Shown here: positions 1 to 54,235 of the stretch, one piece after another | Layout of the letters: every line of letters starts with the position of its first letter | Position numbering within the stretch: position 1 is the stretch's first letter | Source of the DNA: a virus | Direction: 5' to 3' (one strand) | IMG/VR virus record: IMGVR_UViG_3300044647_001141 | Span: 1 to 54,235 of that record | Length of the DNA: 54,235 bases | The notes under the pieces: generated by a model | Database searches by the model: none | Seen by the model: only the letters and a program-made list of their open reading frames with translations | What the model was told of the DNA's origin: nothing | Made by a program: the position numbers and the translations under genes

Positions 1-1
1 G

Positions 2-163
2 AAAGGCGGAAACTTTTATTCCGCCGTCACAAATCTTCTGGAATGGGGCGTCATCGCCCGGACGACTGAGCCGGAGGTGTACTACATAAATGCCAACATC
101 GTCTTCAACGGCGACAGAAGAAAGGCGCATCGGCAGACAAAGAAAAAAAACAAGAACCAATAA
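2..163 (+). CDS. C-terminal fragment of a winged-helix (RepL-like) replication protein
   Basis: The frame is open from the left edge to a TAA at 161-163 and gives 53 residues with no start codon, so the N-terminus lies outside the window. The fragment reads as the end of a winged helix: a helix containing NLLEWGVIAR, then the strand EVYYINANIVFNGDRR and a basic tail rich in Lys and Asn. The 'YxINxNIxFxGDRRK' wing resembles the end of plasmid and phage RepL-type initiators, which bind origin DNA. The next gene starts 11 bases downstream, suggesting one operon. The family call rests on this short fragment alone; a winged-helix regulator is the alternative. Confidence 0.5.
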   Translation, partial: KGGNFYSAVTNLLEWGVIARTTEPEVYYINANIVFNGDRRKAHRQTKKKNKNQ

Positions 164-174
164 AAGCAGATCAC

Positions 175-1284
175 ATGTACACGGAACAAAAGCTATTTTC
201 TGAGGAGCAACACCCACAGGTCATCGTACCAAAATCGATGTCGCTGTCAACGACTGTACTGTCAACGACTGTTAATCAGTACGGCGACATCGGAGACCGC
301 AACCGCACCGAACTGCTCGAAAAGTTTGAGCCGTTCATGGCACAGGCCATCGAGTGGAAAAGAAGGTCGGAGTCGCTGGTGGTGACGGATGTCAGCCAGT
401 TACGCGAGATGAAGATGGCACGGGAGGCGAGACTCGCATTGCGCGATGTGCGAATCAACGCTGACAAGACACGCAAGTACCTAAAAGAGGAAGGACTCAG
501 GTATGGAAGGGCGGTACAGGGCGTGTACAATGTCATCGAATCCGCCATCGTCCCCATCGAGGCGCACCTGGAAAAGCAGGAGAAGTTCAAGGAAATTCAT
601 GAGATGAAGCTCCGCGAAGCCTTGCGCATCGAGCGTGAGCAAATAGTCGGCGACCTCAGGGAATACTTCATTGCAAACCTGAACCTTGGCGAAGTCACAG
701 AAGACGGGTTTCAGCAATTGCTCGAGGATGCCAGGCAGCAGAAGCAGCAAGTAGAGGATGCCGCACGAAAAGCCGAGGAGGAGCGCATTGCAAAGGAAAA
801 GGCGGAAGCAGAGGAAAGGGAGCGGCTGCGCCTTGAGAACGAGCGGCTGAAAGCGGAGCAGATAAAGGCTAAAGAAGAGGAAGCGCGTATCCGCAAAGAG
901 GCCGAAGCCAAGGCGGCGGAGGCAAGGATGCAAGTGGAGCGGTTGGAGGCTGAGTTACGCGCAAAGCAGGAGGCGGAAGTACTTGCGGCACAGCAGAAGA
1001 TAGAGATCGAGCGCATCTCAAATATGGCAAGAGAGCAACAGATGCGCAATGAGAAGGCGGAAGCAGATGCAAAAATTGTCATGACGCCTGTAATTGAACC
1101 ATGGTCTATCCTGCGTGACATCGTCATTGAACTGCCCAAGCGGATCAATTGTGACATCGATTCTGTATCACAGCAATTCCTTGACGGCATTGCAGCGGTA
1201 TTCTCCGGCATAGATGACATACTGAAGGAACACAGTGTCGATATTGATGAATTCAAAAAACAAGCAGAAGTTGAAAGTAATTGA
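175..1284 (+). CDS. Coiled-coil phage protein, DUF1351-like
   Basis: A 369-residue soluble protein. Residues about 65-125 form an amphipathic helical region with many Arg and Lys residues (RLALRDVRINADKTRKYLKE). Residues about 190-300 are a long Glu/Lys/Ala/Arg-rich coiled coil. No catalytic motif is visible. The 'ADKTRKxLKE...VIxxIVPIExHLxxQEKF' pattern is familiar from coiled-coil proteins (DUF1351 and relatives) that lie near recombination genes in many phages and are thought to assist single-strand annealing or exonuclease functions. No RecT or RecE lies next to it here, although a RecB-like nuclease is at 5716. The role is inferred from family resemblance only. Confidence 0.6.
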   Translation: MYTEQKLFSEEQHPQVIVPKSMSLSTTVLSTTVNQYGDIGDRNRTELLEKFEPFMAQAIEWKRRSESLVVTDVSQLREMKMAREARLALRDVRINADKTRKYLKEEGLRYGRAVQGVYNVIESAIVPIEAHLEKQEKFKEIHEMKLREALRIEREQIVGDLREYFIANLNLGEVTEDGFQQLLEDARQQKQQVEDAARKAEEERIAKEKAEAEERERLRLENERLKAEQIKAKEEEARIRKEAEAKAAEARMQVERLEAELRAKQEAEVLAAQQKIEIERISNMAREQQMRNEKAEADAKIVMTPVIEPWSILRDIVIELPKRINCDIDSVSQQFLDGIAAVFSGIDDILKEHSVDIDEFKKQAEVESN

Positions 1285-1903
1285 CAGGGGCATGCCGGTC
1301 GGTGACAAGGTGATACTGGCCGTGGATATGAAGCAGAAGTCAGACTTCGAGTTTACGACCGAGGGCGGTCTCAGGCTATGGGGCAACACCGACTTCGGCC
1401 ATGACGAGAAGAAGACAAGGCCGACGATTGCAGAGGTCGTGGCATCCCGGCACGATGACCTTCTGGCGGGCGATGTCGTGCTGTGCCACCACCACACTTT
1501 CAGCCGGGAAGTGAACAACGGCTATCTGCTTGGTGACATGGATACCGACACCGAAGACGGACGGCAGCTTTTTGCCATCGAGAGGGCGCTGATACATTTC
1601 AAGGTGGGTGCCAATGGGGAGGCGATACCGCTATCCGGGTTCATTACGGCACTGAGGATAGAGAGAAAGTATGAAGGAGTAGAGCATGTCGTAATTCCGG
1701 AGAGTGCGGTGACGACCTACGCCAACCAGTTCCGCGTGCTTGAGGTGGGTACCGACTGCGAGGGCGTGGAGCCGGGGGATGTCGTCATCGCGTATCCCAA
1801 GTCGGACTACAAGATGGAGTACACCTATAATGGCCGCATGCGCACCTGCATCCGGATAAAATACTCCGACATCCTGGCGACGGCAAAAGACGTGGTGGTG
1901 TGA
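1247..1903 (+). CDS. GroES-like (chaperonin-10 fold) protein, apparently a tandem duplication
   Basis: A 218-residue protein. The C-terminal part, residues about 147-212, has the GroES order: a strand with VVIPES, a 'RVLEVGTD' strand, 'VEPGDVVIAYP', then a variable turn and a final 'IRIKYSDILAT', matching the usual 'vGDkVlf ... ilresDIla' ending. Residues about 17-122 seem to repeat this order: GDKVILAVD, RPTIAEVVASR, LLAGDVVLCHH, then FAIERALIHFKV. Phage GroES analogues such as T4 gp31 help host GroEL fold the capsid protein. I chose the ATG at 1247; a GTG at 1235 and an ATG at 1292 are in frame. The start overlaps the previous gene by 38 bases. Function is inferred. Confidence 0.55.
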   Translation: MNSKNKQKLKVIDRGMPVGDKVILAVDMKQKSDFEFTTEGGLRLWGNTDFGHDEKKTRPTIAEVVASRHDDLLAGDVVLCHHHTFSREVNNGYLLGDMDTDTEDGRQLFAIERALIHFKVGANGEAIPLSGFITALRIERKYEGVEHVVIPESAVTTYANQFRVLEVGTDCEGVEPGDVVIAYPKSDYKMEYTYNGRMRTCIRIKYSDILATAKDVVV

Positions 1904-2115
1904 GGCAGTGGGTGACGATAATACATGCAGTGGATCCCTATGACGGCGTGCTGAAGACATGGTGCGGACCGAACGTCCCGGCGCCAACCTTTGAGCTGGC
2001 CGTAGAGTATTGCCTGAACAATGGCCTTGGATACTGCATGGTGATCGGGGAATTGGTATCAAGCCAAAGCGGTAATGAGGAAAGAATCGATCTGGACATC
2101 ATAAAAATGAACTGA
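1900..2115 (+). CDS. Small hypothetical protein
   Basis: A 71-residue protein starting at a GTG inside GTGTGA, so it overlaps the previous stop by 4 bases, a classic translational-coupling arrangement. It ends in TGATG, sharing one base with the next start. The sequence has no membrane segment or metal motif. It contains aromatic residues and three Cys (WCGPN, EYCLNN, GYCMVI), and the pattern fits a small alpha/beta fold. I do not recognise the family. Tight packing with its neighbours supports it as a real gene. Confidence 0.6.
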   Translation: MRQWVTIIHAVDPYDGVLKTWCGPNVPAPTFELAVEYCLNNGLGYCMVIGELVSSQSGNEERIDLDIIKMN

Positions 2116-2447
2116 TGGCAAAAGTAAGCGTGGCCATGCCGCAGATAGGTGAGGATGAGATAAGGGTGCTGAAGGAGCGTGTCGCGTTCATTGAGAGCGA
2201 CCCGTATGCCCGCATGTACGAGGGACTGCTGAAGCAATGGAACGACATCGCAGCCGACCTCGCCAGGGTGAAAATAAGCATCGACGGGGATGACAAGTCA
2301 TTCGACCGGTTCGCCAAACTTGTCGAGAAGCTCGGACCCATGACCGACAGCATCGAGAAACTGAGAAAGAAGATCGGCATTGAGGCGGAGGACAGCCAGA
2401 AGAAGAAGGCGGTAAATCCTATTGAATCAAGTCTTAAAAGCAAATGA
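2115..2447 (+). CDS. Small helical hypothetical protein
   Basis: A 110-residue mostly helical, highly charged protein. The N-terminal half has IGEDEIRVLKERVAFIE and a short aromatic stretch (YARMYEGLLKQW). The C-terminal half has a Lys-rich helix ending in ESSLKSK. There is no recognisable domain. The start overlaps the previous stop as TGATG, so it is probably translationally coupled. It sits in an operon leading to the terminase genes, which hints at a packaging or DNA-binding accessory role, but nothing in the sequence proves it. Confidence 0.6.
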   Translation: MAKVSVAMPQIGEDEIRVLKERVAFIESDPYARMYEGLLKQWNDIAADLARVKISIDGDDKSFDRFAKLVEKLGPMTDSIEKLRKKIGIEAEDSQKKKAVNPIESSLKSK

Positions 2448-2448
2448 C

Positions 2449-2946
2449 ATGAAGGAATTCAGCATCTCCGACTGGGAGAGCGGATACGAGATCCGCACAC
2501 GCAACGGACGAAAGGTCATTAGGCTCGTTCGGTTCACCGGTGTCAAGTGGGAGTTCTTCGGGCAGGTGGAGGGTGAGCCGGAGGTGATTGCCTGGAAGCA
2601 GAACGGGCGGTGGCGGTCGATAGATGATGAGCGCAGCGAGATGGACCTCGTGGTGTGGTCAGGCGGTGACAGGCCGGGCAGCGACAGCACCTATGAGTGG
2701 AATATCGGGTACTGGTTCACCAGGGCGCTTTCAATGATGAACGAAATTGTCAATGCACCCGAGGAAAAAAGAAAGCCGATGCTCAAAGCTTTCGCCTGGC
2801 AGATCAACTGGGTGTCCAAGAGGCTTTGGTCGGGCAAGTGGGACAGAGAAACGGTGGAGCGGATATGGGAGGAGCATATGATAGTGCAGGTAAATGAATT
2901 GTTGGACCGTATAAACAGCGAACAACATGTTGGCAAGCAGGGATGA
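2449..2946 (+). CDS. Hypothetical protein with two-part architecture
   Basis: A 165-residue protein. I chose the ATG at 2449, one base after the previous stop, over an in-frame TTG at 2422. Residues about 1-75 form a beta-rich segment (GYEIRTRNGRKVIRLVRF, VIAWKQNGRW). Short 'NGRKV' modules of this kind recur in Bacteroidota phage proteins. The remainder is helical and Trp-rich (WNIGYWFTRAL, WQINWVSKRLWSGKWD, RIWEEHM). No catalytic motif is visible and I do not recognise a function. The end overlaps the next gene by 20 bases. Confidence 0.55.
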   Translation: MKEFSISDWESGYEIRTRNGRKVIRLVRFTGVKWEFFGQVEGEPEVIAWKQNGRWRSIDDERSEMDLVVWSGGDRPGSDSTYEWNIGYWFTRALSMMNEIVNAPEEKRKPMLKAFAWQINWVSKRLWSGKWDRETVERIWEEHMIVQVNELLDRINSEQHVGKQG

Positions 2947-3421
2947 CAGGATACTTGACACAAAGACGTGGATGCGCACGTCGTATGCCATCAATGACAT
3001 CCTGAGTAAATACGACAAGCTGACCCTTATCAGGCTCATACTGATGATCGAACTCCTTGACTTTCCCTATGGCGCAAAGGTCGGGGAAATGGTGAGCCGC
3101 CTTGAGCTGGATGCGGAAGTGATCAGCGGGGGATTGGAGCGGACGGTATCCTCCACGCCGTGGATGGCCGTTGAAAGGGTAGGGGTGTCGGAGGGAAAGG
3201 TGATGAAAGTGTTCTATCTCACCGAGGAGGGGAAGATCTTCCTAAGAGGCGTAAAGAAGCAATTGCATAAGTCATACCGGAAATACAAGAAACTCGCCAC
3301 CTATGAAAGAGCAAATCTATGGCGTAACCGTGACGTACCCGCAGATCCCATCAGCAAACAAGATCGCGAACCGGGAACTTCCACCAAAACAGCAGTACTT
3401 CCGCAGGGCGGAGACGCCTGA
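2927..3421 (+). CDS. Winged-helix DNA-binding protein, candidate terminase small subunit
   Basis: A 164-residue protein. Residues about 25-115 look like a winged helix-turn-helix: a helix LTLIRLILMIELLDF, the helix-turn-helix AKVGEMVSRLELDAEVISGGLERTV, then a wing VMKVFYLTEEGKIFLRGVKK. The C-terminal tail (about 125-164) is basic and disordered-looking, and its codons overlap the first 40 codons of the large terminase. Phage small terminases usually lie directly upstream of the large subunit and recognise pac/cos DNA with such a fold. The call is therefore by position and fold. A MarR-like regulator is the alternative. Confidence 0.45.
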   Translation: MLASRDDRILDTKTWMRTSYAINDILSKYDKLTLIRLILMIELLDFPYGAKVGEMVSRLELDAEVISGGLERTVSSTPWMAVERVGVSEGKVMKVFYLTEEGKIFLRGVKKQLHKSYRKYKKLATYERANLWRNRDVPADPISKQDREPGTSTKTAVLPQGGDA

Positions 3422-5345
3422 GGTTTTCAACGAGCTTGACTACGACGACGACGGGGATCCGATATACACCGAACAGATGCTTGAGTTCATCCATCAGGAA
3501 CTCGACCGCATCGACAACGGATATTTCTTCTACAACAACCAGAAGCTGGTGTACATCACCGGTGAGCATTATTTCTACATAAACTACTGGACACTTGAGA
3601 ACGATGAGAGACCCGACTATCGCGACTGCGACCGCAGGTGGTTCCTGTTCAAGGACTACTGCCAGCAGCATCCGAGCATAGACGGCGTCATCCGTATCAA
3701 AAAACGCCGGGAGGGTGCTACATCCCAGGAGACCGCATGCCTTGTCAGGACGGCCCTGCGTAACCGCAAGGCGTTCTGCGGCATCATGTCAAAGACCGGA
3801 AAGGATGCCAAGGACTGTTTTGTGAAGATGGTAAAGAACGGATTCGATCAGCTGCCGATATTCCTGAGGCCGACCAACATCGAAGACCCGGACTCGCAGA
3901 TGCAAATTGTGTTCCGAAAGCCGAAGGAGCGCAGTGCCGCCAAGCTCAAACTGAAGCGAAGGAAGGGCCAGGTGTTCGAGGATGACAAGGGCATCGGCAG
4001 CCGCATAGACTTCAGAAATACCGAGCTGAACTCCTATGACTCCGGCAGGCTGACGGAGATACTTGTCGACGAGGGCGGTAAGTTCCCGCCGGATGTGCCG
4101 ATCAATGAATACTGGCCTATCGTCAGGCAGACCCTCCGGCAGGGCGGAAAGAAGGTCGGCTTCTGTGTCATGCCCTCGACGAGCAACAAGCTCACCAAGG
4201 GTGGCCGGGGGTATAAGGTGCTGTGGGACGAGAGTAACCATATCGAGTCTAAGATAACCGCCACGGGACTCTACCGGTATTTCTGTCCGGCACACGATGG
4301 CTACCCTCCCTTCATTGACAAATACGGCAACAGCATCATCGAGAAGCCGACGCGCGAGCAGCAGCTATGGATGAAGGAATACTACGGCGCCACCGATGAC
4401 CAGTGCGAGATGAGTGCAAAGGAATACATCCTGTACCGCCGTTCCCTCATCCGTAACATGGACGCACGCAACGAGGAGACAAGGATGTTCCCGCTCAACG
4501 AGAAGGAGGCGTTCGACTTCGACGACAATACCAATATCTACAACCTCACGGCCATCCGTGACCAGCGGGAATACCTCACAGAGAAGCGACCGGTGCTGCG
4601 GCGTGTCAGGTTCACCAGGGACCGGGATGGCAAGGCGACATGGATAAACGATCCCGACGGCATGTGGCTGGTACTTCGTTTCCCGGACAGCAGCGAGGAG
4701 AACGCAACGATGAGCGATGCGGTGACATCAAAGGTGTCGCCGGCCAACAGGTCTAAATACATTCTGACGGCGGATCCATACAAGAACACCATCGTGGTCG
4801 GGCAGGGGTCAAAGGGTGCCGCCATCGTATGGAGCAAGTTCAATCCGCTTGACCCGGAGAACACGGGCATGCCAATCGCCTTGTTCTGGGGGCGACCAAG
4901 GCGCAAGAAGGAGTTCCACATGCAGATGCTGCTTGCCGGCGAGTTCTGGGGGTGCGAGTTGTGCTATGAGAGCGACTACGATGACTACATCGAATTTCTC
5001 ATGGACGAGGGCAAGATGTCATACGCCATGAAAAGGCCGAAGAACACCATAGATCCGAACAGGAAGCGAAAGGTGATGGGAAAGGAGTATGGCGTCAAGT
5101 CGGGTGACGGGTTCAGCTATTCGATGATGATCGACCGGAGCGTGGAATACGTCGACCAGTACTGCCATAAGATCTACTTCGATGACATCCTCGATCAGCT
5201 CGAAGAATACAGCGAGGAGGAGCGGACACTCTATGACATCGCCGTGGCATTCCAGTTGGGAACCGTCGCCATCAGCGACCCGGTGAAGAAGACAAGGGCG
5301 GAGGCCAAGAAGATGAAACCGTACATGAGGACATACCAGTTGTAA
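3303..5345 (+). CDS. terL: Terminase large subunit
   Basis: A 680-residue ATPase-nuclease that packages DNA through the portal. The N-terminal ATPase has a degenerate Walker A at residues 134-142 (KRREGATSQ), a Walker B at 252-257 (EILVDE) and a coupling motif at 287-295 (FCVMPSTSN). The C-terminal RNase H-like nuclease begins with an acidic 'ILTADPYKN' strand (about residue 490), continues with 'ESDYDDYIEFL' and ends with 'YDIAVAFQLG'. The length suits terminases of podoviruses infecting Bacteroidota. I kept the ATG at 3303 because the upstream residues look conserved (PPKQQYFRR), although this overlaps the previous gene by 119 bases. Confidence 0.92.
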   Translation: MKEQIYGVTVTYPQIPSANKIANRELPPKQQYFRRAETPEVFNELDYDDDGDPIYTEQMLEFIHQELDRIDNGYFFYNNQKLVYITGEHYFYINYWTLENDERPDYRDCDRRWFLFKDYCQQHPSIDGVIRIKKRREGATSQETACLVRTALRNRKAFCGIMSKTGKDAKDCFVKMVKNGFDQLPIFLRPTNIEDPDSQMQIVFRKPKERSAAKLKLKRRKGQVFEDDKGIGSRIDFRNTELNSYDSGRLTEILVDEGGKFPPDVPINEYWPIVRQTLRQGGKKVGFCVMPSTSNKLTKGGRGYKVLWDESNHIESKITATGLYRYFCPAHDGYPPFIDKYGNSIIEKPTREQQLWMKEYYGATDDQCEMSAKEYILYRRSLIRNMDARNEETRMFPLNEKEAFDFDDNTNIYNLTAIRDQREYLTEKRPVLRRVRFTRDRDGKATWINDPDGMWLVLRFPDSSEENATMSDAVTSKVSPANRSKYILTADPYKNTIVVGQGSKGAAIVWSKFNPLDPENTGMPIALFWGRPRRKKEFHMQMLLAGEFWGCELCYESDYDDYIEFLMDEGKMSYAMKRPKNTIDPNRKRKVMGKEYGVKSGDGFSYSMMIDRSVEYVDQYCHKIYFDDILDQLEEYSEEERTLYDIAVAFQLGTVAISDPVKKTRAEAKKMKPYMRTYQL

Positions 5346-5376
5346 ATAGATTACAAACCAAAAACCAGTAAGCAAA

Positions 5377-5709
5377 ATGAGACATGTTGAAAAGGCGCTT
5401 GTCGCCATGAAGGAAAGCAATGAGTTGTCTAAATTTATCAAACTCGAAAATGCGGATGACGTATCCGGCATTGCGCCGGTGGTTAAGTTCACCGTACAGA
5501 GCGATCCGGTGAGTGCCGTAGGCGTGAACGGATTACAGGCCGTCGATATGCTTGAATACGTCAAGAACTTGTTCAAGAGCCTAAACGACACATTCCCCTG
5601 CCGGGAGAACAGCATTACAATCACAAAGATTGAGGAAGCCATTTTTTGGCAGGAGGCCCGGACAAGGGATCGGATGAAGCGCGGCGTAGAAGGACAAAAC
5701 AAGAACTAA
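5377..5709 (+). CDS. Acb2/Tad1-like hairpin protein, candidate cyclic-nucleotide sponge against CBASS or Thoeris
   Basis: A 110-residue protein. Residues 47-110 carry the pattern I associate with phage proteins of the Acb2/Tad1 hairpin group: 'AVGVNGLQ' followed by a helix, 'FPCRENSITITKIEEA', 'WQEARTRDRMKRGVEG' and a short polar tail. The 'CREN-x4-TKxEEA-xxW-x2-RTR-x4-RGVEG' core is highly characteristic. Acb2 proteins are small helical-hairpin oligomers that trap cyclic di- and trinucleotides and so blunt CBASS; Tad1 traps the Thoeris signal. Ligand-binding residues were not verified here. The A-rich leader ACAAACCAAAAACC is typical of the host. The gene lies between the terminase and a nuclease. 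Confidence 0.6.
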   Translation: MRHVEKALVAMKESNELSKFIKLENADDVSGIAPVVKFTVQSDPVSAVGVNGLQAVDMLEYVKNLFKSLNDTFPCRENSITITKIEEAIFWQEARTRDRMKRGVEGQNKN

Positions 5710-5715
5710 TAGGGC

Positions 5716-6555
5716 ATGATAGGCTTTCATGAAAAGGGACATCGCTACGAGTCCATCTCAGAGGATCTTCAGGGCGTGGAGTGGATCAGCGCCACAGGCT
5801 TTGTGGGCCGATTTGAGACACCCTTCGACAAGAATGGAGTTGCGGACAAGGTGAGTAAGAAAAAGGGCAGCAAGTGGTACGGTATGCCCCCCTGGCGTAT
5901 TGTTGAGTTGTGGGATGCGGAGAACCAAAGGTCGACGGATATCGGCTCGATGCTTCACGCCCATCTGGAGCGCAAGTATCTGAGTATGGAAACCATGCCG
6001 CTGTTCGGAAAGGAACTCAAGGTGAACCCACCCTGGTACGACGACCTTGGCAGGAAGATTGACATGCTGCCTCAGATGTCCGAGGGTGTGTATCCTGAGA
6101 AGCTGCTGTTCAAGCGCATCAGCGAAACACTTGGCGTGTGCGGGCAATCCGATGTCGTGGCGATATGCGATGGCAAGGCGCACATCTCCGACCACAAGAC
6201 CAACAAGGAGATAAAGACCGAGAACCACTGGAGTAAACTGCTGCCGCCGTATAGCCATCTGGACGACTGCGAATACAGCAAGTACAACCTGCAGTTATCC
6301 CTGTACATGTGGATTGTATTGCAAAACAATCCGGAGTTAGAGCCGGGCGAGATGCTGATCAGGCACAACCTGTTCGAGATTGAGGCCGTGGATGACTACG
6401 GGTTTCCGGTAGTGGCCATTCGCGGTGGTGTGCCGGTGGTCAGGGAGGTAGTGAAGTACAGGATGAAATACCTGCGCGAGGAGATAGAAAGCGGCATCGA
6501 GTGGATTGTGCGCAATCACAACCGCAAGCAGGCAGCATTAAAAGTAAACCCATAG
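5716..6555 (+). CDS. PD-(D/E)XK nuclease, RecB/Cas4-like
   Basis: A 279-residue nuclease of the RecB-like branch. The motifs are in order: a His in GSMLHAHLE (H81), a Glu in YPEKLLF (E128), a metal-binding Asp in GQSDVV (D146), the D-x-K core SDHKTNK (D159, K161) and the Q-x3-Y signature QLSLYM (Q193, Y197). This motif set defines phage exonucleases and Cas4-type 5'-3' nucleases, which resect double-strand ends for recombination or degrade host DNA. Most of the fold is present, with no helicase attached. It is the last gene of the plus-strand block and is followed by a hairpin. Confidence 0.85.
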   Translation: MIGFHEKGHRYESISEDLQGVEWISATGFVGRFETPFDKNGVADKVSKKKGSKWYGMPPWRIVELWDAENQRSTDIGSMLHAHLERKYLSMETMPLFGKELKVNPPWYDDLGRKIDMLPQMSEGVYPEKLLFKRISETLGVCGQSDVVAICDGKAHISDHKTNKEIKTENHWSKLLPPYSHLDDCEYSKYNLQLSLYMWIVLQNNPELEPGEMLIRHNLFEIEAVDDYGFPVVAIRGGVPVVREVVKYRMKYLREEIESGIEWIVRNHNRKQAALKVNP

Positions 6556-6594
6556 GTTGACATTTCCGCTGGGGTTGTCAATCCATGAGTTTAC
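6544..6594. terminator. Hairpin between convergent genes, probable bidirectional terminator
   Basis: Outer arms GTAAAC (6544-6549) and GTTTAC (6589-6594) pair, and inner arms GGTTGACA and TGTCAATCC pair with one bulge. The structure overlaps the 3' end of the plus-strand nuclease and stops just before the stop codon of the minus-strand gene. No long T-run follows on the plus strand, so termination is inferred from position and symmetry. Confidence 0.45.
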
Positions 6595-6595
6595 T

Positions 6596-7171
6596 TTATG
6601 GGGTGGGTTGGAAGTCGTCCGAGACACTTTGGGATATCAATACACCAAAGGCATCTATGATCTGCCGCAGATGGGAGTCCCACGGCATGATAACGCTTTT
6701 CTCCGCCTTCCATTTGTCCTGGTTGGCCATTAAAATTTCCCGGTTGAGGGTTTCCGGCATGTCGAACAAAATCAGCAGACCCGGATTTTCTGCCGTATTG
6801 TTGCTTATCCGAACCCTGAATCTGTTCTCCCTGGCATCAACTGTCAGCAACCCTTTGCCGGCCAGATTGATCCTTGCGACGCCCGGCTTTGCGGAGAACA
6901 TGAAACTTATCTGTGTGCTGATGCTTCCCGAAACCCTGTCCTCATCGATCTTGCCGTATTTGTAATTTACGTTTTTTATGAGTGCCGCCTTTGCCGAGTT
7001 AAACACCTTGTCCCTGTCGTTCACTGAATCGAGCATGAAGACCTTCTCATAAACTATCCTCCCGTTTTCTATTGGAATTGTGGTCAATACTTCCGCCTCC
7101 GTGTTCTTTATCTGGGCAAATAGAAAGGACGGTAATAGTGACAAGAAGGCGATTGTCTTTACAATGTTCAT
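6596..7171 (-). CDS. Exported DUF4468-like protein
   Basis: A 191-residue protein. The start is the ATG at 7169-7171, because the first residues (MNIVKTIAFLSLLPSFLFAQ) form a clean signal peptide with likely cleavage at A-Q. The much longer open frame upstream is Ser/Arg-rich shadow sequence antisense to no gene. The mature protein begins with the pattern of DUF4468 ('ENGRIVYEKVFMLD'), a TBP-like fold common in secreted Bacteroidota proteins of unknown role. The segment DRDKVFNSAKAALIKNVNYK follows. In a phage, an exported host-type protein at the end of an accessory cassette is best read as a moron that changes the lysogen envelope. The function is unknown. Confidence 0.7.
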   Translation of the reverse strand: MNIVKTIAFLSLLPSFLFAQIKNTEAEVLTTIPIENGRIVYEKVFMLDSVNDRDKVFNSAKAALIKNVNYKYGKIDEDRVSGSISTQISFMFSAKPGVARINLAGKGLLTVDARENRFRVRISNNTAENPGLLILFDMPETLNREILMANQDKWKAEKSVIMPWDSHLRQIIDAFGVLISQSVSDDFQPTP

Positions 7172-7205
7172 GTAACGATTGGATTTCTCAAGGAATTGAT
7201 GCAAA

Positions 7206-7748
7206 CTACTTCTCCTTGTGCGTGTTGCAGAATTTCGTGCCGGAGATGGCGCAGTTCTTGCACTGCACCTTGGTGGACTTAGCGATAGCCTCGCATTGCC
7301 CGAACTTGCAGGCGGCATCCACTTCTGTGCTATATGACCTTGTGAACAGGGAGAACAGAATGATGAACAGGACGACAATGCCGAGGCATCCGGACTTGTT
7401 GGCGGATACCGTTTTTTCGTCAATGGTCTCTCCGGAAAGCGCCTTGGATACAAGACCGAAGAACTTATCGACGATCTCATTGGCCTGGTTGCCGCTGTTG
7501 GTCGCCTTGTTCGAGGTCAGTATGATCTGTGTTTCGGTGTCACTTACTTTCTTGAGCTGTATGGTGGCCGGGACAATTACCGCAAAGCCGCCGACAAGGG
7601 CAACGGTGTAGGTGTTCATGACGGCGTCCCTACTCTCTATCTGGTAGAACTTTTTGCTTGCCGCACATACTTTTTCAATTGCTTCCTTAACATCTGCAAT
7701 GGGGAATGATACCTGTACGTCTCTGTTGATGCCGATTGATAATGCCAT
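7206..7748 (-). CDS. Membrane protein with C-terminal Cys/His zinc-ribbon-like motif
   Basis: A 180-residue protein. Residues about 1-95 form a soluble domain with alternating strands (VQVSFPIADVKEAIEKV, TYTVALVGGFAVIVPAT, ETQIILTSN), possibly of the same TBP-like class as its neighbour. A single membrane segment follows near residues 119-134 (GCLGIVVLFIILFSLF). The end is Cys-rich: CKFGQCEAIAKS, CKNCAISG and FCNTHKEK, reminiscent of the 'CxAxT-x2-G-x2-C ... yCxxH' zinc motifs (DUF5763-like) of Bacteroidota. The start is preceded by AACCAAAAAAAC, the leader seen at several genes here. The function is unknown. It is the penultimate gene of the minus-strand cassette. Confidence 0.65.
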   Translation of the reverse strand: MALSIGINRDVQVSFPIADVKEAIEKVCAASKKFYQIESRDAVMNTYTVALVGGFAVIVPATIQLKKVSDTETQIILTSNKATNSGNQANEIVDKFFGLVSKALSGETIDEKTVSANKSGCLGIVVLFIILFSLFTRSYSTEVDAACKFGQCEAIAKSTKVQCKNCAISGTKFCNTHKEK

Positions 7749-7806
7749 GTTTTTTTGGTTTAATGGTGTTTATATGGATGCGGAGATGAAATTAATGAAT
7801 GAATGT

Positions 7807-7944
7807 TTACCGGCATGTGGCATTTATGACATATTTATTTTTGCTGCCGGGATTATCACGCAGCGCATCAGCAAAATGTTCCTTTGCCTGTCTTAATGCG
7901 ATCAAAGCATTGACTACACTACTTGCCCCTTTGTTCATTGCCAT
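7807..7944 (-). CDS. 45-residue small protein, possibly a truncated larger family member
   Basis: A short gene of 46 codons including the stop. It starts with ATG at 7942-7944 (MAMNKGASSVVNALIALRQA) and ends with TAA at 7807-7809. The helical core LIALRQAKEHFADALRDNPGS has good codon use and polarity for a real protein, and it overlaps the 3' end of the preceding gene by 26 bases. I recall similar 'ALIALRQAKxHFxxAL' N-termini in longer phage proteins, so the short length may mean a truncation. It fills the otherwise empty interval 7749-7918. Confidence 0.45.
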   Translation of the reverse strand: MAMNKGASSVVNALIALRQAKEHFADALRDNPGSKNKYVINATCR

Positions 7945-8161
7945 ATGTTTCGTTGTAGTGTACTGCTGCGTCTTTTATTTCTGATTCACCTTTAGCATAT
8001 TCATATCCATTCCATTTGCCCGCATGAAAGGCATCTTCAATCTGCTCCTTCTCCATTGCTTTTGCTTTATGATATTCAGCTATGGGCAATTTCTTAAAAT
8101 ATCCGTGTTCAACCAATATATCTAAAAGCCATTCTACTGCAGTCTGCTTGTTATTCTCCAT
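7919..8161 (-). CDS. Small hypothetical protein, paralogue of the next upstream gene
   Basis: An 80-residue protein in an A+T-rich run of tiny genes. It shares a layout with the gene at 8151-8360: 'QTAVEWL' near the N-terminus, then 'AKAMEKEQIEDAF' (versus 'AKIIEKEQIAHAY') and a C-terminal 'YNETYG' (versus 'YKETYG'). Small proteins with this TAVEWL...EKEQI...YYxETY pattern are frequent in Bacteroidota phages and prophages, but I know of no assigned function. The start codon overlaps the upstream gene's end by 11 bases. Confidence 0.7.
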   Translation of the reverse strand: MENNKQTAVEWLLDILVEHGYFKKLPIAEYHKAKAMEKEQIEDAFHAGKWNGYEYAKGESEIKDAAVHYNETYGNEQRGK

Positions 8162-8360
8162 ATGTTTCTTTATAGTATTGTTCTGGTCTAAATTCTTTAT
8201 CTGTCATATCGTAACTTCCCTGTGTGTAAGCATGCGCAATCTGCTCCTTCTCAATAATTTTAGCAAAATCAAACCATGCGTTAATGCTTCCCACTAATTC
8301 TTCCGATGATGCGGTTGAAAGTTTTTGGTATAACCACCCTACTGCCGTTTGTTGTGCCAT
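8151..8360 (-). CDS. Small hypothetical protein, paralogue of the 7919-8161 gene
   Basis: A 69-residue protein. I start it at the ATG at 8358-8360 (MAQQTAVGWLYQKL), not 30 bases upstream, because this matches the paralogue and the shared 'MAQQT/MAQKT' beginnings of the next two genes upstream. Its leader is pure A+T, as at its neighbours. It has 'TAVGWL', 'AKIIEKEQIAHAY' and 'YYKETYGE' in the same order as its downstream copy, so the two arose by tandem duplication. The function is unknown. Confidence 0.7.
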   Translation of the reverse strand: MAQQTAVGWLYQKLSTASSEELVGSINAWFDFAKIIEKEQIAHAYTQGSYDMTDKEFRPEQYYKETYGE

Positions 8361-8390
8361 GTGTTTTATTTTATATATTTTATGTGCCAT

Positions 8391-8594
8391 TTAATTATAG
8401 GAACGAAACCAACTGCGTTTTGAATTAGCCATAAATTTAGTTTGGCACTTTACGCATTCGAATTGCCCTACCTCTCTACCATCAACCATGTCAATAAATT
8501 TACATTCTTCAATCGTTCTAATATGGTGAAAAATGGCACATAACAAGGTATTTATAAAAGAATGGCTTTTGTGCTTAATTGTCTGTTGTGCCAT
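8391..8594 (-). CDS. Small Cys-containing hypothetical protein
   Basis: A 67-residue basic protein starting MAQQT. The C-terminal half has an ECVKCQTKF knuckle preceded by EECKF, which could be half of a zinc site. The N-terminal half, with SFINTLLCAIFHHIRTIEE, is hydrophobic and helical but probably too short and charged to span a membrane. It belongs to the A+T-rich minus-strand cassette. Family and function are not recognised. Confidence 0.5.
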   Translation of the reverse strand: MAQQTIKHKSHSFINTLLCAIFHHIRTIEECKFIDMVDGREVGQFECVKCQTKFMANSKRSWFRSYN

Positions 8595-8597
8595 AAT

Positions 8598-8996
8598 TTA
8601 CTTTTTGAATAGTGTTTTAAAGTATTGTTTGATTGCCCACCATATAAGCATTCTAATTGCTTTTCTTTGATTGTGATATGGTAATTGAAAAAAATCTGGG
8701 AATACATTAATTAACACCTTACGAGTATTTGCATAGTAGTAAGTAGATTCTATTTTTTCATTGATAGGTGGATTGTTCCGCACGGAAAATGTAAATTCTG
8801 GATTTGAGCTAATTGAAAACTTACCATTATTTACAGGTATATTGATACGCATTGTGGAAACTAAATCTTGATTTGCAGTAACTGTAAACTTACCACCGAA
8901 TTTGTAAGTAGATTCCTTTTCCATTTGATTTGCACTAACTGAAAAATCACCGAAACTGTAAGTAGATTCTTCTTTTATTGGCGTTTTCTGTGCCAT
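8598..8996 (-). CDS. Hypothetical protein with internal beta-strand repeats
   Basis: A 132-residue protein starting MAQKT, with the leader AAACCAAATAAC. The N-terminal 80 residues repeat a short unit several times: ESTYSFGDFSVSANQ, ESTYKFGGKFTVTANQ, then NGKFSISSNPEFTF and IESTYYY. The C-terminal 45 residues are different: basic, aromatic and helical (FFQLPYHNQRKAIRMLIWWAIKQYFKTLF), perhaps membrane-associated. This combination suggests a short repeat region fused to an amphipathic or membrane anchor. No family is recognised. Confidence 0.5.
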   Translation of the reverse strand: MAQKTPIKEESTYSFGDFSVSANQMEKESTYKFGGKFTVTANQDLVSTMRINIPVNNGKFSISSNPEFTFSVRNNPPINEKIESTYYYANTRKVLINVFPDFFQLPYHNQRKAIRMLIWWAIKQYFKTLFKK

Positions 8997-9006
8997 GTTA
9001 TTTGGT

Positions 9007-9270
9007 TTATAGTTTTTCTATTTCTTGTTTAACTTCTCGCCAATATTTATCAGCTTCTTCTCGTTGTTCTTCGTAATAATACTCATGAGTTCCACCGCAA
9101 TCATCCCAATCAACATTGGATGGATTACGAGGTTCTGAGTTTATTATCTTATCCACTACTAACAATGCAATTTTTTTACTTGCTAAAATATCAAGATTGC
9201 CACACTCAACAGATGGGATAATATTATAAATCAATGTTACAATTTGTACAGCTTCTTCTTTCGGTGTCAT
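9007..9270 (-). CDS. Small hypothetical protein, tandem paralogue
   Basis: An 87-residue protein starting with ATG at 9268-9270 (MTPKEEAVQIV), inside an ATGA overlap with the preceding gene's stop. It shares its first residues (MTPKE) and last residues (VKQEIEKL) with the gene directly upstream, so the two are tandem duplicates whose middles have diverged. The C-terminal third is very acidic (EYYYEEQREEADKYW). The MTPKEKA...A...V..I pattern is common in short Bacteroidota phage proteins of unknown function. Confidence 0.65.
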   Translation of the reverse strand: MTPKEEAVQIVTLIYNIIPSVECGNLDILASKKIALLVVDKIINSEPRNPSNVDWDDCGGTHEYYYEEQREEADKYWREVKQEIEKL

Positions 9271-9509
9271 AGTTTTTCTATTTCTTGTTTTACTTGAAAC
9301 CAATAATCCATAGTCGAACAAACATCTGTATTGAGAGGTTTACTGTGTGGGTTTGATGCTATTATGTAATTAACAGCTGTCATTGCGCAAGCTTTAGCGT
9401 ACTGGTTCCTGTGAACGGGTTCACTCTCCCCAGTTTGCGTATTAATTATCGTATAAGTCGAAAACCCCATAGCGTGATATAGTTCGTAAGCCTGTTCTTT
9501 CGGTGTCAT
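9267..9509 (-). CDS. Small hypothetical protein, tandem paralogue
   Basis: An 80-residue protein (MTPKEQAYELYHAMGF). The sequence KACAMTAVNYIIASNP matches KKIALLVVDKIINSEP of the downstream copy, and both end in VKQEIEKL. Both code for a small helical protein with a polar middle. The leader AACTAAATAAC resembles those of neighbouring genes. The stop overlaps the next start as ATGA. No function is recognised. The duplication is recent enough that the ends remain nearly identical at DNA level. Confidence 0.65.
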   Translation of the reverse strand: MTPKEQAYELYHAMGFSTYTIINTQTGESEPVHRNQYAKACAMTAVNYIIASNPHSKPLNTDVCSTMDYWFQVKQEIEKL

Positions 9510-9510
9510 G

Positions 9511-9786
9511 TTATTTAGTTATGAATAATTCATACACGCTATTCTTTGTCCTAAACTTCACATGCGCTTCACTCTGCTCGATGATTTGCGTGACGGTTGT
9601 GGTCAGCCATCTGTACCCTGCGCTGAATGGGCCAAGGATGCACGACCTGCCCACTGCGATACTATCATGGATAGTATTAGCCGAGTCATCCTCGTTCCAC
9701 TCTACCCATCCAACCTTGTCCGATTGCTTGGTCAAGCCGTCACTTTCTCTAACCAGTTTGTATGTCGTGCTTGCGGGATTATCCAT
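9511..9786 (-). CDS. Small hypothetical protein
   Basis: A 91-residue protein with alternating polar and hydrophobic stretches that fit a small beta-rich fold (WVEWNEDDSANTIHDS, CILGPFSAGYRWLTTTVTQI, HVKFRTKNSVYELFI). The 3' end lies one base from the next gene and the start overlaps the upstream tiny membrane-protein gene by 8 bases. No known family is recognised. Codon use is more G+C-rich than in the genes that follow. Confidence 0.55.
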   Translation of the reverse strand: MDNPASTTYKLVRESDGLTKQSDKVGWVEWNEDDSANTIHDSIAVGRSCILGPFSAGYRWLTTTVTQIIEQSEAHVKFRTKNSVYELFITK

Positions 9787-9946
9787 TGTATGTTTTATGA
9801 GTTTTATACACCAGGATCCATAAAATCAAAACGAGCGTAAATAGCGTGGACACGGGAAAGTAAAATGCGCCAGCAACGAGAATCGCTGTCAGGCTTAACG
9901 TTATGAGCAAAAGTGCGGAGGCATAAAGAGCCGATTTGGTATTCAT
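9779..9946 (-). CDS. 55-residue protein with two predicted membrane segments
   Basis: A short gene of 56 codons including the stop. It starts with ATG at 9944-9946 after the leader AAACCAAAAAACAAAATAAC and stops with TAA at 9779-9781. It has two hydrophobic segments: residues about 6-30 (YASALLLITLSLTAILVAGA) and about 33-47 (STLFTLVLILWILVY), separated by a Pro, with a basic C-terminus. The topology suits a tiny inner-membrane protein such as a superinfection-exclusion or toxin-like factor, but no family is recognised. The strong leader and the overlap with the next gene support it. Confidence 0.6.
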   Translation of the reverse strand: MNTKSALYASALLLITLSLTAILVAGAFYFPVSTLFTLVLILWILVYKTHKTYNG

Positions 9947-10008
9947 GTTATTTTGTTTTTTGGTTTAACTGAAATGTAATCTGATGGCATCCGGGAATGA
10001 CCAAGAGA

Positions 10009-11706
10009 TCATAAATTCTTTTGAGTATTCTCGTATTCTTCAATAGTCTTGAAGATGGCATATGGAATCTGAGGTACTACTGCATTCCCGTATGCCTTGA
10101 TGGATTCGTTTCGCCACTTTGACCAAGCGGAAACTGTCCTCCTCTCGACTTCCATAGCAACCAGTGCAATTTCATGTGACAAGTACGGCATAGTGTCTGC
10201 AAATTGTTCCTTGAATTGTTTTTCCAATTCTCGTCCTTGTGGTGTATTTGCAAATGTTCCGTACTCCCGCAGTTTTCGCAGTAGTGCCTCCGATGTTTCC
10301 TCGCTAAATGCAGATGTCCCTTTCTCGTCTGTATTGGAGGGCGAACATAACTGCAAGACTTTGAGCAGTATTGTCGGCTCATGTATCTTGTATAATCCTC
10401 CCAGATATTCCCGAATTTCCTCCGATTGAAGGATATCCCACACTTCCTGCAATTCTTGATCGGTGTATCTTTCAGTGATTGTGGCATATATTTCCGGCTT
10501 TATATGTCTAACCATCCAGTCGGAAACCCCATCATACTTTCCACAAATTGGGGATTGAGTTGGGAACTCTTCCCAGTCTGGGCGAATGCATCCGGAAGTG
10601 AATTTGTTTCCGTTCTGCCCGATGCTTCCAATGCCTCCGAAGATCTCGCCCCCTTGTAATCTCTCGTTGCCGGTGTCGGCAGCATCCCCATTGCCATTGC
10701 TCTGCTCAATGTCACCGAATGCATTGAACCTTCCTTGACTTGACTGCTCTTCATCTTCGCAGTCGCATTCGTTGAATCCATTGCGGTCGGAGTCGGCAGC
10801 ATTTGTAACCTTGCCATTTGCTTCAATGGCATTTGTAAATTCACCCCCTTCTCTGCCCATTTCTCCTTGTCTATCTCCCATTTTTCGGGTGTCCTGGCTG
10901 AGTTCCAATCGAAGGCGTTCGGGGTCGGGAGCAATCCCATTGTTGCATAATCGTTCAGACCAAATGTCCATCCTTGTGATATTTTCCGTTTCGTTCTGCC
11001 ATCCTCCATTTTGCTGCCATACTTCTCGTCCCTTGTTTGTGGTGTCGGCAGCATCCCCATACTTGCCATCCGACCTATGTTGAGAGAATGACTGCTCTTC
11101 CCATCCGTTGTCTTCCGTCTTCCGTTCTCGTTCATCTCGCAATCCGATTCCGGTTCCTGGGTTGTTGGTGTGGGCAACAAACCAAACTCTGTCTCTGCGG
11201 TGGACAGAGCCGACACCTGCAGCTGGAAGTACATACGATTGTACTTCGTACCCTTCAGCTTCCAGGTCAGCTTGCACCTCGTGGAATACCAGTCCTCCCG
11301 ACCAATTAATAAGGCCGAAAACGTTCTCTCCCACGACCCATGTTGGCTGAACTTCCCGAATGACTCTAAGCATTTCCGGCCAGAGATGTCGAGAGTCTTC
11401 CTTGCCGAGTCTTTTTCCGGCTGCGGAGTAGGGTTGGCAGGGAAATCCACCGGTGAGAATAATGTCATCTGTTCTCCAATTGTCCCCAAATCTTTTTGAG
11501 AGTTCATAGTTTAATTTTTCGTAGGTGAGTGTATGTATGTCATCATGGTGGTACGCATCAGGCCAATGATACTGCAAGACATTATTTCCAAATGGATTTA
11601 TTTCGCACGAGGCAATGTTTGTCCAACCCATCCATTCGGATGCCAGATCAAACCCTCCGATTCCACTAAATAGACTTATGTGAAGCATCTTCTTTACTTT
11701 TTTCAA
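10009..11706 (-). CDS. C5 cytosine-specific DNA methyltransferase with two nested reading frames
   Basis: A 565-residue protein that would transfer methyl from S-adenosylmethionine to cytosine C5. Motif I is FSGIGGF (13-19), motif IV GGFPCQPYS (86-94, nucleophile C90), motif VI GENV (126-129), motif VIII HRRDRVW (169-175) and motif X GNAVVPQ (540-546). The 364 residues between motifs VIII and X are far longer than usual, polar and Asn/Gly/Glu-rich with repeated DAADT-type segments. Residues about 67-402 and 407-543 are also read in a second frame as the LPTP-repeat and HNH proteins. The frame has to be continuous because motif X lies after both. An ATG at 11688 is an alternative start. The product may shield phage DNA from restriction. 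Confidence 0.85.
   Translation of the reverse strand: MKKVKKMLHISLFSGIGGFDLASEWMGWTNIASCEINPFGNNVLQYHWPDAYHHDDIHTLTYEKLNYELSKRFGDNWRTDDIILTGGFPCQPYSAAGKRLGKEDSRHLWPEMLRVIREVQPTWVVGENVFGLINWSGGLVFHEVQADLEAEGYEVQSYVLPAAGVGSVHRRDRVWFVAHTNNPGTGIGLRDERERKTEDNGWEEQSFSQHRSDGKYGDAADTTNKGREVWQQNGGWQNETENITRMDIWSERLCNNGIAPDPERLRLELSQDTRKMGDRQGEMGREGGEFTNAIEANGKVTNAADSDRNGFNECDCEDEEQSSQGRFNAFGDIEQSNGNGDAADTGNERLQGGEIFGGIGSIGQNGNKFTSGCIRPDWEEFPTQSPICGKYDGVSDWMVRHIKPEIYATITERYTDQELQEVWDILQSEEIREYLGGLYKIHEPTILLKVLQLCSPSNTDEKGTSAFSEETSEALLRKLREYGTFANTPQGRELEKQFKEQFADTMPYLSHEIALVAMEVERRTVSAWSKWRNESIKAYGNAVVPQIPYAIFKTIEEYENTQKNL
10077..10487 (-). CDS. HNH endonuclease nested in the methyltransferase gene
   Basis: A 136-residue HNH nuclease in the same frame as the LPTP protein and offset from the methyltransferase. 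Zinc-type pairs are C13/C16, C41/C45, C70/C73 and C100/C103. The catalytic core is 'LQIHHKDENWKNN' (H82, H83, N87, N90) followed by 'NLQTLCRTCHMKLHW' (H104, H108), the standard HNH layout. Such proteins cut DNA as homing enzymes, restriction enzymes or packaging partners. The ATG at 10485-10487 follows the LPTP stop by 12 bases. The C-terminus ends inside the codons for methyltransferase motif X. A match this specific cannot be explained as a shadow frame. Confidence 0.8.
   Translation of the reverse strand: MPQSLKDTPIKNCRKCGISFNRRKFGNIWEDYTRYMSRQYCSKSCSYVRPPIQTRKGHLHLARKHRRHYCENCGSTEHLQIHHKDENWKNNSRNNLQTLCRTCHMKLHWLLWKSRGGQFPLGQSGETNPSRHTGMQ
10500..11507 (-). CDS. LPTP-repeat phage protein overprinted on the methyltransferase gene
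   Basis: A 335-residue protein in another frame of the same strand as the methyltransferase. It starts at ATG 11505-11507 after an A+T-rich leader. The N-terminal part has 'LDISGRKCLESFGKF', 'WERTFSALL', 'LTWKLKGT' and 'MYFQLQVS'. Five LPTP motifs follow at residues 111, 153, 193, 237 and 276, 39-44 residues apart. The end is 'QLNPQFVESMMGFPTGW'. I recognise this architecture from many phage and prophage proteins of unknown role ('SGRKC...LTWK...LLPTP...LNPxFVExMMGFPxGW'), so the frame is very unlikely to be accidental. Its stop lies 12 bases before the nested HNH gene. Confidence 0.7.
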   Translation of the reverse strand: MNSQKDLGTIGEQMTLFSPVDFPANPTPQPEKDSARKTLDISGRKCLESFGKFSQHGSWERTFSALLIGREDWYSTRCKLTWKLKGTKYNRMYFQLQVSALSTAETEFGLLPTPTTQEPESDCEMNENGRRKTTDGKSSHSLNIGRMASMGMLPTPQTRDEKYGSKMEDGRTKRKISQGWTFGLNDYATMGLLPTPNAFDWNSARTPEKWEIDKEKWAEKGVNLQMPLKQMARLQMLPTPTAMDSTNATAKMKSSQVKEGSMHSVTLSRAMAMGMLPTPATRDYKGARSSEALEASGRTETNSLPDAFAQTGKSSQLNPQFVESMMGFPTGWLDI

Positions 11707-12034
11707 CTGTTATGTCATCGCCGGCAATGATGCAATCGATGATCGTCTCGACTACCTCTCGCTCTTTCGGACTCAGCTTGGCGATCTTCTCCTGTATCGC
11801 CAGTGTGGTGAAGACATCCGACTCCCATTCTGCCCGTATGCCGTCTCGTATCACCTGGGGGAAAAGGGGGTATGTAATGATGTCGCCATAAATCCATTCC
11901 AATTTTGCGCAGTACTGCTTCATCAACCTTGCGCCAATGGTTCCCGGGTTCTCTCGTTGGAAAGAACCAAAATGCTCATACGCCTGTCTGACGGAATGGA
12001 TGGCGTTTACCAGATCTGATGCTCCTGATTTCAC
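11666..12034 (-). CDS. Hypothetical helical protein upstream of the methyltransferase
   Basis: A 122-residue protein starting at GTG 12032-12034, overlapping the previous stop (ATGTGA), and running 41 bases into the methyltransferase start. It is helical with a Trp/Tyr-rich centre (YCAKLEWIYGDIITYPLF, DGIRAEWESDVFTTLAI) and an acidic end (KSKEDASHKSI). No catalytic motif or domain is recognised. Tight overlaps on both sides indicate co-translation with the replication protein and the methyltransferase. Confidence 0.6.
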   Translation of the reverse strand: MKSGASDLVNAIHSVRQAYEHFGSFQRENPGTIGARLMKQYCAKLEWIYGDIITYPLFPQVIRDGIRAEWESDVFTTLAIQEKIAKLSPKEREVVETIIDCIIAGDDITVEKSKEDASHKSI

Positions 12035-12714
12035 ATTACGAATTTTCGTTCTTCAATTTTTGGCACAACCTTGAGGCTGCCCGGTCGGGTTCCCTGGCGG
12101 ATGTTCGGGAACCAATACCCCTTTGCATACGCCTTCCAGTCCATGATCTTTCTGCCGTTCTTGTCCACCCATCCGATGGCGGAATTCTTGTTGTAGAATA
12201 GTTCCGCCTGCTTGAGATCCTTGCCGTTTTCAAGGAAGTATGCCTTTACTTCTTCTTCCTCAGGCGCTAAAAAATTGTCTTTGCCTGTGTGTGTGTGTTC
12301 TGTATTTGTATTATGTATTACTGTATTAGTGTATTCTGTATTTGAAATGGAGGTTTTCCGCTGCGGATTATCCGTTGCGGATTTACCGCTGCGGATTATC
12401 CGTTGCGGAAAATCGCTATCGGTTAAGGGGGTAGGGTAGGCCCTAATGGAATATTCGAAAGTTCCGGCTGCGGTTTTATGGCAAATACATTCAGCGTAAC
12501 CCTTCTTTTCAAGTTCACTAAAGGCGGATGTAACGGCGGAATACCCGTCTTTGCAGTAGGACGTTAAGTCCTTTTTCCGGATGACGGTATGATCTTGGAG
12601 TAGAAGCATAATCTGAAGCAAGGACTTGGCCTTTAGGCTGATCCTGTTGTCAAAGGCGATATTCTTCAGAATGGTGATGTCCATCTTGGGACTTCTTTGG
12701 TCGCTTCCAAGCAT
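12031..12714 (-). CDS. Winged-helix replication initiator-like protein (phage O/DnaD-like)
   Basis: A protein of 227 residues from the ATG at 12712-12714; an ATG at 12684 (MDITIL) is also possible, while the longest open frame runs back through the promoter and is unlikely. Residues about 12-80 form a helix-turn-helix (ILKNIAFDNRISLKAKSLLQ, VIRKKDLTSYCKDGYSAVTS, ELEKKGYAEC) followed by a beta wing (GTFEYSIRAY). A Ser/Thr/Asn-rich linker of about 70 residues leads to a C-terminal 'AELFYNKNSAIGWVDKNG' and 'DWKAYAKGYW' region, the ending often seen in Bacteroidota replication proteins. It probably binds the origin and loads the helicase encoded at 52219. It is transcribed divergently from the portal. 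Confidence 0.65.
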   Translation of the reverse strand: MLGSDQRSPKMDITILKNIAFDNRISLKAKSLLQIMLLLQDHTVIRKKDLTSYCKDGYSAVTSAFSELEKKGYAECICHKTAAGTFEYSIRAYPTPLTDSDFPQRIIRSGKSATDNPQRKTSISNTEYTNTVIHNTNTEHTHTGKDNFLAPEEEEVKAYFLENGKDLKQAELFYNKNSAIGWVDKNGRKIMDWKAYAKGYWFPNIRQGTRPGSLKVVPKIEERKFVM

Positions 12715-12816
12715 TGGAAATAAAAACCCCGTTAGGACTTCAGGGCCGACACCCATCCGCCCAAACGGGGCCAAAATCAGTTCAGATACCGTGTCGGCGG
12801 TTCTACAACACAAACA

Positions 12817-12839
12817 TACGTATAAAAAGCGTAAATTTG
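12817..12839 (+). promoter_or_regulatory. Promoter of the portal operon with inverted-repeat operator
   Basis: TAAATTTG at 12832-12839 matches the Bacteroidota -7 box. Directly upstream TACGT-N7-GCGTA (12817-12833) is an imperfect copy of the inverted repeat at four other promoters. The portal GTG start is 18 bases downstream. The region also separates the divergent replication and portal genes, so one regulator could act on both. Confidence 0.5.
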
Positions 12840-12857
12840 ACAAAATTTAATTTTGCC

Positions 12858-15332
12858 GTGAGTTACCAAGCGCCTTTGAGCCAAACCCTGTACGAGTTCC
12901 ATACCTCGACTCCGTCCAAGAAGTCGGACCCTGAGTTCGGGCGGACCGTTGCAAGGCAGATGGTCAACACGATCCGCGATGGCCTCAATGGCTACTACGT
13001 AAAGCGCAACCGGCGATTCGCCGACCTGAGGAAGATCGCCCAGGGGCGACATGACATGCGGGAGTTCCTTGACCTGATGGGCATAGACGGCAAGAACGCA
13101 TACGTAAAGCTCGACATGACACCGCCGGCCATCCTGCCCAAATTCCTCGACATCGTCGTAGAGCGGTTCATGGAACTGGAGGAGCGCCCAACGGTCACGG
13201 CCGTCGATGACAACTCCAAGCAGCAGCGGCAAAAGGAGATCAATGAGGCTGAATTCGCTATGAACATGGGCGGCGTCATTGCGGGACTGGAGCAACAGGC
13301 AGGCATCCCGCTGGTGGACCCCAACAAGTACATCCCTGAGAACTACGATGACCTGACGCTATACTTCGAGACGGAACACAAGCTTCCAGAGGAGGTAAAA
13401 TTCCAAAAACGCATACTCGACGCCCTTGATGACGGAGGCTATGAGGTCTTCAAGCGTTCGATGCTCTACGACCTGGTTGAGGTCGGCATGGCATGGGCGT
13501 TCGTCTACAAGGACGAGAACGGAGCAAAGAAATACCGCCGTTGCATACCGGAGAACACCATCTACTCGTGGAGCAACTACGACGACTTCAGGGATTCCAC
13601 GGTCATTGGAGAACTGGAAAAGATGAAGGTCTCCGACATCCGGGCCAGGTTCCCCAAGATCAACGAGCGAACCCTGTTCGACATGTTCAAGCGCACCGAT
13701 CAGGGTGGCAAGGCCGAACTTTCCTGGGCGGAGGAGTTCCGGGTGATGCTGATCCGGCCCTATGATGACTGCGTGGTGGAGCTTTTCCACTTCCAGATCG
13801 TCACCACCGAGGAGCGCATGTGGGTGGAGAAGCGCGACAGCTACGGAAAGAGCGTGCTGAACGAGAAGAAGGAAAGGCCAAAATACCTGGGCGACAACAA
13901 GACACTCATCGAAAAGCGCCTGAAGGTCGTGTACACCGGCTGCTATTCTCGCACCACGGACGAGATGCTTGAGTGGCGTGTCATGGAGAACATGATCAAG
14001 CCGCATTACGCCATGCACGAGGCGTTCACCAACTATGTCGGATTCATGCCCAACAACCGGGACATGGTCAACATCTCGCTCACCGAGCGGTCCATTACGG
14101 CGATAAGGATGCTCTCGCTCATCCAGCTTAAAAAGCAGCAACTCATCGCCAAGATGCGCCCCGACGGATTGCTGGTCAACACACGGGCCTTGCAGGGCGT
14201 ACACTTGGGCATGGGTCAGGATGCGGAGTCTCCGCTTGAACTTCAGGCCATGTACGACCAGACGGGCATCCAGTACTACACCGACCTCGACGAGGATGGA
14301 GAGACCCGTAACGGCGCACCCATCCAACCCATCGAGAGCAATGGCAACGCCCAAAGCCTCATGGCGCTCGACCGGGAATACAACTTCTGGATCGATAAGC
14401 TGCGCAGCGACCTCGGCACCAACGAATACGTAGAGGGTCAGTCCGTCAATCCAAAGCTCGGACTGGGCGTCATGAACAACCAGATCAGCGCCTCCAACCG
14501 GGCCACCAACTTCGTGTACCGTGGATTTCTGAGCATCCTTGAGGGCATCGCCAAGCGCATCGCCATCATGGACTGGTACGACATCGTCGAGACGGGTTCC
14601 AGGGAATACGGCATCACGCCTGATGAGATGGAGGGAAAAATCTTCGACATCAAGATTGACATGGCGCCCACCGATACCGACCGAATGTACATCGAGCAGA
14701 TGGCACAGACCGCGCTATCCGCCGGTCTGATCACTTTTGAGGAGGCTGTAAAGGTCAGGCGCATCGCAAAGGAGAACGTCAAACTGGCTGAGATATACCT
14801 TGGCAAGTACGAGGCCAAGCGCAAGCGGGAGCAGCAGGAGTCCGCACAGCAGAACTCAATGGTGCAGGCACAGATACAGGACCAGGTCGCAAAGAACAAG
14901 GCGCAAAGCGACGCCCTGCTGCTTCAGGGTAAAGGTCAATTCGACCTCAAAAAGCAGCAGATGCTCAATGAGGCCGCCAAGACACAGGTCATGGGTCAGG
15001 TGGTCAACACCATCCTCTCTGAGTGGATGAAGATGGGCAAATCGGTTTCCGAGATGCCGCAGGAATTCCAGTCGATGGTATCCGCCTTCATGCAGAACAT
15101 GGTAGGCTCGCAGCAACTGCAGGCGGCACGCAACGAGCAGGAGGCCGGTGAGATGCAGCAGGAGATGATGGAATCGCAACAGGAGGCAATGATGCAGCAG
15201 CAGGAAGGTCAGCCGGATATGGAAGAAGGCATGCAGTCGCCAGAAGGGCAGCAACCCGAAATGGAATCGGAGATGGAGATGCCGGAGTCAGAGGGTCCGC
15301 AAGAAGGGCAGGAGGCAGAGACCGAGGATTAA
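12858..15332 (+). CDS. Portal protein
   Basis: An 824-residue protein, a size typical of podovirus portals. I chose the GTG at 12858 (starting VSYQAPLSQTLYEF) because it lies just downstream of the promoter; the open frame extends upstream through the promoter only as an artefact. The body is an alpha/beta scaffold with long helices, e.g. PPAILPKFLDIVVERFMEL and a region 'WIDKLRSDLGTNEYVEGQS', the latter resembling crown/stem helices of portal proteins. The last 150 residues are Gln/Met/Glu-rich and coiled, ending in repeated MQQQEG-type acidic sequence. It would form the 12-mer at the capsid vertex through which the terminase threads DNA. The call rests on size, position before scaffold and capsid, and composition. 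Confidence 0.8.
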   Translation: MSYQAPLSQTLYEFHTSTPSKKSDPEFGRTVARQMVNTIRDGLNGYYVKRNRRFADLRKIAQGRHDMREFLDLMGIDGKNAYVKLDMTPPAILPKFLDIVVERFMELEERPTVTAVDDNSKQQRQKEINEAEFAMNMGGVIAGLEQQAGIPLVDPNKYIPENYDDLTLYFETEHKLPEEVKFQKRILDALDDGGYEVFKRSMLYDLVEVGMAWAFVYKDENGAKKYRRCIPENTIYSWSNYDDFRDSTVIGELEKMKVSDIRARFPKINERTLFDMFKRTDQGGKAELSWAEEFRVMLIRPYDDCVVELFHFQIVTTEERMWVEKRDSYGKSVLNEKKERPKYLGDNKTLIEKRLKVVYTGCYSRTTDEMLEWRVMENMIKPHYAMHEAFTNYVGFMPNNRDMVNISLTERSITAIRMLSLIQLKKQQLIAKMRPDGLLVNTRALQGVHLGMGQDAESPLELQAMYDQTGIQYYTDLDEDGETRNGAPIQPIESNGNAQSLMALDREYNFWIDKLRSDLGTNEYVEGQSVNPKLGLGVMNNQISASNRATNFVYRGFLSILEGIAKRIAIMDWYDIVETGSREYGITPDEMEGKIFDIKIDMAPTDTDRMYIEQMAQTALSAGLITFEEAVKVRRIAKENVKLAEIYLGKYEAKRKREQQESAQQNSMVQAQIQDQVAKNKAQSDALLLQGKGQFDLKKQQMLNEAAKTQVMGQVVNTILSEWMKMGKSVSEMPQEFQSMVSAFMQNMVGSQQLQAARNEQEAGEMQQEMMESQQEAMMQQQEGQPDMEEGMQSPEGQQPEMESEMEMPESEGPQEGQEAETED

Positions 15333-15353
15333 ACCAAATATTTTACGCATAAC

Positions 15354-15379
15354 TTTGTAAAATACGCTATATTTGCGTA
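15354..15379 (+). promoter_or_regulatory. Promoter with inverted repeat upstream of the scaffold gene
   Basis: The -7-like box TATATTTG is at 15368-15375, inside a perfect inverted repeat TACGC-TATATTT-GCGTA (15363-15379). A TTTG lies at 15354-15357, but closer than the usual -33 spacing. The gene starts 14 bases after the repeat. Confidence 0.5.
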
Positions 15380-15392
15380 GGAAATCCTTAGT

Positions 15393-16508
15393 ATGGCGGA
15401 AGAAGTAAGAAACGAACAAGGCGAATTATTGCTCCCACAGAGTCAATATGACGCATTGGAGCCGGTGAACGGAGCGGTGTATGTGGAGGACAGCCTGTAT
15501 GAGCAGGCAAAGGCCGCAGCGCCGCTGGCAACCGACGAGCAGAAGCCGGATGCACAGACTCCGGATCCTGCCGCACAGCAGCAGACCGATAGCCAGGCAC
15601 CGCAGATTGACTACGATGCCATACTGAAGGAGAAGACGCAGAACAAGTTCGAGAAATGGGATGACCTGCTTGCCCAGCTCGACAGGAAGCCTGAGATAGA
15701 ACTCAGCGAGAACAGCAGGAAGTTATTTGAAGCCATCAAAGAGGGTAAGGAGGACGAACTCGCCGACATACTGTACCAGCGAAAGCTGCTCAGTGGCGTG
15801 GAGTCCATGAGTGCGGAGGATGTGATCAAGCTCAAGATGCAGATCGACAACCCCGACTACACCGAGGAGGACATCAACGACGAGTACGAGCAGAAGTTCG
15901 GTGTCGGCGTGAGCAAGGATGATGTCGAGGAGTCCGAGTATGCCAAGTGGGAGAGACGTGCGCAGCGAAAGCTTACCGCGGAATCCAAGACCGCCAAGGA
16001 GTTCCTCTCCCGATTGAAGGACAGCATCGCGCTTCCGGATTTTGCGGCAAGTACTACGGCGCAGCCGAACCCGGAGGCGGAAAATTTTGTGAACCAATTG
16101 AGCAGTTTCGGAGATCAGTTCAACGAATCGCTCAGTGAAAATATTCGTTCTTTATCAAAGCTCGACTTAGGGATCAGCGACAAGGATGTTCAGTTCCCTC
16201 ACGAGTACACGATACAGGACGCAGAAAAAGCGGAATTGAGCAACAAGGCCAGCAACTACTGGTCTTACATTCAAAGTCGATACACCAAGGACGGAAAGTA
16301 CGACACCCAAAAATTGCTCAAGGACATCTACCTGGTCGAGAACTTCGACAAGGTCATGAAGTCCGCCGTGACTAGGGCCATGAACCAGGCCAAGGTTGAA
16401 CTTGTCAAGGGTGTCGCTAACGTCCAAGATACACGTATCGCAAACCCTGCCGGCAACTTCGCGGAAGACCAGTCCAAAAGAGACTACGAGAACTTCCTCC
16501 TTGGTTAA
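15393..16508 (+). CDS. Scaffolding-like protein
   Basis: A 371-residue very acidic, largely helical protein directly upstream of the major capsid gene. The first 70 residues are low-complexity and Pro/Gln/Ala-rich (PDPAAQQQTDSQAPQID). The middle is coiled (KFEKWDDLLAQLDRKPEIEL, LIKLKMQI-like helices) and the end is helical and basic with a disordered tail (FAEDQSKRDYENFLLG). No Cys residue or enzyme motif is apparent. Position, acidity and helical content match scaffolding proteins that shape the procapsid and leave on maturation. It is the first gene after a clear promoter and probably shares it with the capsid gene. Confidence 0.65.
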   Translation: MAEEVRNEQGELLLPQSQYDALEPVNGAVYVEDSLYEQAKAAAPLATDEQKPDAQTPDPAAQQQTDSQAPQIDYDAILKEKTQNKFEKWDDLLAQLDRKPEIELSENSRKLFEAIKEGKEDELADILYQRKLLSGVESMSAEDVIKLKMQIDNPDYTEEDINDEYEQKFGVGVSKDDVEESEYAKWERRAQRKLTAESKTAKEFLSRLKDSIALPDFAASTTAQPNPEAENFVNQLSSFGDQFNESLSENIRSLSKLDLGISDKDVQFPHEYTIQDAEKAELSNKASNYWSYIQSRYTKDGKYDTQKLLKDIYLVENFDKVMKSAVTRAMNQAKVELVKGVANVQDTRIANPAGNFAEDQSKRDYENFLLG

Positions 16509-16570
16509 GGTGAAATGGCGGTGGCGAACCCACACGTAACCATTTTAAGAACCTTAACAATTTTACTCAT

Positions 16571-17929
16571 ATGCCAGCTCATTCCCCCAATCAACCCGGA
16601 CTCGTTGCAACAACGGCCAACAGGTCCTTCATCTCCGCTCTGCAAATTCTTGACCGCAGCTTCACCGAGAAGCTCGTCGAGAAATACGGCAGCGAAAACT
16701 ACACCTTCCTGCTCGACATGCTCGGCCGCAAGGTAAAGACAGAAAACCGCGACTTCTATCACTACGAGCGCCGCAAGCGCCATGCAGCCGTTCAGGTGGC
16801 TTCCATCACAGGCGGCGCCACTGCCGGTGCAGACGTGGTAGTGACCGTCATCGCAGGATCCCACTATGACTCCGGAACCAAATCACCCGGCCGTGTAGGC
16901 GAGGTAGTGATGTGGGCCAACACCGGCGCCCTGGGTAAGATCACGTCGATCACCACCACCACTGCAAGCGCACACACCTACACCATCAAGCCGCTCAAGT
17001 CCGACGTCCGCATCAACCCCGCCGCCAACGACTGGCTGCTGTTCCAGGGTTTGCAGCACGTAGGCGAGGCAAGTGATGTGCAGGCATCCATTCAGCCGCT
17101 GACCGACAAGATCAGCAACTCCGTGACGGAGATCCGCGAGGACTACCACATCACGGACAAGGCAGCGATGGAAAAGATCGAGTGGGCAGACCCCGCCACC
17201 GGCATGCGCTACTACAAGTACTTCGGTACTTCCGAGGCTGAAAAGCGTTTTCTGAACAACCGGGAACTCCTGGCCATGTTCAGCGTTGACGTGACCAACT
17301 CAGGCATCACCTCCAACGGCACCGTAGGCACCAAGGGCATCCTCCAGCAGATCCTGGCAGGCGGTTCCGAACTGACCTACACCGGCGGCTCCCTGAACTC
17401 CGTCACCGACTTCCAGTCCGTGACTCGCGAACTGGACTTCAACGGCGCCAACACCGAGATCCACCACCTCTGCGACACCTATCAGCACCAGGAGATCAAC
17501 GCCAAACTGTTCACGCAGTACAACCAGGGCGCGATCCTCTACGGCAGCGTAGGCGGCAGCAAAGAGGTCAGCGCACAGCTCGGCTTCAGCAGCTACTACA
17601 TCGACGGATTCAACTTCCACTTCAAGAAGTACGCAGGCTTCCAGCCCGAGAAGATGTTCGGTGTGGTTCCCAGCACTTACAAGTACAAGAACTACGGTCT
17701 GCTGATCCCGCAGGGTTTCGGTACCGACCCCGTAACGGCACAGAAACTCCCTACCATCGCTCTCCGTTATCAGGAAGTGAAACCCGGTATGGAACTCAAT
17801 GCCTACGAGTACGGTGGTCTCGCCGAAACCAACAAGACCGCGGTTCAGGAACTTCGTAACGTCATCGTCGGTCACTATGGTGTGCAGGTCCAGGCCGCAA
17901 ACCAGTGCGTGATCTTCAGAGCATCCTAA
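16571..17929 (+). CDS. Major capsid protein
   Basis: A 452-residue protein. The length, the order portal-scaffold-this gene and the composition (few Cys, many Gly, Thr and Asn residues) indicate an HK97-fold capsid subunit, which is not provable from motifs alone. Segments suggesting the fold are the N-arm (SPNQPGLVATTANRSF), a helix 'ILDRSFTEKLVEKYG' and a long beta region through residues 75-150. The C-terminal end (GVQVQAANQCVIFRAS) is beta. Codon choice is biased strongly to NNC codons, as expected for the most expressed gene in the genome. A strong terminator follows 39 bases downstream, separating it from the next operon. Confidence 0.8.
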   Translation: MPAHSPNQPGLVATTANRSFISALQILDRSFTEKLVEKYGSENYTFLLDMLGRKVKTENRDFYHYERRKRHAAVQVASITGGATAGADVVVTVIAGSHYDSGTKSPGRVGEVVMWANTGALGKITSITTTTASAHTYTIKPLKSDVRINPAANDWLLFQGLQHVGEASDVQASIQPLTDKISNSVTEIREDYHITDKAAMEKIEWADPATGMRYYKYFGTSEAEKRFLNNRELLAMFSVDVTNSGITSNGTVGTKGILQQILAGGSELTYTGGSLNSVTDFQSVTRELDFNGANTEIHHLCDTYQHQEINAKLFTQYNQGAILYGSVGGSKEVSAQLGFSSYYIDGFNFHFKKYAGFQPEKMFGVVPSTYKYKNYGLLIPQGFGTDPVTAQKLPTIALRYQEVKPGMELNAYEYGGLAETNKTAVQELRNVIVGHYGVQVQAANQCVIFRAS

Positions 17930-17967
17930 GGCTTACCACTTCCAACCATACGGCCCACCAGCCAATC

Positions 17968-17999
17968 AACTCCCGGTTTCCACCGGGAGTTTCTTTTTG
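17968..17999 (+). terminator. Rho-independent terminator after the capsid gene
   Basis: A perfect 9-bp stem AACTCCCGG (17968-17976) and CCGGGAGTT (17983-17991) with a 6-base loop TTTCCA, followed by TCTTTTTG. This is a textbook intrinsic terminator. Confidence 0.9.
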
Positions 18000-18045
18000 T
18001 CGGGCTATCGCATGAACCATCTATAATTTTAAAAAATACGGCTTT

Positions 18046-18062
18046 TACGCTATATTTGCGTA
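18046..18062 (+). promoter_or_regulatory. Promoter with inverted repeat
   Basis: TACGC-TATATTT-GCGTA forms a perfect inverted repeat whose centre is the -7-like box TATATTTG (18051-18058). It lies 28 bases before the start of the next gene and directly after the capsid terminator, so it must restart transcription. Confidence 0.6.
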
Positions 18063-18090
18063 ACAATTAAGTAAACAAAACATTGTTCGT

Positions 18091-18930
18091 ATGGCTAAGA
18101 CGGAAGCAGCAGTGGCCGGTGGGGGCGCACTCAAGGAAGGCATGTATGTCTTCCAGTTACTCGATAAGATAACTCCCCGAACTCCGAATGAACCACCCTA
18201 CCAGCGCAAGCGCGTGCTGGCACCGAAGGTATTGTCCTATGACCCGGAGAGCGGACGCAGCCGTGTGATCCGGTTCATCCCCGGCATCAAGTCGATATGG
18301 ATGGATGACCAGGAGAAGGTGGATAAGAACTATGCGGATGCCAACGAATGGCGTCCGGAGTTCAACAACGGCACACTGACCCTACAGTATCCGCAGGATG
18401 CAGAGAAGATCGCGTGTCTGATGGCGCGTGATGAATACGATGGAAAGGAGGGAAGGATATCCAAGGAGCCTGCCGTGTACACCCTGGTCAACAAGGAGCA
18501 GGAGTACAGCAGCGAGGTGGACTTTATCCAGAACCGTCACAAGGCCGAAGGCATTGCACTGCAGGCCGATGATGAGGCCATGATGACGCATGCCGCATTC
18601 CTTGGTGTCAACACCAAAGAGGGTGACCGCGACAGGAGTCTGGCAGAGGTGAGGGCGGACTACATCCGCAAGGCGAGCAGCGACCCGAAACTGTTCCTCA
18701 AGACCGTCGACTCCCCGATGGCCAGGTATATCGGCATGGTCAACCAGGCCCTCAAGTCCGGCGCCATCGATCTTGGACATGTGCGCAACCAGGCACACTA
18801 CGGAGAGACCAAGGCGCTCATCATGGTACTTGACCCCAAACGGGAGACCGCCGAACAGCTTGCTGAATTTGCATTCAGCGACAAAGGAGTGGAGCTTAAA
18901 AAGAGACTACCCGCAATGGCGAAAAAGTAA
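18091..18930 (+). CDS. Hypothetical protein, virion-associated candidate
   Basis: A 279-residue protein in its own transcription unit, with a promoter before it and terminators after it. The first half is beta-rich and basic (YQRKRVLAPKVLSYDPESGRSRVIRFIPGIKSIW). The second half is helical with regular heptads (DEAMMTHAAFLGVNTKEGDR, LAEVRADYIRKASSDPK, QLAEFAFSDKGVELKKRLPA). No enzyme motif or membrane segment is present. The dedicated operon right after the capsid gene suggests strong late expression, as for a head decoration or vertex protein. I do not recognise the family. Confidence 0.55.
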   Translation: MAKTEAAVAGGGALKEGMYVFQLLDKITPRTPNEPPYQRKRVLAPKVLSYDPESGRSRVIRFIPGIKSIWMDDQEKVDKNYADANEWRPEFNNGTLTLQYPQDAEKIACLMARDEYDGKEGRISKEPAVYTLVNKEQEYSSEVDFIQNRHKAEGIALQADDEAMMTHAAFLGVNTKEGDRDRSLAEVRADYIRKASSDPKLFLKTVDSPMARYIGMVNQALKSGAIDLGHVRNQAHYGETKALIMVLDPKRETAEQLAEFAFSDKGVELKKRLPAMAKK

Positions 18931-18962
18931 TACTTTAGAGCCATAAGAATAGTATCTGCATA

Positions 18963-19039
18963 AGGGGGCATCGCCCCTGAATGTTGTGCTGTTTTTTTGG
19001 TTTAACCGGCCCCCGTTTCTACGGAGGGCCTCTTTTTTT
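18963..19039 (+). terminator. Two consecutive hairpins, terminator region
   Basis: The first hairpin is GGGG-CATC-GCCCC near 18964-18977 and is followed by a T-run at 18991-18997. The second has arms GGCCCCCG (19008-19015) and CGGAGGGCC (19022-19030), then CTTTTTTTG. The second is a typical intrinsic terminator; the first may act as an attenuator. Confidence 0.75.
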
Positions 19040-19060
19040 GGTGGCGTAAATTGCGTAAAA

Positions 19061-19077
19061 TACGCTAAATTTGCGTA
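19061..19077 (+). promoter_or_regulatory. Promoter with inverted repeat overlapping a start codon
   Basis: TACGC-TAAATTT-GCGTA contains the -7-like box TAAATTTG (19066-19073). The last base of the right arm is the first base of the ATG at 19077, so the mRNA made from it would have almost no leader or start inside the gene. Confidence 0.55.
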
Positions 19078-19940
19078 TGCCAACTATTGTAGGTAAAGAG
19101 GCCAGTAGTTTCACCATAAACTATTACAAGGGGAATCCCTTTGTGCAGGACTTTACCATCTCCGGCAATACACCGGCTACCTACGCCATCGCACGCATCG
19201 TGCGCATCAACGATCCGGAGAAAGTATCTCTCATTCAGTTCACGAGCGGATCGGGGATGACCATCAACGGCCAGATCCTGGAACTCCGCAAGACCGCCAA
19301 CGACATGTTCCTTCCTCCGGGATGGTACGAGTTCGTCATGGAAGGCGTCATCGGAGGCCTCAGCCTGCCCTTTGTACAACGCAGCTACTTTATCGTCAAC
19401 GACGCCATCGGCTCACAGATTGCAACCCCGGGATCCATTACGGCTACGGCGGTATCGTCTTCCCAGGTCAACCTGGTATGGGCGCCGTCCTATCTGGCGA
19501 CATCCTACACCCTGCAACGCAGCGTGGATGGACTTACCTGGTCGACCGTATCATCCGGCAATCCGAATACGTATTACAGCGACACCGGTCTCAGTGCGCA
19601 GACCCTTTACTACTACCGGGTCTTCGCCTCCAGTGTGGGGTCGGCTGACAGCGGCGTGCTTGTAACCAATGTCACGACCTTGAATCCGGGCGTATCCGCC
19701 GGCGGTGTGAGTGTTGTGTACTACACCACCGTCGTTGGTGGCGAGTCGAGCTTTGTGCTGCCCGTACTCATCGGGCGCACGGTCCTTGACATTGTCAGAA
19801 GTGGCGTAACGATCAAGCTGGTGACAACCGGCATACCGGAGCAGTCCGAGGTATTGTTCACCAGTGCCACCGGACAGATAACTTTCCCGTATGCGCTTGG
19901 GCCTATGGAGTGGGTAAGGGTAATGTACACCACGACATGA
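19077..19940 (+). CDS. Fibronectin type III-containing virion/fibre-associated protein
   Basis: A 287-residue protein. I use the ATG at 19077 (MPTIVGKEASSF); a TTG six bases earlier is inside the promoter box. Residues about 1-108 form a beta-rich domain resembling head or baseplate accessory domains (YYKGNPFVQDFTI, LPPGWYEFVMEG). Residues about 115-205 are a clear FN3 domain: PGSITATAVSSSQVNLVWAP, then SYTLQRSVDGLTWSTV, YSDTGLSAQTLYYYRVFA. The C-terminal 75 residues form another beta domain. FN3 domains in phage virion proteins bind carbohydrate. The end overlaps the fibre gene as ATGA, pointing to a shared tail or fibre role. Confidence 0.65.
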   Translation: MPTIVGKEASSFTINYYKGNPFVQDFTISGNTPATYAIARIVRINDPEKVSLIQFTSGSGMTINGQILELRKTANDMFLPPGWYEFVMEGVIGGLSLPFVQRSYFIVNDAIGSQIATPGSITATAVSSSQVNLVWAPSYLATSYTLQRSVDGLTWSTVSSGNPNTYYSDTGLSAQTLYYYRVFASSVGSADSGVLVTNVTTLNPGVSAGGVSVVYYTTVVGGESSFVLPVLIGRTVLDIVRSGVTIKLVTTGIPEQSEVLFTSATGQITFPYALGPMEWVRVMYTTT

Positions 19941-22900
19941 GAAAGATAATCATAATCCTTCTGATGCTCTGCTCCTATGTGACGCAGGGCCAGGTTGTCA
20001 ACAACATGCCGGACTATATCTACCGGTACAGGCTTTCCATCGGTCGCCCAACCGGTACGGACAGCAGCGCGTATGTGAGCATCGGCCCGATAGTCGGGTC
20101 AGACAAGGGATTGATGATCCCAAGGGTAGCCGACACCTTGTCGGTACATCCACTTAGGCGCAACGGCCTGCTGATCTTCAGCAATCAGCGCAACAGATTT
20201 CTTTGGTGGGACTCCCTGAGTGTTAGGTGGAGTGACATGTCTGGAACCAACATCGACACCACGGTGCTGTCCACACGCGCTTGGCGAAAAAAGGGTGATG
20301 ACAGTCTTTTGCTGATCATCAATACGAAGGGAACAGTGCTGAAAGTCAAACCGGGCGTCGGCACCAACTTCACGGCATTCACCGACTCCGGACTGGTGTC
20401 GGTAGATACGGCGGCCATCGCCACAAAGGCACTTGTCTCAAAGAAGTCCGACAGCCTTTCCCTTGTCAAGCAGAACAGGCTGACACTTACGACCAATGGG
20501 AATACAGGCGCTTCAACGCTTTCGGGCGACACGCTCAACATTCCGATATACAGATCCGGTACGGTACGCTATGTGGGAGCAACGGGTTCGAGGGGCATCA
20601 CGGTCACGGGTTCTCCGATAACCGATAGCGGCACACTATCCATTGCCGGCGACACCCTTGTGCTGAGTACGAGAAGTTACAGGCAAAAGGGCATCGATAG
20701 CGTATTGAGCATATTGGGAAGCCTGGGCGGAGGAACAGTCCTAAGTGTGGCTTCGGGCCTTGGCATGAATTTTACGACCATTACATCAACCGGTACGGTG
20801 TCTGCGGATACGGCGGTACTTTCCTCTCGCCTTTGGCGGCAGAAGGGTGTCGACAGCCTTGACGCCATCAAGCAGAACAAGATCACCCTTACCACCACCG
20901 GCAGCAGCGGTGCATCAACCTTCAGCAGCAATACGCTCAACGTACCCAACTATACGCTATCCGGACTTGGCGGCGTGCCAACATCCCGTACCATCACAAT
21001 AAACGGAACTTCCTACGATCTTTCAGCCGACAGGTCTTGGACGGTCACCGCAGGTGGGACAGGGACGGTGACATCGGTATCGGCGGGGACAGGGATGAAC
21101 TTCAGCACCATCACGTCCGCCGGATCCGTCAATGCAGACACCCTCGTACTTTCCACCAGGCCCAACAGGCAGAAGGCTGCCGATAGTCTCGGAGCAATCA
21201 TAGCAACAAAGGTCAACATCAGCGACACATCCTCCATGCTTAGTAACTATGTGCGTGATGCGAGAAACGGGGTGCGCAAGGTGGCGCAGTATGTGGAGGC
21301 GGATACGGCGCTGCTCAGTACGAAATTATACAGGCAGAAAGGGATTGATAGCGTCATCAGCATACTGGGGAGCCTTGGAGGGGGAACAGTGATGAGTGTT
21401 GCTGCCGGAACAGGCATGAGTTTTACGACCATCACATCCACCGGATTTGTGAGTGCGGATACTTCCGTACTATCCACTCGCGCATGGCGGAAAAAGGGCG
21501 ACGACAGTCTCGGTGCAATTATCGCCACAAGGGTTCCGCAGACAAGGAATATAACCATCAACGGCACTACGCAGAATCTGTCAACTGACGTGACATACAA
21601 TGTCGGTACGGTCACCAGTGTCGGCGTTACTGCCGGAACCGGCATATCCGTATCGGGCAGTCCGGTCACATCAAGCGGGAATATCACCGTCACCAATACC
21701 GCGCCAGACCAGATCGTATCACTCACGGGTGCAGGGACAACCACGGTGAGCGGGAGCTATCCGAGCTTCACGATCACATCGGTATCGGATACTGGCCTTC
21801 TCAGTACACGCGCTTACAGGCAGAAAGGTGTCGATAGCCTTCTGACGCTCATTTCTTCCAAAGGTAGTGGCACAGTCACTTCCGTTGGACTTGCGTCCGG
21901 GACAACCGGCACTGACATCAATGTGTCTGGTTCGCCTATTACGACATCCGGGACATTCACGCTGAACGTGCCAACGGCAAGCGCCTCCAACCGGGGCGCA
22001 CTCAGTAGTGCCGACTGGAGTACGTTCAATGCCAAGGAGCCTGCAATAGCATTTGGAACGACATCTCAGTATTGGAGGGGTGACAAGTCTTGGCAGGCGC
22101 TGACAACATCGGTGGTGACGGAGAACACGAACCTGTACTTTACCGATGCCCGTGCGCGTGGAGCCTTTAGCCTTACTACTACGGGGTCGAGCGGCGCTGC
22201 CACCTATAGCAGTGCTACCGGGGTGCTGAATGTACCGAACTACACGCTCTCCGGTCTCGGAGGTGTTGTGCAAAGCCGTACGCTCACCATCAACGGCATC
22301 TCCTATGATCTGAGTGCAGACAGGTCGTGGACGATAAATACAGGCATCACATCACTCAATGGATTGTCAGCCGGAACGCAGACGTTTGCCACCGGCACAT
22401 CGGGAGCCGACTTCAGCATCTCAAGTGCCGGGTCGATACATACGTTCAACATCCCAACGGCATCGAGTTCAAACCGTGGGTTGCTGTCGAATTCCGACTG
22501 GAGCATCTTCAACAGCAAGGAGAATGCCATTGCGTTCGGTTCAGTATCGCAGTACTGGAGGGGTGACAAGTCCTGGCAGACACTGAATACCGCTGCCGTG
22601 CCGGAAAGCGGAAACCTGTACTATACCGATGGACGCGCAAGGAGCGCCCTTTCGCTAACCACTACCGGCAGCAGTGGGGCGGCAACGTATAATTCAACTA
22701 CGGGAGCGTTCAACATACCGAACTATACCCTGTCGGGTCTTGGTGGGGAGCCTGTCATTTCCGCTGGCACTACCTCGCAATATTGGAGGGGCGATAAGAC
22801 CTGGCAAACGCTAAACACTAATGCGGTTGCGGAAGGTTCAAATCTGTACTATACCGACGCAAGGTCAAGGGCGGCGATAAGCCTTACAACTACCGGCAGC

Positions 22901-23665
22901 AGCGGGGCATCGACGTACAATTCTACCACCGGCGCATTGAATGTTCCGAACTATACCCTGGCGGGACTTGGTGGCGTGTCTACATCAAGGACACTGACCA
23001 TCAATGGCGTCGCATATGACCTGAGTGCGGACAGATCCTGGACAATAGCAACGGGTAGTGGCACGGTGACAAGTGTTGGAACGGGATATGGTTTGACGGG
23101 CGGACCCATCACAACGACCGGAACCATCGTGGCGGATACAAACTCGATGTCGACAAGACTCAGAGTCAAAAAGCAGATAGACAGCCTGGCATCACTTATA
23201 GGTGGCTCCGCTGCATTCACCTCGTCCACGCTCACCGCTGCATCGGGATGGAATTTCGCTCGCGATATTGTTTGGAATATTACCGGCAACTACGTCAACA
23301 AGGTATCAAGCGGCGTGTATGGAACAGTGACCATGCACATAATAGTCTACAAGACGAGATCAACATTTACCACCGGATCCTGGGTGACGGTGGCGACACT
23401 TCCTGTTGGGTATTACAAGCCGTTACAGACAGTGTACTGTCAGCTTCCGGAATACGTGGAGGCTGCCGATTACAAGAACGCATCCGGCACAACTGATTTT
23501 GCATCGCAAGCCATCTATGAGGGGCGTAAGATATTCCGCATCACTCCCGCAGGTGATGTGCAGGTCCTGGTGGATACCGTCAATCAGTCATGCACCTTGT
23601 CAGGAACCAACTATGTCCTATTCCCCTTGACCATGACATGGAACATTGACACCACCCCATATTAA
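19937..23665 (+). CDS. Repetitive tail-fibre-like protein with a signal peptide
   Basis: A 1242-residue protein. I choose the ATG at 19937 (MRKIIIILLMLCSYVTQGQ), which overlaps the previous stop as ATGA; it encodes a good signal peptide, unusual for a phage fibre. The rest is Gly/Ser/Thr-rich beta repeats. One set is 'LSTRAYRQKGVDSLL...GTVTSV'. The other recurs from about residue 314: 'LTTTGSSGAATY', 'NVPNYTLSGLGG', 'RTLTINGVAYDLSADRSW' and 'SQYWRGDKSWQ'. The C-terminal 160 residues (from about 1080) are not repetitive and could be the receptor-binding or trimerising head. It may be exported and displayed on the lysogen, or the signal may be used during virion assembly. It is related to the next fibre. 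Confidence 0.7.
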   Translation: MRKIIIILLMLCSYVTQGQVVNNMPDYIYRYRLSIGRPTGTDSSAYVSIGPIVGSDKGLMIPRVADTLSVHPLRRNGLLIFSNQRNRFLWWDSLSVRWSDMSGTNIDTTVLSTRAWRKKGDDSLLLIINTKGTVLKVKPGVGTNFTAFTDSGLVSVDTAAIATKALVSKKSDSLSLVKQNRLTLTTNGNTGASTLSGDTLNIPIYRSGTVRYVGATGSRGITVTGSPITDSGTLSIAGDTLVLSTRSYRQKGIDSVLSILGSLGGGTVLSVASGLGMNFTTITSTGTVSADTAVLSSRLWRQKGVDSLDAIKQNKITLTTTGSSGASTFSSNTLNVPNYTLSGLGGVPTSRTITINGTSYDLSADRSWTVTAGGTGTVTSVSAGTGMNFSTITSAGSVNADTLVLSTRPNRQKAADSLGAIIATKVNISDTSSMLSNYVRDARNGVRKVAQYVEADTALLSTKLYRQKGIDSVISILGSLGGGTVMSVAAGTGMSFTTITSTGFVSADTSVLSTRAWRKKGDDSLGAIIATRVPQTRNITINGTTQNLSTDVTYNVGTVTSVGVTAGTGISVSGSPVTSSGNITVTNTAPDQIVSLTGAGTTTVSGSYPSFTITSVSDTGLLSTRAYRQKGVDSLLTLISSKGSGTVTSVGLASGTTGTDINVSGSPITTSGTFTLNVPTASASNRGALSSADWSTFNAKEPAIAFGTTSQYWRGDKSWQALTTSVVTENTNLYFTDARARGAFSLTTTGSSGAATYSSATGVLNVPNYTLSGLGGVVQSRTLTINGISYDLSADRSWTINTGITSLNGLSAGTQTFATGTSGADFSISSAGSIHTFNIPTASSSNRGLLSNSDWSIFNSKENAIAFGSVSQYWRGDKSWQTLNTAAVPESGNLYYTDGRARSALSLTTTGSSGAATYNSTTGAFNIPNYTLSGLGGEPVISAGTTSQYWRGDKTWQTLNTNAVAEGSNLYYTDARSRAAISLTTTGSSGASTYNSTTGALNVPNYTLAGLGGVSTSRTLTINGVAYDLSADRSWTIATGSGTVTSVGTGYGLTGGPITTTGTIVADTNSMSTRLRVKKQIDSLASLIGGSAAFTSSTLTAASGWNFARDIVWNITGNYVNKVSSGVYGTVTMHIIVYKTRSTFTTGSWVTVATLPVGYYKPLQTVYCQLPEYVEAADYKNASGTTDFASQAIYEGRKIFRITPAGDVQVLVDTVNQSCTLSGTNYVLFPLTMTWNIDTTPY
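20880..23060 (+). repeat. Tandem coding repeats in the first fibre gene
   Basis: About five diverged units, each coding for 'TTTGSSGAxTY...NVPNYTLSGLGG', with the 'TINGxxYDLSADRSW' block recurring at 21000, 22290 and 23005. 'QYWRGDKSWQ' or 'QYWRGDKTWQ' recurs near 22065, 22550 and 22780. The units vary in which blocks they carry, which fits unequal recombination within the gene. Confidence 0.8.
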
Positions 23666-23689
23666 GATGTCGCTCCAAAAAAGAACACA

Positions 23690-26600
23690 ATGCCTACGAT
23701 AACGCCAGTCATAAATAACCCGAACAACCCGACACTCCAGATCAACACCAATGCGGGTCCACAGGGTCCCGTCGGGCAGGGTGTTCCCGCAGCCGGTCTG
23801 ACGGGACAGGCGCTTGTCAAGAAGACATCGACGAACTATGATACCGAGTGGACGTATCTGATCAAGTCCATCAACGGACTTGAGGGCATGGCTCATCAGC
23901 TCGCCGTCGGATCGGCCGGCAATGACTTTTCCATCAACAGCAGCGGCACGACACACACCTTCAATATCCCATCGGCTTCAGCCGTGGCACGCGGACTGCT
24001 TTCGGCATCCGACTGGCAGGCGTTCAATTCAAAGCAGGTTGCAGGAAACTATATCACGGCACTCACGGGAGAGGCAGTGGCAGCCGGACCGGGTTCGGCA
24101 GCCGTAGTGCTTGACAACGGGGCGGTCATATCCAAGGTTCTCACGGGTCTTAATATCGCCGCCGGAACCATCACCTCCACCGACAGCATCCTCTCGGCGT
24201 TCGGCAAATTGCAGGGGACGGTATCGACTCTTGTCGGTGGTGTGAAATACATGGGGACATGGAACGCATCCACCAACACTCCGGCCATCAGCAGCTCGAC
24301 AGGAACCAAGGGCAACTACTATGTCGTCTCTGTCAACGGCTCGACCGCCATTGACGGGATCTCCGACTGGAAGATGGGTGACTGGATAATCTTCAACGGG
24401 ACGTCATGGGAGAAGGTGGATAACACCGACAGCGTTGTTTCCGTAAACGGATACACCGGGGTCGTCACGCTCACCACTTCCGATGTTGCTGAGGGGACAA
24501 GGCTTTATTACACCGATGCACGGGCAAGGGCAGCAATAACGCTCACCACAACGGGAACGAGTGGTGCGGCCACGTATTCCGGTGGCGTGCTGAATATTCC
24601 GCAGTATCAGGCAACGCTGACGAACCCTGTAACGGGGACGGGGACGACAAACTACATCGCAAAGTTCACGGGTACGAGTGCGGTGGGGAATAGCTTGATA
24701 CAAGACAATGGAACGAGTTTAGGATTTAATGCTGCACCGGATGCGACATTTAGATTCAATTTCGTGCAGACAAGTGCAGCGGCAGCATTGCGTATAAAAG
24801 GCGGTACAGCAAATGGGCAAGGAGCATCATTTTTTGTCACAAGTGCAGGAAGCAGCCAAACACTTTTGGCAATAGGCGATAGGGCAACTGCTTTTGGCGG
24901 GACGGTTGATCAGGCAGCAAGTATTTACACCGGGCCGGGGATACCTTTGATATTCGATATGGCCGGAGGTGAACGTGCAAGGATAACACCTAATGGCAAC
25001 GTCTCCATCGGCAATACCAATGACACCTACAAATTAGACATCTCCGGCACCCTCCGAAACACTACGGATGCTTACTTCGCGACGAGTTCGGGTGGCGTAG
25101 GAATAGGCACTACAACTTCTCCCGGAACAAAGACATTGCGTTTTGCAAATTTAGGTGCAGTCCGTTTTGAAACTGTTTTGGGAAGCACGAGCGGATACCT
25201 TGCAAGTGTCGGGGATTATGACATGCAACTCGGCAATAATAATGCGACATTGTTATTTGAGCGTGTTAGTGGTAACTGGGTATTCAATTCGGGCGGGACG
25301 GGTAATGTCGGCATTGGCAATACATCACCACTTGCGCTTCTTCATGTTGGAAACAGAAATAGCACCGGCAGCACAGATCCGCTAATTCTTGCATCACGCA
25401 CAATAAATTCGGGTAGCGGAAATTCACGGGGGTTCAGCGATAGTACCAACTATGCACGAAGTGGCGGTACGTCTTATGCGTCATATGATGCAAGGATAGA
25501 GATGACGGGAACCAATAATTTCGGACACTATGCGGCTTTTCAAGCTGGTGCAACCTTAAATTTCACGGGTACAATCACGGATGTATTCAATTACATTTCT
25601 GCGCCAACATACACTTCAGGAACAATCACAAATTCATACGGAACATATGTACAAAACCCCGTAAAGACAGGGGCAACTTTAACAAACAACTATGGGCATT
25701 ATATCCCTTCAGTATTCAACGCAGGAACAAACAACTGGGTGTGGTATAACGCATCCACTGCTCGTTCATATTCAGCAGGCGATACAATTTCAAGGAAGTT
25801 TTATGCGGGTTCCAATAGTGTTGCAGTCCCCGATGCTCAGTTTCATGCAGAGGGTACAGGTGATGTGATGATTAGAATCCAACAAACAGGTTGGAATTTT
25901 TGGGATTTTAAATCAGTAAGTAGTCAAACATACCTGACTATTGGTGATGTCAGTGGTACCTATGCTACATTCTTTAATCTTGGAAATGTTGCGATAGGTA
26001 CTACTACCAATAACGGATACAAATTTGATGTACAAGGTACATTTCGAAATACAACGGATGCCTATTTTGCGACGAGCAGCGGAAATGTTGGAATAGGAAC
26101 TACAAGTACAAGTTACAAATTAGATGTAAGAGGTGTAATTAGATCTTCGGATAGGATTACTGCTGTTGGAGAATATAGGTTGAACGATGCTACATTCATG
26201 CGTGTCGCAAAGAATGATGATGGTGGTGCTATTAGTGGTGGATATAACTTAGACGTCAGCGCAGCTGGCGTAGTATCTCATGCTGCAACTGGATCAATTG
26301 CTGGATATAAGTATGATTCTATTGGAGCAATAAGATTTTATACAGGATCAAGTCAATCAGCAGGAACAGCAGCAACAGAAAAGGTTACAATTACATCTGC
26401 CGGGGATATTGGTATCGGAACAAATTCACCCACTGCGCCATTGCACATTATCAAAACAGCGGGTAGTGTTAATAGTATAAACATTGGGTTGATTGTAGAT
26501 TTTGAAGCAACAGCAGCAGAGCAGGCTGGTGCTGGTACAGCAATTGAATTTAGAGGAAAGTCGGCTGGAGGTAATACGCCTAATTATTCGCAAGCAATGA

Positions 26601-28126
26601 TTGCGACAAATAATGATGGTACAAACAATTCACATGGGTTAAGTTTTTACACAAAACCAAATGGGGCAACTGCATTAACGGAAAGGGCAAGGTTAAATTC
26701 TAACGGTACTTTTTCTATAGGCAACACAAACGCTACCTACAATATTGACGTATCAGGTACACTAAGAAATACAACATCTGCCTATTTCGCTACAAGCTCA
26801 GGTAATGTTTCCATAGGCACTACAGGTGCAAATGGAAAATTATTTGTTGTAGATGATGTCAATAGTGATGTTAACATAAATTTCCAAAATAATAACGCAG
26901 GCACATCTGCAAGAGTTAGGCTTGGTTTTGCAAGTGCGGCAGGTACTTGGTATTTAAGCCATGCGAGGACAGGCGGTAATTTTTCCATATTCAACGAAAC
27001 TTCCGAGTTTGTAACTATTGCTCGGACGACTGGTAATTTTGGCATTGGAACTACATCGCCCGCTGGTATCTTTCACGTTCAAACCGGGAACCAAGAAGTA
27101 GGCAGATTTGTGTCAACAAATGTAAGTGGGCCATATCTTGTCATGTCCTATGGTGCAACTCCAACTACCAACGCAATATGGGGTGCTTATCCTGCAACCA
27201 GTGGTGGCGGCGCCAATTTTGCCATCAGCGATTTCATGATAAGAGCGCAAGGGCATTTGATTATTTCTACAGGAGGCGCATCGGAGAAAATGGTGCTATT
27301 TCAAAATGGAAACCTTGCGGTCGGAACTGTTGCAGATAACGGGTATAAATTAGATGTTCAAGGAACATTAAGAGCAACAAGTACTATAACCGCTGGTGGT
27401 GATATATGGATTGCATCTGGTAAAAACATAACAACATCAAGCAGTACAGGAAGCTTCTTCATTTTCGGTGGCGGCACAAATGAAGGAGGTCGAATTAATT
27501 TATACGGCGGTTCATCTGCAACAAATCCGGGAACATTAACATTTCTTAGTGGATTAACGGGTGGTGCAGTTGAGAGGATGCGCTTGCAGGCAAGTGGTAA
27601 TTTTTCTATTGGGAATACCAATGATACCTATAAGCTAGATGTCAGCGGTACACTCCGCAACACCACATCGTCATACTTCGCCACAAGCTCAGGCTCGGTC
27701 GGCATCGGAAATACAAACCCACTTGAGCTGCTTCAGGTCGGTGCCTTCACCGGATCTAACACGGTACTCATAGGTGCGGATCCGGTCAGCGGATTCAGTT
27801 CGGTGTATTTCGGAGACGGAACAGGAACAGACAGATATTCCGGCTATCTCCAATACGAACATGCCAATGATGCGATGGTCATCGGAACCAACAAGACAGA
27901 GAAAGTGCGCGTGACCAGTGCCGGATACCTTGGCATCGGTATCACACCCACTGCACACTTGCATGTCAATGGTGGTTTCAGGACAGCTGCCCCAACAGGT
28001 GGCACAGCTGCCACATGGAAGTTCGGTGCAGTGGCAACGGTAACGCCGACATCGCAGAACAGAACCATTGAAGTAGAAATAGGTGGAACGACATATTACT
28101 TAACCGCTAAAACAACAAACGATTAA
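23690..28126 (+). CDS. Large repetitive tail fibre protein
   Basis: A 1478-residue fibre. The N-terminus has a short collagen-like stretch and the common phage-fibre element 'AGLTGQALVKKTSTNYDTEW'. Up to about residue 330 come blocks shared with the preceding fibre (FNIPSASAVARGLLSASDW, EGTRLYYTDARARAAI). From about residue 440 to 1370 a beta-solenoid-like unit recurs, 'SIGNTNDTYKLDVSGTLRN', 'TTSAYFATSSGNVGIGTTS', separated by spacers of varying length. The C-terminal 60 residues (GGTAATWKFGAVATVTPTSQ, RTIEVEIGGTTYYL) are a typical fibre tip. No signal peptide is visible. This is the best candidate for the host-recognising fibre. The region 24700-27650 is visibly richer in A+T than its flanks. 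Confidence 0.8.
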   Translation: MPTITPVINNPNNPTLQINTNAGPQGPVGQGVPAAGLTGQALVKKTSTNYDTEWTYLIKSINGLEGMAHQLAVGSAGNDFSINSSGTTHTFNIPSASAVARGLLSASDWQAFNSKQVAGNYITALTGEAVAAGPGSAAVVLDNGAVISKVLTGLNIAAGTITSTDSILSAFGKLQGTVSTLVGGVKYMGTWNASTNTPAISSSTGTKGNYYVVSVNGSTAIDGISDWKMGDWIIFNGTSWEKVDNTDSVVSVNGYTGVVTLTTSDVAEGTRLYYTDARARAAITLTTTGTSGAATYSGGVLNIPQYQATLTNPVTGTGTTNYIAKFTGTSAVGNSLIQDNGTSLGFNAAPDATFRFNFVQTSAAAALRIKGGTANGQGASFFVTSAGSSQTLLAIGDRATAFGGTVDQAASIYTGPGIPLIFDMAGGERARITPNGNVSIGNTNDTYKLDISGTLRNTTDAYFATSSGGVGIGTTTSPGTKTLRFANLGAVRFETVLGSTSGYLASVGDYDMQLGNNNATLLFERVSGNWVFNSGGTGNVGIGNTSPLALLHVGNRNSTGSTDPLILASRTINSGSGNSRGFSDSTNYARSGGTSYASYDARIEMTGTNNFGHYAAFQAGATLNFTGTITDVFNYISAPTYTSGTITNSYGTYVQNPVKTGATLTNNYGHYIPSVFNAGTNNWVWYNASTARSYSAGDTISRKFYAGSNSVAVPDAQFHAEGTGDVMIRIQQTGWNFWDFKSVSSQTYLTIGDVSGTYATFFNLGNVAIGTTTNNGYKFDVQGTFRNTTDAYFATSSGNVGIGTTSTSYKLDVRGVIRSSDRITAVGEYRLNDATFMRVAKNDDGGAISGGYNLDVSAAGVVSHAATGSIAGYKYDSIGAIRFYTGSSQSAGTAATEKVTITSAGDIGIGTNSPTAPLHIIKTAGSVNSINIGLIVDFEATAAEQAGAGTAIEFRGKSAGGNTPNYSQAMIATNNDGTNNSHGLSFYTKPNGATALTERARLNSNGTFSIGNTNATYNIDVSGTLRNTTSAYFATSSGNVSIGTTGANGKLFVVDDVNSDVNINFQNNNAGTSARVRLGFASAAGTWYLSHARTGGNFSIFNETSEFVTIARTTGNFGIGTTSPAGIFHVQTGNQEVGRFVSTNVSGPYLVMSYGATPTTNAIWGAYPATSGGGANFAISDFMIRAQGHLIISTGGASEKMVLFQNGNLAVGTVADNGYKLDVQGTLRATSTITAGGDIWIASGKNITTSSSTGSFFIFGGGTNEGGRINLYGGSSATNPGTLTFLSGLTGGAVERMRLQASGNFSIGNTNDTYKLDVSGTLRNTTSSYFATSSGSVGIGNTNPLELLQVGAFTGSNTVLIGADPVSGFSSVYFGDGTGTDRYSGYLQYEHANDAMVIGTNKTEKVRVTSAGYLGIGITPTAHLHVNGGFRTAAPTGGTAATWKFGAVATVTPTSQNRTIEVEIGGTTYYLTAKTTND
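25000..27710 (+). repeat. Spaced coding repeats in the second fibre gene
   Basis: Copies of a unit of about 40 residues (TYKLDVSGTLRNTT, then AYFATSSGNVGIGT) begin near 25010, 26000, 26710 and 27600, with partial copies between (25300, 26400, 27040, 27340). The spacers between them differ in length and sequence. Copies at the ends are G+C-richer than those in the middle. Confidence 0.75.
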
Positions 28127-28127
28127 C

Positions 28128-28379
28128 ATGGAAATTCAAGGAATTCAACTCTGGAAAGACGGCGCCAAGAAGACCGCCACGGAATTCGTGATCAACACGG
28201 AGTTCGATGACATGTCAACCCGCGCCAAGTTCGCATACCGCCTGCTGACAAAAGAAGGAGAGCAGGTGGCAAACGGCTATCTGGATATCGACGGGGATGA
28301 CTACAAGAACTGGAATGGCAACAATGAAAATGCTTACGCGTGGGCAACAAAACAGTTAAATCTAAAACCAGCAATATGA
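28128..28379 (+). CDS. Small protein downstream of the fibre
   Basis: An 83-residue acidic protein beginning MEIQGIQLWKDGAKKTATEF, one base after the fibre stop. It alternates strands and short turns (FVINTEFDDMSTRAKFAYRL, GYLDIDGDDYKNW). The position and small size suit a fibre chaperone or attachment factor, but no known family is recognised. The end overlaps the next gene as ATGA. Confidence 0.55.
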   Translation: MEIQGIQLWKDGAKKTATEFVINTEFDDMSTRAKFAYRLLTKEGEQVANGYLDIDGDDYKNWNGNNENAYAWATKQLNLKPAI

Positions 28380-28672
28380 ACTTTCAAAAACCGCTGATCG
28401 GACTCGATGGAGAAGTAGTAAAGGACGCAGAAGGCAACCAGATCATCCTCGGCAAGATACTTGCCGGGTATCTCGTGGGGGCAAACAAGGGTGATGCACT
28501 CAAGATGTTCTCCTGGGCGCAGAAACTCTACAACGGCAAACCCGTTGACTTCGACAAAAGCGACAAGGAGACCCTCAAGGAATTCGTGAAGTCCAACGAA
28601 CAGCTCTCGATTCTGACCAAGGCGCAACTGCTTGAGATCATCGTCGAGGAGCCTGAGAGCAAGAAGGCGTAA
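28376..28672 (+). CDS. Small conserved phage protein of unknown function
   Basis: A 98-residue protein starting at ATG 28376 (MNFQKPLIGLDGEVV) within ATGA. The pattern 'F.KPLIGLDG...ILGKILAGYLVG-x5-DALKMFSWAQKLYNGKPVDFDKSD...LKEFV...LTKAQLLEII' is one I know from many Bacteroidota phages, always next to structural genes, with no assigned function. Helical prediction is strong after residue 28. It is probably a tail assembly or structural accessory protein by position. Confidence 0.6.
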   Translation: MNFQKPLIGLDGEVVKDAEGNQIILGKILAGYLVGANKGDALKMFSWAQKLYNGKPVDFDKSDKETLKEFVKSNEQLSILTKAQLLEIIVEEPESKKA

Positions 28673-28694
28673 GGCGACAGGTATGGTTGGTAAA

Positions 28695-28728
28695 TACGCC
28701 CTAAAAGCGTATATTATTTGTATATTTG
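28695..28728 (+). promoter_or_regulatory. Promoter with upstream inverted repeat for the connector operon
   Basis: TACGC-CCTAAAA-GCGTA (28695-28711) is the same inverted repeat as at other promoters, here directly upstream of two possible -7 boxes, of which TATATTTG (28721-28728) fits best. The operon start codon follows 18 bases later. Confidence 0.55.
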
Positions 28729-28746
28729 TAATGCAAATGACCATCC

Positions 28747-29406
28747 ATGACCATTAAACAGGTGAAGAACATTGTTGATTTCATTGCCAACAAGTACCAG
28801 CTTGGATACTTGAGCGGTGATGAATTCAACAATGTTTTCCGTTTAAGCGAGTTATCATACCTCTCATTCCTCATCGGCAACCTGCATCAGTATTCTCCCG
28901 GCAGGCCCGTACCCCGCGTCGGACTTGACATGACCAAGGCGAGCGTGGAGAAACTGTCCCCGTTCCGCTTTACCATCACGGTGAACAGCGGAGCAAGCGG
29001 CGAGGTGTACAAGCAGACCGACATGGCCGCCCTGGAAGCCATGAACAAGGCCGACGGCACAAGAGTGTACATGGTGGCACCGAACCGCCTGTCGTACTAC
29101 CTCAACTCATCGGTATGGGATCTTACGACCCAGCCGATATATGCCGAATACGACACCTACTACCAGGTATATCCCTCCGGCATCGATATCGTCATAACCG
29201 GCATCAAGTTCCCGCCCATGAGCAAGTGGGCCTATACCTATGCAGGGGATACCCAGGTATATGACAACATGAATTCGAGCGACCCTATCTGGAAGGATAT
29301 GGACACCGTGGAGATCATTGGTCGGATGTGCAAGCATATCGGCGTGAGCCTGAAGGATGGTGAACTGATGAACTATGCGCAATCAATCATAAACCAAGGC
29401 GAATGA
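28747..29406 (+). CDS. Structural protein, head-tail connector candidate
   Basis: A 219-residue protein, first gene of a tightly overlapping operon of connector and tail genes. The N-terminal third is helical (VKNIVDFIANKYQLGYLSGDEF) and the remainder beta-rich with many Tyr residues (YYLNSSVWDLTTQPIYAEYDTYYQVYP in pieces). The C-terminal end has a helix DTVEIIGRMCKHIGVSLKDG. I do not recognise a specific fold. The operon context with the tail-nozzle-like protein suggests a ring or adaptor at the portal. The end overlaps the next gene by 4 bases. Confidence 0.55.
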   Translation: MTIKQVKNIVDFIANKYQLGYLSGDEFNNVFRLSELSYLSFLIGNLHQYSPGRPVPRVGLDMTKASVEKLSPFRFTITVNSGASGEVYKQTDMAALEAMNKADGTRVYMVAPNRLSYYLNSSVWDLTTQPIYAEYDTYYQVYPSGIDIVITGIKFPPMSKWAYTYAGDTQVYDNMNSSDPIWKDMDTVEIIGRMCKHIGVSLKDGELMNYAQSIINQGE

Positions 29407-30035
29407 CACGGAAGGAACTTTGTGAATTGGTGCAGTTCCGGCTTGCCGGAGGAGTCCCAACGGATGACTTCCCCATCACGCTCAGTGAGATCAACCTGTG
29501 GCTCGACCACGGTATCGCCGCTGCCGCCATGAAGAACTACGCCGACGGCGTGAACCTTGACGGCATTGAGTTCATCGGAGACGCATACTATACCACCTTC
29601 AAGAACCTCGCACTCTCGGCTGATGCTGTCAGCGGCTACTACAAGGCGACACTGCCGGCGATGCCCGTATCGGTTCCGAGAGGTTATGACATATCGAGCG
29701 TGTACCTGCAAGGTGCTTCGTCCTATTCCTCGACACCGATGGTGCGCACCAACCCGCAGCACATGGACTACCACTTCGACCTGCCGGCGCCCAAGAATGC
29801 CGTGTTCTGGTGGGTGGAGGGCAATACGCTCTATGTCAGACCGGGAGCCACCAATGTAGCCGGGGTATCGGTAGCGGTGAGGATGATAGGTTCGGCGGGC
29901 AGCAGGTCACTGGCAGATCAGCTGCTTGTGCCTAACGATGCCGTTCCGCAGGTCGTTGAGTATGTCCTGCGTCATTTCCTTCAGACCGACCAGCTGCCGA
30001 AGGATACCATGAATGACGGCGTAAATGTGAAGTGA
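29403..30035 (+). CDS. Structural protein, connector/adaptor candidate
   Basis: A 210-residue protein. It starts with a helix (TRKELCELVQFRLAGG) and 'LSEINLWLDHGIAAAAMKNY', then becomes beta-rich (FWWVEGNTLYVRPGAT), and ends in a helix (AVPQVVEYVLRHFLQTDQLP). The layout of N-terminal helices around a beta sheet resembles podovirus adaptor (gp11-like) or head-completion proteins, but no motif proves it. Start and end overlap its neighbours, so it is translated from the same message. Confidence 0.55.
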   Translation: MTRKELCELVQFRLAGGVPTDDFPITLSEINLWLDHGIAAAAMKNYADGVNLDGIEFIGDAYYTTFKNLALSADAVSGYYKATLPAMPVSVPRGYDISSVYLQGASSYSSTPMVRTNPQHMDYHFDLPAPKNAVFWWVEGNTLYVRPGATNVAGVSVAVRMIGSAGSRSLADQLLVPNDAVPQVVEYVLRHFLQTDQLPKDTMNDGVNVK

Positions 30036-30418
30036 TGAGTACGGAGAGGGTTTTGCAAAACCAGTTATGCAAGTACCTGGCCATGAGATACCCCGGCGTG
30101 GAATACAGAACCGACAAGGACGGGCAGTTCGCCAAGGGCGGTGCGCTGTGGGACAAGGCAAGGCAAATGGGCAAGAAAGGATTTCCGGATATGATCATTG
30201 CCAAGCGCAGCGACAAGTACGGCGGTCTCGTACTGGAACTTAAAAAGGAAGGCGTAAAGGTATTCAAGAAGGACGGCACCCTAAAGAGTGACGATCACCT
30301 AAAGGATCAGGCTTGGTGGTTGGAGTGGTTCAAAAGCCTTGGATGCTATACGGCATTCGCCGTCGGGTTTGAGGAGGCGAGAAACATCATCGACAACTAC
30401 ATGACCGATAAATTATGA
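30035..30418 (+). CDS. VRR-NUC domain nuclease
   Basis: A 127-residue nuclease of the VRR-NUC branch of the PD-(D/E)XK fold. Metal-binding and catalytic residues are the Asp in GFPDMII (D52), the E-x-K in LVLELKKEG (E68, K70) and Gln in LKDQAWW (Q92). Related phage proteins act as Holliday junction or flap nucleases. It has the full small domain and nothing else. It is surrounded by virion genes, so it may resolve branched DNA before packaging. GTG 30032 and ATG 30035 are both possible starts. It overlaps its neighbours by one to four bases. Confidence 0.85.
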   Translation: MSTERVLQNQLCKYLAMRYPGVEYRTDKDGQFAKGGALWDKARQMGKKGFPDMIIAKRSDKYGGLVLELKKEGVKVFKKDGTLKSDDHLKDQAWWLEWFKSLGCYTAFAVGFEEARNIIDNYMTDKL

Positions 30419-31182
30419 AGACCACGGCAAAATATGTCCCGCTTGAGAAAGTCGTAAAGATGTTCATGTCGGAGGCAAACCTCACCGGAGCGCATTATCA
30501 GCGGCTCTATACCCTCGGACACCGTGGACTCACCGACATCGGCCTCGACATCACCCAGGAAACCAAGACGGCAAAAATCAATGTGGCGGCCAACAAGACA
30601 GCGGCACTGCCGGCGGACTACATCCAATGGATAAAGATCGGCGTACTCAATGACAAAGGCGAGGTTGCAACCCTCAGGCGCAATGACGCCCTTACGCAGT
30701 ACGGCATGCTTGATGCCGACAGGCTCAGTAAAAACTTTGGCGAAGGGGTGAGATCGGAGACGCCCTACTTCAATGACGCCTATCAGAACTACAACTATTC
30801 CGGATCATTCTTCAACCTCATGGGCGTCCGTGACAACATGGACTACTACGGGGAGTTCCGTGTGGATGATGCCAACGAGATCATTCTGCTTGACAACGAG
30901 TACAACTACAACCATGTCATCCTCGAATACATGTGCCTGCCGACAGCCGATGCCGACCTGGTCATCCCGGTACAGGCGCAGGAGGCGCTTATCGCATTTT
31001 TGAGGTGGATGGACATTCAGTCAATGCCGGCAAGCCGTCGGTCAAACCTTGGCGAGAAGCAACTCCGCCGCAAGGAGTACTACAATCAGCGCAGGCTGGC
31101 AAGGTCGAGGATGAACCCGATAAGGCTGTGGGATGCCAACGAAACCATAAGGCTCAATAACAATATCGCACTGAAAGCATAA
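30415..31182 (+). CDS. Tail adaptor-like structural protein
   Basis: A 255-residue protein. The first 60 residues are helical (LEKVVKMFMSEANLT, LYTLGHRGLTDIGLDITQ). The middle is beta-rich with 'KTAALPADYIQWIKIGVLND' and 'EFRVDDANEIILLDNEYNYN'. Its C-terminal end is a basic helix (EKQLRRKEYYNQRRLARSR). The 'LPxDYIQWxKIG' strand is common in adaptor/ring proteins of Bacteroidota podoviruses and crAss-like phages. It lies directly before the tail-nozzle-like gene, as T7 gp11 does before gp12. Function is inferred from that order. Confidence 0.6.
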   Translation: MKTTAKYVPLEKVVKMFMSEANLTGAHYQRLYTLGHRGLTDIGLDITQETKTAKINVAANKTAALPADYIQWIKIGVLNDKGEVATLRRNDALTQYGMLDADRLSKNFGEGVRSETPYFNDAYQNYNYSGSFFNLMGVRDNMDYYGEFRVDDANEIILLDNEYNYNHVILEYMCLPTADADLVIPVQAQEALIAFLRWMDIQSMPASRRSNLGEKQLRRKEYYNQRRLARSRMNPIRLWDANETIRLNNNIALKA

Positions 31183-31183
31183 C

Positions 31184-34100
31184 ATGGCAATACGTAGAAT
31201 GCTCACCGGCAAAATGGATCTCGAGACGTCGCCCTACATGGTGGCGCAGGGAGACTATACGTATGCCAAGAACATTTCATCGACCGTAACGGACGGCACC
31301 ATCAAGCCTGTCCAGGGCAACCGCATAGTGAACTATGTCCTTCCGTCCGGGACCAACAAGGTCATAGGCTTCAAGGAGGATGTGACACGGGAGCGGGCAT
31401 TCTATTTCGTGCATAACTCAACGGGCAAGCATTCCATTCTGATCTTCAACAAGGTCAGCCGGAGCGTTCAGAAGCTCATAGAGAACCTGACAGATAGCGG
31501 CGGAGTCGATATCCTGAAGTTCAGTGCGGACAAGAAGATCCTGCATGTCGACATCCTCTACCGGGAGACCGCAGAGGGCGACATCCTCTCATGGACCTGC
31601 AACAACGCCTCTCCCAGGGAGGTCATCATCAACAAGCTGCTCAACAACGAATACGGCGTGGTCCTTGAGGAGTACCTTGAGGCGGCAAAGCGGCCGCCCC
31701 TCGGATGCCCGTCATGTACCTACATCAATGACCCCTTGCGAACGGTCAACTCCCTGCGCAAGAAACTTTTCCAGTTCAAGTACCGCTGGGTGTATGATGA
31801 CTTTTCAAAGTCGACATGGGGTCCAATCTCAAAAATCCCGATGCCGACGGGCCTGTTCACTTCCGCCGATCTTGACAACGACCCGACGAAGAACAACGCC
31901 ATCGACATCACCTTGAGTACCGGCAACAAAAAGGTCAAGCGCATAGAGGTTGCGGCACGCATTTCACTGGGCAGCTCATGGTCGGATTTCTTTCTGATCG
32001 ATTCCATTGAGAAGGCTGCGATAGCACTTGGCGACAACCTTGAATACGTATACCGGTTCTACAATGATGCCGTCTATCCGTATGCCGATGTCACGGAGAG
32101 CAACCTGCTGCATGACTGGGTGCCGAGATACGCCCAGGCACAATGCCTTGCCAACGGCAACGTGAAGGTATACGGCAACATCACCGAAGGATACGACAGG
32201 GTAGCGGGCCTCAATATATCAGTGACCTCTTCCACAGTCACCAACAGCAGCTCCTCTGCGGAGCCTCCGTCGGCAAGGTGGGTGGGCAGTAATTTCACCA
32301 CGGGATATGTTGAGATCCTTGGTACTCCGATCCCTGGAACAAGGTATCAGGTCTTGTGGCGAGCCTCAAACCTTGTCGGCCCTACTACGTTCATGGATTA
32401 CAGGGCAGTGGCCGGCGATACCAACAACAGCGTCGCAACGGCTCTCGCAGCATCCGCCATTGTTGCCATGCGGGCAACGGCATCGGCCAACAGGGTGAAC
32501 CTGAGTTTCATCAACCAGGAGGTGTTCTTCCAGGTATATGTTTACCCCGGCACCATTGCATCGTCATACAGCTATGAGTCGACATGGAACTGGTGGAGCA
32601 GGTATCTCATAGGCGTGGTGTACTTCGATGAGCAGGGTAGGACCAATGGGGCGCATATCGACAGGACATCAACCAGGACAAATTCCGATGTGATAACATC
32701 CGGATACGCCATCTCCTCCAATGTCGGACTGACGCCGATACTCAATGTGAGCATCAACCACGCAGCACCATCATGGGCCAGGAAGTATCAGCTTGTCAGA
32801 AGCCGGAACATGGCGATAGGAGACTTCCTTTTCTGGAGGTCAAATCTTGTCATCACCGATTCGCAGTACTACTATTTCAGCGTCCAGACACTTTACGATA
32901 AGCGGGATGCGCAGTCATCCTATGTGCCGAACTGGGACTTTGCAGAAGGAGACAGGGTGCGCATTGCCATCGCCAATGTCGGCGGCACTCAGACATACCC
33001 CGGCACCGACTACCTTGTAGTGGGTGTTGAGGAACTGGATCTTGCCGCCAACCCCGGAAAGAAAAAGTACGTCAAGGTCAAGAAGCCATCAACCTCTGCG
33101 CCGACATACACGGGTGATACGCTCCTGCAGCTGTGGCGGCCTGCCGTCACCGGTGGCCAGGTGGAGAACGAGGTGTTCTACGAGTTCGGTGAAGTCTACG
33201 ACCTTTATGAGTCCGGTGGTGTCAGATACCACAAGGGAACATCTCAGGATCAGACGGCGGCCCAACCGGCCAACATCACGCTCTACAACGGAGATGTGTA
33301 TTACAGGTCGAGGACATTCAGTTCCAATGACGCCCTGTGGGTCATGGACAACCATTATTCAGACGACTTCACCTCCCGCGTCAACGCCAACGGACGGGGA
33401 CAGGCGATAGACTTCAATGCACGGGAGACGGTATATCAGACCCTTGTTAGGTTTGGCGGAACGTATCAGAGCGGCACATCGATTAATGACATCAACCGGT
33501 TCTACTTCGATGACCTCGATGAGTACGACCGGCAGTTCGGCAGCATCCAGCGACTGAGGATCAACGACCGCTACATGCGTGTCTTCCAGGAACTGAAATG
33601 CGGAAGGGTTCCGGTGTATCAGCAGGTCATCAAAGACTCCGTGGGCGGCGATGTCATGGCGCAGAGCAACAAGCTTCTCAACAACATCCAGTACTATGCC
33701 GGCGAGTTCGGCATCGGCAAACATCCGGAGTCGCTGGCCTCCAACAATTTTGCGGACTATTTCGTGGATACGAACAGGGGAGCGGTGGTACGCCTGTCGC
33801 TTGACGGCCTTTCACCTATATCCGTTCTGCACAGTGCAAACAATTACTTCGTAACCGAACTCTCAGCAAGGCGAGAGACGAACTTCATCTACGGCGTGTT
33901 CGATGCGGCGGAGAACCGATACATCCTATCAATGGAAGCCGTGGGCGACCGCAGGGCCGTCACGATAGCCTTCAACGAGCAGAACAAGGGATTCGAGTCC
34001 TTCTATGATTATTTACCCGAATTCATGGGCAACCTTGGAACGCTCATGCTCACCTTCAAGCTGGGTGCGCTGTGGACGCATGACAGTCCGACCTACTGCA

Positions 34101-34456
34101 ATTTCTTTGGTGTGCAGTATAAACCCCTTGTCAGGGTTGCCTTCAACGATGCGCCGATGGTCAAAAAGACCTTTCAGGCGGTATCGCTCATTTCAGGTGC
34201 CAAGTGGTACATACCGGCTATTACCACAAGCATCGGCAAGGCAAGCCGTGTTCCGGCGTCGTACTTCATCAAGCGCGAGGATGGCTATCATGCACCGCTG
34301 TTAAGAGACCAGGGGAGCAATGGCGGACTACTGAGCGGGTCGACACTCAAGGGGAACTATATCCTCGTGGACTTCGAGAAAGAGAACGGCAGCACCGGTG
34401 AGGAGTTGCAGTATGTCGAGATCAAATATTCAGTTTCAAACTTAAACGCACGATAA
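31184..34456 (+). CDS. Tail-nozzle/stabilisation protein (T7 gp12-like)
   Basis: A 1090-residue beta-rich protein. The N-terminus 'MDLETSPYMVAQGDYTYAKN' and 'GTIKPVQGNRIVNY' resembles tail tubular protein B and the stabilisation proteins of crAss-like phages, which begin 'G.Y..A.NI....-GN..V'. Strand-rich segments run throughout, with no coiled coil or membrane segment. A fibronectin-like or carbohydrate-type insertion cannot be excluded in the centre (residues about 340-450). Size and position after the adaptor fit the hexameric nozzle of a short tail. Its presence is the main evidence for podovirus morphology. The end overlaps the next gene (TAATG). Confidence 0.7.
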   Translation: MAIRRMLTGKMDLETSPYMVAQGDYTYAKNISSTVTDGTIKPVQGNRIVNYVLPSGTNKVIGFKEDVTRERAFYFVHNSTGKHSILIFNKVSRSVQKLIENLTDSGGVDILKFSADKKILHVDILYRETAEGDILSWTCNNASPREVIINKLLNNEYGVVLEEYLEAAKRPPLGCPSCTYINDPLRTVNSLRKKLFQFKYRWVYDDFSKSTWGPISKIPMPTGLFTSADLDNDPTKNNAIDITLSTGNKKVKRIEVAARISLGSSWSDFFLIDSIEKAAIALGDNLEYVYRFYNDAVYPYADVTESNLLHDWVPRYAQAQCLANGNVKVYGNITEGYDRVAGLNISVTSSTVTNSSSSAEPPSARWVGSNFTTGYVEILGTPIPGTRYQVLWRASNLVGPTTFMDYRAVAGDTNNSVATALAASAIVAMRATASANRVNLSFINQEVFFQVYVYPGTIASSYSYESTWNWWSRYLIGVVYFDEQGRTNGAHIDRTSTRTNSDVITSGYAISSNVGLTPILNVSINHAAPSWARKYQLVRSRNMAIGDFLFWRSNLVITDSQYYYFSVQTLYDKRDAQSSYVPNWDFAEGDRVRIAIANVGGTQTYPGTDYLVVGVEELDLAANPGKKKYVKVKKPSTSAPTYTGDTLLQLWRPAVTGGQVENEVFYEFGEVYDLYESGGVRYHKGTSQDQTAAQPANITLYNGDVYYRSRTFSSNDALWVMDNHYSDDFTSRVNANGRGQAIDFNARETVYQTLVRFGGTYQSGTSINDINRFYFDDLDEYDRQFGSIQRLRINDRYMRVFQELKCGRVPVYQQVIKDSVGGDVMAQSNKLLNNIQYYAGEFGIGKHPESLASNNFADYFVDTNRGAVVRLSLDGLSPISVLHSANNYFVTELSARRETNFIYGVFDAAENRYILSMEAVGDRRAVTIAFNEQNKGFESFYDYLPEFMGNLGTLMLTFKLGALWTHDSPTYCNFFGVQYKPLVRVAFNDAPMVKKTFQAVSLISGAKWYIPAITTSIGKASRVPASYFIKREDGYHAPLLRDQGSNGGLLSGSTLKGNYILVDFEKENGSTGEELQYVEIKYSVSNLNAR

Positions 34457-35076
34457 TGGATCCAATTACAATGGCGATGATGGGAGCAAAGATGGTCGGT
34501 GGCATCATCCAGACGGTCAAGGGCAACCAGATCCTGAAGAACACCAAGATGCCGGACTACATGATACCGACACAGCTCAACGAGAACCTTCAGCTTGCCA
34601 AGGACCTCAAGAACATGGGCGGCATGCCATCCGCCTCCATGAATGCTTCCACGCAGAGTTACTTCCGCAATGCCAATTTCGGCATGGGTCAGTTGCAGGG
34701 TCGCAGGGCGGCTGTTGCCGGTGTGGCAAGTATCCTGCAAAGGCTCAATGACGCCTCCACCAATCTCGCAATGCAGGACGCCAACATGGCGATGGGCAAC
34801 AGAAGGGCCGGCATATCGATGCAGTCGCAGGCCAATAACGCAATGGCGCAGCAGCAGCTCGCCAAGCAGCAGTGGGAGAAGTTCAATCCCTACCTGCGTA
34901 AGATGTCAGAAGGCCAGGCGCTTGTGGGTGCGGGCATGCAGAACATGTTCGGTGCAGTAACGGGTGCAGCACAGGCGAACATGTACGAAAACATGTATGG
35001 GGATTCCAGCGCACCGGGCAATCAATCATTCAGAAGCATTTTACGGCAAAACAACAGAGCCGTAAAAGGACTATAA
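34456..35076 (+). CDS. Internal virion protein-like, Met/Gln/Ala-rich
   Basis: A 206-residue helical protein with unusually many Met, Gln, Ala and Asn residues (MQSQANNAMAQQQLAKQQW, AMMGAKMVGGIIQ). The first 20 residues are hydrophobic enough to contact a membrane. Podovirus internal core proteins such as T7 gp14 have similar size, composition and position between tail genes and large core proteins, and are ejected into the envelope at infection. There are no catalytic motifs. The call is by composition and context. Confidence 0.55.
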   Translation: MDPITMAMMGAKMVGGIIQTVKGNQILKNTKMPDYMIPTQLNENLQLAKDLKNMGGMPSASMNASTQSYFRNANFGMGQLQGRRAAVAGVASILQRLNDASTNLAMQDANMAMGNRRAGISMQSQANNAMAQQQLAKQQWEKFNPYLRKMSEGQALVGAGMQNMFGAVTGAAQANMYENMYGDSSAPGNQSFRSILRQNNRAVKGL

Positions 35077-35090
35077 ACGATCTCAAAATC

Positions 35091-36707
35091 ATGGCAAATC
35101 CATCAACAACGGGTATTGGTCAGGGCGCAGCGCAGATATTCGACACAAGGGATGTGCTAAACACATTCGCGCGGGTATCGATGTACAAGCAGCAGCAAAG
35201 GCAGTTGGAGGAACAGGCGCTTGCCAAGATGATGACGCAGTTCGATCCCAAGAAATTACGGGCGGCAGATCAGTCAGAGTTTCTTGAAAAGTACAACAGG
35301 CTGCAAAACCTTTACGTACAGAACAGAGGGTTGTATCGCCAGCCGTTGAAGTTTCCACAAGCATACCGCGAGGCGCAGCAATTACAGAACGAGTTGATGA
35401 CGATGACGGCTGAAAGCAAGAGTACTGAGACTTTCCTTTCTGATTTCAGCAAGGAGGCGATGCGAGATCGAAACAAGTTCAGTCCTGAGTCTATTTCCGC
35501 AGTACAGCAATGGACAAGTATGCCTACATCCCAAATAAAAAAGAACCTGGAGGAAATGGGGAAAGGGAACAGGCTGCCGACATTCGCCGATCTTGAATTC
35601 ACGCCAAAGCCGCTTGATGATGAAAAAATGAAAAAACTTGTGACCGCTGCGGCCATGAGTCAAAATGCCATTTCAAAGAAGCCGGAATATCTGTATCCAT
35701 CAAAGGATAACAATATACCTCGGTTCGAGAAGCGTGAGATATACACGGAAAAGATTGATCCGAACGCAATGCCAGGTATTGCGCAGACGCTGATTGCTGC
35801 CAATCCCGATCTAAATCAGCACTATGATTATATGAACCGCCATATGACTCAGGATCAGCGTATGAGTCTTCAAAAACTAATGGACGAAAATTTCAATGGC
35901 GTTAAAATTGATCTCAACACACCCTCAGGAATAGCAACGGCTGACCTTTTGAGCAGATATCATATTCTAAATACTAAGATAGAAGACAAGCCGGATACGG
36001 ATGCAATAAAACGCCATGAAGACGCAATGAAGCGTGAAGGATGGAAAAGACAAGAAATAAGGGATGCCAAAAAAAGCGCAGCTGCTGACCGAAGGGCGAT
36101 GATGTCGGTAGGCTCTCCGGCACAGGACATGAACTACACACACGCCCAGCAATTTGTCGGGGTGGCAGCAAAACCAGGCATGTCTAAAACCACTTTCCAG
36201 GCATTCGAGCCGTTCCGAAAAATTCCCGGATATGACAGGACGCTGATCCATGACCCAAGCATAGTAAAGGATTATGCCACATTCCGAAATGGCGTCATGC
36301 TTGCCACTCAGGCAAACGCAAAGGCTGGTCAAACAAATGTTGACGGAAGCGCATTCAACATAAACGAGGAGGACATCAAATCGGCATGGAATACGAAGAC
36401 GCCTATCTATACCGTATCAATCAAGTACACTCCGCAGGCCTCCTCAGAAAATCCTAATCCTAAATCTCAAACATCCCTGTACAACATCTTGCCAACAAAA
36501 TCCGGAACACCTGAGGCGGTTGCAACCATGTGGAGTTTTTACGGCGTTGGCAGCAAGGAGACGGGTGCAGGAATAGGCAACCCAATCTACACGCAGGTAA
36601 TCAACAAAAAGAAGTACAGCCAGCCATCCGGTAAAGTGGCTGTCGAAAATACCAGCAATGCTGAAATGACCGACTACGAAGCAATGAGTTCCAAAAAGAA
36701 AAATTAA
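35091..36707 (+). CDS. Internal virion protein-like
   Basis: A 538-residue mainly helical protein. The N-terminal 115 residues are Gln/Ala/Leu-rich (KQQQRQLEEQALAKMMTQF), the middle is charged, and the last part has mixed strands (NEEDIKSAWNTKTPIYTVS, YNILPTKSGTPEAVATMW). There are no Cys residues and no enzyme motif. It lies between the small internal protein and the giant protein, the position of the second core protein in T7-like phages. It probably forms part of the ejected core. The family is not recognised. Confidence 0.55.
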   Translation: MANPSTTGIGQGAAQIFDTRDVLNTFARVSMYKQQQRQLEEQALAKMMTQFDPKKLRAADQSEFLEKYNRLQNLYVQNRGLYRQPLKFPQAYREAQQLQNELMTMTAESKSTETFLSDFSKEAMRDRNKFSPESISAVQQWTSMPTSQIKKNLEEMGKGNRLPTFADLEFTPKPLDDEKMKKLVTAAAMSQNAISKKPEYLYPSKDNNIPRFEKREIYTEKIDPNAMPGIAQTLIAANPDLNQHYDYMNRHMTQDQRMSLQKLMDENFNGVKIDLNTPSGIATADLLSRYHILNTKIEDKPDTDAIKRHEDAMKREGWKRQEIRDAKKSAAADRRAMMSVGSPAQDMNYTHAQQFVGVAAKPGMSKTTFQAFEPFRKIPGYDRTLIHDPSIVKDYATFRNGVMLATQANAKAGQTNVDGSAFNINEEDIKSAWNTKTPIYTVSIKYTPQASSENPNPKSQTSLYNILPTKSGTPEAVATMWSFYGVGSKETGAGIGNPIYTQVINKKKYSQPSGKVAVENTSNAEMTDYEAMSSKKKN

Positions 36708-36711
36708 TCCA

Positions 36712-39700
36712 ATGGATGAAGAACAACTGAAGTATCTGTTCGACAAATACGGAACAAAGGGCGGATTCCCAAGTTTTGATGCTTTCAAGTCCTTGATGTC
36801 GGATGGAGAAAGTCGAAAGGTGTTCTTTGATCGTAGAAATGCCGAGATGAAGTTCCCGGACTTTAACGAATTCGAGAGGATTCTTGGAGTTCGGCAGCAA
36901 CAACAAGTAGCTGCCGGAAATTTGCCGGCGTCTACTCCAACAGATCCGACTATCCAGGTAGCAAACCAAGCAATGCCTGGCATGCAGCAAATACCGGGAC
37001 AAGAACTTTTAAAACTCACAAAGGACTATGTCAAGTCCCTTGATCAGAGCGGGCAGCCTGGCAGCCAGTCTATACCAAGCCAAATGGGTGCGAACAGCAG
37101 TGCGCCTGGTTTTATCCCTTCATTGCCATCTGCGCCCGTAGTGTCCAATCAGAAGACATCATATGATTATAGCAATGAATTGAATTCTCTTGGATACAAA
37201 CCCGAGAAGATTGCAGCACTCCTTGGCGACTTGCCGGACAATACGCCAGACTACACTGTAAACGAACTCCTGTCGCTTACCGATCCCATTGATATAAAAC
37301 GCAAAAAGGCGGCAACCATATGGCAGGCCAATGTCAATGACTATATCGAGCGGATCGAGGATCCGGTCAAGAAGCAACAGGCTTCCGAACTATTTGCAAC
37401 AGCGTTGCAAAAATATGAGAACGCACCTTCTTATGAAGATGCCATTAATGGCATAAGGGCATATGCGCTTCCGCTCATAAATTCATACGAGGGTAGTGCA
37501 GACATCTCCGAGATGCGCAACGCATTGCGTATTGATGCTGAGTACGGCATTGCAAAGTCCATGCTCAAAGATCCCAAGTCATTCACCAAGTACCAGGGCA
37601 TAGGACTCAATCCCTTGCAGGGCCTTGCACTTGATGTCACCCTTCTGTTCGACCCAAAGGGGGAGGAGATAAAAAGGCAGATAACCGACAAGTACACGGA
37701 TCCGGATGCCATCGCCATGCAGCAGGTAAAACTTGCACAACTTGAAAACGAGGGTCTCAGGATACTCGGCAATGAGGTTGGCCGCATGCTTGGCAAACTA
37801 TCAAAGGGAGTTATCCAGTCCAATGATTTCTACGAGCAGAACAAAGGCAGGATTGATGCCCTTGTTACTACCATCAAGTCGGACGATAGCGTACCGGAGC
37901 AGATTAAGGCTTCCGCTGAAGCGTACAAAAAAGAGTATGACGCCATCGTGTCCGGGACAAGCGACGGGGCGTTCACGAGTCCTTATGATTTTGCGGTACT
38001 CAAAGAAAAGATAGACAACAAGACCATCTCCGGGGCAGAAGTAAAAGACTACAATAAAAGGGTTATTCAGATAAAGGAGCTGAACAGCAAGTATGCTGAC
38101 ATATTTGGGCAGTTCAATAGTGTCATCGACCAAAGAAACGAGGCCGTCAGGGAATACGGCAGCCTGGTTGACAAGCTGGACAAGATGTCAGAGGGTAGTG
38201 AAGACTACAAGCAGCTTCAGTCGTGGATGAACTACATCAATGACCAAAGGAATACGCTCATAGACAGGTATCCGGCCTATGGCTCCGACTATGTGCATCA
38301 ACTTATTCAAGAGCAAACCGGCGCATATACCGGAACGATGGACAGGGCGTACATGACCTTTGTCGACAATGCGGGCGTAGAGGCAACGCAGCTCGTCAAG
38401 AAGGTTGTCAATAATTTCATGGGGATCTGGATGGGCGACAAGTATGTGCGCGAGGTCGAGATGTCGGATGCCCGAAAAAGAATGGTGGACGACCTGACTT
38501 TCAACTATCAGACCGGAAGTCAGATGATGTTTGATGAGCGGACTATGGTCCCGGTCATGGAAAAAAAATACCAGCAGCGCATTGATGAAGTAAAGGCCAG
38601 GGGGTACTCAAAGAGAGAGGAGCAAGCGGCACTCTACCCAATCATTGATGAGGCGGTAAGGAACGGGGGCGTTCAGTACGTCTATAATCCGAACAAGGGT
38701 AAATATAACTTCACAGCGGCCTCGATTGGAAATGCCGTAGCAACCGTGGTGCCGCAATTCCTCGGCCAAATGGCACAGACGGCCTACCTCGGCGGCTTTG
38801 GGAATATAGGCAAGGTGCGCAGGATGGCCACACTGGGCGCATCCGTATTTGCCAATACATTCCCAAGGGCCTATGACAATGCCGTACAGATGGGCATCAG
38901 CCATCCGGGTCAGTATGCAACGGCACAGTCATTGGTTGAGGTGGCCTCTGAAAGTATGTTCGACAACATCAAGATGATCAAAAGCGTAGTGCCTCAGATC
39001 AGGCAGATGTTCTCCGGATTGTCCAATGGGGAATGGAAGATGATTGTTAGCGGAGTGGCAAAAAAGAATTTCAGTGGCGAGGCTGCCAAGGTGTTGATGG
39101 ATTACGGCAAGGAGTCGGTGATTGAAGAAGGTGCGGCGAATATAATGGGCAACGTCTCCGACAAGTATGTATTCAACATCGACAAGAAATGGAATGAGGG
39201 ACTGAAGCAGACCCTTTCCACCAGTGTTGTAGGAATGCTTCCGCTTGCAGCGATCGGCATACCGCTTCGCATGCGCAGTGCCAATATCGTCAACAAGATG
39301 AATATCTATGAGGCTGCCGCGCGTTCCGAGCAAGTCATCTCGGATATAAACAGCCAGGTGTCGGAGGGCAGGATGAGTTTCGATGAGGCACAAAAGCACA
39401 TCAAGGCCATCAAGCTCATGAGCGATGTCATCCATACCATGCCGACCACCAATGCCATTGGTAAACCATTGACCGACGGCCAGAAGGCCAAATACGCATG
39501 GAACGAGTATGTCATCCGGCTCGCGAAGATAGATGAGAGCAATGCCCCTACCACCGTCGTAAGGGAGATAGCAGACAGGGTCAATGAGGCCGACAAGGAG
39601 AATGCCGACATCCTAAATGACGATGACATCAAGACATTCACCGAACTGTCCTTGCAGGGCGAGAACCCGGTAGCCGCTCAGAGCCAGCCTGTCATTGAAT

Positions 39701-42700
39701 TCCTGCACAAAACCATTGTGGATAATGTTGCAGATCTTGACATCAACGATGAGGATGCCGGATTGATTGCAGACATGGTCAAGCGTGGGGAGTCGATGAT
39801 GGACATCGTTGACGAGGCCAAGTACCTCTACCAGGAGGATCCGCAAAGGGCCTACAAGATACTTGGGCCGCGCATCTATGATGCCATCAGACTCAATATG
39901 GTTGAGTCTATCCGGGGCAAAAAGGATGCCGTGGCGCAACCTGGTCAAGAGGACAAGGGGCAGGGTGCAGCAGGGACATTTGTACAGATGCCGGCAAGTG
40001 AAGATGAAATACCGGGCCTGGTCGTCACCGTAAAAAGACCGAAGCCGTCCGCGCCTGTTGAAACGCAGAAACCTTTTGTCTCATTACCGCAGGAAAATAC
40101 TCAGGAGCTTACAACAAAAGGCAATATTGCAATCATCCCCCCAACACAAAACGATGGCAAAGGGCAAGAAGAAGGGCGGCAAGAAAATGTGCTGACCCAA
40201 GACAATCAAGCATCCAATCAGCAGGGGCAGGGTTCTAAACCTGCTCCTGCAATCAGTGTCCAGATGCCGGGCATGACACCCGAAACGAATGTCGTGACCA
40301 TTGCAGGACGTCAGGAACCCGCGACTGGTGCGCAGCCTGCTGCCACCGCGCCCTCTCAGCAGGAGGCCGGGCAGGTTAAGGAGGATGCGGCAAGGTTAGG
40401 AAAGGCGGACTTTGTCAATAAATTCAACAACGATCTATCCATATACCCCAAGCTGTCAACCGACGAGGGGCGTGACAAGAAGCTCACGGCGATGATGAAC
40501 AGGCTGATAGCAGCCAAGAATGAGGGCCTGCTGTCATTCGATGAGTTCAATAGCCTGTATGACCGGATCCTGGAGAAGCGTGTCGCCCTATCCGCAAAGA
40601 ACCCCAAGTTCAAGGCAGAGACCAACAAGGCCATGAAAGAGGCGGAGAAAATGGCACAAATGGATAGCGAATCACCCGTAACTTCACCCAAACCAAAAAT
40701 AGTTAGTGATGCAGCAGAAAACGACAAGCTCACAGAAAAACTCACAGAAGAAGATAACACTGAGCAAGAACCAAGTGTCGCGGCTGTTGAAGGCAAAGCA
40801 GAAAGCGATAGCAAAGCTGAACTCAATGCAGCAGTCCGACAAGCAGACGAACTGATCAATGCCGCCACGGATGTGCAGGTTGTTCCGTTGAGCAGCCTAC
40901 ACACCGATGAGAAGCGGTTTCAGAATAGAACAAAACTTGTACAGGAAACCCTGAACAATATTATAAACAAGTGGAATGATGCGACCCAGGATCCAATCCA
41001 TGTTTGGCGCGATCCAAAGGACGGCAAATTGTATGTTCTTAGCGGGCATCACAGGTATTACGGCGCCAAGGGGGCAAACAGGAAAACGGTAAAAATCATT
41101 GATAGAACCAATGACTTTACCGAAGAGCAAGCCATTGAATTCGCAAAAGATGAGGCAAACTCTAATCGCAATATGGACACTTTGCTCGATAAGGCAAAGC
41201 GTTTAAGAGAGTTGATAAAAGGCCGTGCTACCAAGGAAAAAATCAATGACTACCTAAGTACCGAAGGCAAGAATAAAACCTTCATTCAGAATCTTGCGTC
41301 CCTAAACCCTGCAGGAAAGACGATAGGCAACCTTTTAAAGTTTGAAGATGCTCCTGACCGGCAAACACAAAAAGAAAATGAGCAACGAGCTGATTGGATA
41401 GGTGAGGCGCGTCGAACAATTAACGGTTTGACAGATACGCATGAAGACGAATTGTTTAATTTCCTGTATGACAAAAATGCGTCAAAGCGTATCACGACAA
41501 AGAATGATTTTCTACAAAAGGTAAGGTCGGTAGTCAATCCAATGCTGCCGGACCAGCCACTTAATATCGCCAGGTTCAAGTTCAAGACACAGGGCGAGGC
41601 GGCATATGACGAGGAGGTTGCCAACAAGAAAGCCGAGATACTTGATCGACAGGATCAGATCAATGCGCTCAATGACAGGTTCAACAATCCGCAGAACCCC
41701 AACTACATCTCCACCGAGAGCAGAGACTACGAAAGCGCAAGGCGCATAGCGGATGAAAAGATAGCCAAACTGGATGCCGAGCGCAAGGCGCTGCAAAAGC
41801 AGCTGGAGGACATTTACCGCAATAAAGGAAAGTTCACCGGAGCGCCCACCACTGGATCCTTGTTCGACGTCTTTGAGCCTACGCCAACCTATTCGGAGAG
41901 TGCGCAAAAACTTGCTGACGGATTTAGGTCACTGAAGTCGGGTGGAGATAAGCTGCTTGGTGGCCTTGGCATCTTTGTTGGCATCTGGGATGGCATGATG
42001 GAAACCATCGCCACACTCATCGAGGCCGGTGGATCACTGGCTGACGCCATTACAGCCGGCGTGGAATACGCACGTGCCAACATGCAGGGGGAGAAATACA
42101 CCGACAAGGAGATCGAAGCATCACTTCGCCAGGTACTCATCGATAACGGTATCATGGCCGCCCCGACAAGGCGCAGGCAGATGGCCGACAACATCAAGGC
42201 GGCAAACAATGACTTCAAGGGAGAAGGCGGCAAGCGGTCATTCACGCCGGGTGAGCGGATGTCATTCCGGGAAATGTTCAGCAAGATCAATTTTGCGCAG
42301 AGGAAAACCGCCGGCATCATCGAGGATATATTGCAGGAAGCAAAGAAGTATTTCCGAGAGAACGGGATTGACCTCACCAAAGGCAGAGTGGCAAAACTCA
42401 TCAATCAATTATCACATTTAGCAACAATGCCGAATGTGGATGCGTGGGTGGCTGATGCGCTTGACATTGCCGAAGCAATAGACAACATTATCATTGAGCA
42501 GAAAAATGCGAATGACATCAAGGCGTATAACGAAACGCTCAAGAAGTTTCAAAAGTTCAGGCGCAAGTCAAAGACACTGAACGCATCGTATCAGGCGTTG
42601 CTCGCCACTATTGATCTGCTGTCTCCAACGAAAATTATTCGTGCCGGGATGACCAACCAGGCAAACCCTGGATTCCCGAATATCGATACCGTTAGGAATA

Positions 42701-45700
42701 TCCGCGATATGCTTGAATTGGTTATGCAGGAGTACGGAACCAAGCAGGGCGTAAGGAAAATGGATCAGGTATTGATGGAGAACCTTGCCAAATTTATTGG
42801 TGACATAAAGGCTGAGATTGCAAGAGACGAGTCCGAGCGTGACATGGCAAAGTACCAGGCGAGCGTAAGTGCCGGATCATTCACGGGGACATACGATGAA
42901 TGGGTAGAGTATCAGCAGGATCTCAGGGACGCAAAGGAACTCAATGCCAAGCAGGCAAAGAGCGCCAAGAACGATGTTCCGCTTGACAAATTAAAGGCGC
43001 TCATAGATATACAGCGCGAACGCCTTATAGACTATCTGAAGGATCTCGATGCTATGTATGCCGGAGACCCCGGTAATCCGGACTACAAGAACAAGCGGAA
43101 CATTGCAAGGACACTGCTGACGCTCGACACTTCAATAATGAAGGCCGAGGACATCAACGACCTAAACATCCTGCTGAACAATATCGTACTTGACGGAAAC
43201 ATCATGGGTGCGGGCAGGTTCATCGCGTATCATACCGCACTGAACAAGAGGCTGTCACTTAAAAACAATCCGATACGCATTCGCTATGCGAAATACAAGA
43301 AGGCGAAGACCATTGGAGCATTGTTTGCCGGTCTTACTTATAGCGAGAATGATGCTGCAAAATTCAGGGAAAAGATATGGCTTGATTTCCAGCAAAAAGT
43401 AAACAAGGTTCAGCGCATATTCCATGACAAGAACGGGGTGCAGGAGCAGGTACAAAAAATCATAGCAAAGTTCAGGGATCCTCAGATGTCCAATATCCGT
43501 GTAGGCGTATTTCAATTCCTCAACCAGTCAACAGAATCGCCCGAATCAAAACCGGGAGCCGGAGATGCCATCAGTGCCGAGACGGATTTCAGAAGCAGGC
43601 TCAACAACATGGTGCAGGGTGCAGTACAAAGGCTGTTCAAGGAGGGAAAAGACAACGAGAGCGCAGGCAAGAGGTCACACTACATGATGGACGAAGCATT
43701 GCGTACGCTTGAGGCATTGCAGTCTATGGGCCTTGTCTCTCAATGGAAGATAGATAACACCGCCGGAAAGCAAGTGCTGCTTGACCAGCTCAATCGAGGC
43801 GTGATCAGCAGGGAGCAGTACAATGAACGTCTTGCCAACCTCAAACTATACATTGAGGATGTCCAGTTTACTGACAAGGTCGTAAATATGACCGATGCTT
43901 CTCAGATGCTTGATGACCTAAAGAGGCAACTTGTGCAAACCGAACTTGAATTGTACAATTACATTGCCGACAAGTTCAGCAATCCGGAACATCTTGCACA
44001 GATGCGCCATGTATCGGAAAGCCTGTATGGTATTCCATTCGATGGACGCAAGAACTATGCCCCTCAGATACCGATATCATTCAAGAGCAGCAACCTGACC
44101 GGTGCTGCACAAATCGAGGAGATTGGTAACGGAAATTTTGGTGGCGGTGGCGGAAGGCACAAGGTAAGCTCAAGGCCATCGGATCGTTTTCAGATGCGCA
44201 CCAGGCTGGCGGATCCGAACAACTTCTATTATTCAATGGATGCCACCAACAACTTCATGTCGGCGTACTTCGAGTCCAACATGGCAGTGGAGGCGGGCAT
44301 GACATTGAAGACACTATCATACCTCATAAATTCAAACGAGTTCCGGGATTTCATCAACGGCGTGTACAATGAATCCATATATGGTTTTGAGGACAGGTTC
44401 GAGGTGATCAAGAACAAGTCACGCGGTGAGGCATCTCAGTACGATCAGGTACTGTCAAGGCTTGCCGATGTCATAAGGGATCGTGTACAGGCGCCCTATC
44501 TGTACAAGGACTTCAGGGGTTTTGGTATCAGGCTACTGCAATGGGGCATGTCCGGCATGACAAAGACGATACTGAACAACACCACGCAAATCGTTAAGCA
44601 AATCGTGCCGAACCTTGGGGCGGGCATGCTTGTATCCGGTCCGAAGTCCACGGCGGCGGCGATTCGTGTGTTCACCGAAGCCATGTTCGACAGGGCAAAG
44701 CATGACGCACTGATGGAGTTCATGAACAACTTTGAGGCGGACTTCCGCTCGACAATGGGTGAGGAGTATCTGGACAAGATGAACAAGATGTTCAGCGAAT
44801 ACGAGAAGTCCTATGAGTTCCTGCTGAAGGCGTCGGAGATAAAGGATAAGTACACGCCTGCAAGGATTGGTGAATGGGCGATGAAGAAGTCTGACCGGGC
44901 AGCCTATATGATCAACGCACTGACGGCCTACATCGACTACGAGGTAAACCAGGGGAACCTCAAGACGCCTGGAGACTTTGATATCACAAAGGTTGGAGCC
45001 GCTGACAGGCTATCTGTTGCCCATGCGCTCAACATTACCGAGATGCTGAATAACTCATCTGTTGCAGCTGAACGCGCACCATACACCAGGGTGCAGCAGA
45101 TAGATGCCGATATAAATGACCAAATATTCAAAAACCTTATGTTCCTAAAGGGTTTCTCCCTGAACGCCGCCATGCAGTTCCAAAACAACTGGAGCATATT
45201 CATAACAAAGGAAGGGAAAATCAGCAACGATGAGCGCATGGATGCTGCTAAAAAGGCAATGTCATACTTCACACAGATCCTCATATTTAACGCATCAAAG
45301 GTGGCGCTTGGATATTATCTGATGGATCCCGTGGGCAGAATGCTTACGGAACTCATTTTTGGCATAGCGCCCCAAGAGGATAGCGATGAGGAAAAAAAGA
45401 AGAAAGCTCAGAAGGTGCGCACAAAATTCATAATGAACGCCATTGCGGACGCATTTGTAGGATGGATGCCAACGCCCATAGAAGGTCTGGCTAAAGTGGC
45501 AGGTAATGAAGCATACAACGTATATGCGAACATTGCTGCCGGCGGTGAGGAGCAGCGAAAGAAAGACAGCAAGACAACGCTAAAGGGTACTGCCTTGGAG
45601 ACAAGGTACAAGCCATATTACATCGGATCATCCGCCAACCTGGGTGCCGCCGATCTGTACTTCGGATTGTTTGACACCTTTGTTGAAGCCTTCAAGGAGC

Positions 45701-45933
45701 GCAGCAACAAGGAGATGACACCGGAAGCCAACGCCGCACTTGACCAGATGGACAAGGTAAAGCTGGCCACCTGGATGCTTGGACAAGGCGACTTGCTGAA
45801 CATGGAATACGCAATGGAGAGGGCCATCAGGGATGCCGGCACCAAGTCCAATAACAAGCCGGAGATCCGCAGGGCGAGTCCAAGAATGCGGCGTGCTGTA
45901 AATGCACTCAGCGGAAGAGCAAGAGGGCTGTGA
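36712..45933 (+). CDS. 3073-residue polyvalent virion protein with ParB-like domain
   Basis: The largest gene in the window, about one sixth of it. Residues 1-65 hold two short similar modules (GGFPSFDAFKSLMSD and MKFPDFNEFERILGV). After a low-complexity linker and helical regions come several hydrophobic segments (near residues 675-720 and 840-860, and a C-terminal group after about 2610). Residues about 1384-1490 form a ParB/Srx-like domain: QVVPLSSLHTDEKRFQNR, then LYVLSGHHRYYGAKG with the GHHR core at about 1445. A C-terminal half of helices resembles large polyvalent-protein-associated domains. Such polyvalent proteins are packaged and injected with the DNA. ParB-like domains in them can act as nucleases. 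Length without breaks argues for strong selection. Confidence 0.75.
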   Translation: MDEEQLKYLFDKYGTKGGFPSFDAFKSLMSDGESRKVFFDRRNAEMKFPDFNEFERILGVRQQQQVAAGNLPASTPTDPTIQVANQAMPGMQQIPGQELLKLTKDYVKSLDQSGQPGSQSIPSQMGANSSAPGFIPSLPSAPVVSNQKTSYDYSNELNSLGYKPEKIAALLGDLPDNTPDYTVNELLSLTDPIDIKRKKAATIWQANVNDYIERIEDPVKKQQASELFATALQKYENAPSYEDAINGIRAYALPLINSYEGSADISEMRNALRIDAEYGIAKSMLKDPKSFTKYQGIGLNPLQGLALDVTLLFDPKGEEIKRQITDKYTDPDAIAMQQVKLAQLENEGLRILGNEVGRMLGKLSKGVIQSNDFYEQNKGRIDALVTTIKSDDSVPEQIKASAEAYKKEYDAIVSGTSDGAFTSPYDFAVLKEKIDNKTISGAEVKDYNKRVIQIKELNSKYADIFGQFNSVIDQRNEAVREYGSLVDKLDKMSEGSEDYKQLQSWMNYINDQRNTLIDRYPAYGSDYVHQLIQEQTGAYTGTMDRAYMTFVDNAGVEATQLVKKVVNNFMGIWMGDKYVREVEMSDARKRMVDDLTFNYQTGSQMMFDERTMVPVMEKKYQQRIDEVKARGYSKREEQAALYPIIDEAVRNGGVQYVYNPNKGKYNFTAASIGNAVATVVPQFLGQMAQTAYLGGFGNIGKVRRMATLGASVFANTFPRAYDNAVQMGISHPGQYATAQSLVEVASESMFDNIKMIKSVVPQIRQMFSGLSNGEWKMIVSGVAKKNFSGEAAKVLMDYGKESVIEEGAANIMGNVSDKYVFNIDKKWNEGLKQTLSTSVVGMLPLAAIGIPLRMRSANIVNKMNIYEAAARSEQVISDINSQVSEGRMSFDEAQKHIKAIKLMSDVIHTMPTTNAIGKPLTDGQKAKYAWNEYVIRLAKIDESNAPTTVVREIADRVNEADKENADILNDDDIKTFTELSLQGENPVAAQSQPVIEFLHKTIVDNVADLDINDEDAGLIADMVKRGESMMDIVDEAKYLYQEDPQRAYKILGPRIYDAIRLNMVESIRGKKDAVAQPGQEDKGQGAAGTFVQMPASEDEIPGLVVTVKRPKPSAPVETQKPFVSLPQENTQELTTKGNIAIIPPTQNDGKGQEEGRQENVLTQDNQASNQQGQGSKPAPAISVQMPGMTPETNVVTIAGRQEPATGAQPAATAPSQQEAGQVKEDAARLGKADFVNKFNNDLSIYPKLSTDEGRDKKLTAMMNRLIAAKNEGLLSFDEFNSLYDRILEKRVALSAKNPKFKAETNKAMKEAEKMAQMDSESPVTSPKPKIVSDAAENDKLTEKLTEEDNTEQEPSVAAVEGKAESDSKAELNAAVRQADELINAATDVQVVPLSSLHTDEKRFQNRTKLVQETLNNIINKWNDATQDPIHVWRDPKDGKLYVLSGHHRYYGAKGANRKTVKIIDRTNDFTEEQAIEFAKDEANSNRNMDTLLDKAKRLRELIKGRATKEKINDYLSTEGKNKTFIQNLASLNPAGKTIGNLLKFEDAPDRQTQKENEQRADWIGEARRTINGLTDTHEDELFNFLYDKNASKRITTKNDFLQKVRSVVNPMLPDQPLNIARFKFKTQGEAAYDEEVANKKAEILDRQDQINALNDRFNNPQNPNYISTESRDYESARRIADEKIAKLDAERKALQKQLEDIYRNKGKFTGAPTTGSLFDVFEPTPTYSESAQKLADGFRSLKSGGDKLLGGLGIFVGIWDGMMETIATLIEAGGSLADAITAGVEYARANMQGEKYTDKEIEASLRQVLIDNGIMAAPTRRRQMADNIKAANNDFKGEGGKRSFTPGERMSFREMFSKINFAQRKTAGIIEDILQEAKKYFRENGIDLTKGRVAKLINQLSHLATMPNVDAWVADALDIAEAIDNIIIEQKNANDIKAYNETLKKFQKFRRKSKTLNASYQALLATIDLLSPTKIIRAGMTNQANPGFPNIDTVRNIRDMLELVMQEYGTKQGVRKMDQVLMENLAKFIGDIKAEIARDESERDMAKYQASVSAGSFTGTYDEWVEYQQDLRDAKELNAKQAKSAKNDVPLDKLKALIDIQRERLIDYLKDLDAMYAGDPGNPDYKNKRNIARTLLTLDTSIMKAEDINDLNILLNNIVLDGNIMGAGRFIAYHTALNKRLSLKNNPIRIRYAKYKKAKTIGALFAGLTYSENDAAKFREKIWLDFQQKVNKVQRIFHDKNGVQEQVQKIIAKFRDPQMSNIRVGVFQFLNQSTESPESKPGAGDAISAETDFRSRLNNMVQGAVQRLFKEGKDNESAGKRSHYMMDEALRTLEALQSMGLVSQWKIDNTAGKQVLLDQLNRGVISREQYNERLANLKLYIEDVQFTDKVVNMTDASQMLDDLKRQLVQTELELYNYIADKFSNPEHLAQMRHVSESLYGIPFDGRKNYAPQIPISFKSSNLTGAAQIEEIGNGNFGGGGGRHKVSSRPSDRFQMRTRLADPNNFYYSMDATNNFMSAYFESNMAVEAGMTLKTLSYLINSNEFRDFINGVYNESIYGFEDRFEVIKNKSRGEASQYDQVLSRLADVIRDRVQAPYLYKDFRGFGIRLLQWGMSGMTKTILNNTTQIVKQIVPNLGAGMLVSGPKSTAAAIRVFTEAMFDRAKHDALMEFMNNFEADFRSTMGEEYLDKMNKMFSEYEKSYEFLLKASEIKDKYTPARIGEWAMKKSDRAAYMINALTAYIDYEVNQGNLKTPGDFDITKVGAADRLSVAHALNITEMLNNSSVAAERAPYTRVQQIDADINDQIFKNLMFLKGFSLNAAMQFQNNWSIFITKEGKISNDERMDAAKKAMSYFTQILIFNASKVALGYYLMDPVGRMLTELIFGIAPQEDSDEEKKKKAQKVRTKFIMNAIADAFVGWMPTPIEGLAKVAGNEAYNVYANIAAGGEEQRKKDSKTTLKGTALETRYKPYYIGSSANLGAADLYFGLFDTFVEAFKERSNKEMTPEANAALDQMDKVKLATWMLGQGDLLNMEYAMERAIRDAGTKSNNKPEIRRASPRMRRAVNALSGRARGL

Positions 45934-45975
45934 TATGTTGCCTTTTTTTTAATGCGTATCTACGTAAAAAATGAG

Positions 45976-45983
45976 TAAATTCG
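45976..45983 (+). promoter_or_regulatory. Possible promoter of the lysis cassette
   Basis: TAAATTCG is one mismatch from the -7 consensus TAnnTTTG and lies 4 bases before the holin-like start codon. A T-run precedes it at 45942-45949. GCGTA and TACGTA occur at 45954-45966 but do not have the 7-base spacing of the other sites. Confidence 0.3.
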
Positions 45984-45987
45984 CACC

Positions 45988-46248
45988 ATGAGCGTAAAGT
46001 TCGGAACGGACCAGATCAATTCCCCGGCACCTAAATGGTGGAGGAATTTCGAGCGGGCGTACATCATAGTACTTGCGCCAGCCACAACCGGATTTCTTGT
46101 GCTTATCGGCTCCAATCTCAACTGGCCGGACAGCGTGGCCAATATAGCCGGCGGTACGGTCATGTTTACCATGTCGGTCGTCAAGGCAATTGGTATGTTC
46201 CTTGGAACGGGAGAGGAGTACCCTGACGAAAAACAGATAAATCAATAG
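45988..46248 (+). CDS. Holin-like small membrane protein
   Basis: An 86-residue protein with two hydrophobic segments, about residues 25-42 (YIIVLAPATTGFLVLIG) and about 51-70 (ANIAGGTVMFTMSVVKAIGM), and a charged C-terminus (GTGEEYPDEKQINQ). It starts the lysis region. Two-segment proteins of this size next to an endolysin usually are class II holins, which open the inner membrane. The call is by topology and context, as holin families have little sequence conservation. Confidence 0.55.
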   Translation: MSVKFGTDQINSPAPKWWRNFERAYIIVLAPATTGFLVLIGSNLNWPDSVANIAGGTVMFTMSVVKAIGMFLGTGEEYPDEKQINQ

Positions 46249-46250
46249 CA

Positions 46251-46514
46251 ATGGATACAAGTACCAAACCTTGGTGGCAGAGTAAAACCATTTGGGGCAT
46301 CCTCATCGCACTCGCAGGATTCGCCCTGCAAAAGTTCGGGGTCAGCCAACCCGTGCTGCCGGACAATCCGGACTTTGACCAGATCAAAGACCATGTCGAC
46401 GCCATCAATGCAGCAAAGGGGTCATGGGATGCCGTAGTAGGCTTAGTCCTGCAGGCGCTTGGTTCCCTGTATGCCATCTGGGGTCGGGTAAAGGCAGAAA
46501 ACAAGATAGGATAA
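46251..46514 (+). CDS. Holin-like membrane protein
   Basis: An 87-residue protein. It has 'WWQSKTIWGILIALAGFALQ', a pattern found in many Bacteroidota and proteobacterial phage holins, then a periplasmic or cytoplasmic acidic middle (PDNPDFDQIKDHVDAINA) and a second hydrophobic segment (SWDAVVGLVLQALGSLYAIW). The C-terminus is basic. It starts two bases after the preceding gene. Together the two may be holin and antiholin. Confidence 0.65.
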   Translation: MDTSTKPWWQSKTIWGILIALAGFALQKFGVSQPVLPDNPDFDQIKDHVDAINAAKGSWDAVVGLVLQALGSLYAIWGRVKAENKIG

Positions 46515-46536
46515 CAACTGCTGAAACCACGGGGAG

Positions 46537-46764
46537 ATGACTAACGACATGATCCTGACCATCGGAATCCAATCCGTAACCTTCGGGGTGGGTCTGTTCA
46601 AGCTATGGAGCGACATACAGATCAAGCTCCGGGAGATCGATGTGAGACTAAGGGCGGTAGAAAAGCAGGACGACGAGATATACTCAAAGTTCGACAAGGT
46701 CATGGACAAGCTCAACGCCATCGAGATCAAACTTGAAAACAAAGCAAACAGGGATAGTCTATGA
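46537..46764 (+). CDS. Small membrane-anchored coiled-coil protein
   Basis: A 75-residue protein with an N-terminal hydrophobic segment (ILTIGIQSVTFGVGLFKLW) and a C-terminal heptad coiled coil (IDVRLRAVEKQDDEIYSKFD, KVMDKLNAIEIKLENK). The topology resembles hemolysin XhlA-like lysis accessory proteins that sit next to holins. The start is 22 bases after the holin gene, and the end overlaps the next start as ATGA. Function inferred from topology and position. Confidence 0.55.
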   Translation: MTNDMILTIGIQSVTFGVGLFKLWSDIQIKLREIDVRLRAVEKQDDEIYSKFDKVMDKLNAIEIKLENKANRDSL

Positions 46765-47042
46765 AAAAGAGTACAGCCGTAGTGGGCGCACTCATATCGC
46801 TAATTGTTGTTGCGGGACTGGTCTATGGCCTTGTAAGTCCCGACTCTGAGTTCCATCAGAATATGGTGCTGACGCCTGTGTGGATGGTGGTACTGAGTAT
46901 GTTTTGCTTCGGAGGATCCCTGGCAGTATTTGTCGCCCTTGTCCGTGGCAGAGTGGAAGGCATCGGATATGTCGTCCTTATGGGGGCATTGGTCGCACTT
47001 GGACTTGCGATGCTGATAAATTTCGGAAACAACACCTACTGA
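46761..47042 (+). CDS. Small integral membrane protein in the lysis cassette
   Basis: A 93-residue protein with three hydrophobic segments: about residues 5-25 (TAVVGALISLIVVAGLVYGL), 36-60 (MVVLSMFCFGGSLAVFVALV) and 68-88 (GYVVLMGALVALGLAMLI). It overlaps the upstream gene by 4 bases and the downstream gene by one base. Three-segment topology fits a class I holin, so the cassette has at least three proteins that could form membrane lesions. The family is not recognised. Confidence 0.55.
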   Translation: MKKSTAVVGALISLIVVAGLVYGLVSPDSEFHQNMVLTPVWMVVLSMFCFGGSLAVFVALVRGRVEGIGYVVLMGALVALGLAMLINFGNNTY

Positions 47043-47527
47043 TGGTTTACAGGGTCAAAAAGGGCAATCATTGGTTCTTCCCGATTTTCCCTATGCTGAC
47101 ACTGCGCAGGGTATTCAGAAAGACCGTGTATTTCCATGCCTCGGCAAAGTACATACTTGGCGATGGCGACCAGGGTGACATCAACAAGCTCTTTGGTGTC
47201 GGCTATTTGCCACATCTGCACCGGTACTCGGCGAGGTTCGGATGGGTCTATAACCCGGAAACCGAGAAGATAGAACTGCATGCGTACTGTTATGATCGTG
47301 GCGAAAGGCTTACGCAGCTTGTGGCCAGCGTCGGCATCGGAGAGTACGTCAAGTGCGAAATCAAGGTAGGATTCAAGAACTACATCTTCACTGTAAGGCA
47401 GCAGAACAAATCAACCTACAAGATCATCCGGGTATCGGACTTCAACAAATTGATAGGCTACACCCTGCACACCTACTTCGGCGGTAACAAGGCTGCTCCG
47501 CATGAGATTAAAATCGAAATGAAATGA
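47042..47527 (+). CDS. Hypothetical beta-rich protein
   Basis: A 161-residue protein starting with ATG at 47042 in a TGATG overlap. It is beta-rich and aromatic. It contains the pattern 'INKLFGVGYLPHLHRYSARFGW' in parts, followed by 'IELHAYCYDRGER', which I know from Bacteroidota proteins of unknown function, where 'NSAR.GW....-IEL.AY.Y..G.R' is conserved. No enzyme motif is visible. Between holins and endolysin, it could bind envelope sugar or be a virion protein, but nothing proves either. Confidence 0.55.
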   Translation: MVYRVKKGNHWFFPIFPMLTLRRVFRKTVYFHASAKYILGDGDQGDINKLFGVGYLPHLHRYSARFGWVYNPETEKIELHAYCYDRGERLTQLVASVGIGEYVKCEIKVGFKNYIFTVRQQNKSTYKIIRVSDFNKLIGYTLHTYFGGNKAAPHEIKIEMK

Positions 47528-48039
47528 CCCTCCAGGATAAGATCATATCGGTCGCCGAAGGATACCTGGGTCAGCAGGAGATACCGGGTAATGCAGGTTT
47601 CGTTGATTCAAAATTCGAGGCACAGATGCGCATGGTGGGTTGGGACAAGGGGCAGTCCTGGTGCGCATACTTCACTGAGCTGGTATGGAAGAGGGCGTTT
47701 GGGAAGCCAAGCACCTTTGCGCCGGCTCTTGATAAACTATTCAGTCCATCCGCCACGGCGACATGGGCGAATTTCAAGGGTTCCAACATCTTCAAGACCG
47801 GTGCAGTCCCCAGGCCCGGTGCGCTTGTGGTATGGCGCTATGGAACAGGGTGGCAGGGGCATATCGGAATTGTCACCGGCGGCATGAATGCGGCCACGGG
47901 TAAGTTCCCGACAATAGAGGGCAACACAAACGCATCGGGGGCAAGGGAAGGGTTATACGTAATGCGAAAAAGCAGACCGCTACTCTTTAACCAGACCGGA
48001 TCCGGACTCAACCTGATCGGTTTCATATATGCGCCATGA
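47524..48039 (+). CDS. CHAP-domain endolysin
   Basis: A 171-residue cysteine peptidase-like endolysin that would cleave peptidoglycan amide or peptide bonds. The catalytic Cys is in QSWCAYFTELVW (C47), the His in GHIGIVTGG (H113) and an acidic/Asn pair in IEGNTN (E132, N134), the standard CHAP triad order. It is a single-domain enzyme without signal peptide or cell-wall-binding domain, so export depends on the holins upstream. It overlaps both neighbours by 4 bases. Confidence 0.85.
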   Translation: MTLQDKIISVAEGYLGQQEIPGNAGFVDSKFEAQMRMVGWDKGQSWCAYFTELVWKRAFGKPSTFAPALDKLFSPSATATWANFKGSNIFKTGAVPRPGALVVWRYGTGWQGHIGIVTGGMNAATGKFPTIEGNTNASGAREGLYVMRKSRPLLFNQTGSGLNLIGFIYAP

Positions 48040-48686
48040 AGAACCTTGGTCAATACCTAAAGTACACTTTAATCTGCGTAGGCATCCTTTTCACATCGCT
48101 GTTCGTCTGGAAGTCCTGTCACCCTGACAAGGACAACGGGCCTGTCATCACCCAGCAGCAATATGACATGCTCAAGAAGGCGTATGAGCAGAGTTTAGAG
48201 GACTACAATATCCGCATTGGGGAATTTATGGACTCGCTCAAGCTCAACGACAGCACCATTGGTCTGCTGGAGATGCAGCGCGACTCGCTGCGCAGGGAAA
48301 CCATAGCGAATAAAAACAAGGCCGACAAGTTTGCGATACTATACCGCGATGCCAAGAAGGCGCTTGACACCCTCAGGATGTTGCAGTCCTGCGACTCGCT
48401 CTCCGAGCAGTACGGGATATTGTCCCAGGCGATTGTGGACCTGGACTCCCAGTACACCAGGTTCATCACGGCGAAGAATGAAACCATAGAAATCAAGGAC
48501 AGCATCATTGCCATCAAGGACGTGATTATCGATTCGCAAACCGTGAAATACAAATCCGCCGACAGCACGATAAAACAAATATCGACGCAATATACCGAGG
48601 AGAAAAGTCGCCACAAGAAAAGCAAAGAGACTGGCTGGTTCGGAATACTTGTGGCCTTTATCCTTGGTTTGCTGATCGGCAACTGA
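48036..48686 (+). CDS. Spanin-like protein with terminal membrane segments and a coiled coil
   Basis: A 216-residue protein. An N-terminal membrane segment (YTLICVGILFTSLFVW) is followed by KSC, and a C-terminal one (GWFGILVAFILGLLIG) ends the protein. Between them lies a long coiled coil (residues about 40-195; SLKLNDSTIGLLEMQRDSLR). A two-anchor coiled coil directly after an endolysin is the design of a unimolecular spanin that fuses inner and outer membranes in Gram-negative lysis. Here the second anchor would sit in the outer membrane or in the inner membrane. No lipobox is certain. Confidence 0.55.
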   Translation: MKNLGQYLKYTLICVGILFTSLFVWKSCHPDKDNGPVITQQQYDMLKKAYEQSLEDYNIRIGEFMDSLKLNDSTIGLLEMQRDSLRRETIANKNKADKFAILYRDAKKALDTLRMLQSCDSLSEQYGILSQAIVDLDSQYTRFITAKNETIEIKDSIIAIKDVIIDSQTVKYKSADSTIKQISTQYTEEKSRHKKSKETGWFGILVAFILGLLIGN

Positions 48687-48696
48687 AAACAATCCA

Positions 48697-49695
48697 ATGT
48701 CTGAGAAATTCACCATTACCAATCTTGCCAGGGAGTATCGTGAAAAATACGGCAATAAGATGCCGACACTCAAGCTCGCAAGGATCATGGCAAAGGAGAA
48801 CCCTCTTTTGTTTTCCGGTGTTGAGGCGGCAAGAAGCGCACTAAGGTATATCGAATTCAAAATTGGGAAGCCTACCCCCAAAAAGTTAGCACTCATGGGG
48901 CCAGAAAGACCCAGGGCGCCGTACAACATCCCGGAGTCAAGCCGGGCGGACCGAAAGCCGTTCCTACTTCCCGAGTCCTGCAACAACATACTGCTCATAA
49001 GCGACCTGCACATCCCGTACCACGACGTCAAGGCCATTGAGATTGCACTTGACTACGGCCTTGACAATGACATCAACTGCATCTTCATCAACGGCGACCT
49101 CATAGACTTCCACATGCTGAGTAAGTTCGACAAGGATCCCCGCAAGCGCAGTGTGAAATACGAACTCGATACCGCCAAGGAGGTCCTTCGCATATTCAGA
49201 AGGACATTCCCGGAGGCTGCCATCTATTGGCTAAAGGGCAACCATTGCGTCAGGTACGAGAAGTGGCTGATGACAAAAGTCTATGAAATATTCGATGACG
49301 AATACTACCACCTGGAGCAGCGCCTCAGGCTAAACGAGGAAGGCGTAGTGATCATCGACGACAAGATCCATGTCAAGGCCGGGAACCTGTCCATCACGCA
49401 CGGCCATCACCTCATGCGCGGATTCTTCAGTCCCGTGAATAGTTCAAGAGGCGCCTGGATGAAGGCCAAGCAGAGCGTGATCATAGGACACGTCCACAGG
49501 CACAGCAGCCATACCGAGGTCAACATGGATGGCGATATAACCGGCACATGGTCGACCGGATGCCTGTGTGAACTCAAGCCGGACTACAATCCGCTGGTCT
49601 CAAATTATCAGCACGGCTTTGCGCATATCAAGGTGTTCCAGAACAAGAAGGTGCAGGTGCGCAACTTTCAGATCCAGGACTACAAAATATATTAG
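48697..49695 (+). CDS. Calcineurin-like metallophosphoesterase
   Basis: A 332-residue protein. The N-terminal 65 residues form a separate helical domain (YREKYGNKMPTLKLARIM, FSGVEAARSALRYIEF), perhaps DNA binding, as such helices resemble a homeodomain-like fold. The phosphoesterase core carries DLH (103-105), GDLID (133-137), GNH (181-183), then GHH and GHVHR, the full metal-ligand set. It could hydrolyse phosphodiesters in nucleic acids or nucleotide signals. Phage genomes often carry one of unknown substrate. It follows the spanin gene by 10 bases. Confidence 0.85.
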   Translation: MSEKFTITNLAREYREKYGNKMPTLKLARIMAKENPLLFSGVEAARSALRYIEFKIGKPTPKKLALMGPERPRAPYNIPESSRADRKPFLLPESCNNILLISDLHIPYHDVKAIEIALDYGLDNDINCIFINGDLIDFHMLSKFDKDPRKRSVKYELDTAKEVLRIFRRTFPEAAIYWLKGNHCVRYEKWLMTKVYEIFDDEYYHLEQRLRLNEEGVVIIDDKIHVKAGNLSITHGHHLMRGFFSPVNSSRGAWMKAKQSVIIGHVHRHSSHTEVNMDGDITGTWSTGCLCELKPDYNPLVSNYQHGFAHIKVFQNKKVQVRNFQIQDYKIY

Positions 49696-49697
49696 CG

Positions 49698-50450
49698 ATG
49701 CCGCAAAACTACAAGTACGGATGGCTGCCGGACATACCGGACATCAGGGATCTGAAATTCAGCGGCATGGTCAAGGGTGCGCTCCCAAAGAAAGTCGATC
49801 TCCGCTCCCTTCATTCACTGGTTTACGACCAGGGCGCACTGGGATCATGCACTGCCAATGCCCTCGGCTCCGCATACGACTTCGGCAGGGTACGTCAAAA
49901 ACTCAAGGCGACAAAGCCATCCCGGCTATTTATATATTATAATGAGCGGGCCATCATCGGCACGATCAATTCGGATTCCGGGGCCTATATCCGGGATGGC
50001 ATCAAGACGATGGCCAAGCAGGGTGTCTGCGAGGAGACCCTATGGCCCTATGACATCACAAAGTTCAAGAAGAAGCCTGCCGTTGCCGCCTATAAGGATG
50101 CCAAAAAAAGTACGGTCAGGGAATACCTGAGACTCGACAACCGGGTTCTGCGTGACCTGAAGCAGTGCCTTGCCGATGGCTACGGATTTGTCTTTGGGTT
50201 CTCCGTGTATGAGACGATAGAGTCTGAGGAGGTCGCAAGGACCGGGGTCGTGCCAATGCCGAAGCCGGGAGAACAAATGCTGGGCGGACACGCCGTCTTT
50301 TGTGTGGGGTATGATGACGATAGGAGGGAGTTCATCATCCGCAATTCATGGGGTAGCGGATGGGGCGACAGGGGCCATTGCTACCTTCCATATGATTATG
50401 TGACAGACCCGAACCTTGCTGATGATTTCTGGACGATAAGGTTGGTATAA
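49698..50450 (+). CDS. Papain-like (C1A) cysteine peptidase
   Basis: A 250-residue peptidase. Oxyanion Gln is Q45 and nucleophile C51 in YDQGALGSCTANA, the His is H198 in LGGHAVFCVGYDD, and the Asn is N216 in IRNSWGSGWGDRG, in the canonical C1A order and spacing. There is no signal peptide and essentially no propeptide; residues 1-33 form only a short N-terminal arm (YKYGWLPDIPDIRD). That arm is also found in bacterial C1A homologues. It starts two bases after the phosphoesterase. Possible roles are processing of phage or host proteins, or lysis. The role is unknown. Confidence 0.85.
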   Translation: MPQNYKYGWLPDIPDIRDLKFSGMVKGALPKKVDLRSLHSLVYDQGALGSCTANALGSAYDFGRVRQKLKATKPSRLFIYYNERAIIGTINSDSGAYIRDGIKTMAKQGVCEETLWPYDITKFKKKPAVAAYKDAKKSTVREYLRLDNRVLRDLKQCLADGYGFVFGFSVYETIESEEVARTGVVPMPKPGEQMLGGHAVFCVGYDDDRREFIIRNSWGSGWGDRGHCYLPYDYVTDPNLADDFWTIRLV

Positions 50451-50500
50451 GGCTGATGTGTTGGAAGGGTGACATTCACCTTAACATTAAAGCATTTCGT

Positions 50501-50713
50501 ATGCCAATAAAATTCAAATTCGACCTGGAATGGTATCAGCCGCTTTACCTTAAAACAGACCCCGAACAGTCACCTTTTTTGCTGATAGGAATTGCTATAT
50601 CTCCAAATGGCCCTATCTTTACATTGGTAAATCAAGGCGAGGAAATCTCCTGTTATGAGGGTGAATTCACCACTGAAATAGATGATTCTCTGAAGCTTGG
50701 AATACAAAGTTGA
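50501..50713 (+). CDS. Small hypothetical protein
   Basis: A 70-residue acidic beta-rich protein starting at ATG 50501 (MPIKFKFDLEWYQPLYLK); the longer open frame upstream has no likely start. It has GIAISPNGPIFTLVNQG and an acidic end (EFTTEIDDSLKLGIQS). It lies between the peptidase and the attP-like repeats and may be a host-interaction factor. The family is not recognised. Confidence 0.5.
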   Translation: MPIKFKFDLEWYQPLYLKTDPEQSPFLLIGIAISPNGPIFTLVNQGEEISCYEGEFTTEIDDSLKLGIQS

Positions 50714-50715
50714 TT

Positions 50716-50949
50716 TTTGGTCACACTGCGGTCACAGATGCGTATAAGTTATTGACAATCATATATTTATTAATTAGCGACTCGACTTGTAATTATACGC
50801 AAATACAACATATACTGGTTATTTAGCCTGAAAATCGGATAACTAATTTACTTATTTCTTTTTTAGAATTGAATTTACGTAGTATATTTGGTCACACTAC
50901 GGTCACATAAATCAACCTGGTCACATTGTGTGACTAAAAATCGTGACCA
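50716..50949. repeat. GTCACA repeats at the integrase, candidate attP/operator region
   Basis: A direct repeat TTTGGTCACACT plus one variable base plus CGGTCACA occurs at 50716-50736 and 50887-50907. A perfect inverted repeat GTCACA-TTG-TGTGAC is at 50920-50934, and another GTGACC is at 50943. The interval is otherwise strongly A+T-rich and without genes. Such clusters beside a tyrosine integrase are typical of attP arm or core sites. Confidence 0.55.
50883..50890 (+). promoter_or_regulatory. Probable integrase promoter
   Basis: TATATTTG matches the Bacteroidota -7 box, with a T-rich stretch about 20 bases upstream (50855-50864). The second 21-base direct repeat begins within the box, so whatever binds the repeat should also control this promoter. 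The integrase ATG is 88 bases downstream. Confidence 0.5.
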
Positions 50950-50977
50950 AAGTCCAAAAAAAACCAAAAAAGCAGCA

Positions 50978-52204
50978 ATGAAAATCACTTTCTATCTCCG
51001 TGATACATCGGACAAAGAATCAGCAATTTGGATACAAGGCTACTGCTCCGATGGCCGCATCAGAAAATCAATAGGGAAGATCATACCGACATCCGCATGG
51101 AAGGATGGCTGGGTATCATACAAGGGGGTCCACCCAAAGGATAGGGCGTCAGTGGAAACCGCGGAGGCATACATGCGATACATCCGCTCGACCATAGACA
51201 ACCTTCTGCTCAATACACGCATGAAGGATGGCCTCATAATGAAGTCGGATATATTGGCAATCATCTCCGGCGAGGAAAGTGTGAAAGCAGAGAAAAGGGA
51301 TCTGTCTAAATCCTTGTTTACAATCATCCAAAAGATGGGACGAGGAGAGATACTGACGCCGGCCGGCAACAGATACACCGACAATACAATCAAGACATTC
51401 ATGATTGCCTACAAAAAGATCATCAAATATTTTGAAGGAAGATCGCTTGATGAAATAACTGAAAATGACATTACAAATTTTAAGAACTATTGTTTCTCCA
51501 GAAAACTGTCGTTCAATAGCACGACATTGGTCATGAATAAATTCAAGGTGTTGATCAATGAGTTGACAAAACTTGGAGAGTACAGCGGTCCGCTCAGTGA
51601 TGTTAAGATGAGCCAAAGGAACAGAAAGGTGCAGAAGATATTCCTAACCGAGGAGGAAATTGAACGCATACACAATGTCGATCTCTCGCATGACGAAAGA
51701 CTTGTGAAATACCGGAACTTATGGTTGACGATGTATTATACCGGACTTAGATTCAGTGATGCCGAGAAACTGAAGCCAGATAACATTGTCGGAGATACCA
51801 TCCAGCTGATGAACAAAAAGACCAAAAAGATAGTCGTGATTCCTATCATGCCTAAACTAAAGGAACTGCTTGAAAAAAACAAAGGCATGTTTGTTTCTGC
51901 CATCGCCATATCAAATATGAACATTACCATCCGGGAAATATGCCGACTGGCAGGCATCAACGAGAAGGTGACAATTAAGAAAGACCGGGCCGGTGTCATA
52001 CATGAGATCACCACTGAGAAATGGAGGCTTGTAACATCGCATACGGCAAGAAGAAGCATCACAACGAATATGCAGAGAAACCATATCCCTTATGAGATTG
52101 CAGGGGATATGTTAGGCATGAGCCGGAATACCTGGGATCATTACAACAAGATGACACCACAGGAAAAAGCATCGGAACTAAAGAAACTGGACTTCTTCAA
52201 ATAA
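50978..52204 (+). CDS. int: Tyrosine recombinase (phage integrase)
   Basis: A 408-residue integrase from the ATG at 50978, after a long A-rich leader. It has an N-terminal arm-binding domain (KITFYLRDTSDKESAIWIQG), a core-binding SAM-like helical domain (about 105-205) and a catalytic domain. Catalytic residues: R258 in TGLRFSD, a Lys at about 283 in the beta hairpin, H355 and R358 in SHTARRS, and nucleophile Y389 in WDHYNKM. The usual His/Trp of the fifth position ('LGH') is Met381 (MLGMSRNT). It resembles Bacteroidota integrases of prophages and conjugative elements. It would integrate the genome at a host attB. Confidence 0.9.
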   Translation: MKITFYLRDTSDKESAIWIQGYCSDGRIRKSIGKIIPTSAWKDGWVSYKGVHPKDRASVETAEAYMRYIRSTIDNLLLNTRMKDGLIMKSDILAIISGEESVKAEKRDLSKSLFTIIQKMGRGEILTPAGNRYTDNTIKTFMIAYKKIIKYFEGRSLDEITENDITNFKNYCFSRKLSFNSTTLVMNKFKVLINELTKLGEYSGPLSDVKMSQRNRKVQKIFLTEEEIERIHNVDLSHDERLVKYRNLWLTMYYTGLRFSDAEKLKPDNIVGDTIQLMNKKTKKIVVIPIMPKLKELLEKNKGMFVSAIAISNMNITIREICRLAGINEKVTIKKDRAGVIHEITTEKWRLVTSHTARRSITTNMQRNHIPYEIAGDMLGMSRNTWDHYNKMTPQEKASELKKLDFFK

Positions 52205-52208
52205 GCAA

Positions 52209-52233
52209 AAGACCCATATCAATTATGGGTCTT
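52209..52233. terminator. Bidirectional terminator between integrase and primase-helicase
   Basis: A perfect 10-bp stem AAGACCCATA (52209-52218) and TATGGGTCTT (52224-52233) with a 5-base loop. It lies between convergent genes; the stop codon of the minus-strand gene is in the loop. T-rich sequence follows on the plus strand and A-rich sequence precedes it, so both directions could terminate. Confidence 0.85.
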
Positions 52234-53898
52234 CTTGTATTGCCTCGTTTGGGTGTCGAACAGATACTCGATCCTTCCGAGCTGCCCAAGCCATGACCGC
52301 TTAATCTTTTGGATGTGGATCTCCACCACTCCGGTCTCAAAATCCCTCCATACGGCGAACCCGTTATCGGCATGATTGAAAAAGTGTGCGCTGCCGCTGA
52401 TTTGGTACATGGTCGGAACCTCGTACTTCCCGTTCTCTTTCTTCAGTTTGGTAGGGTGGGCGATGAGGAAGATATGCACGCCGTACTTGCGGGTGAAGAC
52501 CTTTATCTTCTTGAGGCATTGGTTTATGTACTGCGTCTCGCTCTGCCCGGGTTCCAGGGCGGCCTCAATATAGTTCCAGGGGTCGATGACCACACCATTG
52601 ATGCCGCGCTGAACCACAAGCATCCTGCACTTCTCCAGTATGGCGTCAATGGTGAACTCGGTCTCGTCGATGTTGACAAAGAAGAAATGCTCGTCTATCA
52701 TGCCTGCCGCATACTCGGCCTCATGCCGGAGCATCATCTTGTTGGCATCCGCCCTCGGCTGGAACGACTTGCCGACAATCTTCTGCATGAGCAGGGTGAC
52801 GTGTATGGCAGGCGGCTGTGTCTCAAAACTGAACACGCCCCACTTCCAATCATGTTTGATCCGCATCTGAGCCATGATCCAGTCTACGAACTCGCTCTTT
52901 CCGGATCCCGGACTACCGGTCACAATCCACAGCTCCCCGTTGCTCTGGTTAAAGGAGGCGTGTTCATCAAAGCCGTCGATGCCCGCCTTGAGACCGGGCG
53001 GGTATCCATTTGTGTACAGCTCCTGCACATCATCGTACATGTCCTCAAGGGTCACAACGCCTTCCACCGGGAACGGCTTGGCTTCCGAAAATAGTTTCTT
53101 GACCGCGTCCCTTCCGTGGTTGAGCAGCACCTCATTGGAGTCCTTGCAGCCTTGAGGATATTCCACCTTGTAGCACCTGTGCTTTCCAAGACGGCGAGCC
53201 AGCTCATCACGCAGGGCATGGCCTGCCTGGTCACCATCGGTGGCGATGACAATCTTGTCCATCACCTCAAAGTACTCCCAGCAGTTTTCCAGGTACTCCA
53301 GTTTGGCATTGGATGAAAGCGATGCGCCGTTCGGCACCGAGATGGCATTGAATATCCCGGATTCCACGGCGGTAAGAACATCAATCTCGCCCTCCACTAT
53401 GATACATTCCCGCTCGTGCTTGATGGCGTCAAGGTTGTAGAAGATGAGTTCCGCACCGCTGACCATCTTGAACTCCTTTTGCGGTCCCCGGTATTTGATG
53501 TTGATGAGCTGCTCATCCCGGATGTAGTTAAAGCATACGCACAGCAGTTTGTCGTTCACCTGCGGCATCCACTCCAGGGTCTCCGTGATGCCCATGCGCA
53601 GCAGCGTGTTGTTGCTGATGCCTCTTACGCCCTCGAACCAGGCGACAATATCATCGCTCAGATGCTGAATGCGCTTCTGCGGGCGGATGTATTCCCTGGC
53701 CTCCCTTTTGACGTACTTATCGCCGGCGAATCCCTTGAAATCGCATGGATGGTTGTGGCACCTGAATAGTCCGGTCTCAACGTCGACGGAGAGCGACCGG
53801 TCATGGCGATGCTTGCGGGTATGATGGCATTTGGGGCAGAAAGTCTTGCCGCCGGCCACCTTTGAGATGTCGATGTCGTACTTCGCCCACTGAAACAT
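52219..53898 (-). CDS. Primase-helicase (T7 gp4/Twinkle-like)
   Basis: A 559-residue bifunctional replication protein. The N-terminal zinc-binding domain has CPKC (21-24) and CHNHPC (47-52). A TOPRIM primase core follows with IIVEGEID (E169) and IATDGDQAG (D221, D223). The C-terminal RecA-like DnaB-family helicase has Walker A GSPGSGKS (328-335), a Walker B GVVIDPWN and LIAHPTK. It would unwind the fork and lay primers, as in T7. It is complete. It shares one base with the upstream gene and reads away from the right edge of the window. No DNA polymerase is visible in the window, so it may use the host's. Confidence 0.9.
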   Translation of the reverse strand: MFQWAKYDIDISKVAGGKTFCPKCHHTRKHRHDRSLSVDVETGLFRCHNHPCDFKGFAGDKYVKREAREYIRPQKRIQHLSDDIVAWFEGVRGISNNTLLRMGITETLEWMPQVNDKLLCVCFNYIRDEQLINIKYRGPQKEFKMVSGAELIFYNLDAIKHERECIIVEGEIDVLTAVESGIFNAISVPNGASLSSNAKLEYLENCWEYFEVMDKIVIATDGDQAGHALRDELARRLGKHRCYKVEYPQGCKDSNEVLLNHGRDAVKKLFSEAKPFPVEGVVTLEDMYDDVQELYTNGYPPGLKAGIDGFDEHASFNQSNGELWIVTGSPGSGKSEFVDWIMAQMRIKHDWKWGVFSFETQPPAIHVTLLMQKIVGKSFQPRADANKMMLRHEAEYAAGMIDEHFFFVNIDETEFTIDAILEKCRMLVVQRGINGVVIDPWNYIEAALEPGQSETQYINQCLKKIKVFTRKYGVHIFLIAHPTKLKKENGKYEVPTMYQISGSAHFFNHADNGFAVWRDFETGVVEIHIQKIKRSWLGQLGRIEYLFDTQTRQYKKTHN

Positions 53899-54230
53899 TA
53901 ATTGCCTTTTTTAGTTAGCTCCTCCATGATTGCCACCACCTTTCTGCGGAACTGCTTTTCGGCATTCTTTCGGTTAAGGGCGGAGCAGTACAGGCATCCG
54001 TCTTTTGTGATCACGCGGGATTTACTGCCGCCGCCAAGGGTCACATGCGCCTCAAATTTGGCGAGGCTAATCTCGTTGGTGTTGCTGTCCCATTCCCAGA
54101 TCTTATGTCCATCGCCGGGGATGATGCTGCCGACAAATACCATCTTCTTCTCAACCGGAATCTCCTTCACCACCTCGGTGCGGTGTTCTTTTGGCTTTCT
54201 GTTCAGCAGGTGCTGGAGTAGCTGCTTCAT
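53898..54230 (-). CDS. Small hypothetical protein upstream of the primase-helicase
   Basis: A 110-residue protein starting at ATG 54228-54230, five bases from the window edge, so upstream signals are not visible. The N-terminus is helical and basic, followed by a beta-rich centre (MVFVGSIIPGDGHKIWEWDS, FEAHVTLGGGSKSRVITK), a Cys pair (DGCLYCSALN) and a basic helix (AEKQFRRKVVAIMEELTK). The stop overlaps the helicase start. A replication accessory role is plausible by position. No family is recognised. Confidence 0.6.
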   Translation of the reverse strand: MKQLLQHLLNRKPKEHRTEVVKEIPVEKKMVFVGSIIPGDGHKIWEWDSNTNEISLAKFEAHVTLGGGSKSRVITKDGCLYCSALNRKNAEKQFRRKVVAIMEELTKKGN

Positions 54231-54235
54231 GGTTT

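Follow-up and report, generated by a model that had tools for sequence, protein, structure and literature searches.

The window, that is, the whole stretch of DNA analysed here, is an IMG/VR virus record of 54,235 bases. On its plus strand, an ORF that runs from an ATG at 5377 to a stop codon ending at 5709 encodes a protein of 110 amino acids (ORF listing); on the ORF call, phrog_2428, the solved Tad1 chains, and the predicted model, it is regarded as a tad1-like gene of the MRHV clade (5377–5709). The protein comprises an N-terminal module (residues 1–38; 5377–5490, plus strand), delimited in an AlphaFold2 model made with a clade alignment; a QSDPVSAVGVNG segment (residues 41–52; 5497–5532, plus strand), in which Q41, G49, N51, and G52 are retained and position 43 is substituted (D43); and a predicted helical hairpin (residues 55–102; 5539–5682, plus strand), which holds the CREN loop, R95, and R99 and is obtained in AlphaFold2 with both alignments used. 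All four motifs quoted in a first-pass annotation of this DNA, namely CREN (75–78), TKIEEA (83–88), RTR (95–97), and RGVEG (102–106), are present in the ORF.

That annotation had also placed the gene next to the terminase, and the large subunit gene (TerL; 3303–5345, plus strand; phrog_6681, E 2e-80) does end 31 bp before the tad1-like ORF begins. Directly downstream lies a PD-(D/E)XK exonuclease gene (5716–6555, plus strand; phrog_298, E 1.7e-19; PF12705 below its cut-off), followed by a minus-strand cassette (6596–12843) with a GC content of 0.437, against 0.505 for the window. The cassette includes genes for a C5 cytosine DNA methyltransferase (10009–11706, minus strand; PF00145, E 3.4e-35) and a replication-initiation-like protein (12031–12843, minus strand; phrog_4707, E 7.2e-12); the start of the latter ORF is uncertain, and it overlaps the upstream part of the portal ORF (12714–15332, plus strand), the true start of which is probably near 12960. 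The portal ORF is 37.8% identical over 757 amino acids to the TerL-adjacent gene in L097, and four annotated portals also match it. In all five relatives whose terminases are related to that of the window (L097, phi18:3, Panino, ctfjg026, and elemoA), the portal directly follows the terminase. In the window, 7.4 kb separate the two, and the tad1-like gene opens this insert, which is completed by the exonuclease gene and the minus-strand cassette.

Elsewhere in the window, a gene for a papain-family cysteine protease (49698–50450, plus strand; PF00112, E 3.7e-11) adjoins one for a calcineurin-like phosphoesterase (48697–49695; PF00149, E 2.1e-7), and a phosphoesterase (phrog_221) also occurs beside tad1-like genes of the MRHV clade at loci L200 and L203. 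The virion region includes an ORF of 3073 amino acids (36712–45933, plus strand) that has no Pfam match above the cut-off. A tyrosine integrase gene (50888–52204, plus strand; PF00589, E 1.3e-8) suggests a temperate lifestyle, and the relatives of the terminase are largely of the podovirus type. A megablast search with positions 1–25000 of the window identified no DNA-level relative in the phage collection, and a plasmid search gave no match.

On sequence matches and predicted fold, the 110-residue protein is related to Tad1 (Thoeris anti-defence 1) and not to Acb2. The profile phrog_2428 matches residues 12–109 (E 1.7e-17), and the annotated Tad1 protein of Bacillus phage SBSphiJ7 falls in the same PHROG (E 8e-47). 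When the protein was compared with solved chains by phmmer, CmTad1 (8kbb, E 3.1e-11), CbTad1 (7uav, E 1.7e-7), and gp184 (E 1.3e-5) were recovered; together with the phrog_2428 match, these hits indicate that the match of the ORF is not due to chance. A profile built from 63 relatives matched CmTad1 (positions 12–110, E 1.8e-29) and CbTad1 (positions 17–110, E 3.4e-19), and the seven distinct sequences that it retrieved among the solved chains at E ≤ 1 were all Tad1 chains or gp184. No Acb2 chain was found at this threshold, and an Acb2 identity was rejected on these grounds at the sequence level. Residues that are near-invariant in the sampled Tad1s, a criterion of our own that has no published definition, give a divided picture: Q41, G49, N51, G52, D57, C75, N78, R95, T96, R99, R102, and the VEG triplet are kept, and F40, G43, R65, L66, F69, A81, and L92 are switched. 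The phage collection contains 31 records that match the protein at E ≤ 1e-3, all of them with less than 60% identity, the highest value being 52% (Brochothrix phages).

The hairpin family model, the comparison to which the first-pass annotation had pointed, counts against the assignment: the match of the protein to PF24729 (Acb2_Tad1_hairpin), at 20.6 bits (E 5.2e-4), does not reach the curated gathering cut-off of 27 bits, whereas SBSphiJ7 Tad1 scores 34.2 bits. Only four of ten relatives pass this cut-off, with two below it and four without a match, so that the low score reflects the model more than the protein.

AlphaFold2, run on the single chain, gives a helical hairpin that superposes on Tad1, as expected for the hairpin protein that had been proposed. 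With a general Tad1 alignment (mean pLDDT of the model 70.9) the hairpin was confident, but the N-terminal 29 residues had values below 50, so no conclusion on the N-terminus is drawn from this model. The clade alignment gave a model that was confident along its full length (mean pLDDT 93.2, pTM 0.83) and comprised an N-terminal module of helices 3–14 and 16–20 and strands 21–24 and 35–38, a short helix (45–48), and two long antiparallel C-terminal helices (55–72 and 76–102), the last two being predicted with high confidence in both runs. Foldseek searches with the clade-alignment model placed Tad1 chains at ranks 1–12, all with a probability of 1.00 (the next chain had an E value of 1.2), and in VIA-align Tad1 entries occupied ranks 1–7, with the first unrelated entry at Z 5.9. 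The hairpin core fits that of CbTad1 closely, with a Z-score of 8.5 and an rmsd of 1.8 over 72 residues; the N-terminal module superposes loosely, giving an rmsd of 5–6 once included. As a point against the Tad1 assignment, Z-scores in the range from 6 to 8.5 are not high when the fold is helical.

The possibility that the protein is instead an Acb2 (anti-CBASS 2) protein that would bind cyclic oligonucleotides only seems very improbable. The Pfam hairpin family is common to Acb2 and Tad1, and the predicted fold shares with Acb2 (T4 Vs.4, 7uq2) a two-helix hairpin, while its N-terminal helix recalls the short one given for Acb2 in the accessible text of a review (PMC12043709); the Acb2 protomer is all-helical, with two long helices after the short one. 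T4 Vs.4 does appear low in the lists for the first model (Foldseek E 5.9; VIA-align Z 5.9, rmsd 5.4 over 57 residues), but it superposes poorly and has no sequence match at E ≤ 1 even with the clade profile, which reaches 1.8e-29 for Tad1; moreover, the leading Foldseek ranks are all Tad1, and two beta strands precede the hairpin in the predicted model. That Acb2 does not appear in the VIA-align list for the second model is given no weight here. Sequence matches and the predicted hairpin support the proposal that the protein is part of the Tad1/Acb2 hairpin superfamily. The earlier double label, anti-CBASS/anti-Thoeris, holds for its Tad1 half, and its Acb2 half is less likely because Tad1 is the match by both sequence and fold; the earlier interpretation is partly supported, with Acb2 corrected to Tad1. 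The residues that had been read as a 45-residue N-terminal extension are likewise better regarded as the counterpart of the N-terminal module of Tad1, somewhat shorter than usual; the profile aligns with the solved Tad1 chains from position 12 or 17 to 110. That module is predicted, in a monomer, as a helix and two strands, in contrast to the four-stranded antiparallel N-terminal sheet described for Tad1 in the accessible text of the same review (PMC12043709). The clade may truly differ here, or this may be the ordinary Tad1 module as it looks when its partners are absent.

SBSphiJ7 Tad1 (OM982674) shares with the window protein PHROG 2428, the NG segment, the CREN loop, and the R..R..VEG tail and is 39.8% identical over residues 28–109, but it is 142 amino acids long and has a longer N-terminal module. 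CmTad1 (8kbb/8kbc) and CbTad1 (7uaw/8smd/8kbf) have a hairpin like that of the window protein and differ in their described N-terminal sheet and in carrying R where the window protein has L65 and F where it has L69. The nearest relatives outside the MRHV clade are MALETL-type proteins and a group of short (79–87 amino acids) Tad1-like proteins, encoded on viral and genome contigs; both share the Q..P..GxNGCQ and PCREN motifs with the window protein, although their N-terminal module is different or nearly absent and they mostly have G43. A protein of Burkholderia phage FLC9 (L012, 748–1764) joins a cyclophilin domain (PF00160, E 2.5e-44) to a C-terminal part that resembles Tad1 (28.6% identity, E 4e-4). 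Tad1-like proteins are also encoded on contigs putatively binned as Patescibacteria (L119), Lokiarchaeota (L146), Pacearchaeota (L113), and Thermoplasmatales (L133), of which those in L119 and L146 keep the CREN hairpin and lack the QxG..NG segment.

The window protein belongs to a separate monophyletic clade, missed by the first-pass annotation, which is named after the MRHV start shared by its members with few exceptions. Besides the window, the clade comprises 42 loci in viral contigs (L175–L215 and L217) with 32 distinct proteins, which match the window protein over essentially its full length with 58–72% identity. In a tree of 76 rows, which took in alternate proteins of the clade (17 rows) and roughly half of the other Tad1s, the clade forms one side of a branch with a support of 97/80 and is recovered in 99% of 200 bootstrap trees. 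Relative to 74 other Tad1-like sequences, the clade has switched from F40 to I or V and carries the changes G43D, R65L, L66F, F69L, A81T, and L92Q; glycine occupies position 43 in 74/74 of the others, and SBSphiJ7 Tad1 has F, G, R, L, F, A, and L at the seven positions. By contrast, the CREN loop and the basic residues are invariant within the clade, including R95 and R99 (32/32), and N78 is also kept. The window protein departs from its own clade at A47 (E in 32/32) and F90 (H in 31/32).

These comparisons derive from two surveys: the first used a pattern over residues 49–58 (82 loci confirmed, 80 kept; L068 was left out because of a wrong frame) and the second, aimed at nearer relatives, one over residues 74–83 (186 loci confirmed, 80 kept). 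Conservation within these two stretches is therefore partly imposed by the patterns; neither pattern covers positions 40, 43, 65, 66, 69, or 92, and at position 81 the clade pattern allowed T or A. Duplicate proteins and L216 were left out of the residue comparison. In the first survey, the window protein stood apart with V40, D43, L65, and Q92 against the near-universal F, G, R, and L, and a decay of conserved residues specific to the window was considered, D43 being unique among 75 sequences. This reading was dropped, since the second survey brought in a clade that shares D43, L65, and Q92 as its rule.

The clade is under purifying selection: among 107 pairs, the 25 with the least saturation, which are not independent of one another, gave dN/dS values between 0 and 0.31. 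All eight members examined score below the PF24729 cut-off (18.9–25.8 bits), so annotation based on Pfam would miss the clade. A second clade query matched 88 records of the phage collection, all with less than 60% identity, and no isolated phage in that collection encodes a clade member at 60% identity. No paper on the clade was found in the literature searched; the primary Tad1 papers and a 2025 preprint on sponge diversity, which lay outside that search, may cover it. The MRHV clade represents a coherent, uncultured variant of the known Tad1 family.

The genes around clade members are diverse. Among 43 loci (L175–L217, mostly with about 3 kb of flanking sequence and some with less), the exonuclease of the window has a relative in one and its methyltransferase in three, and no relatives of its terminase or portal were found near tad1; a fixed gene neighbourhood was rejected accordingly. 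Other terminases may have been missed, because the PHROG scan covered just 10 flanking ORFs. In L212 a clade gene follows a different terminase at a distance of 2 bp, and in L177 one has a RecE-like exonuclease gene and a C5 methyltransferase gene nearby; further neighbours include the relative of the window exonuclease (L180), a helicase (L217), and a replication initiator (L215). The clade gene acts like an accessory gene carried from phage to phage, and the surroundings that it enters are often those of recombination or packaging genes. Outside the clade, a RecA/UvsX-like recombinase is annotated next after tad1 in seven of eight records of Bacillus-type herelleviruses (L003, L006–L008, L011, and L013–L015), and in SBSphiJ7 (L003) the following gene is annotated as hypothetical. 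The frequent proximity of recombination or packaging genes would also suit a protein that retains the fold without binding a signal and serves as a structural or DNA-processing accessory, and some homologues are annotated as "putative structural protein" or "ABC transporter ATPase," which look like automatic names. Such a role is unlikely, however, because the clade keeps the CREN loop and basic residues invariant, and the neighbours vary as widely as expected of an accessory gene.

The virus probably infects Bacteroidota, as had been proposed. TerL has 87 relatives in the phage collection, with less than 60% identity, whose named hosts are all Bacteroidota (Flavobacterium, Cellulophaga, and Maribacter), and only 7 of 41 clade leaders have an SD-like motif before the start codon, against 8 of 8 in the Bacillus-phage controls, a pattern that phages of Bacteroidota would be expected to show. 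Among 198 Bacteroidota genomes, 46 have ThsB-TIR, 21 have SMODS cyclases, and 3 have STALD (ThsA-type), in each of these three within about 1.3 kb of a ThsB-TIR match, which indicates that signals a sponge could trap exist in this phylum. A point against a Tad1-type sponge here is that Tad1 homologues themselves are rare in the sampled Bacteroidota genomes: of 395, only 2 carry a Tad1-like gene, and one of these is the seed. In another order, the seed is the single case among 42 genomes.

With homology, predicted fold, clade, selection, and genomic context established here, the gene is proposed to encode a signal-sequestering sponge of the Tad1 type, with a probability of roughly 0.78. Tad1 is a hexamer of dimers. 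The protein would be expressed during infection, would assemble through its helical hairpins as characterised Tad1 proteins do, and would bind, without cleaving them, cyclic signals such as gcADPR from Thoeris TIR enzymes and/or the cyclic tri- or dinucleotides of CBASS, so that the abortive-infection effectors of the host would stay off. The hexamer, ligand, sequestration, and anti-defence effect are taken from the characterised Tad1 proteins, and by the same analogy the most likely role is sequestration of TIR- or cGAS-type signals. According to the accessible part of the review, Tad1 and Acb2 sequester gcADPR, CDNs, and CTNs (PMC12043709).

In the alignment, R95 and R99 correspond to R109 and R113 of CbTad1 (entry numbering) and N78 to its N92. 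We take N92, R109, and R113 of CbTad1 to be functional residues. Position 69 is Leu in the window protein and the clade but F82 in CbTad1, presumably an aromatic ligand contact. This change and those at G43 and R65 speak against a Tad1-type sponge, as does the predicted N-terminal module with its helix and two strands. Kept basic residues together with a changed pocket candidate fit a working sponge that may differ in its choice of ligand, and the fixed substitutions of the clade make an altered ligand preference plausible. As a special case of the sponge proposed above, the clade might trap another ADPR-type or cyclic nucleotide than the characterised Tad1s; His-ADPR is also a Thoeris signal. 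That seven positions switch together near fixation (F40I/V to L92Q), in a monophyletic clade (97/80) with strong internal conservation, and that the host phylum has many TIR genes and few STALD-type ThsA argue for this possibility. On the other side, the placing of the switched positions in the pocket is putative, and Leu also occurs at position 69 in some other Tad1s (8 of the 75 first-survey sequences, including the window). It is therefore tentative, and on balance doubtful, that the MRHV pocket has been rebuilt, by the loss of G43, R65, and F69 and with an N-terminal helix, to trap a different immune nucleotide.

We know of no catalytic residues in Tad1, which counts against the protein being a signal-degrading enzyme instead of a sponge, an exceedingly improbable alternative. 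The accessible text of the RyDEP preprint suggests that sponge families may include enzymatic members (PMC13232231), but the characterised homologues sequester, as far as the review's accessible text describes them (PMC12043709).

A Tad1-type sponge in these phages would matter since sponges serve as a readout of the nucleotide signals that are important in a host. Certain members of the Tad1 family also set off the Panoptes counter-trap, according to the accessible part of one report (PMC12657218). The MRHV clade is conserved and probably belongs to Bacteroidota phages, all of its tested members fall under the Pfam cut-off, and it has no close representative in the phage collection. If the tentative rebuilding of its pocket were true, it would point to a Thoeris- or CBASS-like signal of Bacteroidota beyond those of the known sponges. 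The clade thus offers about 30 proteins with which the immune signals that Bacteroidota phages face could be tested.

Follow-up and report, generated by a model that had tools for sequence, protein, structure and literature searches.

Multispecific C5-cytosine methyltransferases of phages, such as those of B. subtilis phages, are single-chain enzymes that carry tandem recognition units of roughly 40 amino acids in a variable region. The C5-cytosine methyltransferase M.EcoHK31I consists of two chains, and Lee, Kam and Shaw reportedly found in 1995 that the gene for its small chain lies within that for the large chain, in a different reading frame. In a published overview, M.EcoHK31I (YGGCCR) is a two-chain enzyme that occurs naturally, its large chain bearing motifs I-VIII and X and its small chain motif IX (PMC3404938). 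Another type of hidden gene is the ShiLan domain, an out-of-frame HNH sequence that sits within an insertion into a phage DNA methylase and leaves the methylase frame open; no intron or intein signature was reported for these insertions, and their distribution is patchy (Arsenault, Gosselin and Gogarten, 2025; PMC11855218).

The locus analyzed here resides in a 54-kb virus record (54,235 nt; this entire stretch is referred to as the window) in which terminase, portal and integrase genes are present. We consider it likely that it encodes a two-chain C5-cytosine methyltransferase with nested chains (alpha and beta), probably serving to escape host restriction, together with a parasitic HNH endonuclease. 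The original prediction, made from the nucleotide sequence, had placed an LPTP-repeat protein and an HNH nuclease in a second frame covering 84% of a methyltransferase gene. All three open reading frames (ORFs) were confirmed, with beta and then HNH in the +1 frame of the alpha strand, together covering 1419 of the 1698 nt of alpha:

10009..11706, minus strand: alpha, C5-cytosine methyltransferase large subunit, 565 aa, motifs I-VIII and X, no motif IX; PF00145, 3.4e-35
10500..11507, minus strand: beta, putative nested target-recognition/motif IX subunit, 335 aa, +1 frame
10077..10487, minus strand: HNH endonuclease ORF, 136 aa, +1 frame; PF01844, 4e-5; phrog_1271, 2e-12
11666..12034, minus strand: upstream ORF without a family match, overlapping the alpha start
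12031..12843, minus strand: upstream replication-initiation-like gene; phrog_4707, 7e-12

The start codon of alpha is either TTG (11706) or ATG (11688), the latter being the likelier one. The HNH motif is intact, as had been predicted, and the LPTP-repeat protein, said to belong to a known phage family, matches phrog_1008 at 7e-36. Elsewhere in the window, positions 31184-34456 encode a large virion protein whose C-terminal domain is of the crAss-like muzzle type, and this gene is followed by an ORF of 3073 aa (36712-45933).

Alpha has the features of a C5-cytosine DNA methyltransferase: it matches Pfam PF00145 (3e-35), TIGR00675 (2e-32) and M.HhaI in the PDB (9e-13), and its translation contains motifs I, IV, VI, VIII and X in the one frame from 11706 to 10009, as had been predicted. 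The list of motifs behind that prediction overlooked a gap, namely motif IX, which is absent from alpha and is found in beta:

11647..11673, minus strand: alpha motif I (LFSGIGGFD), from translation, (nearly) invariant across 43 alpha proteins
11434..11442, minus strand: alpha motif IV, catalytic PCQ, from translation, invariant across 43 alpha proteins
11320..11328, minus strand: alpha motif VI (ENV), from translation, invariant across 43 alpha proteins
11173..11202, minus strand: alpha motif VIII (HRRDRVWFVA), from translation, conserved across 43 alpha proteins
10069..10089, minus strand: alpha motif X (GNAVVPQ), from translation, conserved across 43 alpha proteins
10512..10559, minus strand: beta motif IX (LNPQFVESMMGFPTGW), at the C-terminal end of beta, core absent from 150/150 distinct viral alpha proteins
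10560..11177, minus strand: beta repeat region with five (L/M)LPTP units that are proposed to be tandem target-recognition units; passenger stretch of alpha

Among distinct viral loci, the motif IX core follows the catalytic PCQ in none of 150 alpha proteins and is present in 147 of 150 beta proteins; its presence in beta is partly conditioned by the search, whose pattern included motif IX for some loci, while its absence from alpha is free of such conditioning. A loose motif IX pattern was matched by one of 80 bacterial alpha proteins. Since beta supplies the motif that alpha lacks, the two chains most likely make up a single enzyme, with beta as its recognition/motif IX subunit. The joint function proposed earlier for all three proteins can be narrowed accordingly: alpha and beta would share it, whereas HNH is most likely a mobile insert and not a third working part.

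Across the two frames, motif IX of beta and motif X of alpha are separated by 71 nt in the majority of viral loci and by 41 nt in 58 of the bacterial ones, about the spacing seen in the single-chain enzymes examined; in the relative L040, both motifs even lie in one beta-frame ORF, alpha stops after motif VIII, and the IX-X stretch of beta matches the methyltransferase family phrog_363 (1.3e-7). Both observations would also suit a single fused enzyme produced by programmed frameshifting, with ribosomes leaving the alpha frame for that of beta ahead of the recognition region and returning ahead of motif X. We regard such a product as improbable, since two opposite shifts would be needed and the stop-free state of the alpha passenger stretch would have no reason. 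Moreover, the start of beta near motif IV is conserved in position (usually 65 or 68 nt ahead of PCQ) and is an ATG in 95 of 96 loci, and about 100 N-terminal codons of beta over motifs IV-VIII are under selection (NN/NS 0.63), which would be pointless for a shift past motif VIII.

Beta alone has no recognizable fold: it lacks a match in Pfam, sequence comparison with the PDB found nothing, and its AlphaFold2 model (pLDDT 60) found nothing in the PDB with Foldseek. Because of this low score and the empty Foldseek result, a fold resembling the methyltransferase small domain stays putative. These negative results would also fit a beta that acts outside the enzyme, as an accessory or regulatory protein of its own whose gene is overprinted on that of the methyltransferase; we give this reading a similarly small probability, as motif IX is missing from alpha and is carried by beta at a nearly fixed distance to motif X, and as no locus in which beta was found lacks alpha, except for a possible extra copy in L225. 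The latter, a second beta-like ORF on a Paenibacillus bovis plasmid (L225:2465-2929), extends mostly past the end of alpha and is a possible non-nested beta. Joining alpha and beta segments in silico changed the Pfam score from 133 to 153 bits for L096 and from 148 to 138 bits for L005. All 89 beta proteins tested match phrog_1008 ('DNA methyltransferase'); judged by these matches, phrog_1008 is the nested beta family, and its label is misleading because beta is devoid of the catalytic motifs.

We then asked which frame is under selection, using independent close pairs and classifying each change in both frames; this was a simple count (kappa 2, no multiple-hit correction), so that the NN/NS and NN/SN ratios are approximate and the argument rests on their contrast with control regions. 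Substitutions at alpha codon positions 1, 2 and 3 were distributed 20:10:70 upstream of beta, 27:13:61 over motifs IV-VIII, which the N-terminal part of beta overlaps, 47:28:25 in the target region and 14:8:78 downstream of beta. The corresponding NN/SN ratios of alpha were 0.17, 0.19, 1.58 and 0.11, and NN/NS of the beta frame was 1.23 and 1.17 in the non-overlapping controls and 0.63 (motifs IV-VIII) and 0.51 in the overlap. Because these ratios differ between overlap and control regions, selection can be assigned region by region: both frames are selected over motifs IV-VIII, beta only in the target region, and alpha only outside beta. AlphaFold2 models alpha confidently only at residues 1-180 and about 545-565, with low scores over roughly 200-540 (pLDDT about 30-55 across the stretch overlapping the beta repeat region); in the target region, alpha is a passenger that contains no stop and is probably disordered.

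When synonymous codons of alpha were shuffled, the open length of beta was reached in 3 of 5000 trials, and when beta or HNH was kept and its synonymous codons were shuffled, the alpha frame was open in 0 of 20000 trials each. In the target region of 95 relatives, no alpha-frame stop was observed as opposed to 506 expected. Together with the substitution pattern, these shuffles and counts rule out a chance open frame. We assign a negligible probability to the view that the second frame merely results from codon bias and that alpha is the sole genuine gene: the +1 frame of alpha is fairly stop-poor (the longest open run averages 136 codons after shuffling), but selection on the beta frame is confined to the overlap, alpha is unconstrained in the target region, the beta start is conserved, and the family occurs in several phyla. 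Homologous loci do not keep just one frame open, nor is the second frame free of purifying selection; both frames are open in homologues, beta and HNH are both under purifying selection, and the claim that the alpha frame must stay open because motif X comes last is borne out.

Most beta proteins contain one to five LPTP-like units, spaced mostly 27-50 residues apart. Upstream of about position 11041, which lies within the repeat region, 2967 nt of the window are 99.93% identical to contig L096, and beyond this point the two sequences diverge sharply. As the near-identity ends so sharply there, this points to a recent exchange within the repeats at about 11041. Just past this joint (window:11041), the identity to L096 is about 74%. 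The LPTP units may be exchangeable recognition units; linkage clustering of the repeat units was too coarse to establish module types.

The HNH gene lies on an element that has a defined length and corresponding empty sites:

10128..10502, minus strand: inserted element carrying HNH, 375 nt, edges from alignment and uncertain by a few nt, absent in L096-L098
10164..10247, minus strand: HNH core (IHHKDENWKNN...LCRTCHMKLH), from alignment

Comparison with empty sites gives an insert length of exactly 375 nt for each of the window, L091 and L092, and the distance between motifs IX and X is 446 nt with it and 71 nt without. The HNH proteins of L091 and L092 are 71% and 61% identical to that of the window, and HNH is absent from the same site in the close relatives L096-L102, L014 and L139. 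Within the insert, beta acquires a new stop (directly after LDI), and the HNH start follows 12 nt downstream; the C-terminus of HNH (GETNPSRHTGMQ) is the displaced tail of beta, which reads GEMNPSKDMGMQ in L096. Of the 13 loci measured, 12 have the HNH ATG 0-12 nt after the beta stop, and L179 is the exception; since the two almost adjoin, HNH is probably translated by termination-reinitiation. Pooled NN/NS was 0.43 for HNH and 1.02 for the host frame, values slightly biased towards the HNH frame by aligning the proteins in that frame; in the window's own clade, the host frame is perhaps weakly selected (0.57-0.66).

Down to about 1e-12, every one of the closest relatives of HNH occupies the +1 frame of an ORF that continues through it, and almost all of these host ORFs are recognizable methyltransferases; most other, more distant relatives have no such open host frame. 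Hosts of a +1 HNH include the single-chain methyltransferases L094, L187 and L223 (from a Staphylococcus phage), and the alpha/beta/HNH triple is present in at least 13 loci besides the window and its near-copy L090, among them Komagataeibacter phage phiKX1 (L222) and a Sideroxydans genome (L231). Two further kinds of arrangement were seen. In two different phages (L201, L211), an HNH gene occupies the +1 frame of an in-frame DNA polymerase A insertion at about the same site, and in the inteins of the phage terminase genes L198, L311 and L312, an HNH-type ORF in the +1 frame takes the place of an in-frame endonuclease domain. The element of the window itself was considered as an intein and this was rejected, as alpha matched no intein family in Pfam up to E = 1.

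We conclude that HNH most likely represents a mobile endonuclease acquired by insertion, which would cleave DNA and home. Some restriction enzymes are HNH nucleases, and the position of the gene within a methyltransferase gene could likewise suggest that HNH is the partner nuclease of a three-gene restriction-modification unit. This we consider no likelier than the other two improbable readings: the same site is empty in the close relatives listed above, related HNH genes are placed likewise within single-chain methyltransferases, with more distant relatives in a DNA polymerase and an intein, and the published analogue acts as a mobile element (PMC11855218).

In the mechanism that we favor, alpha would contribute motifs I-VIII, which form the catalytic domain, as well as motif X, with a probably disordered stretch connecting the two, and beta, expressed from its own ATG in the +1 frame within alpha, would contribute the DNA-recognition part and motif IX. 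Both chains would assemble into an enzyme that methylates phage DNA with a specificity presumably residing in beta, probably as a protection against host restriction. The 375-nt HNH homing element would have lodged in beta directly past motif IX; because its length is a multiple of three and it contains no alpha-frame stop, alpha would read through it, while beta would end just past its last essential motif, so that both would be spared. HNH, starting 12 nt past the new beta stop, would be made by termination-reinitiation.

Nesting of beta inside alpha in the same register was found in each of the 266 loci tested. These comprise all 170 viral or phage loci, 150 of them distinct, and all 80 loci that a second scan found in bacterial genomes, both counted among the matches listed, and 16 of 16 distinct genes in the 12 matching genomes from a sample of 299 genomes of one phylum, which was searched with a profile that did not require nesting; the overlap counts represent profile matches among those listed, and the frequencies are rough. 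In 198 genomes of a second phylum, no match was found besides the genome at the center of the search, and the chromosomal prevalence therefore differs by phylum. Scanning genomes with the beta sequence of the window yielded no relative; a proteobacterial beta alignment used as the query did find relatives. The beta family is spread across several phyla, and named carriers include phages of Bacteroides, Paenibacillus and Lacticaseibacillus, plasmids, and the genomes of Yersinia, Pseudomonas and Brucella; the nested arrangement also occurs in two E. coli prophages and plasmid copies. In the Bacteroides plasmid locus L226, a stop interrupts alpha. The annotation of E. coli PT62 shows alpha alone, and RefSeq labels the nested methyltransferase of E. 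coli cS100a (L307:2971-4140) as a two-piece pseudogene, though both of its frames are open. A related methyltransferase (L006:336-2414) contains an intein-like insertion between PC and Q of motif IV, and its reading frame is interrupted.

In the open-licence literature, we found no paper on the generality of the nested beta, its frame-specific selection or the triple, an absence that is weak evidence. The HNH nesting as such is not wholly new, and we dropped this notion in view of the hidden HNH insertions in PMC11855218. Each part of the locus has a precedent; the triple nesting, the generality of beta and the dual-frame evidence appear to be new. In our judgement, the chances are evenly balanced that nested two-chain methyltransferases form a major overlooked class in phages and prophages, swapping recognition units in one frame while the other stays open, and that 'frame-transparent' HNH elements are general mobile genes of methyltransferases, polymerases and inteins that keep the host frame open without splicing. 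The nested beta is present in every homologous locus found in phages, plasmids and bacteria, yet it is unannotated, 'hypothetical', or called a methyltransferase or pseudogene, and enzymes of this type cloned as alpha alone would be expected to appear inactive. The locus represents a clear case of a long same-strand overlap in bacteria and phages, with selection measured for each frame and a simple reason for the persistence of each.

Set against the known systems, the repeat units of beta resemble those of the multispecific phage enzymes in length, a suggestive similarity, but those enzymes are single-chain. A small chain encoded within the large gene in another frame is found in the window and is reportedly a property of M.EcoHK31I as well. 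Compared by description, the window shares with M.EcoHK31I the division of motifs into I-VIII plus X on one chain and IX on the other, and it differs by its inserted HNH gene and by the location of target recognition: the published overview of M.EcoHK31I places the predicted recognition domain on the large chain (PMC3404938), whereas the corresponding alpha stretch of the window is unselected and predicted to be disordered, and beta holds the conserved repeats. M.AquI is a split C5 methyltransferase with motifs I-VIII on one chain and IX and X on the other (PMC3404938), and it is L040 that resembles this enzyme; the window, in contrast, keeps motif X on alpha and has nested genes. As in ShiLan, the HNH gene of the window lies off-frame in an insertion that leaves the host ORF open, with empty sites in close relatives. 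However, the ShiLan HNH uses the third frame, whereas that of the window and all relatives studied here uses the second (+1), and in the window it sits in a two-subunit enzyme past motif IX, with its start just past the beta stop; we found no mention of a nested subunit in the text of PMC11855218. This start position suggests translational coupling rather than the leaderless start proposed for ShiLan, and the junction of beta stop and HNH start thereby suggests how hidden HNH genes are translated, a point left open in the 2025 paper (PMC11855218). M.EcoHK31I and ShiLan, so far isolated curiosities, thus become instances of what looks like a rule.

Follow-up and report, generated by a model that had tools for sequence, protein, structure and literature searches.

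A probable mobile, out-of-frame HNH element of the homing type in a phage cytosine-C5 methyltransferase gene

Introduction

Homing HNH endonuclease genes usually ride in introns or inteins. The locus described here raises the question of how such a gene might live inside a protein-coding gene without splicing, as an HNH endonuclease ORF lies entirely within, and out of frame with, a cytosine-C5 (m5C) DNA methyltransferase (MTase) gene. The locus lies in a 54,235-nt IMG/VR virus record, IMGVR_UViG_3300044647_001141 (positions 1 to 54,235), which is hereafter called the window and which also encodes terminase, portal, primase/helicase and integrase. Free-standing homing endonucleases can be tolerated in an important gene without splicing, as is mobE in nrdA of phage Aeh1; nrdA is split in two by mobE, whereas the window MTase is read through in a second frame.

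Out-of-frame HNH insertions have been described in mycobacteriophage methylases as the ShiLan domain (Arsenault, Gosselin and Gogarten, Genes 2025), with a second case in Pacc40 (PMC11855218). In the sections of that report drawn on here, no ribosome-binding site was detected and both leaderless GTG initiation and homing were proposed (PMC11855218). Mycobacterium phage Applejack has a methylase, gp54, with an out-of-frame HNH protein, gp55 (PMC12613952).

Results

Nested genes of the window

The features of the locus are listed below.

10009..11706, minus strand: alpha, a cytosine-C5 DNA methyltransferase ORF (PF00145, 3e-35; phrog_363, 6e-68)
10500..11507, minus strand: LPTP ORF, 335 aa, in the +1 frame of alpha (phrog_1008 'DNA methyltransferase', 7e-36)
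10521..10559, minus strand: stretch LNPQFVESMMGFP resembling motif IX, LPTP frame (motif pattern; hhalign)
10121..10518, minus strand: inserted element, approximate extent, net +375 nt relative to HNH-less alleles (motif distances and L010 alignment)
10077..10487, minus strand: HNH endonuclease ORF, 136 aa, ATG start (PF01844, 24.1 bits, 4e-5; phrog_1271, 2e-12)
10072..10092, minus strand: codons of alpha motif X (YGNAVVP), read directly from the sequence

The host gene, alpha, is an ORF of 565 aa with motifs I-VIII and X in its frame, and motif IX is absent from that frame. The program-listed TTG at 11706 probably does not mark the real start; the conserved LHISLFSG stands downstream of an ATG at 11688. 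The HNH ORF lies entirely within alpha in its +1 frame, which is also the LPTP frame, and starts four codons downstream of the LPTP stop. Its PF01844 score exceeds the curated cut-off, and a PF01844 search found no second HNH in the 54-kb record. The HNH stop TAG (10079-10077) falls within the motif X codons that specify GNA-VV in alpha, confirming the original prediction that the nested gene ends in this motif. The over-long spacer in which that prediction placed the gene does hold the HNH, but it houses two nested genes, LPTP being the other, and the HNH-specific share of its length is only +375 nt.

LPTP as the probable beta subunit of a split methyltransferase

Pfam and NCBIfam searches with the LPTP ORF returned nothing useful, and PHROGs did match. 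The LPTP C-terminus, L-N/S-P-x-F-V-x-x-M-M-G-F-P-x-D-W-T, resembles motif IX, R-L-T-P-x-E-C-x-x-L-Q-G-F-P-D-D-Y-T. With hhalign it aligned onto motif IX of single-chain MTases over 24 columns, a weak match in the right place (E 0.0085, probability only 4.7%). In the EcoHK31I system the beta gene lies inside alpha in another frame, and we know of no HNH there. The larger subunit of M.EcoHK31I carries motifs I-VIII and X and holds the predicted target-recognition domain (TRD), and the smaller carries motif IX (PMC3404938, PMC3439449, in the portions used here). By motif the window shows the same division as this type of split cytosine-C5 MTase, with motif IX on a separate small polypeptide and I-VIII plus X on the large one. 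We therefore read LPTP, on its sequence, as probably the beta subunit of an EcoHK31I-like split MTase, and call it beta below.

LPTP was nested in an MTase in the same +1 frame in all 80 LPTP relatives found, and an HNH was present in just two of them, L005 and L009, the latter being the window's own sequence. LPTP nesting is thus old and general and does not belong to the HNH insertion. LPTP as part of a mobile unit was rejected on these counts, and the question whether an HNH gene had invaded with or without LPTP is answered as without. With the HNH stacked on an older nested beta gene, three proteins, alpha, beta and HNH, would be encoded in a single piece of phage DNA.

As a separate observation, a single set of DNA repeats, read in two frames, gives both the repeated LPTP units of beta and the repeated A-D-T/S-x-N units of alpha (window 10500-11706).

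Insertion boundaries and empty sites

The distance from beta motif IX to alpha motif X was 92 nt in 11 of 11 HNH-less relatives in which both motif patterns matched; the comparison is limited to these 11 loci because the motif X pattern missed many others. In the window and in L005 the distance was 467 nt, which is 375 nt (125 codons) more. The beta tail of HNH-less alleles (GFPTDWTVLPFLNGEMNPSKDMGMQ in L010) is shortened in the window to GFPTGWLDI, and the end of the L010 tail recurs as the end of the window HNH protein (SGETNPSRHTGMQ). The HNH protein ends like the HNH-less beta tail, and the HNH ORF therefore extends into pre-existing DNA and uses a ready-made stop, its C-terminal tail lying outside the inserted element.

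Over 4467 nt, ending midway through the MTase, L010 matched the window at 99.96% identity, and 3' of that point the two differed; L010 is therefore a close but not isogenic empty allele. A cleaner empty site was found in the comparison of L093 with L212, where the approximately 150 extra codons consist of a Shine-Dalgarno (SD) sequence and the HNH gene, and the flanks are closely similar on both sides. The comparison of L285 with L249 showed a single-chain MTase with the insertion after motif IX and before motif X. The check originally suggested was whether the HNH segment is precisely absent from close MTases lacking the spacer; the HNH-less relatives show near-precise empty sites in two comparisons (window with L010, L093 with L212). 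A degenerate spacer of HNH length was noticed, incidentally, in none of the HNH-less relatives looked at.

Two ORFs of similar sequence (SGASDLVNAI.. / KGASSVVNAL..), 11666-12034 and 7807-7944 (minus strand), lie on either side of the MTase region of the window, and in L010 a copy lies directly after the MTase. These copies suggest a recombination hot spot.

Coding evidence in both frames

Codon shuffles, in which one protein was kept, its synonymous codons were shuffled and the other frame was checked for stops, were applied to the window and to the family. When the window HNH protein was kept, the MTase frame was open in 0 of 2000 shuffles, and when the MTase segment was kept the HNH frame was open in 100 of 20000. 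Across the family, with the HNH protein kept, the host frame was open in about 0.15% of shuffles on average (0.054 open frames expected in total). In 34 of 35 observed cases the host frame had no stop before the end of the HNH; the 35th host stopped 10 nt earlier, and the third frame was open in none of the 35.

Substitutions were analysed in nine disjoint pairs, pooled at kappa 1-4. HNH omega given host-synonymous changes was 0.19-0.26, and host omega given HNH-synonymous changes was 0.55-0.72; given HNH-nonsynonymous changes, host omega was 0.78-1.17. Single pairs scattered widely (HNH 0.11-0.81, with 0.81 in L002-L092; host 0.36-1.71). The HNH frame is thus under strong purifying selection and the host frame under weak selection. 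On these values the HNH protein is constrained, and what is mainly preserved in the host frame is its openness.

An SD match of at least 5 nt preceded 12 of 36 nested starts compared with 47 of 811 control out-of-frame ATGs; at the HNH starts of the window, L005 and L006 no SD match of at least 4 nt was found. The catalytic and zinc residues (CxxC/HH/N/CxxCH) were invariant in 30 aligned family members, the window included. AlphaFold (AF2) predicted the window HNH with a mean pLDDT of 85 and a beta-beta-alpha HNH core, so that motif, zinc cysteines and fold are all those of the HNH endonuclease superfamily. In the AF2 model of alpha (28-row alignment, mean pLDDT 52) the catalytic core was ordered, and pLDDT fell below 50 over the beta-overlapped residues 186-373 and most of the HNH-overlapped residues 385-543. 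PDB fold matches of the HNH were weak (best Foldseek E 0.049, best Z 6.0) and included a nicking HNH, endonuclease VII, EcoKMcrA and PacI. No homing endonuclease stood above Z 3.3 in the VIA list of structure matches.

Distribution of nested HNH genes and their hosts

The HNH alignment was used to scan viral and genome contigs, which yielded 71 and 45 loci respectively; L002, L003 and the window bring the total to 119. At 47 of these loci an m5C MTase ORF spanned the entire HNH, and the relative frame was always the same, +1. These 47 include copies of the same contig, with about 36 distinct, and the loci are related, so that the counts are not independent. They comprise the best 34 of the 71 viral matches, six of the other 37 viral matches, the best four of the 45 genome matches, and L002, L003 and the window. 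Four of the remaining 31 viral matches were nested in other hosts and 27 were not nested this way; none of the other 41 genome matches was MTase-nested. A free-standing HNH did not occur among the best 34 viral matches, all of which lay in m5C MTases. A search of a plasmid collection with the L125 HNH gave no match.

The hosts belong to several m5C subfamilies and were found in a Staphylococcus phage, two Komagataeibacter phages, an Arachidicoccus contig and environmental contigs. The HNH lies just upstream of motif IX in most of the single-chain MTases seen, and otherwise between IX and X (L285) or, in the split type, after the motif IX of beta. HNH genes nested at this position thus recur elsewhere, whereas finding none would have refuted the original prediction.

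Other HNH subfamilies were found in the +1 frame of two further kinds of host, each mid host ORF. Two lie in family A DNA polymerases (L129:958-3660, L144:1395-3800), between the DLH motif and the R..K..nFG motif, and two in intein-like proteins (L135:1791-4340, L146:1491-3860). By our own reading the L135 host is a terminase-like protein; that of L146 is a helicase. Their intein Pfam matches (26.2 and 34.4 bits) are below the curated cut-off of 35.8, and splice-junction motifs are readable by eye at both ends. The HNH of L135 and L146 looks to be out of frame within an apparent intein instead of fused to a splicing domain. The HNH of L144 and L146 had few relatives in viral contigs, with no nested case among the new loci looked at, and these two cases therefore rest on single contigs.

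Presence of the HNH was scattered. On a tree of 75 MTases of one subfamily, with 17 HNH-positive rows of which most were chosen for having HNH, 8 changes are required to account for the trait, and starred branches force at least 3 of these. Two MTase searches gave a nested HNH in 10 of 103 loci, same-contig copies and the two query loci counted. The HNH and MTase trees agree in their deep groups, and transfer between distant MTase types is therefore rare or old. Identity in the HNH did not consistently track identity in the target-recognition region. In several pairs the HNH was 71-75% identical and the target-recognition regions 34-42% over part of their length. L110-L111 showed 77% in the core, 35% in the TRD and 72% in the HNH, and L104-L110 showed the reverse pattern (TRD 82%, HNH 61%).

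Two observations on single loci belong here. The nested HNH at L268:4031-4348 is without the N-terminal zinc-finger part and is probably a deletion derivative. In the deposited annotation of L002 (phiKX1, LC644975), alpha, beta and HNH are split into short 'hypothetical proteins', with the HNH started within its core, and the nested set is missed.

Discussion

An HNH element of the homing type

The feature is probably a mobile, splicing-free, out-of-frame homing-type HNH element in a phage cytosine-C5 MTase. That an HNH gene invaded a spacer and left the MTase readable, as was originally proposed, is supported by the near-precise empty sites, the scattered presence, the several MTase subfamilies and the lack of intron and intein signatures. 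We propose that the HNH gene was placed in a variable spacer of the MTase gene and written in its +1 frame, and that the MTase frame therefore reads through the insert, which would form a tolerated loop, 125 codons long in the window, that is probably folded poorly. The HNH would use its own start, with a ribosome-binding site in many lineages; in the window, translation by re-initiation after beta is likely because the HNH start follows the beta stop by four codons. It would end at a stop already present in the conserved DNA of motif IX or X. We infer that the HNH protein is made and cuts or nicks HNH-less alleles close to the insertion point, and that repair from the carrier allele would then copy the element into the cut allele. 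Judged from the trees, homing, if any, would be mostly within MTase types, or the association may be old with many losses; parts of the data agree with a long shared descent and repeated loss.

Alternative explanations

Close ties between nuclease and MTase could also mean that the two work together. If they formed a restriction-modification pair, as the original prediction allowed, the HNH would cut a site protected by the MTase and their overlap would couple expression. All close HNH family members are indeed m5C MTase-nested, with none free-standing among the best 34 viral matches, the deep HNH and MTase groups agree, and HNH folds are known in restriction enzymes (EcoKMcrA, PacI). Yet the HNH is sporadic among near relatives, the insertion point varies (before IX, between IX and X, after the IX of beta), and other HNH subfamilies are nested alike in DNA polymerase and inteins. 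A nuclease that in several pairs stays 71-75% identical where target-recognition regions fall to 34-42% over part of their length, with the reverse in L104-L110, disfavours a matched pair, which we regard as unlikely. The shared m5C host class would also suit a domesticated accessory nuclease, comparable to Vsr beside dcm, whose genes overlap. Such a protein would nick deaminated 5-methylcytosine mismatches or shape recombination around the MTase, and both the strong purifying selection on the HNH and the fold neighbours, which include a nicking HNH and endonuclease VII, agree with it. Most HNH-less sisters nevertheless manage without the HNH, and the same arrangement with other HNH subfamilies occurs in non-methylating hosts, which makes this role quite improbable.

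The remaining explanations deny the insert its place in the mature host message or protein, or deny the HNH its reality. Removal by a self-splicing intron or intein-like element would be in keeping with the usual carriers of homing HNH genes, and at two other loci (L135, L146) a nested HNH does lie inside what looks like an intein. In the window and L005, however, the insert length is divisible by three, and the host frame is open. Rfam at gathering thresholds gave no family in the window or seven relatives and no group I intron core match, and the Pfam intein model matched neither the window MTase nor four other MTase hosts (L105, L093, L096, L131). Both an intron and an intein were rejected on these results; splicing here is very improbable. 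It would take still more to read the HNH ORF as something that arises only from reading a conserved MTase domain in another frame. The MTase-frame segment is conserved too, with host omega below 1 given HNH-synonymous changes, but constraint is two to three times stronger on the HNH frame, the zinc and catalytic residues are invariant, SD sequences are enriched at nested starts, and the HNH frame folds confidently (pLDDT 85) while the MTase-frame segment does not. A spurious ORF is contradicted by these four lines and was rejected; we give this reading next to no credence.

Relation to known out-of-frame HNH insertions

The homing-type element preferred here resembles the ShiLan domain in kind. 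Both have an HNH in a phage methylase gene with an open host frame and no intron or intein found, a disjunct distribution and a low-confidence host-frame structure (PMC11855218, as far as the sections used here describe it). In the window, full nesting with an open host frame goes together with HNH-less homologues and with no intron or intein by Rfam and Pfam. The differences are several. ShiLan gp65 is an N6/N4 methylase (PF01555, from the ShiLan sequence itself) and the window host is cytosine-C5; the ShiLan HNH is in the +2 frame and the window HNH in +1; and the ShiLan HNH belongs to another HNH subfamily, its match to the profile of the window HNH family being largely confined to the core region (E 4e-6 among 63 ORFs). 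An SD-preceded ATG is common in the m5C-nested family, whereas leaderless GTG was proposed for ShiLan, and the window has a probable beta subunit gene, whereas the sections of the ShiLan report used here describe none (PMC11855218). Since host enzyme, frame and HNH subfamily differ, the window element works like the ShiLan domain but is a different element. Applejack gp54/gp55 has the same arrangement as the window, in a mycobacteriophage (PMC12613952, in the part used).

Our literature search for HNH genes nested in methyltransferases, and for similar arrangements, gave nothing relevant beyond the ShiLan and Applejack reports. In that search the m5C-specific +1 HNH family, its size, SD use and dual-frame selection were not found, nor were stacking on a nested beta gene, a polymerase host or intein hosts of an out-of-frame HNH; an actinobacteriophage-intein preprint (reference 7 of the ShiLan paper) lay outside its coverage.

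Wider meaning

Several HNH subfamilies, nearly always in +1, occur in cytosine methyltransferases, family A DNA polymerases and apparent inteins. It is tentatively conceivable, at somewhat short of an even chance, that second-frame encoding ranks with introns and inteins as a third general means by which homing genes reside in protein-coding genes without harming them. What was a curiosity of a few actinobacteriophages would then become a broad, testable class of selfish genes, offering many natural empty-site alleles and a measurable dual-frame constraint. Nested HNH genes would account for unusually long phage methyltransferases and for nucleases overlooked in annotation, and would provide a clear system for how a homing gene survives without splicing.

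In-frame stops in related alpha genes

A further observation concerns split-type alpha MTases in which TAACTA stands exactly before the codon of the motif IV catalytic cysteine (GGFP, then TAA CTA, then TGC CAR), placing an in-frame stop at the active site. It is carried by L013, L018, L036 and L038 and by 18 contigs (L322-L339), the two sets overlapping in part. Most copies remain intact as far as motif X, as does beta, and the protein upstream of the stop is as little as 0.38 identical from copy to copy. Programmed +1 frameshifting onto the beta frame, a bypass and an off-switch are conceivable explanations. L071 has another single in-frame TAA in its alpha ORF, at a different place (4099-4101; GKRLGK*DERH).
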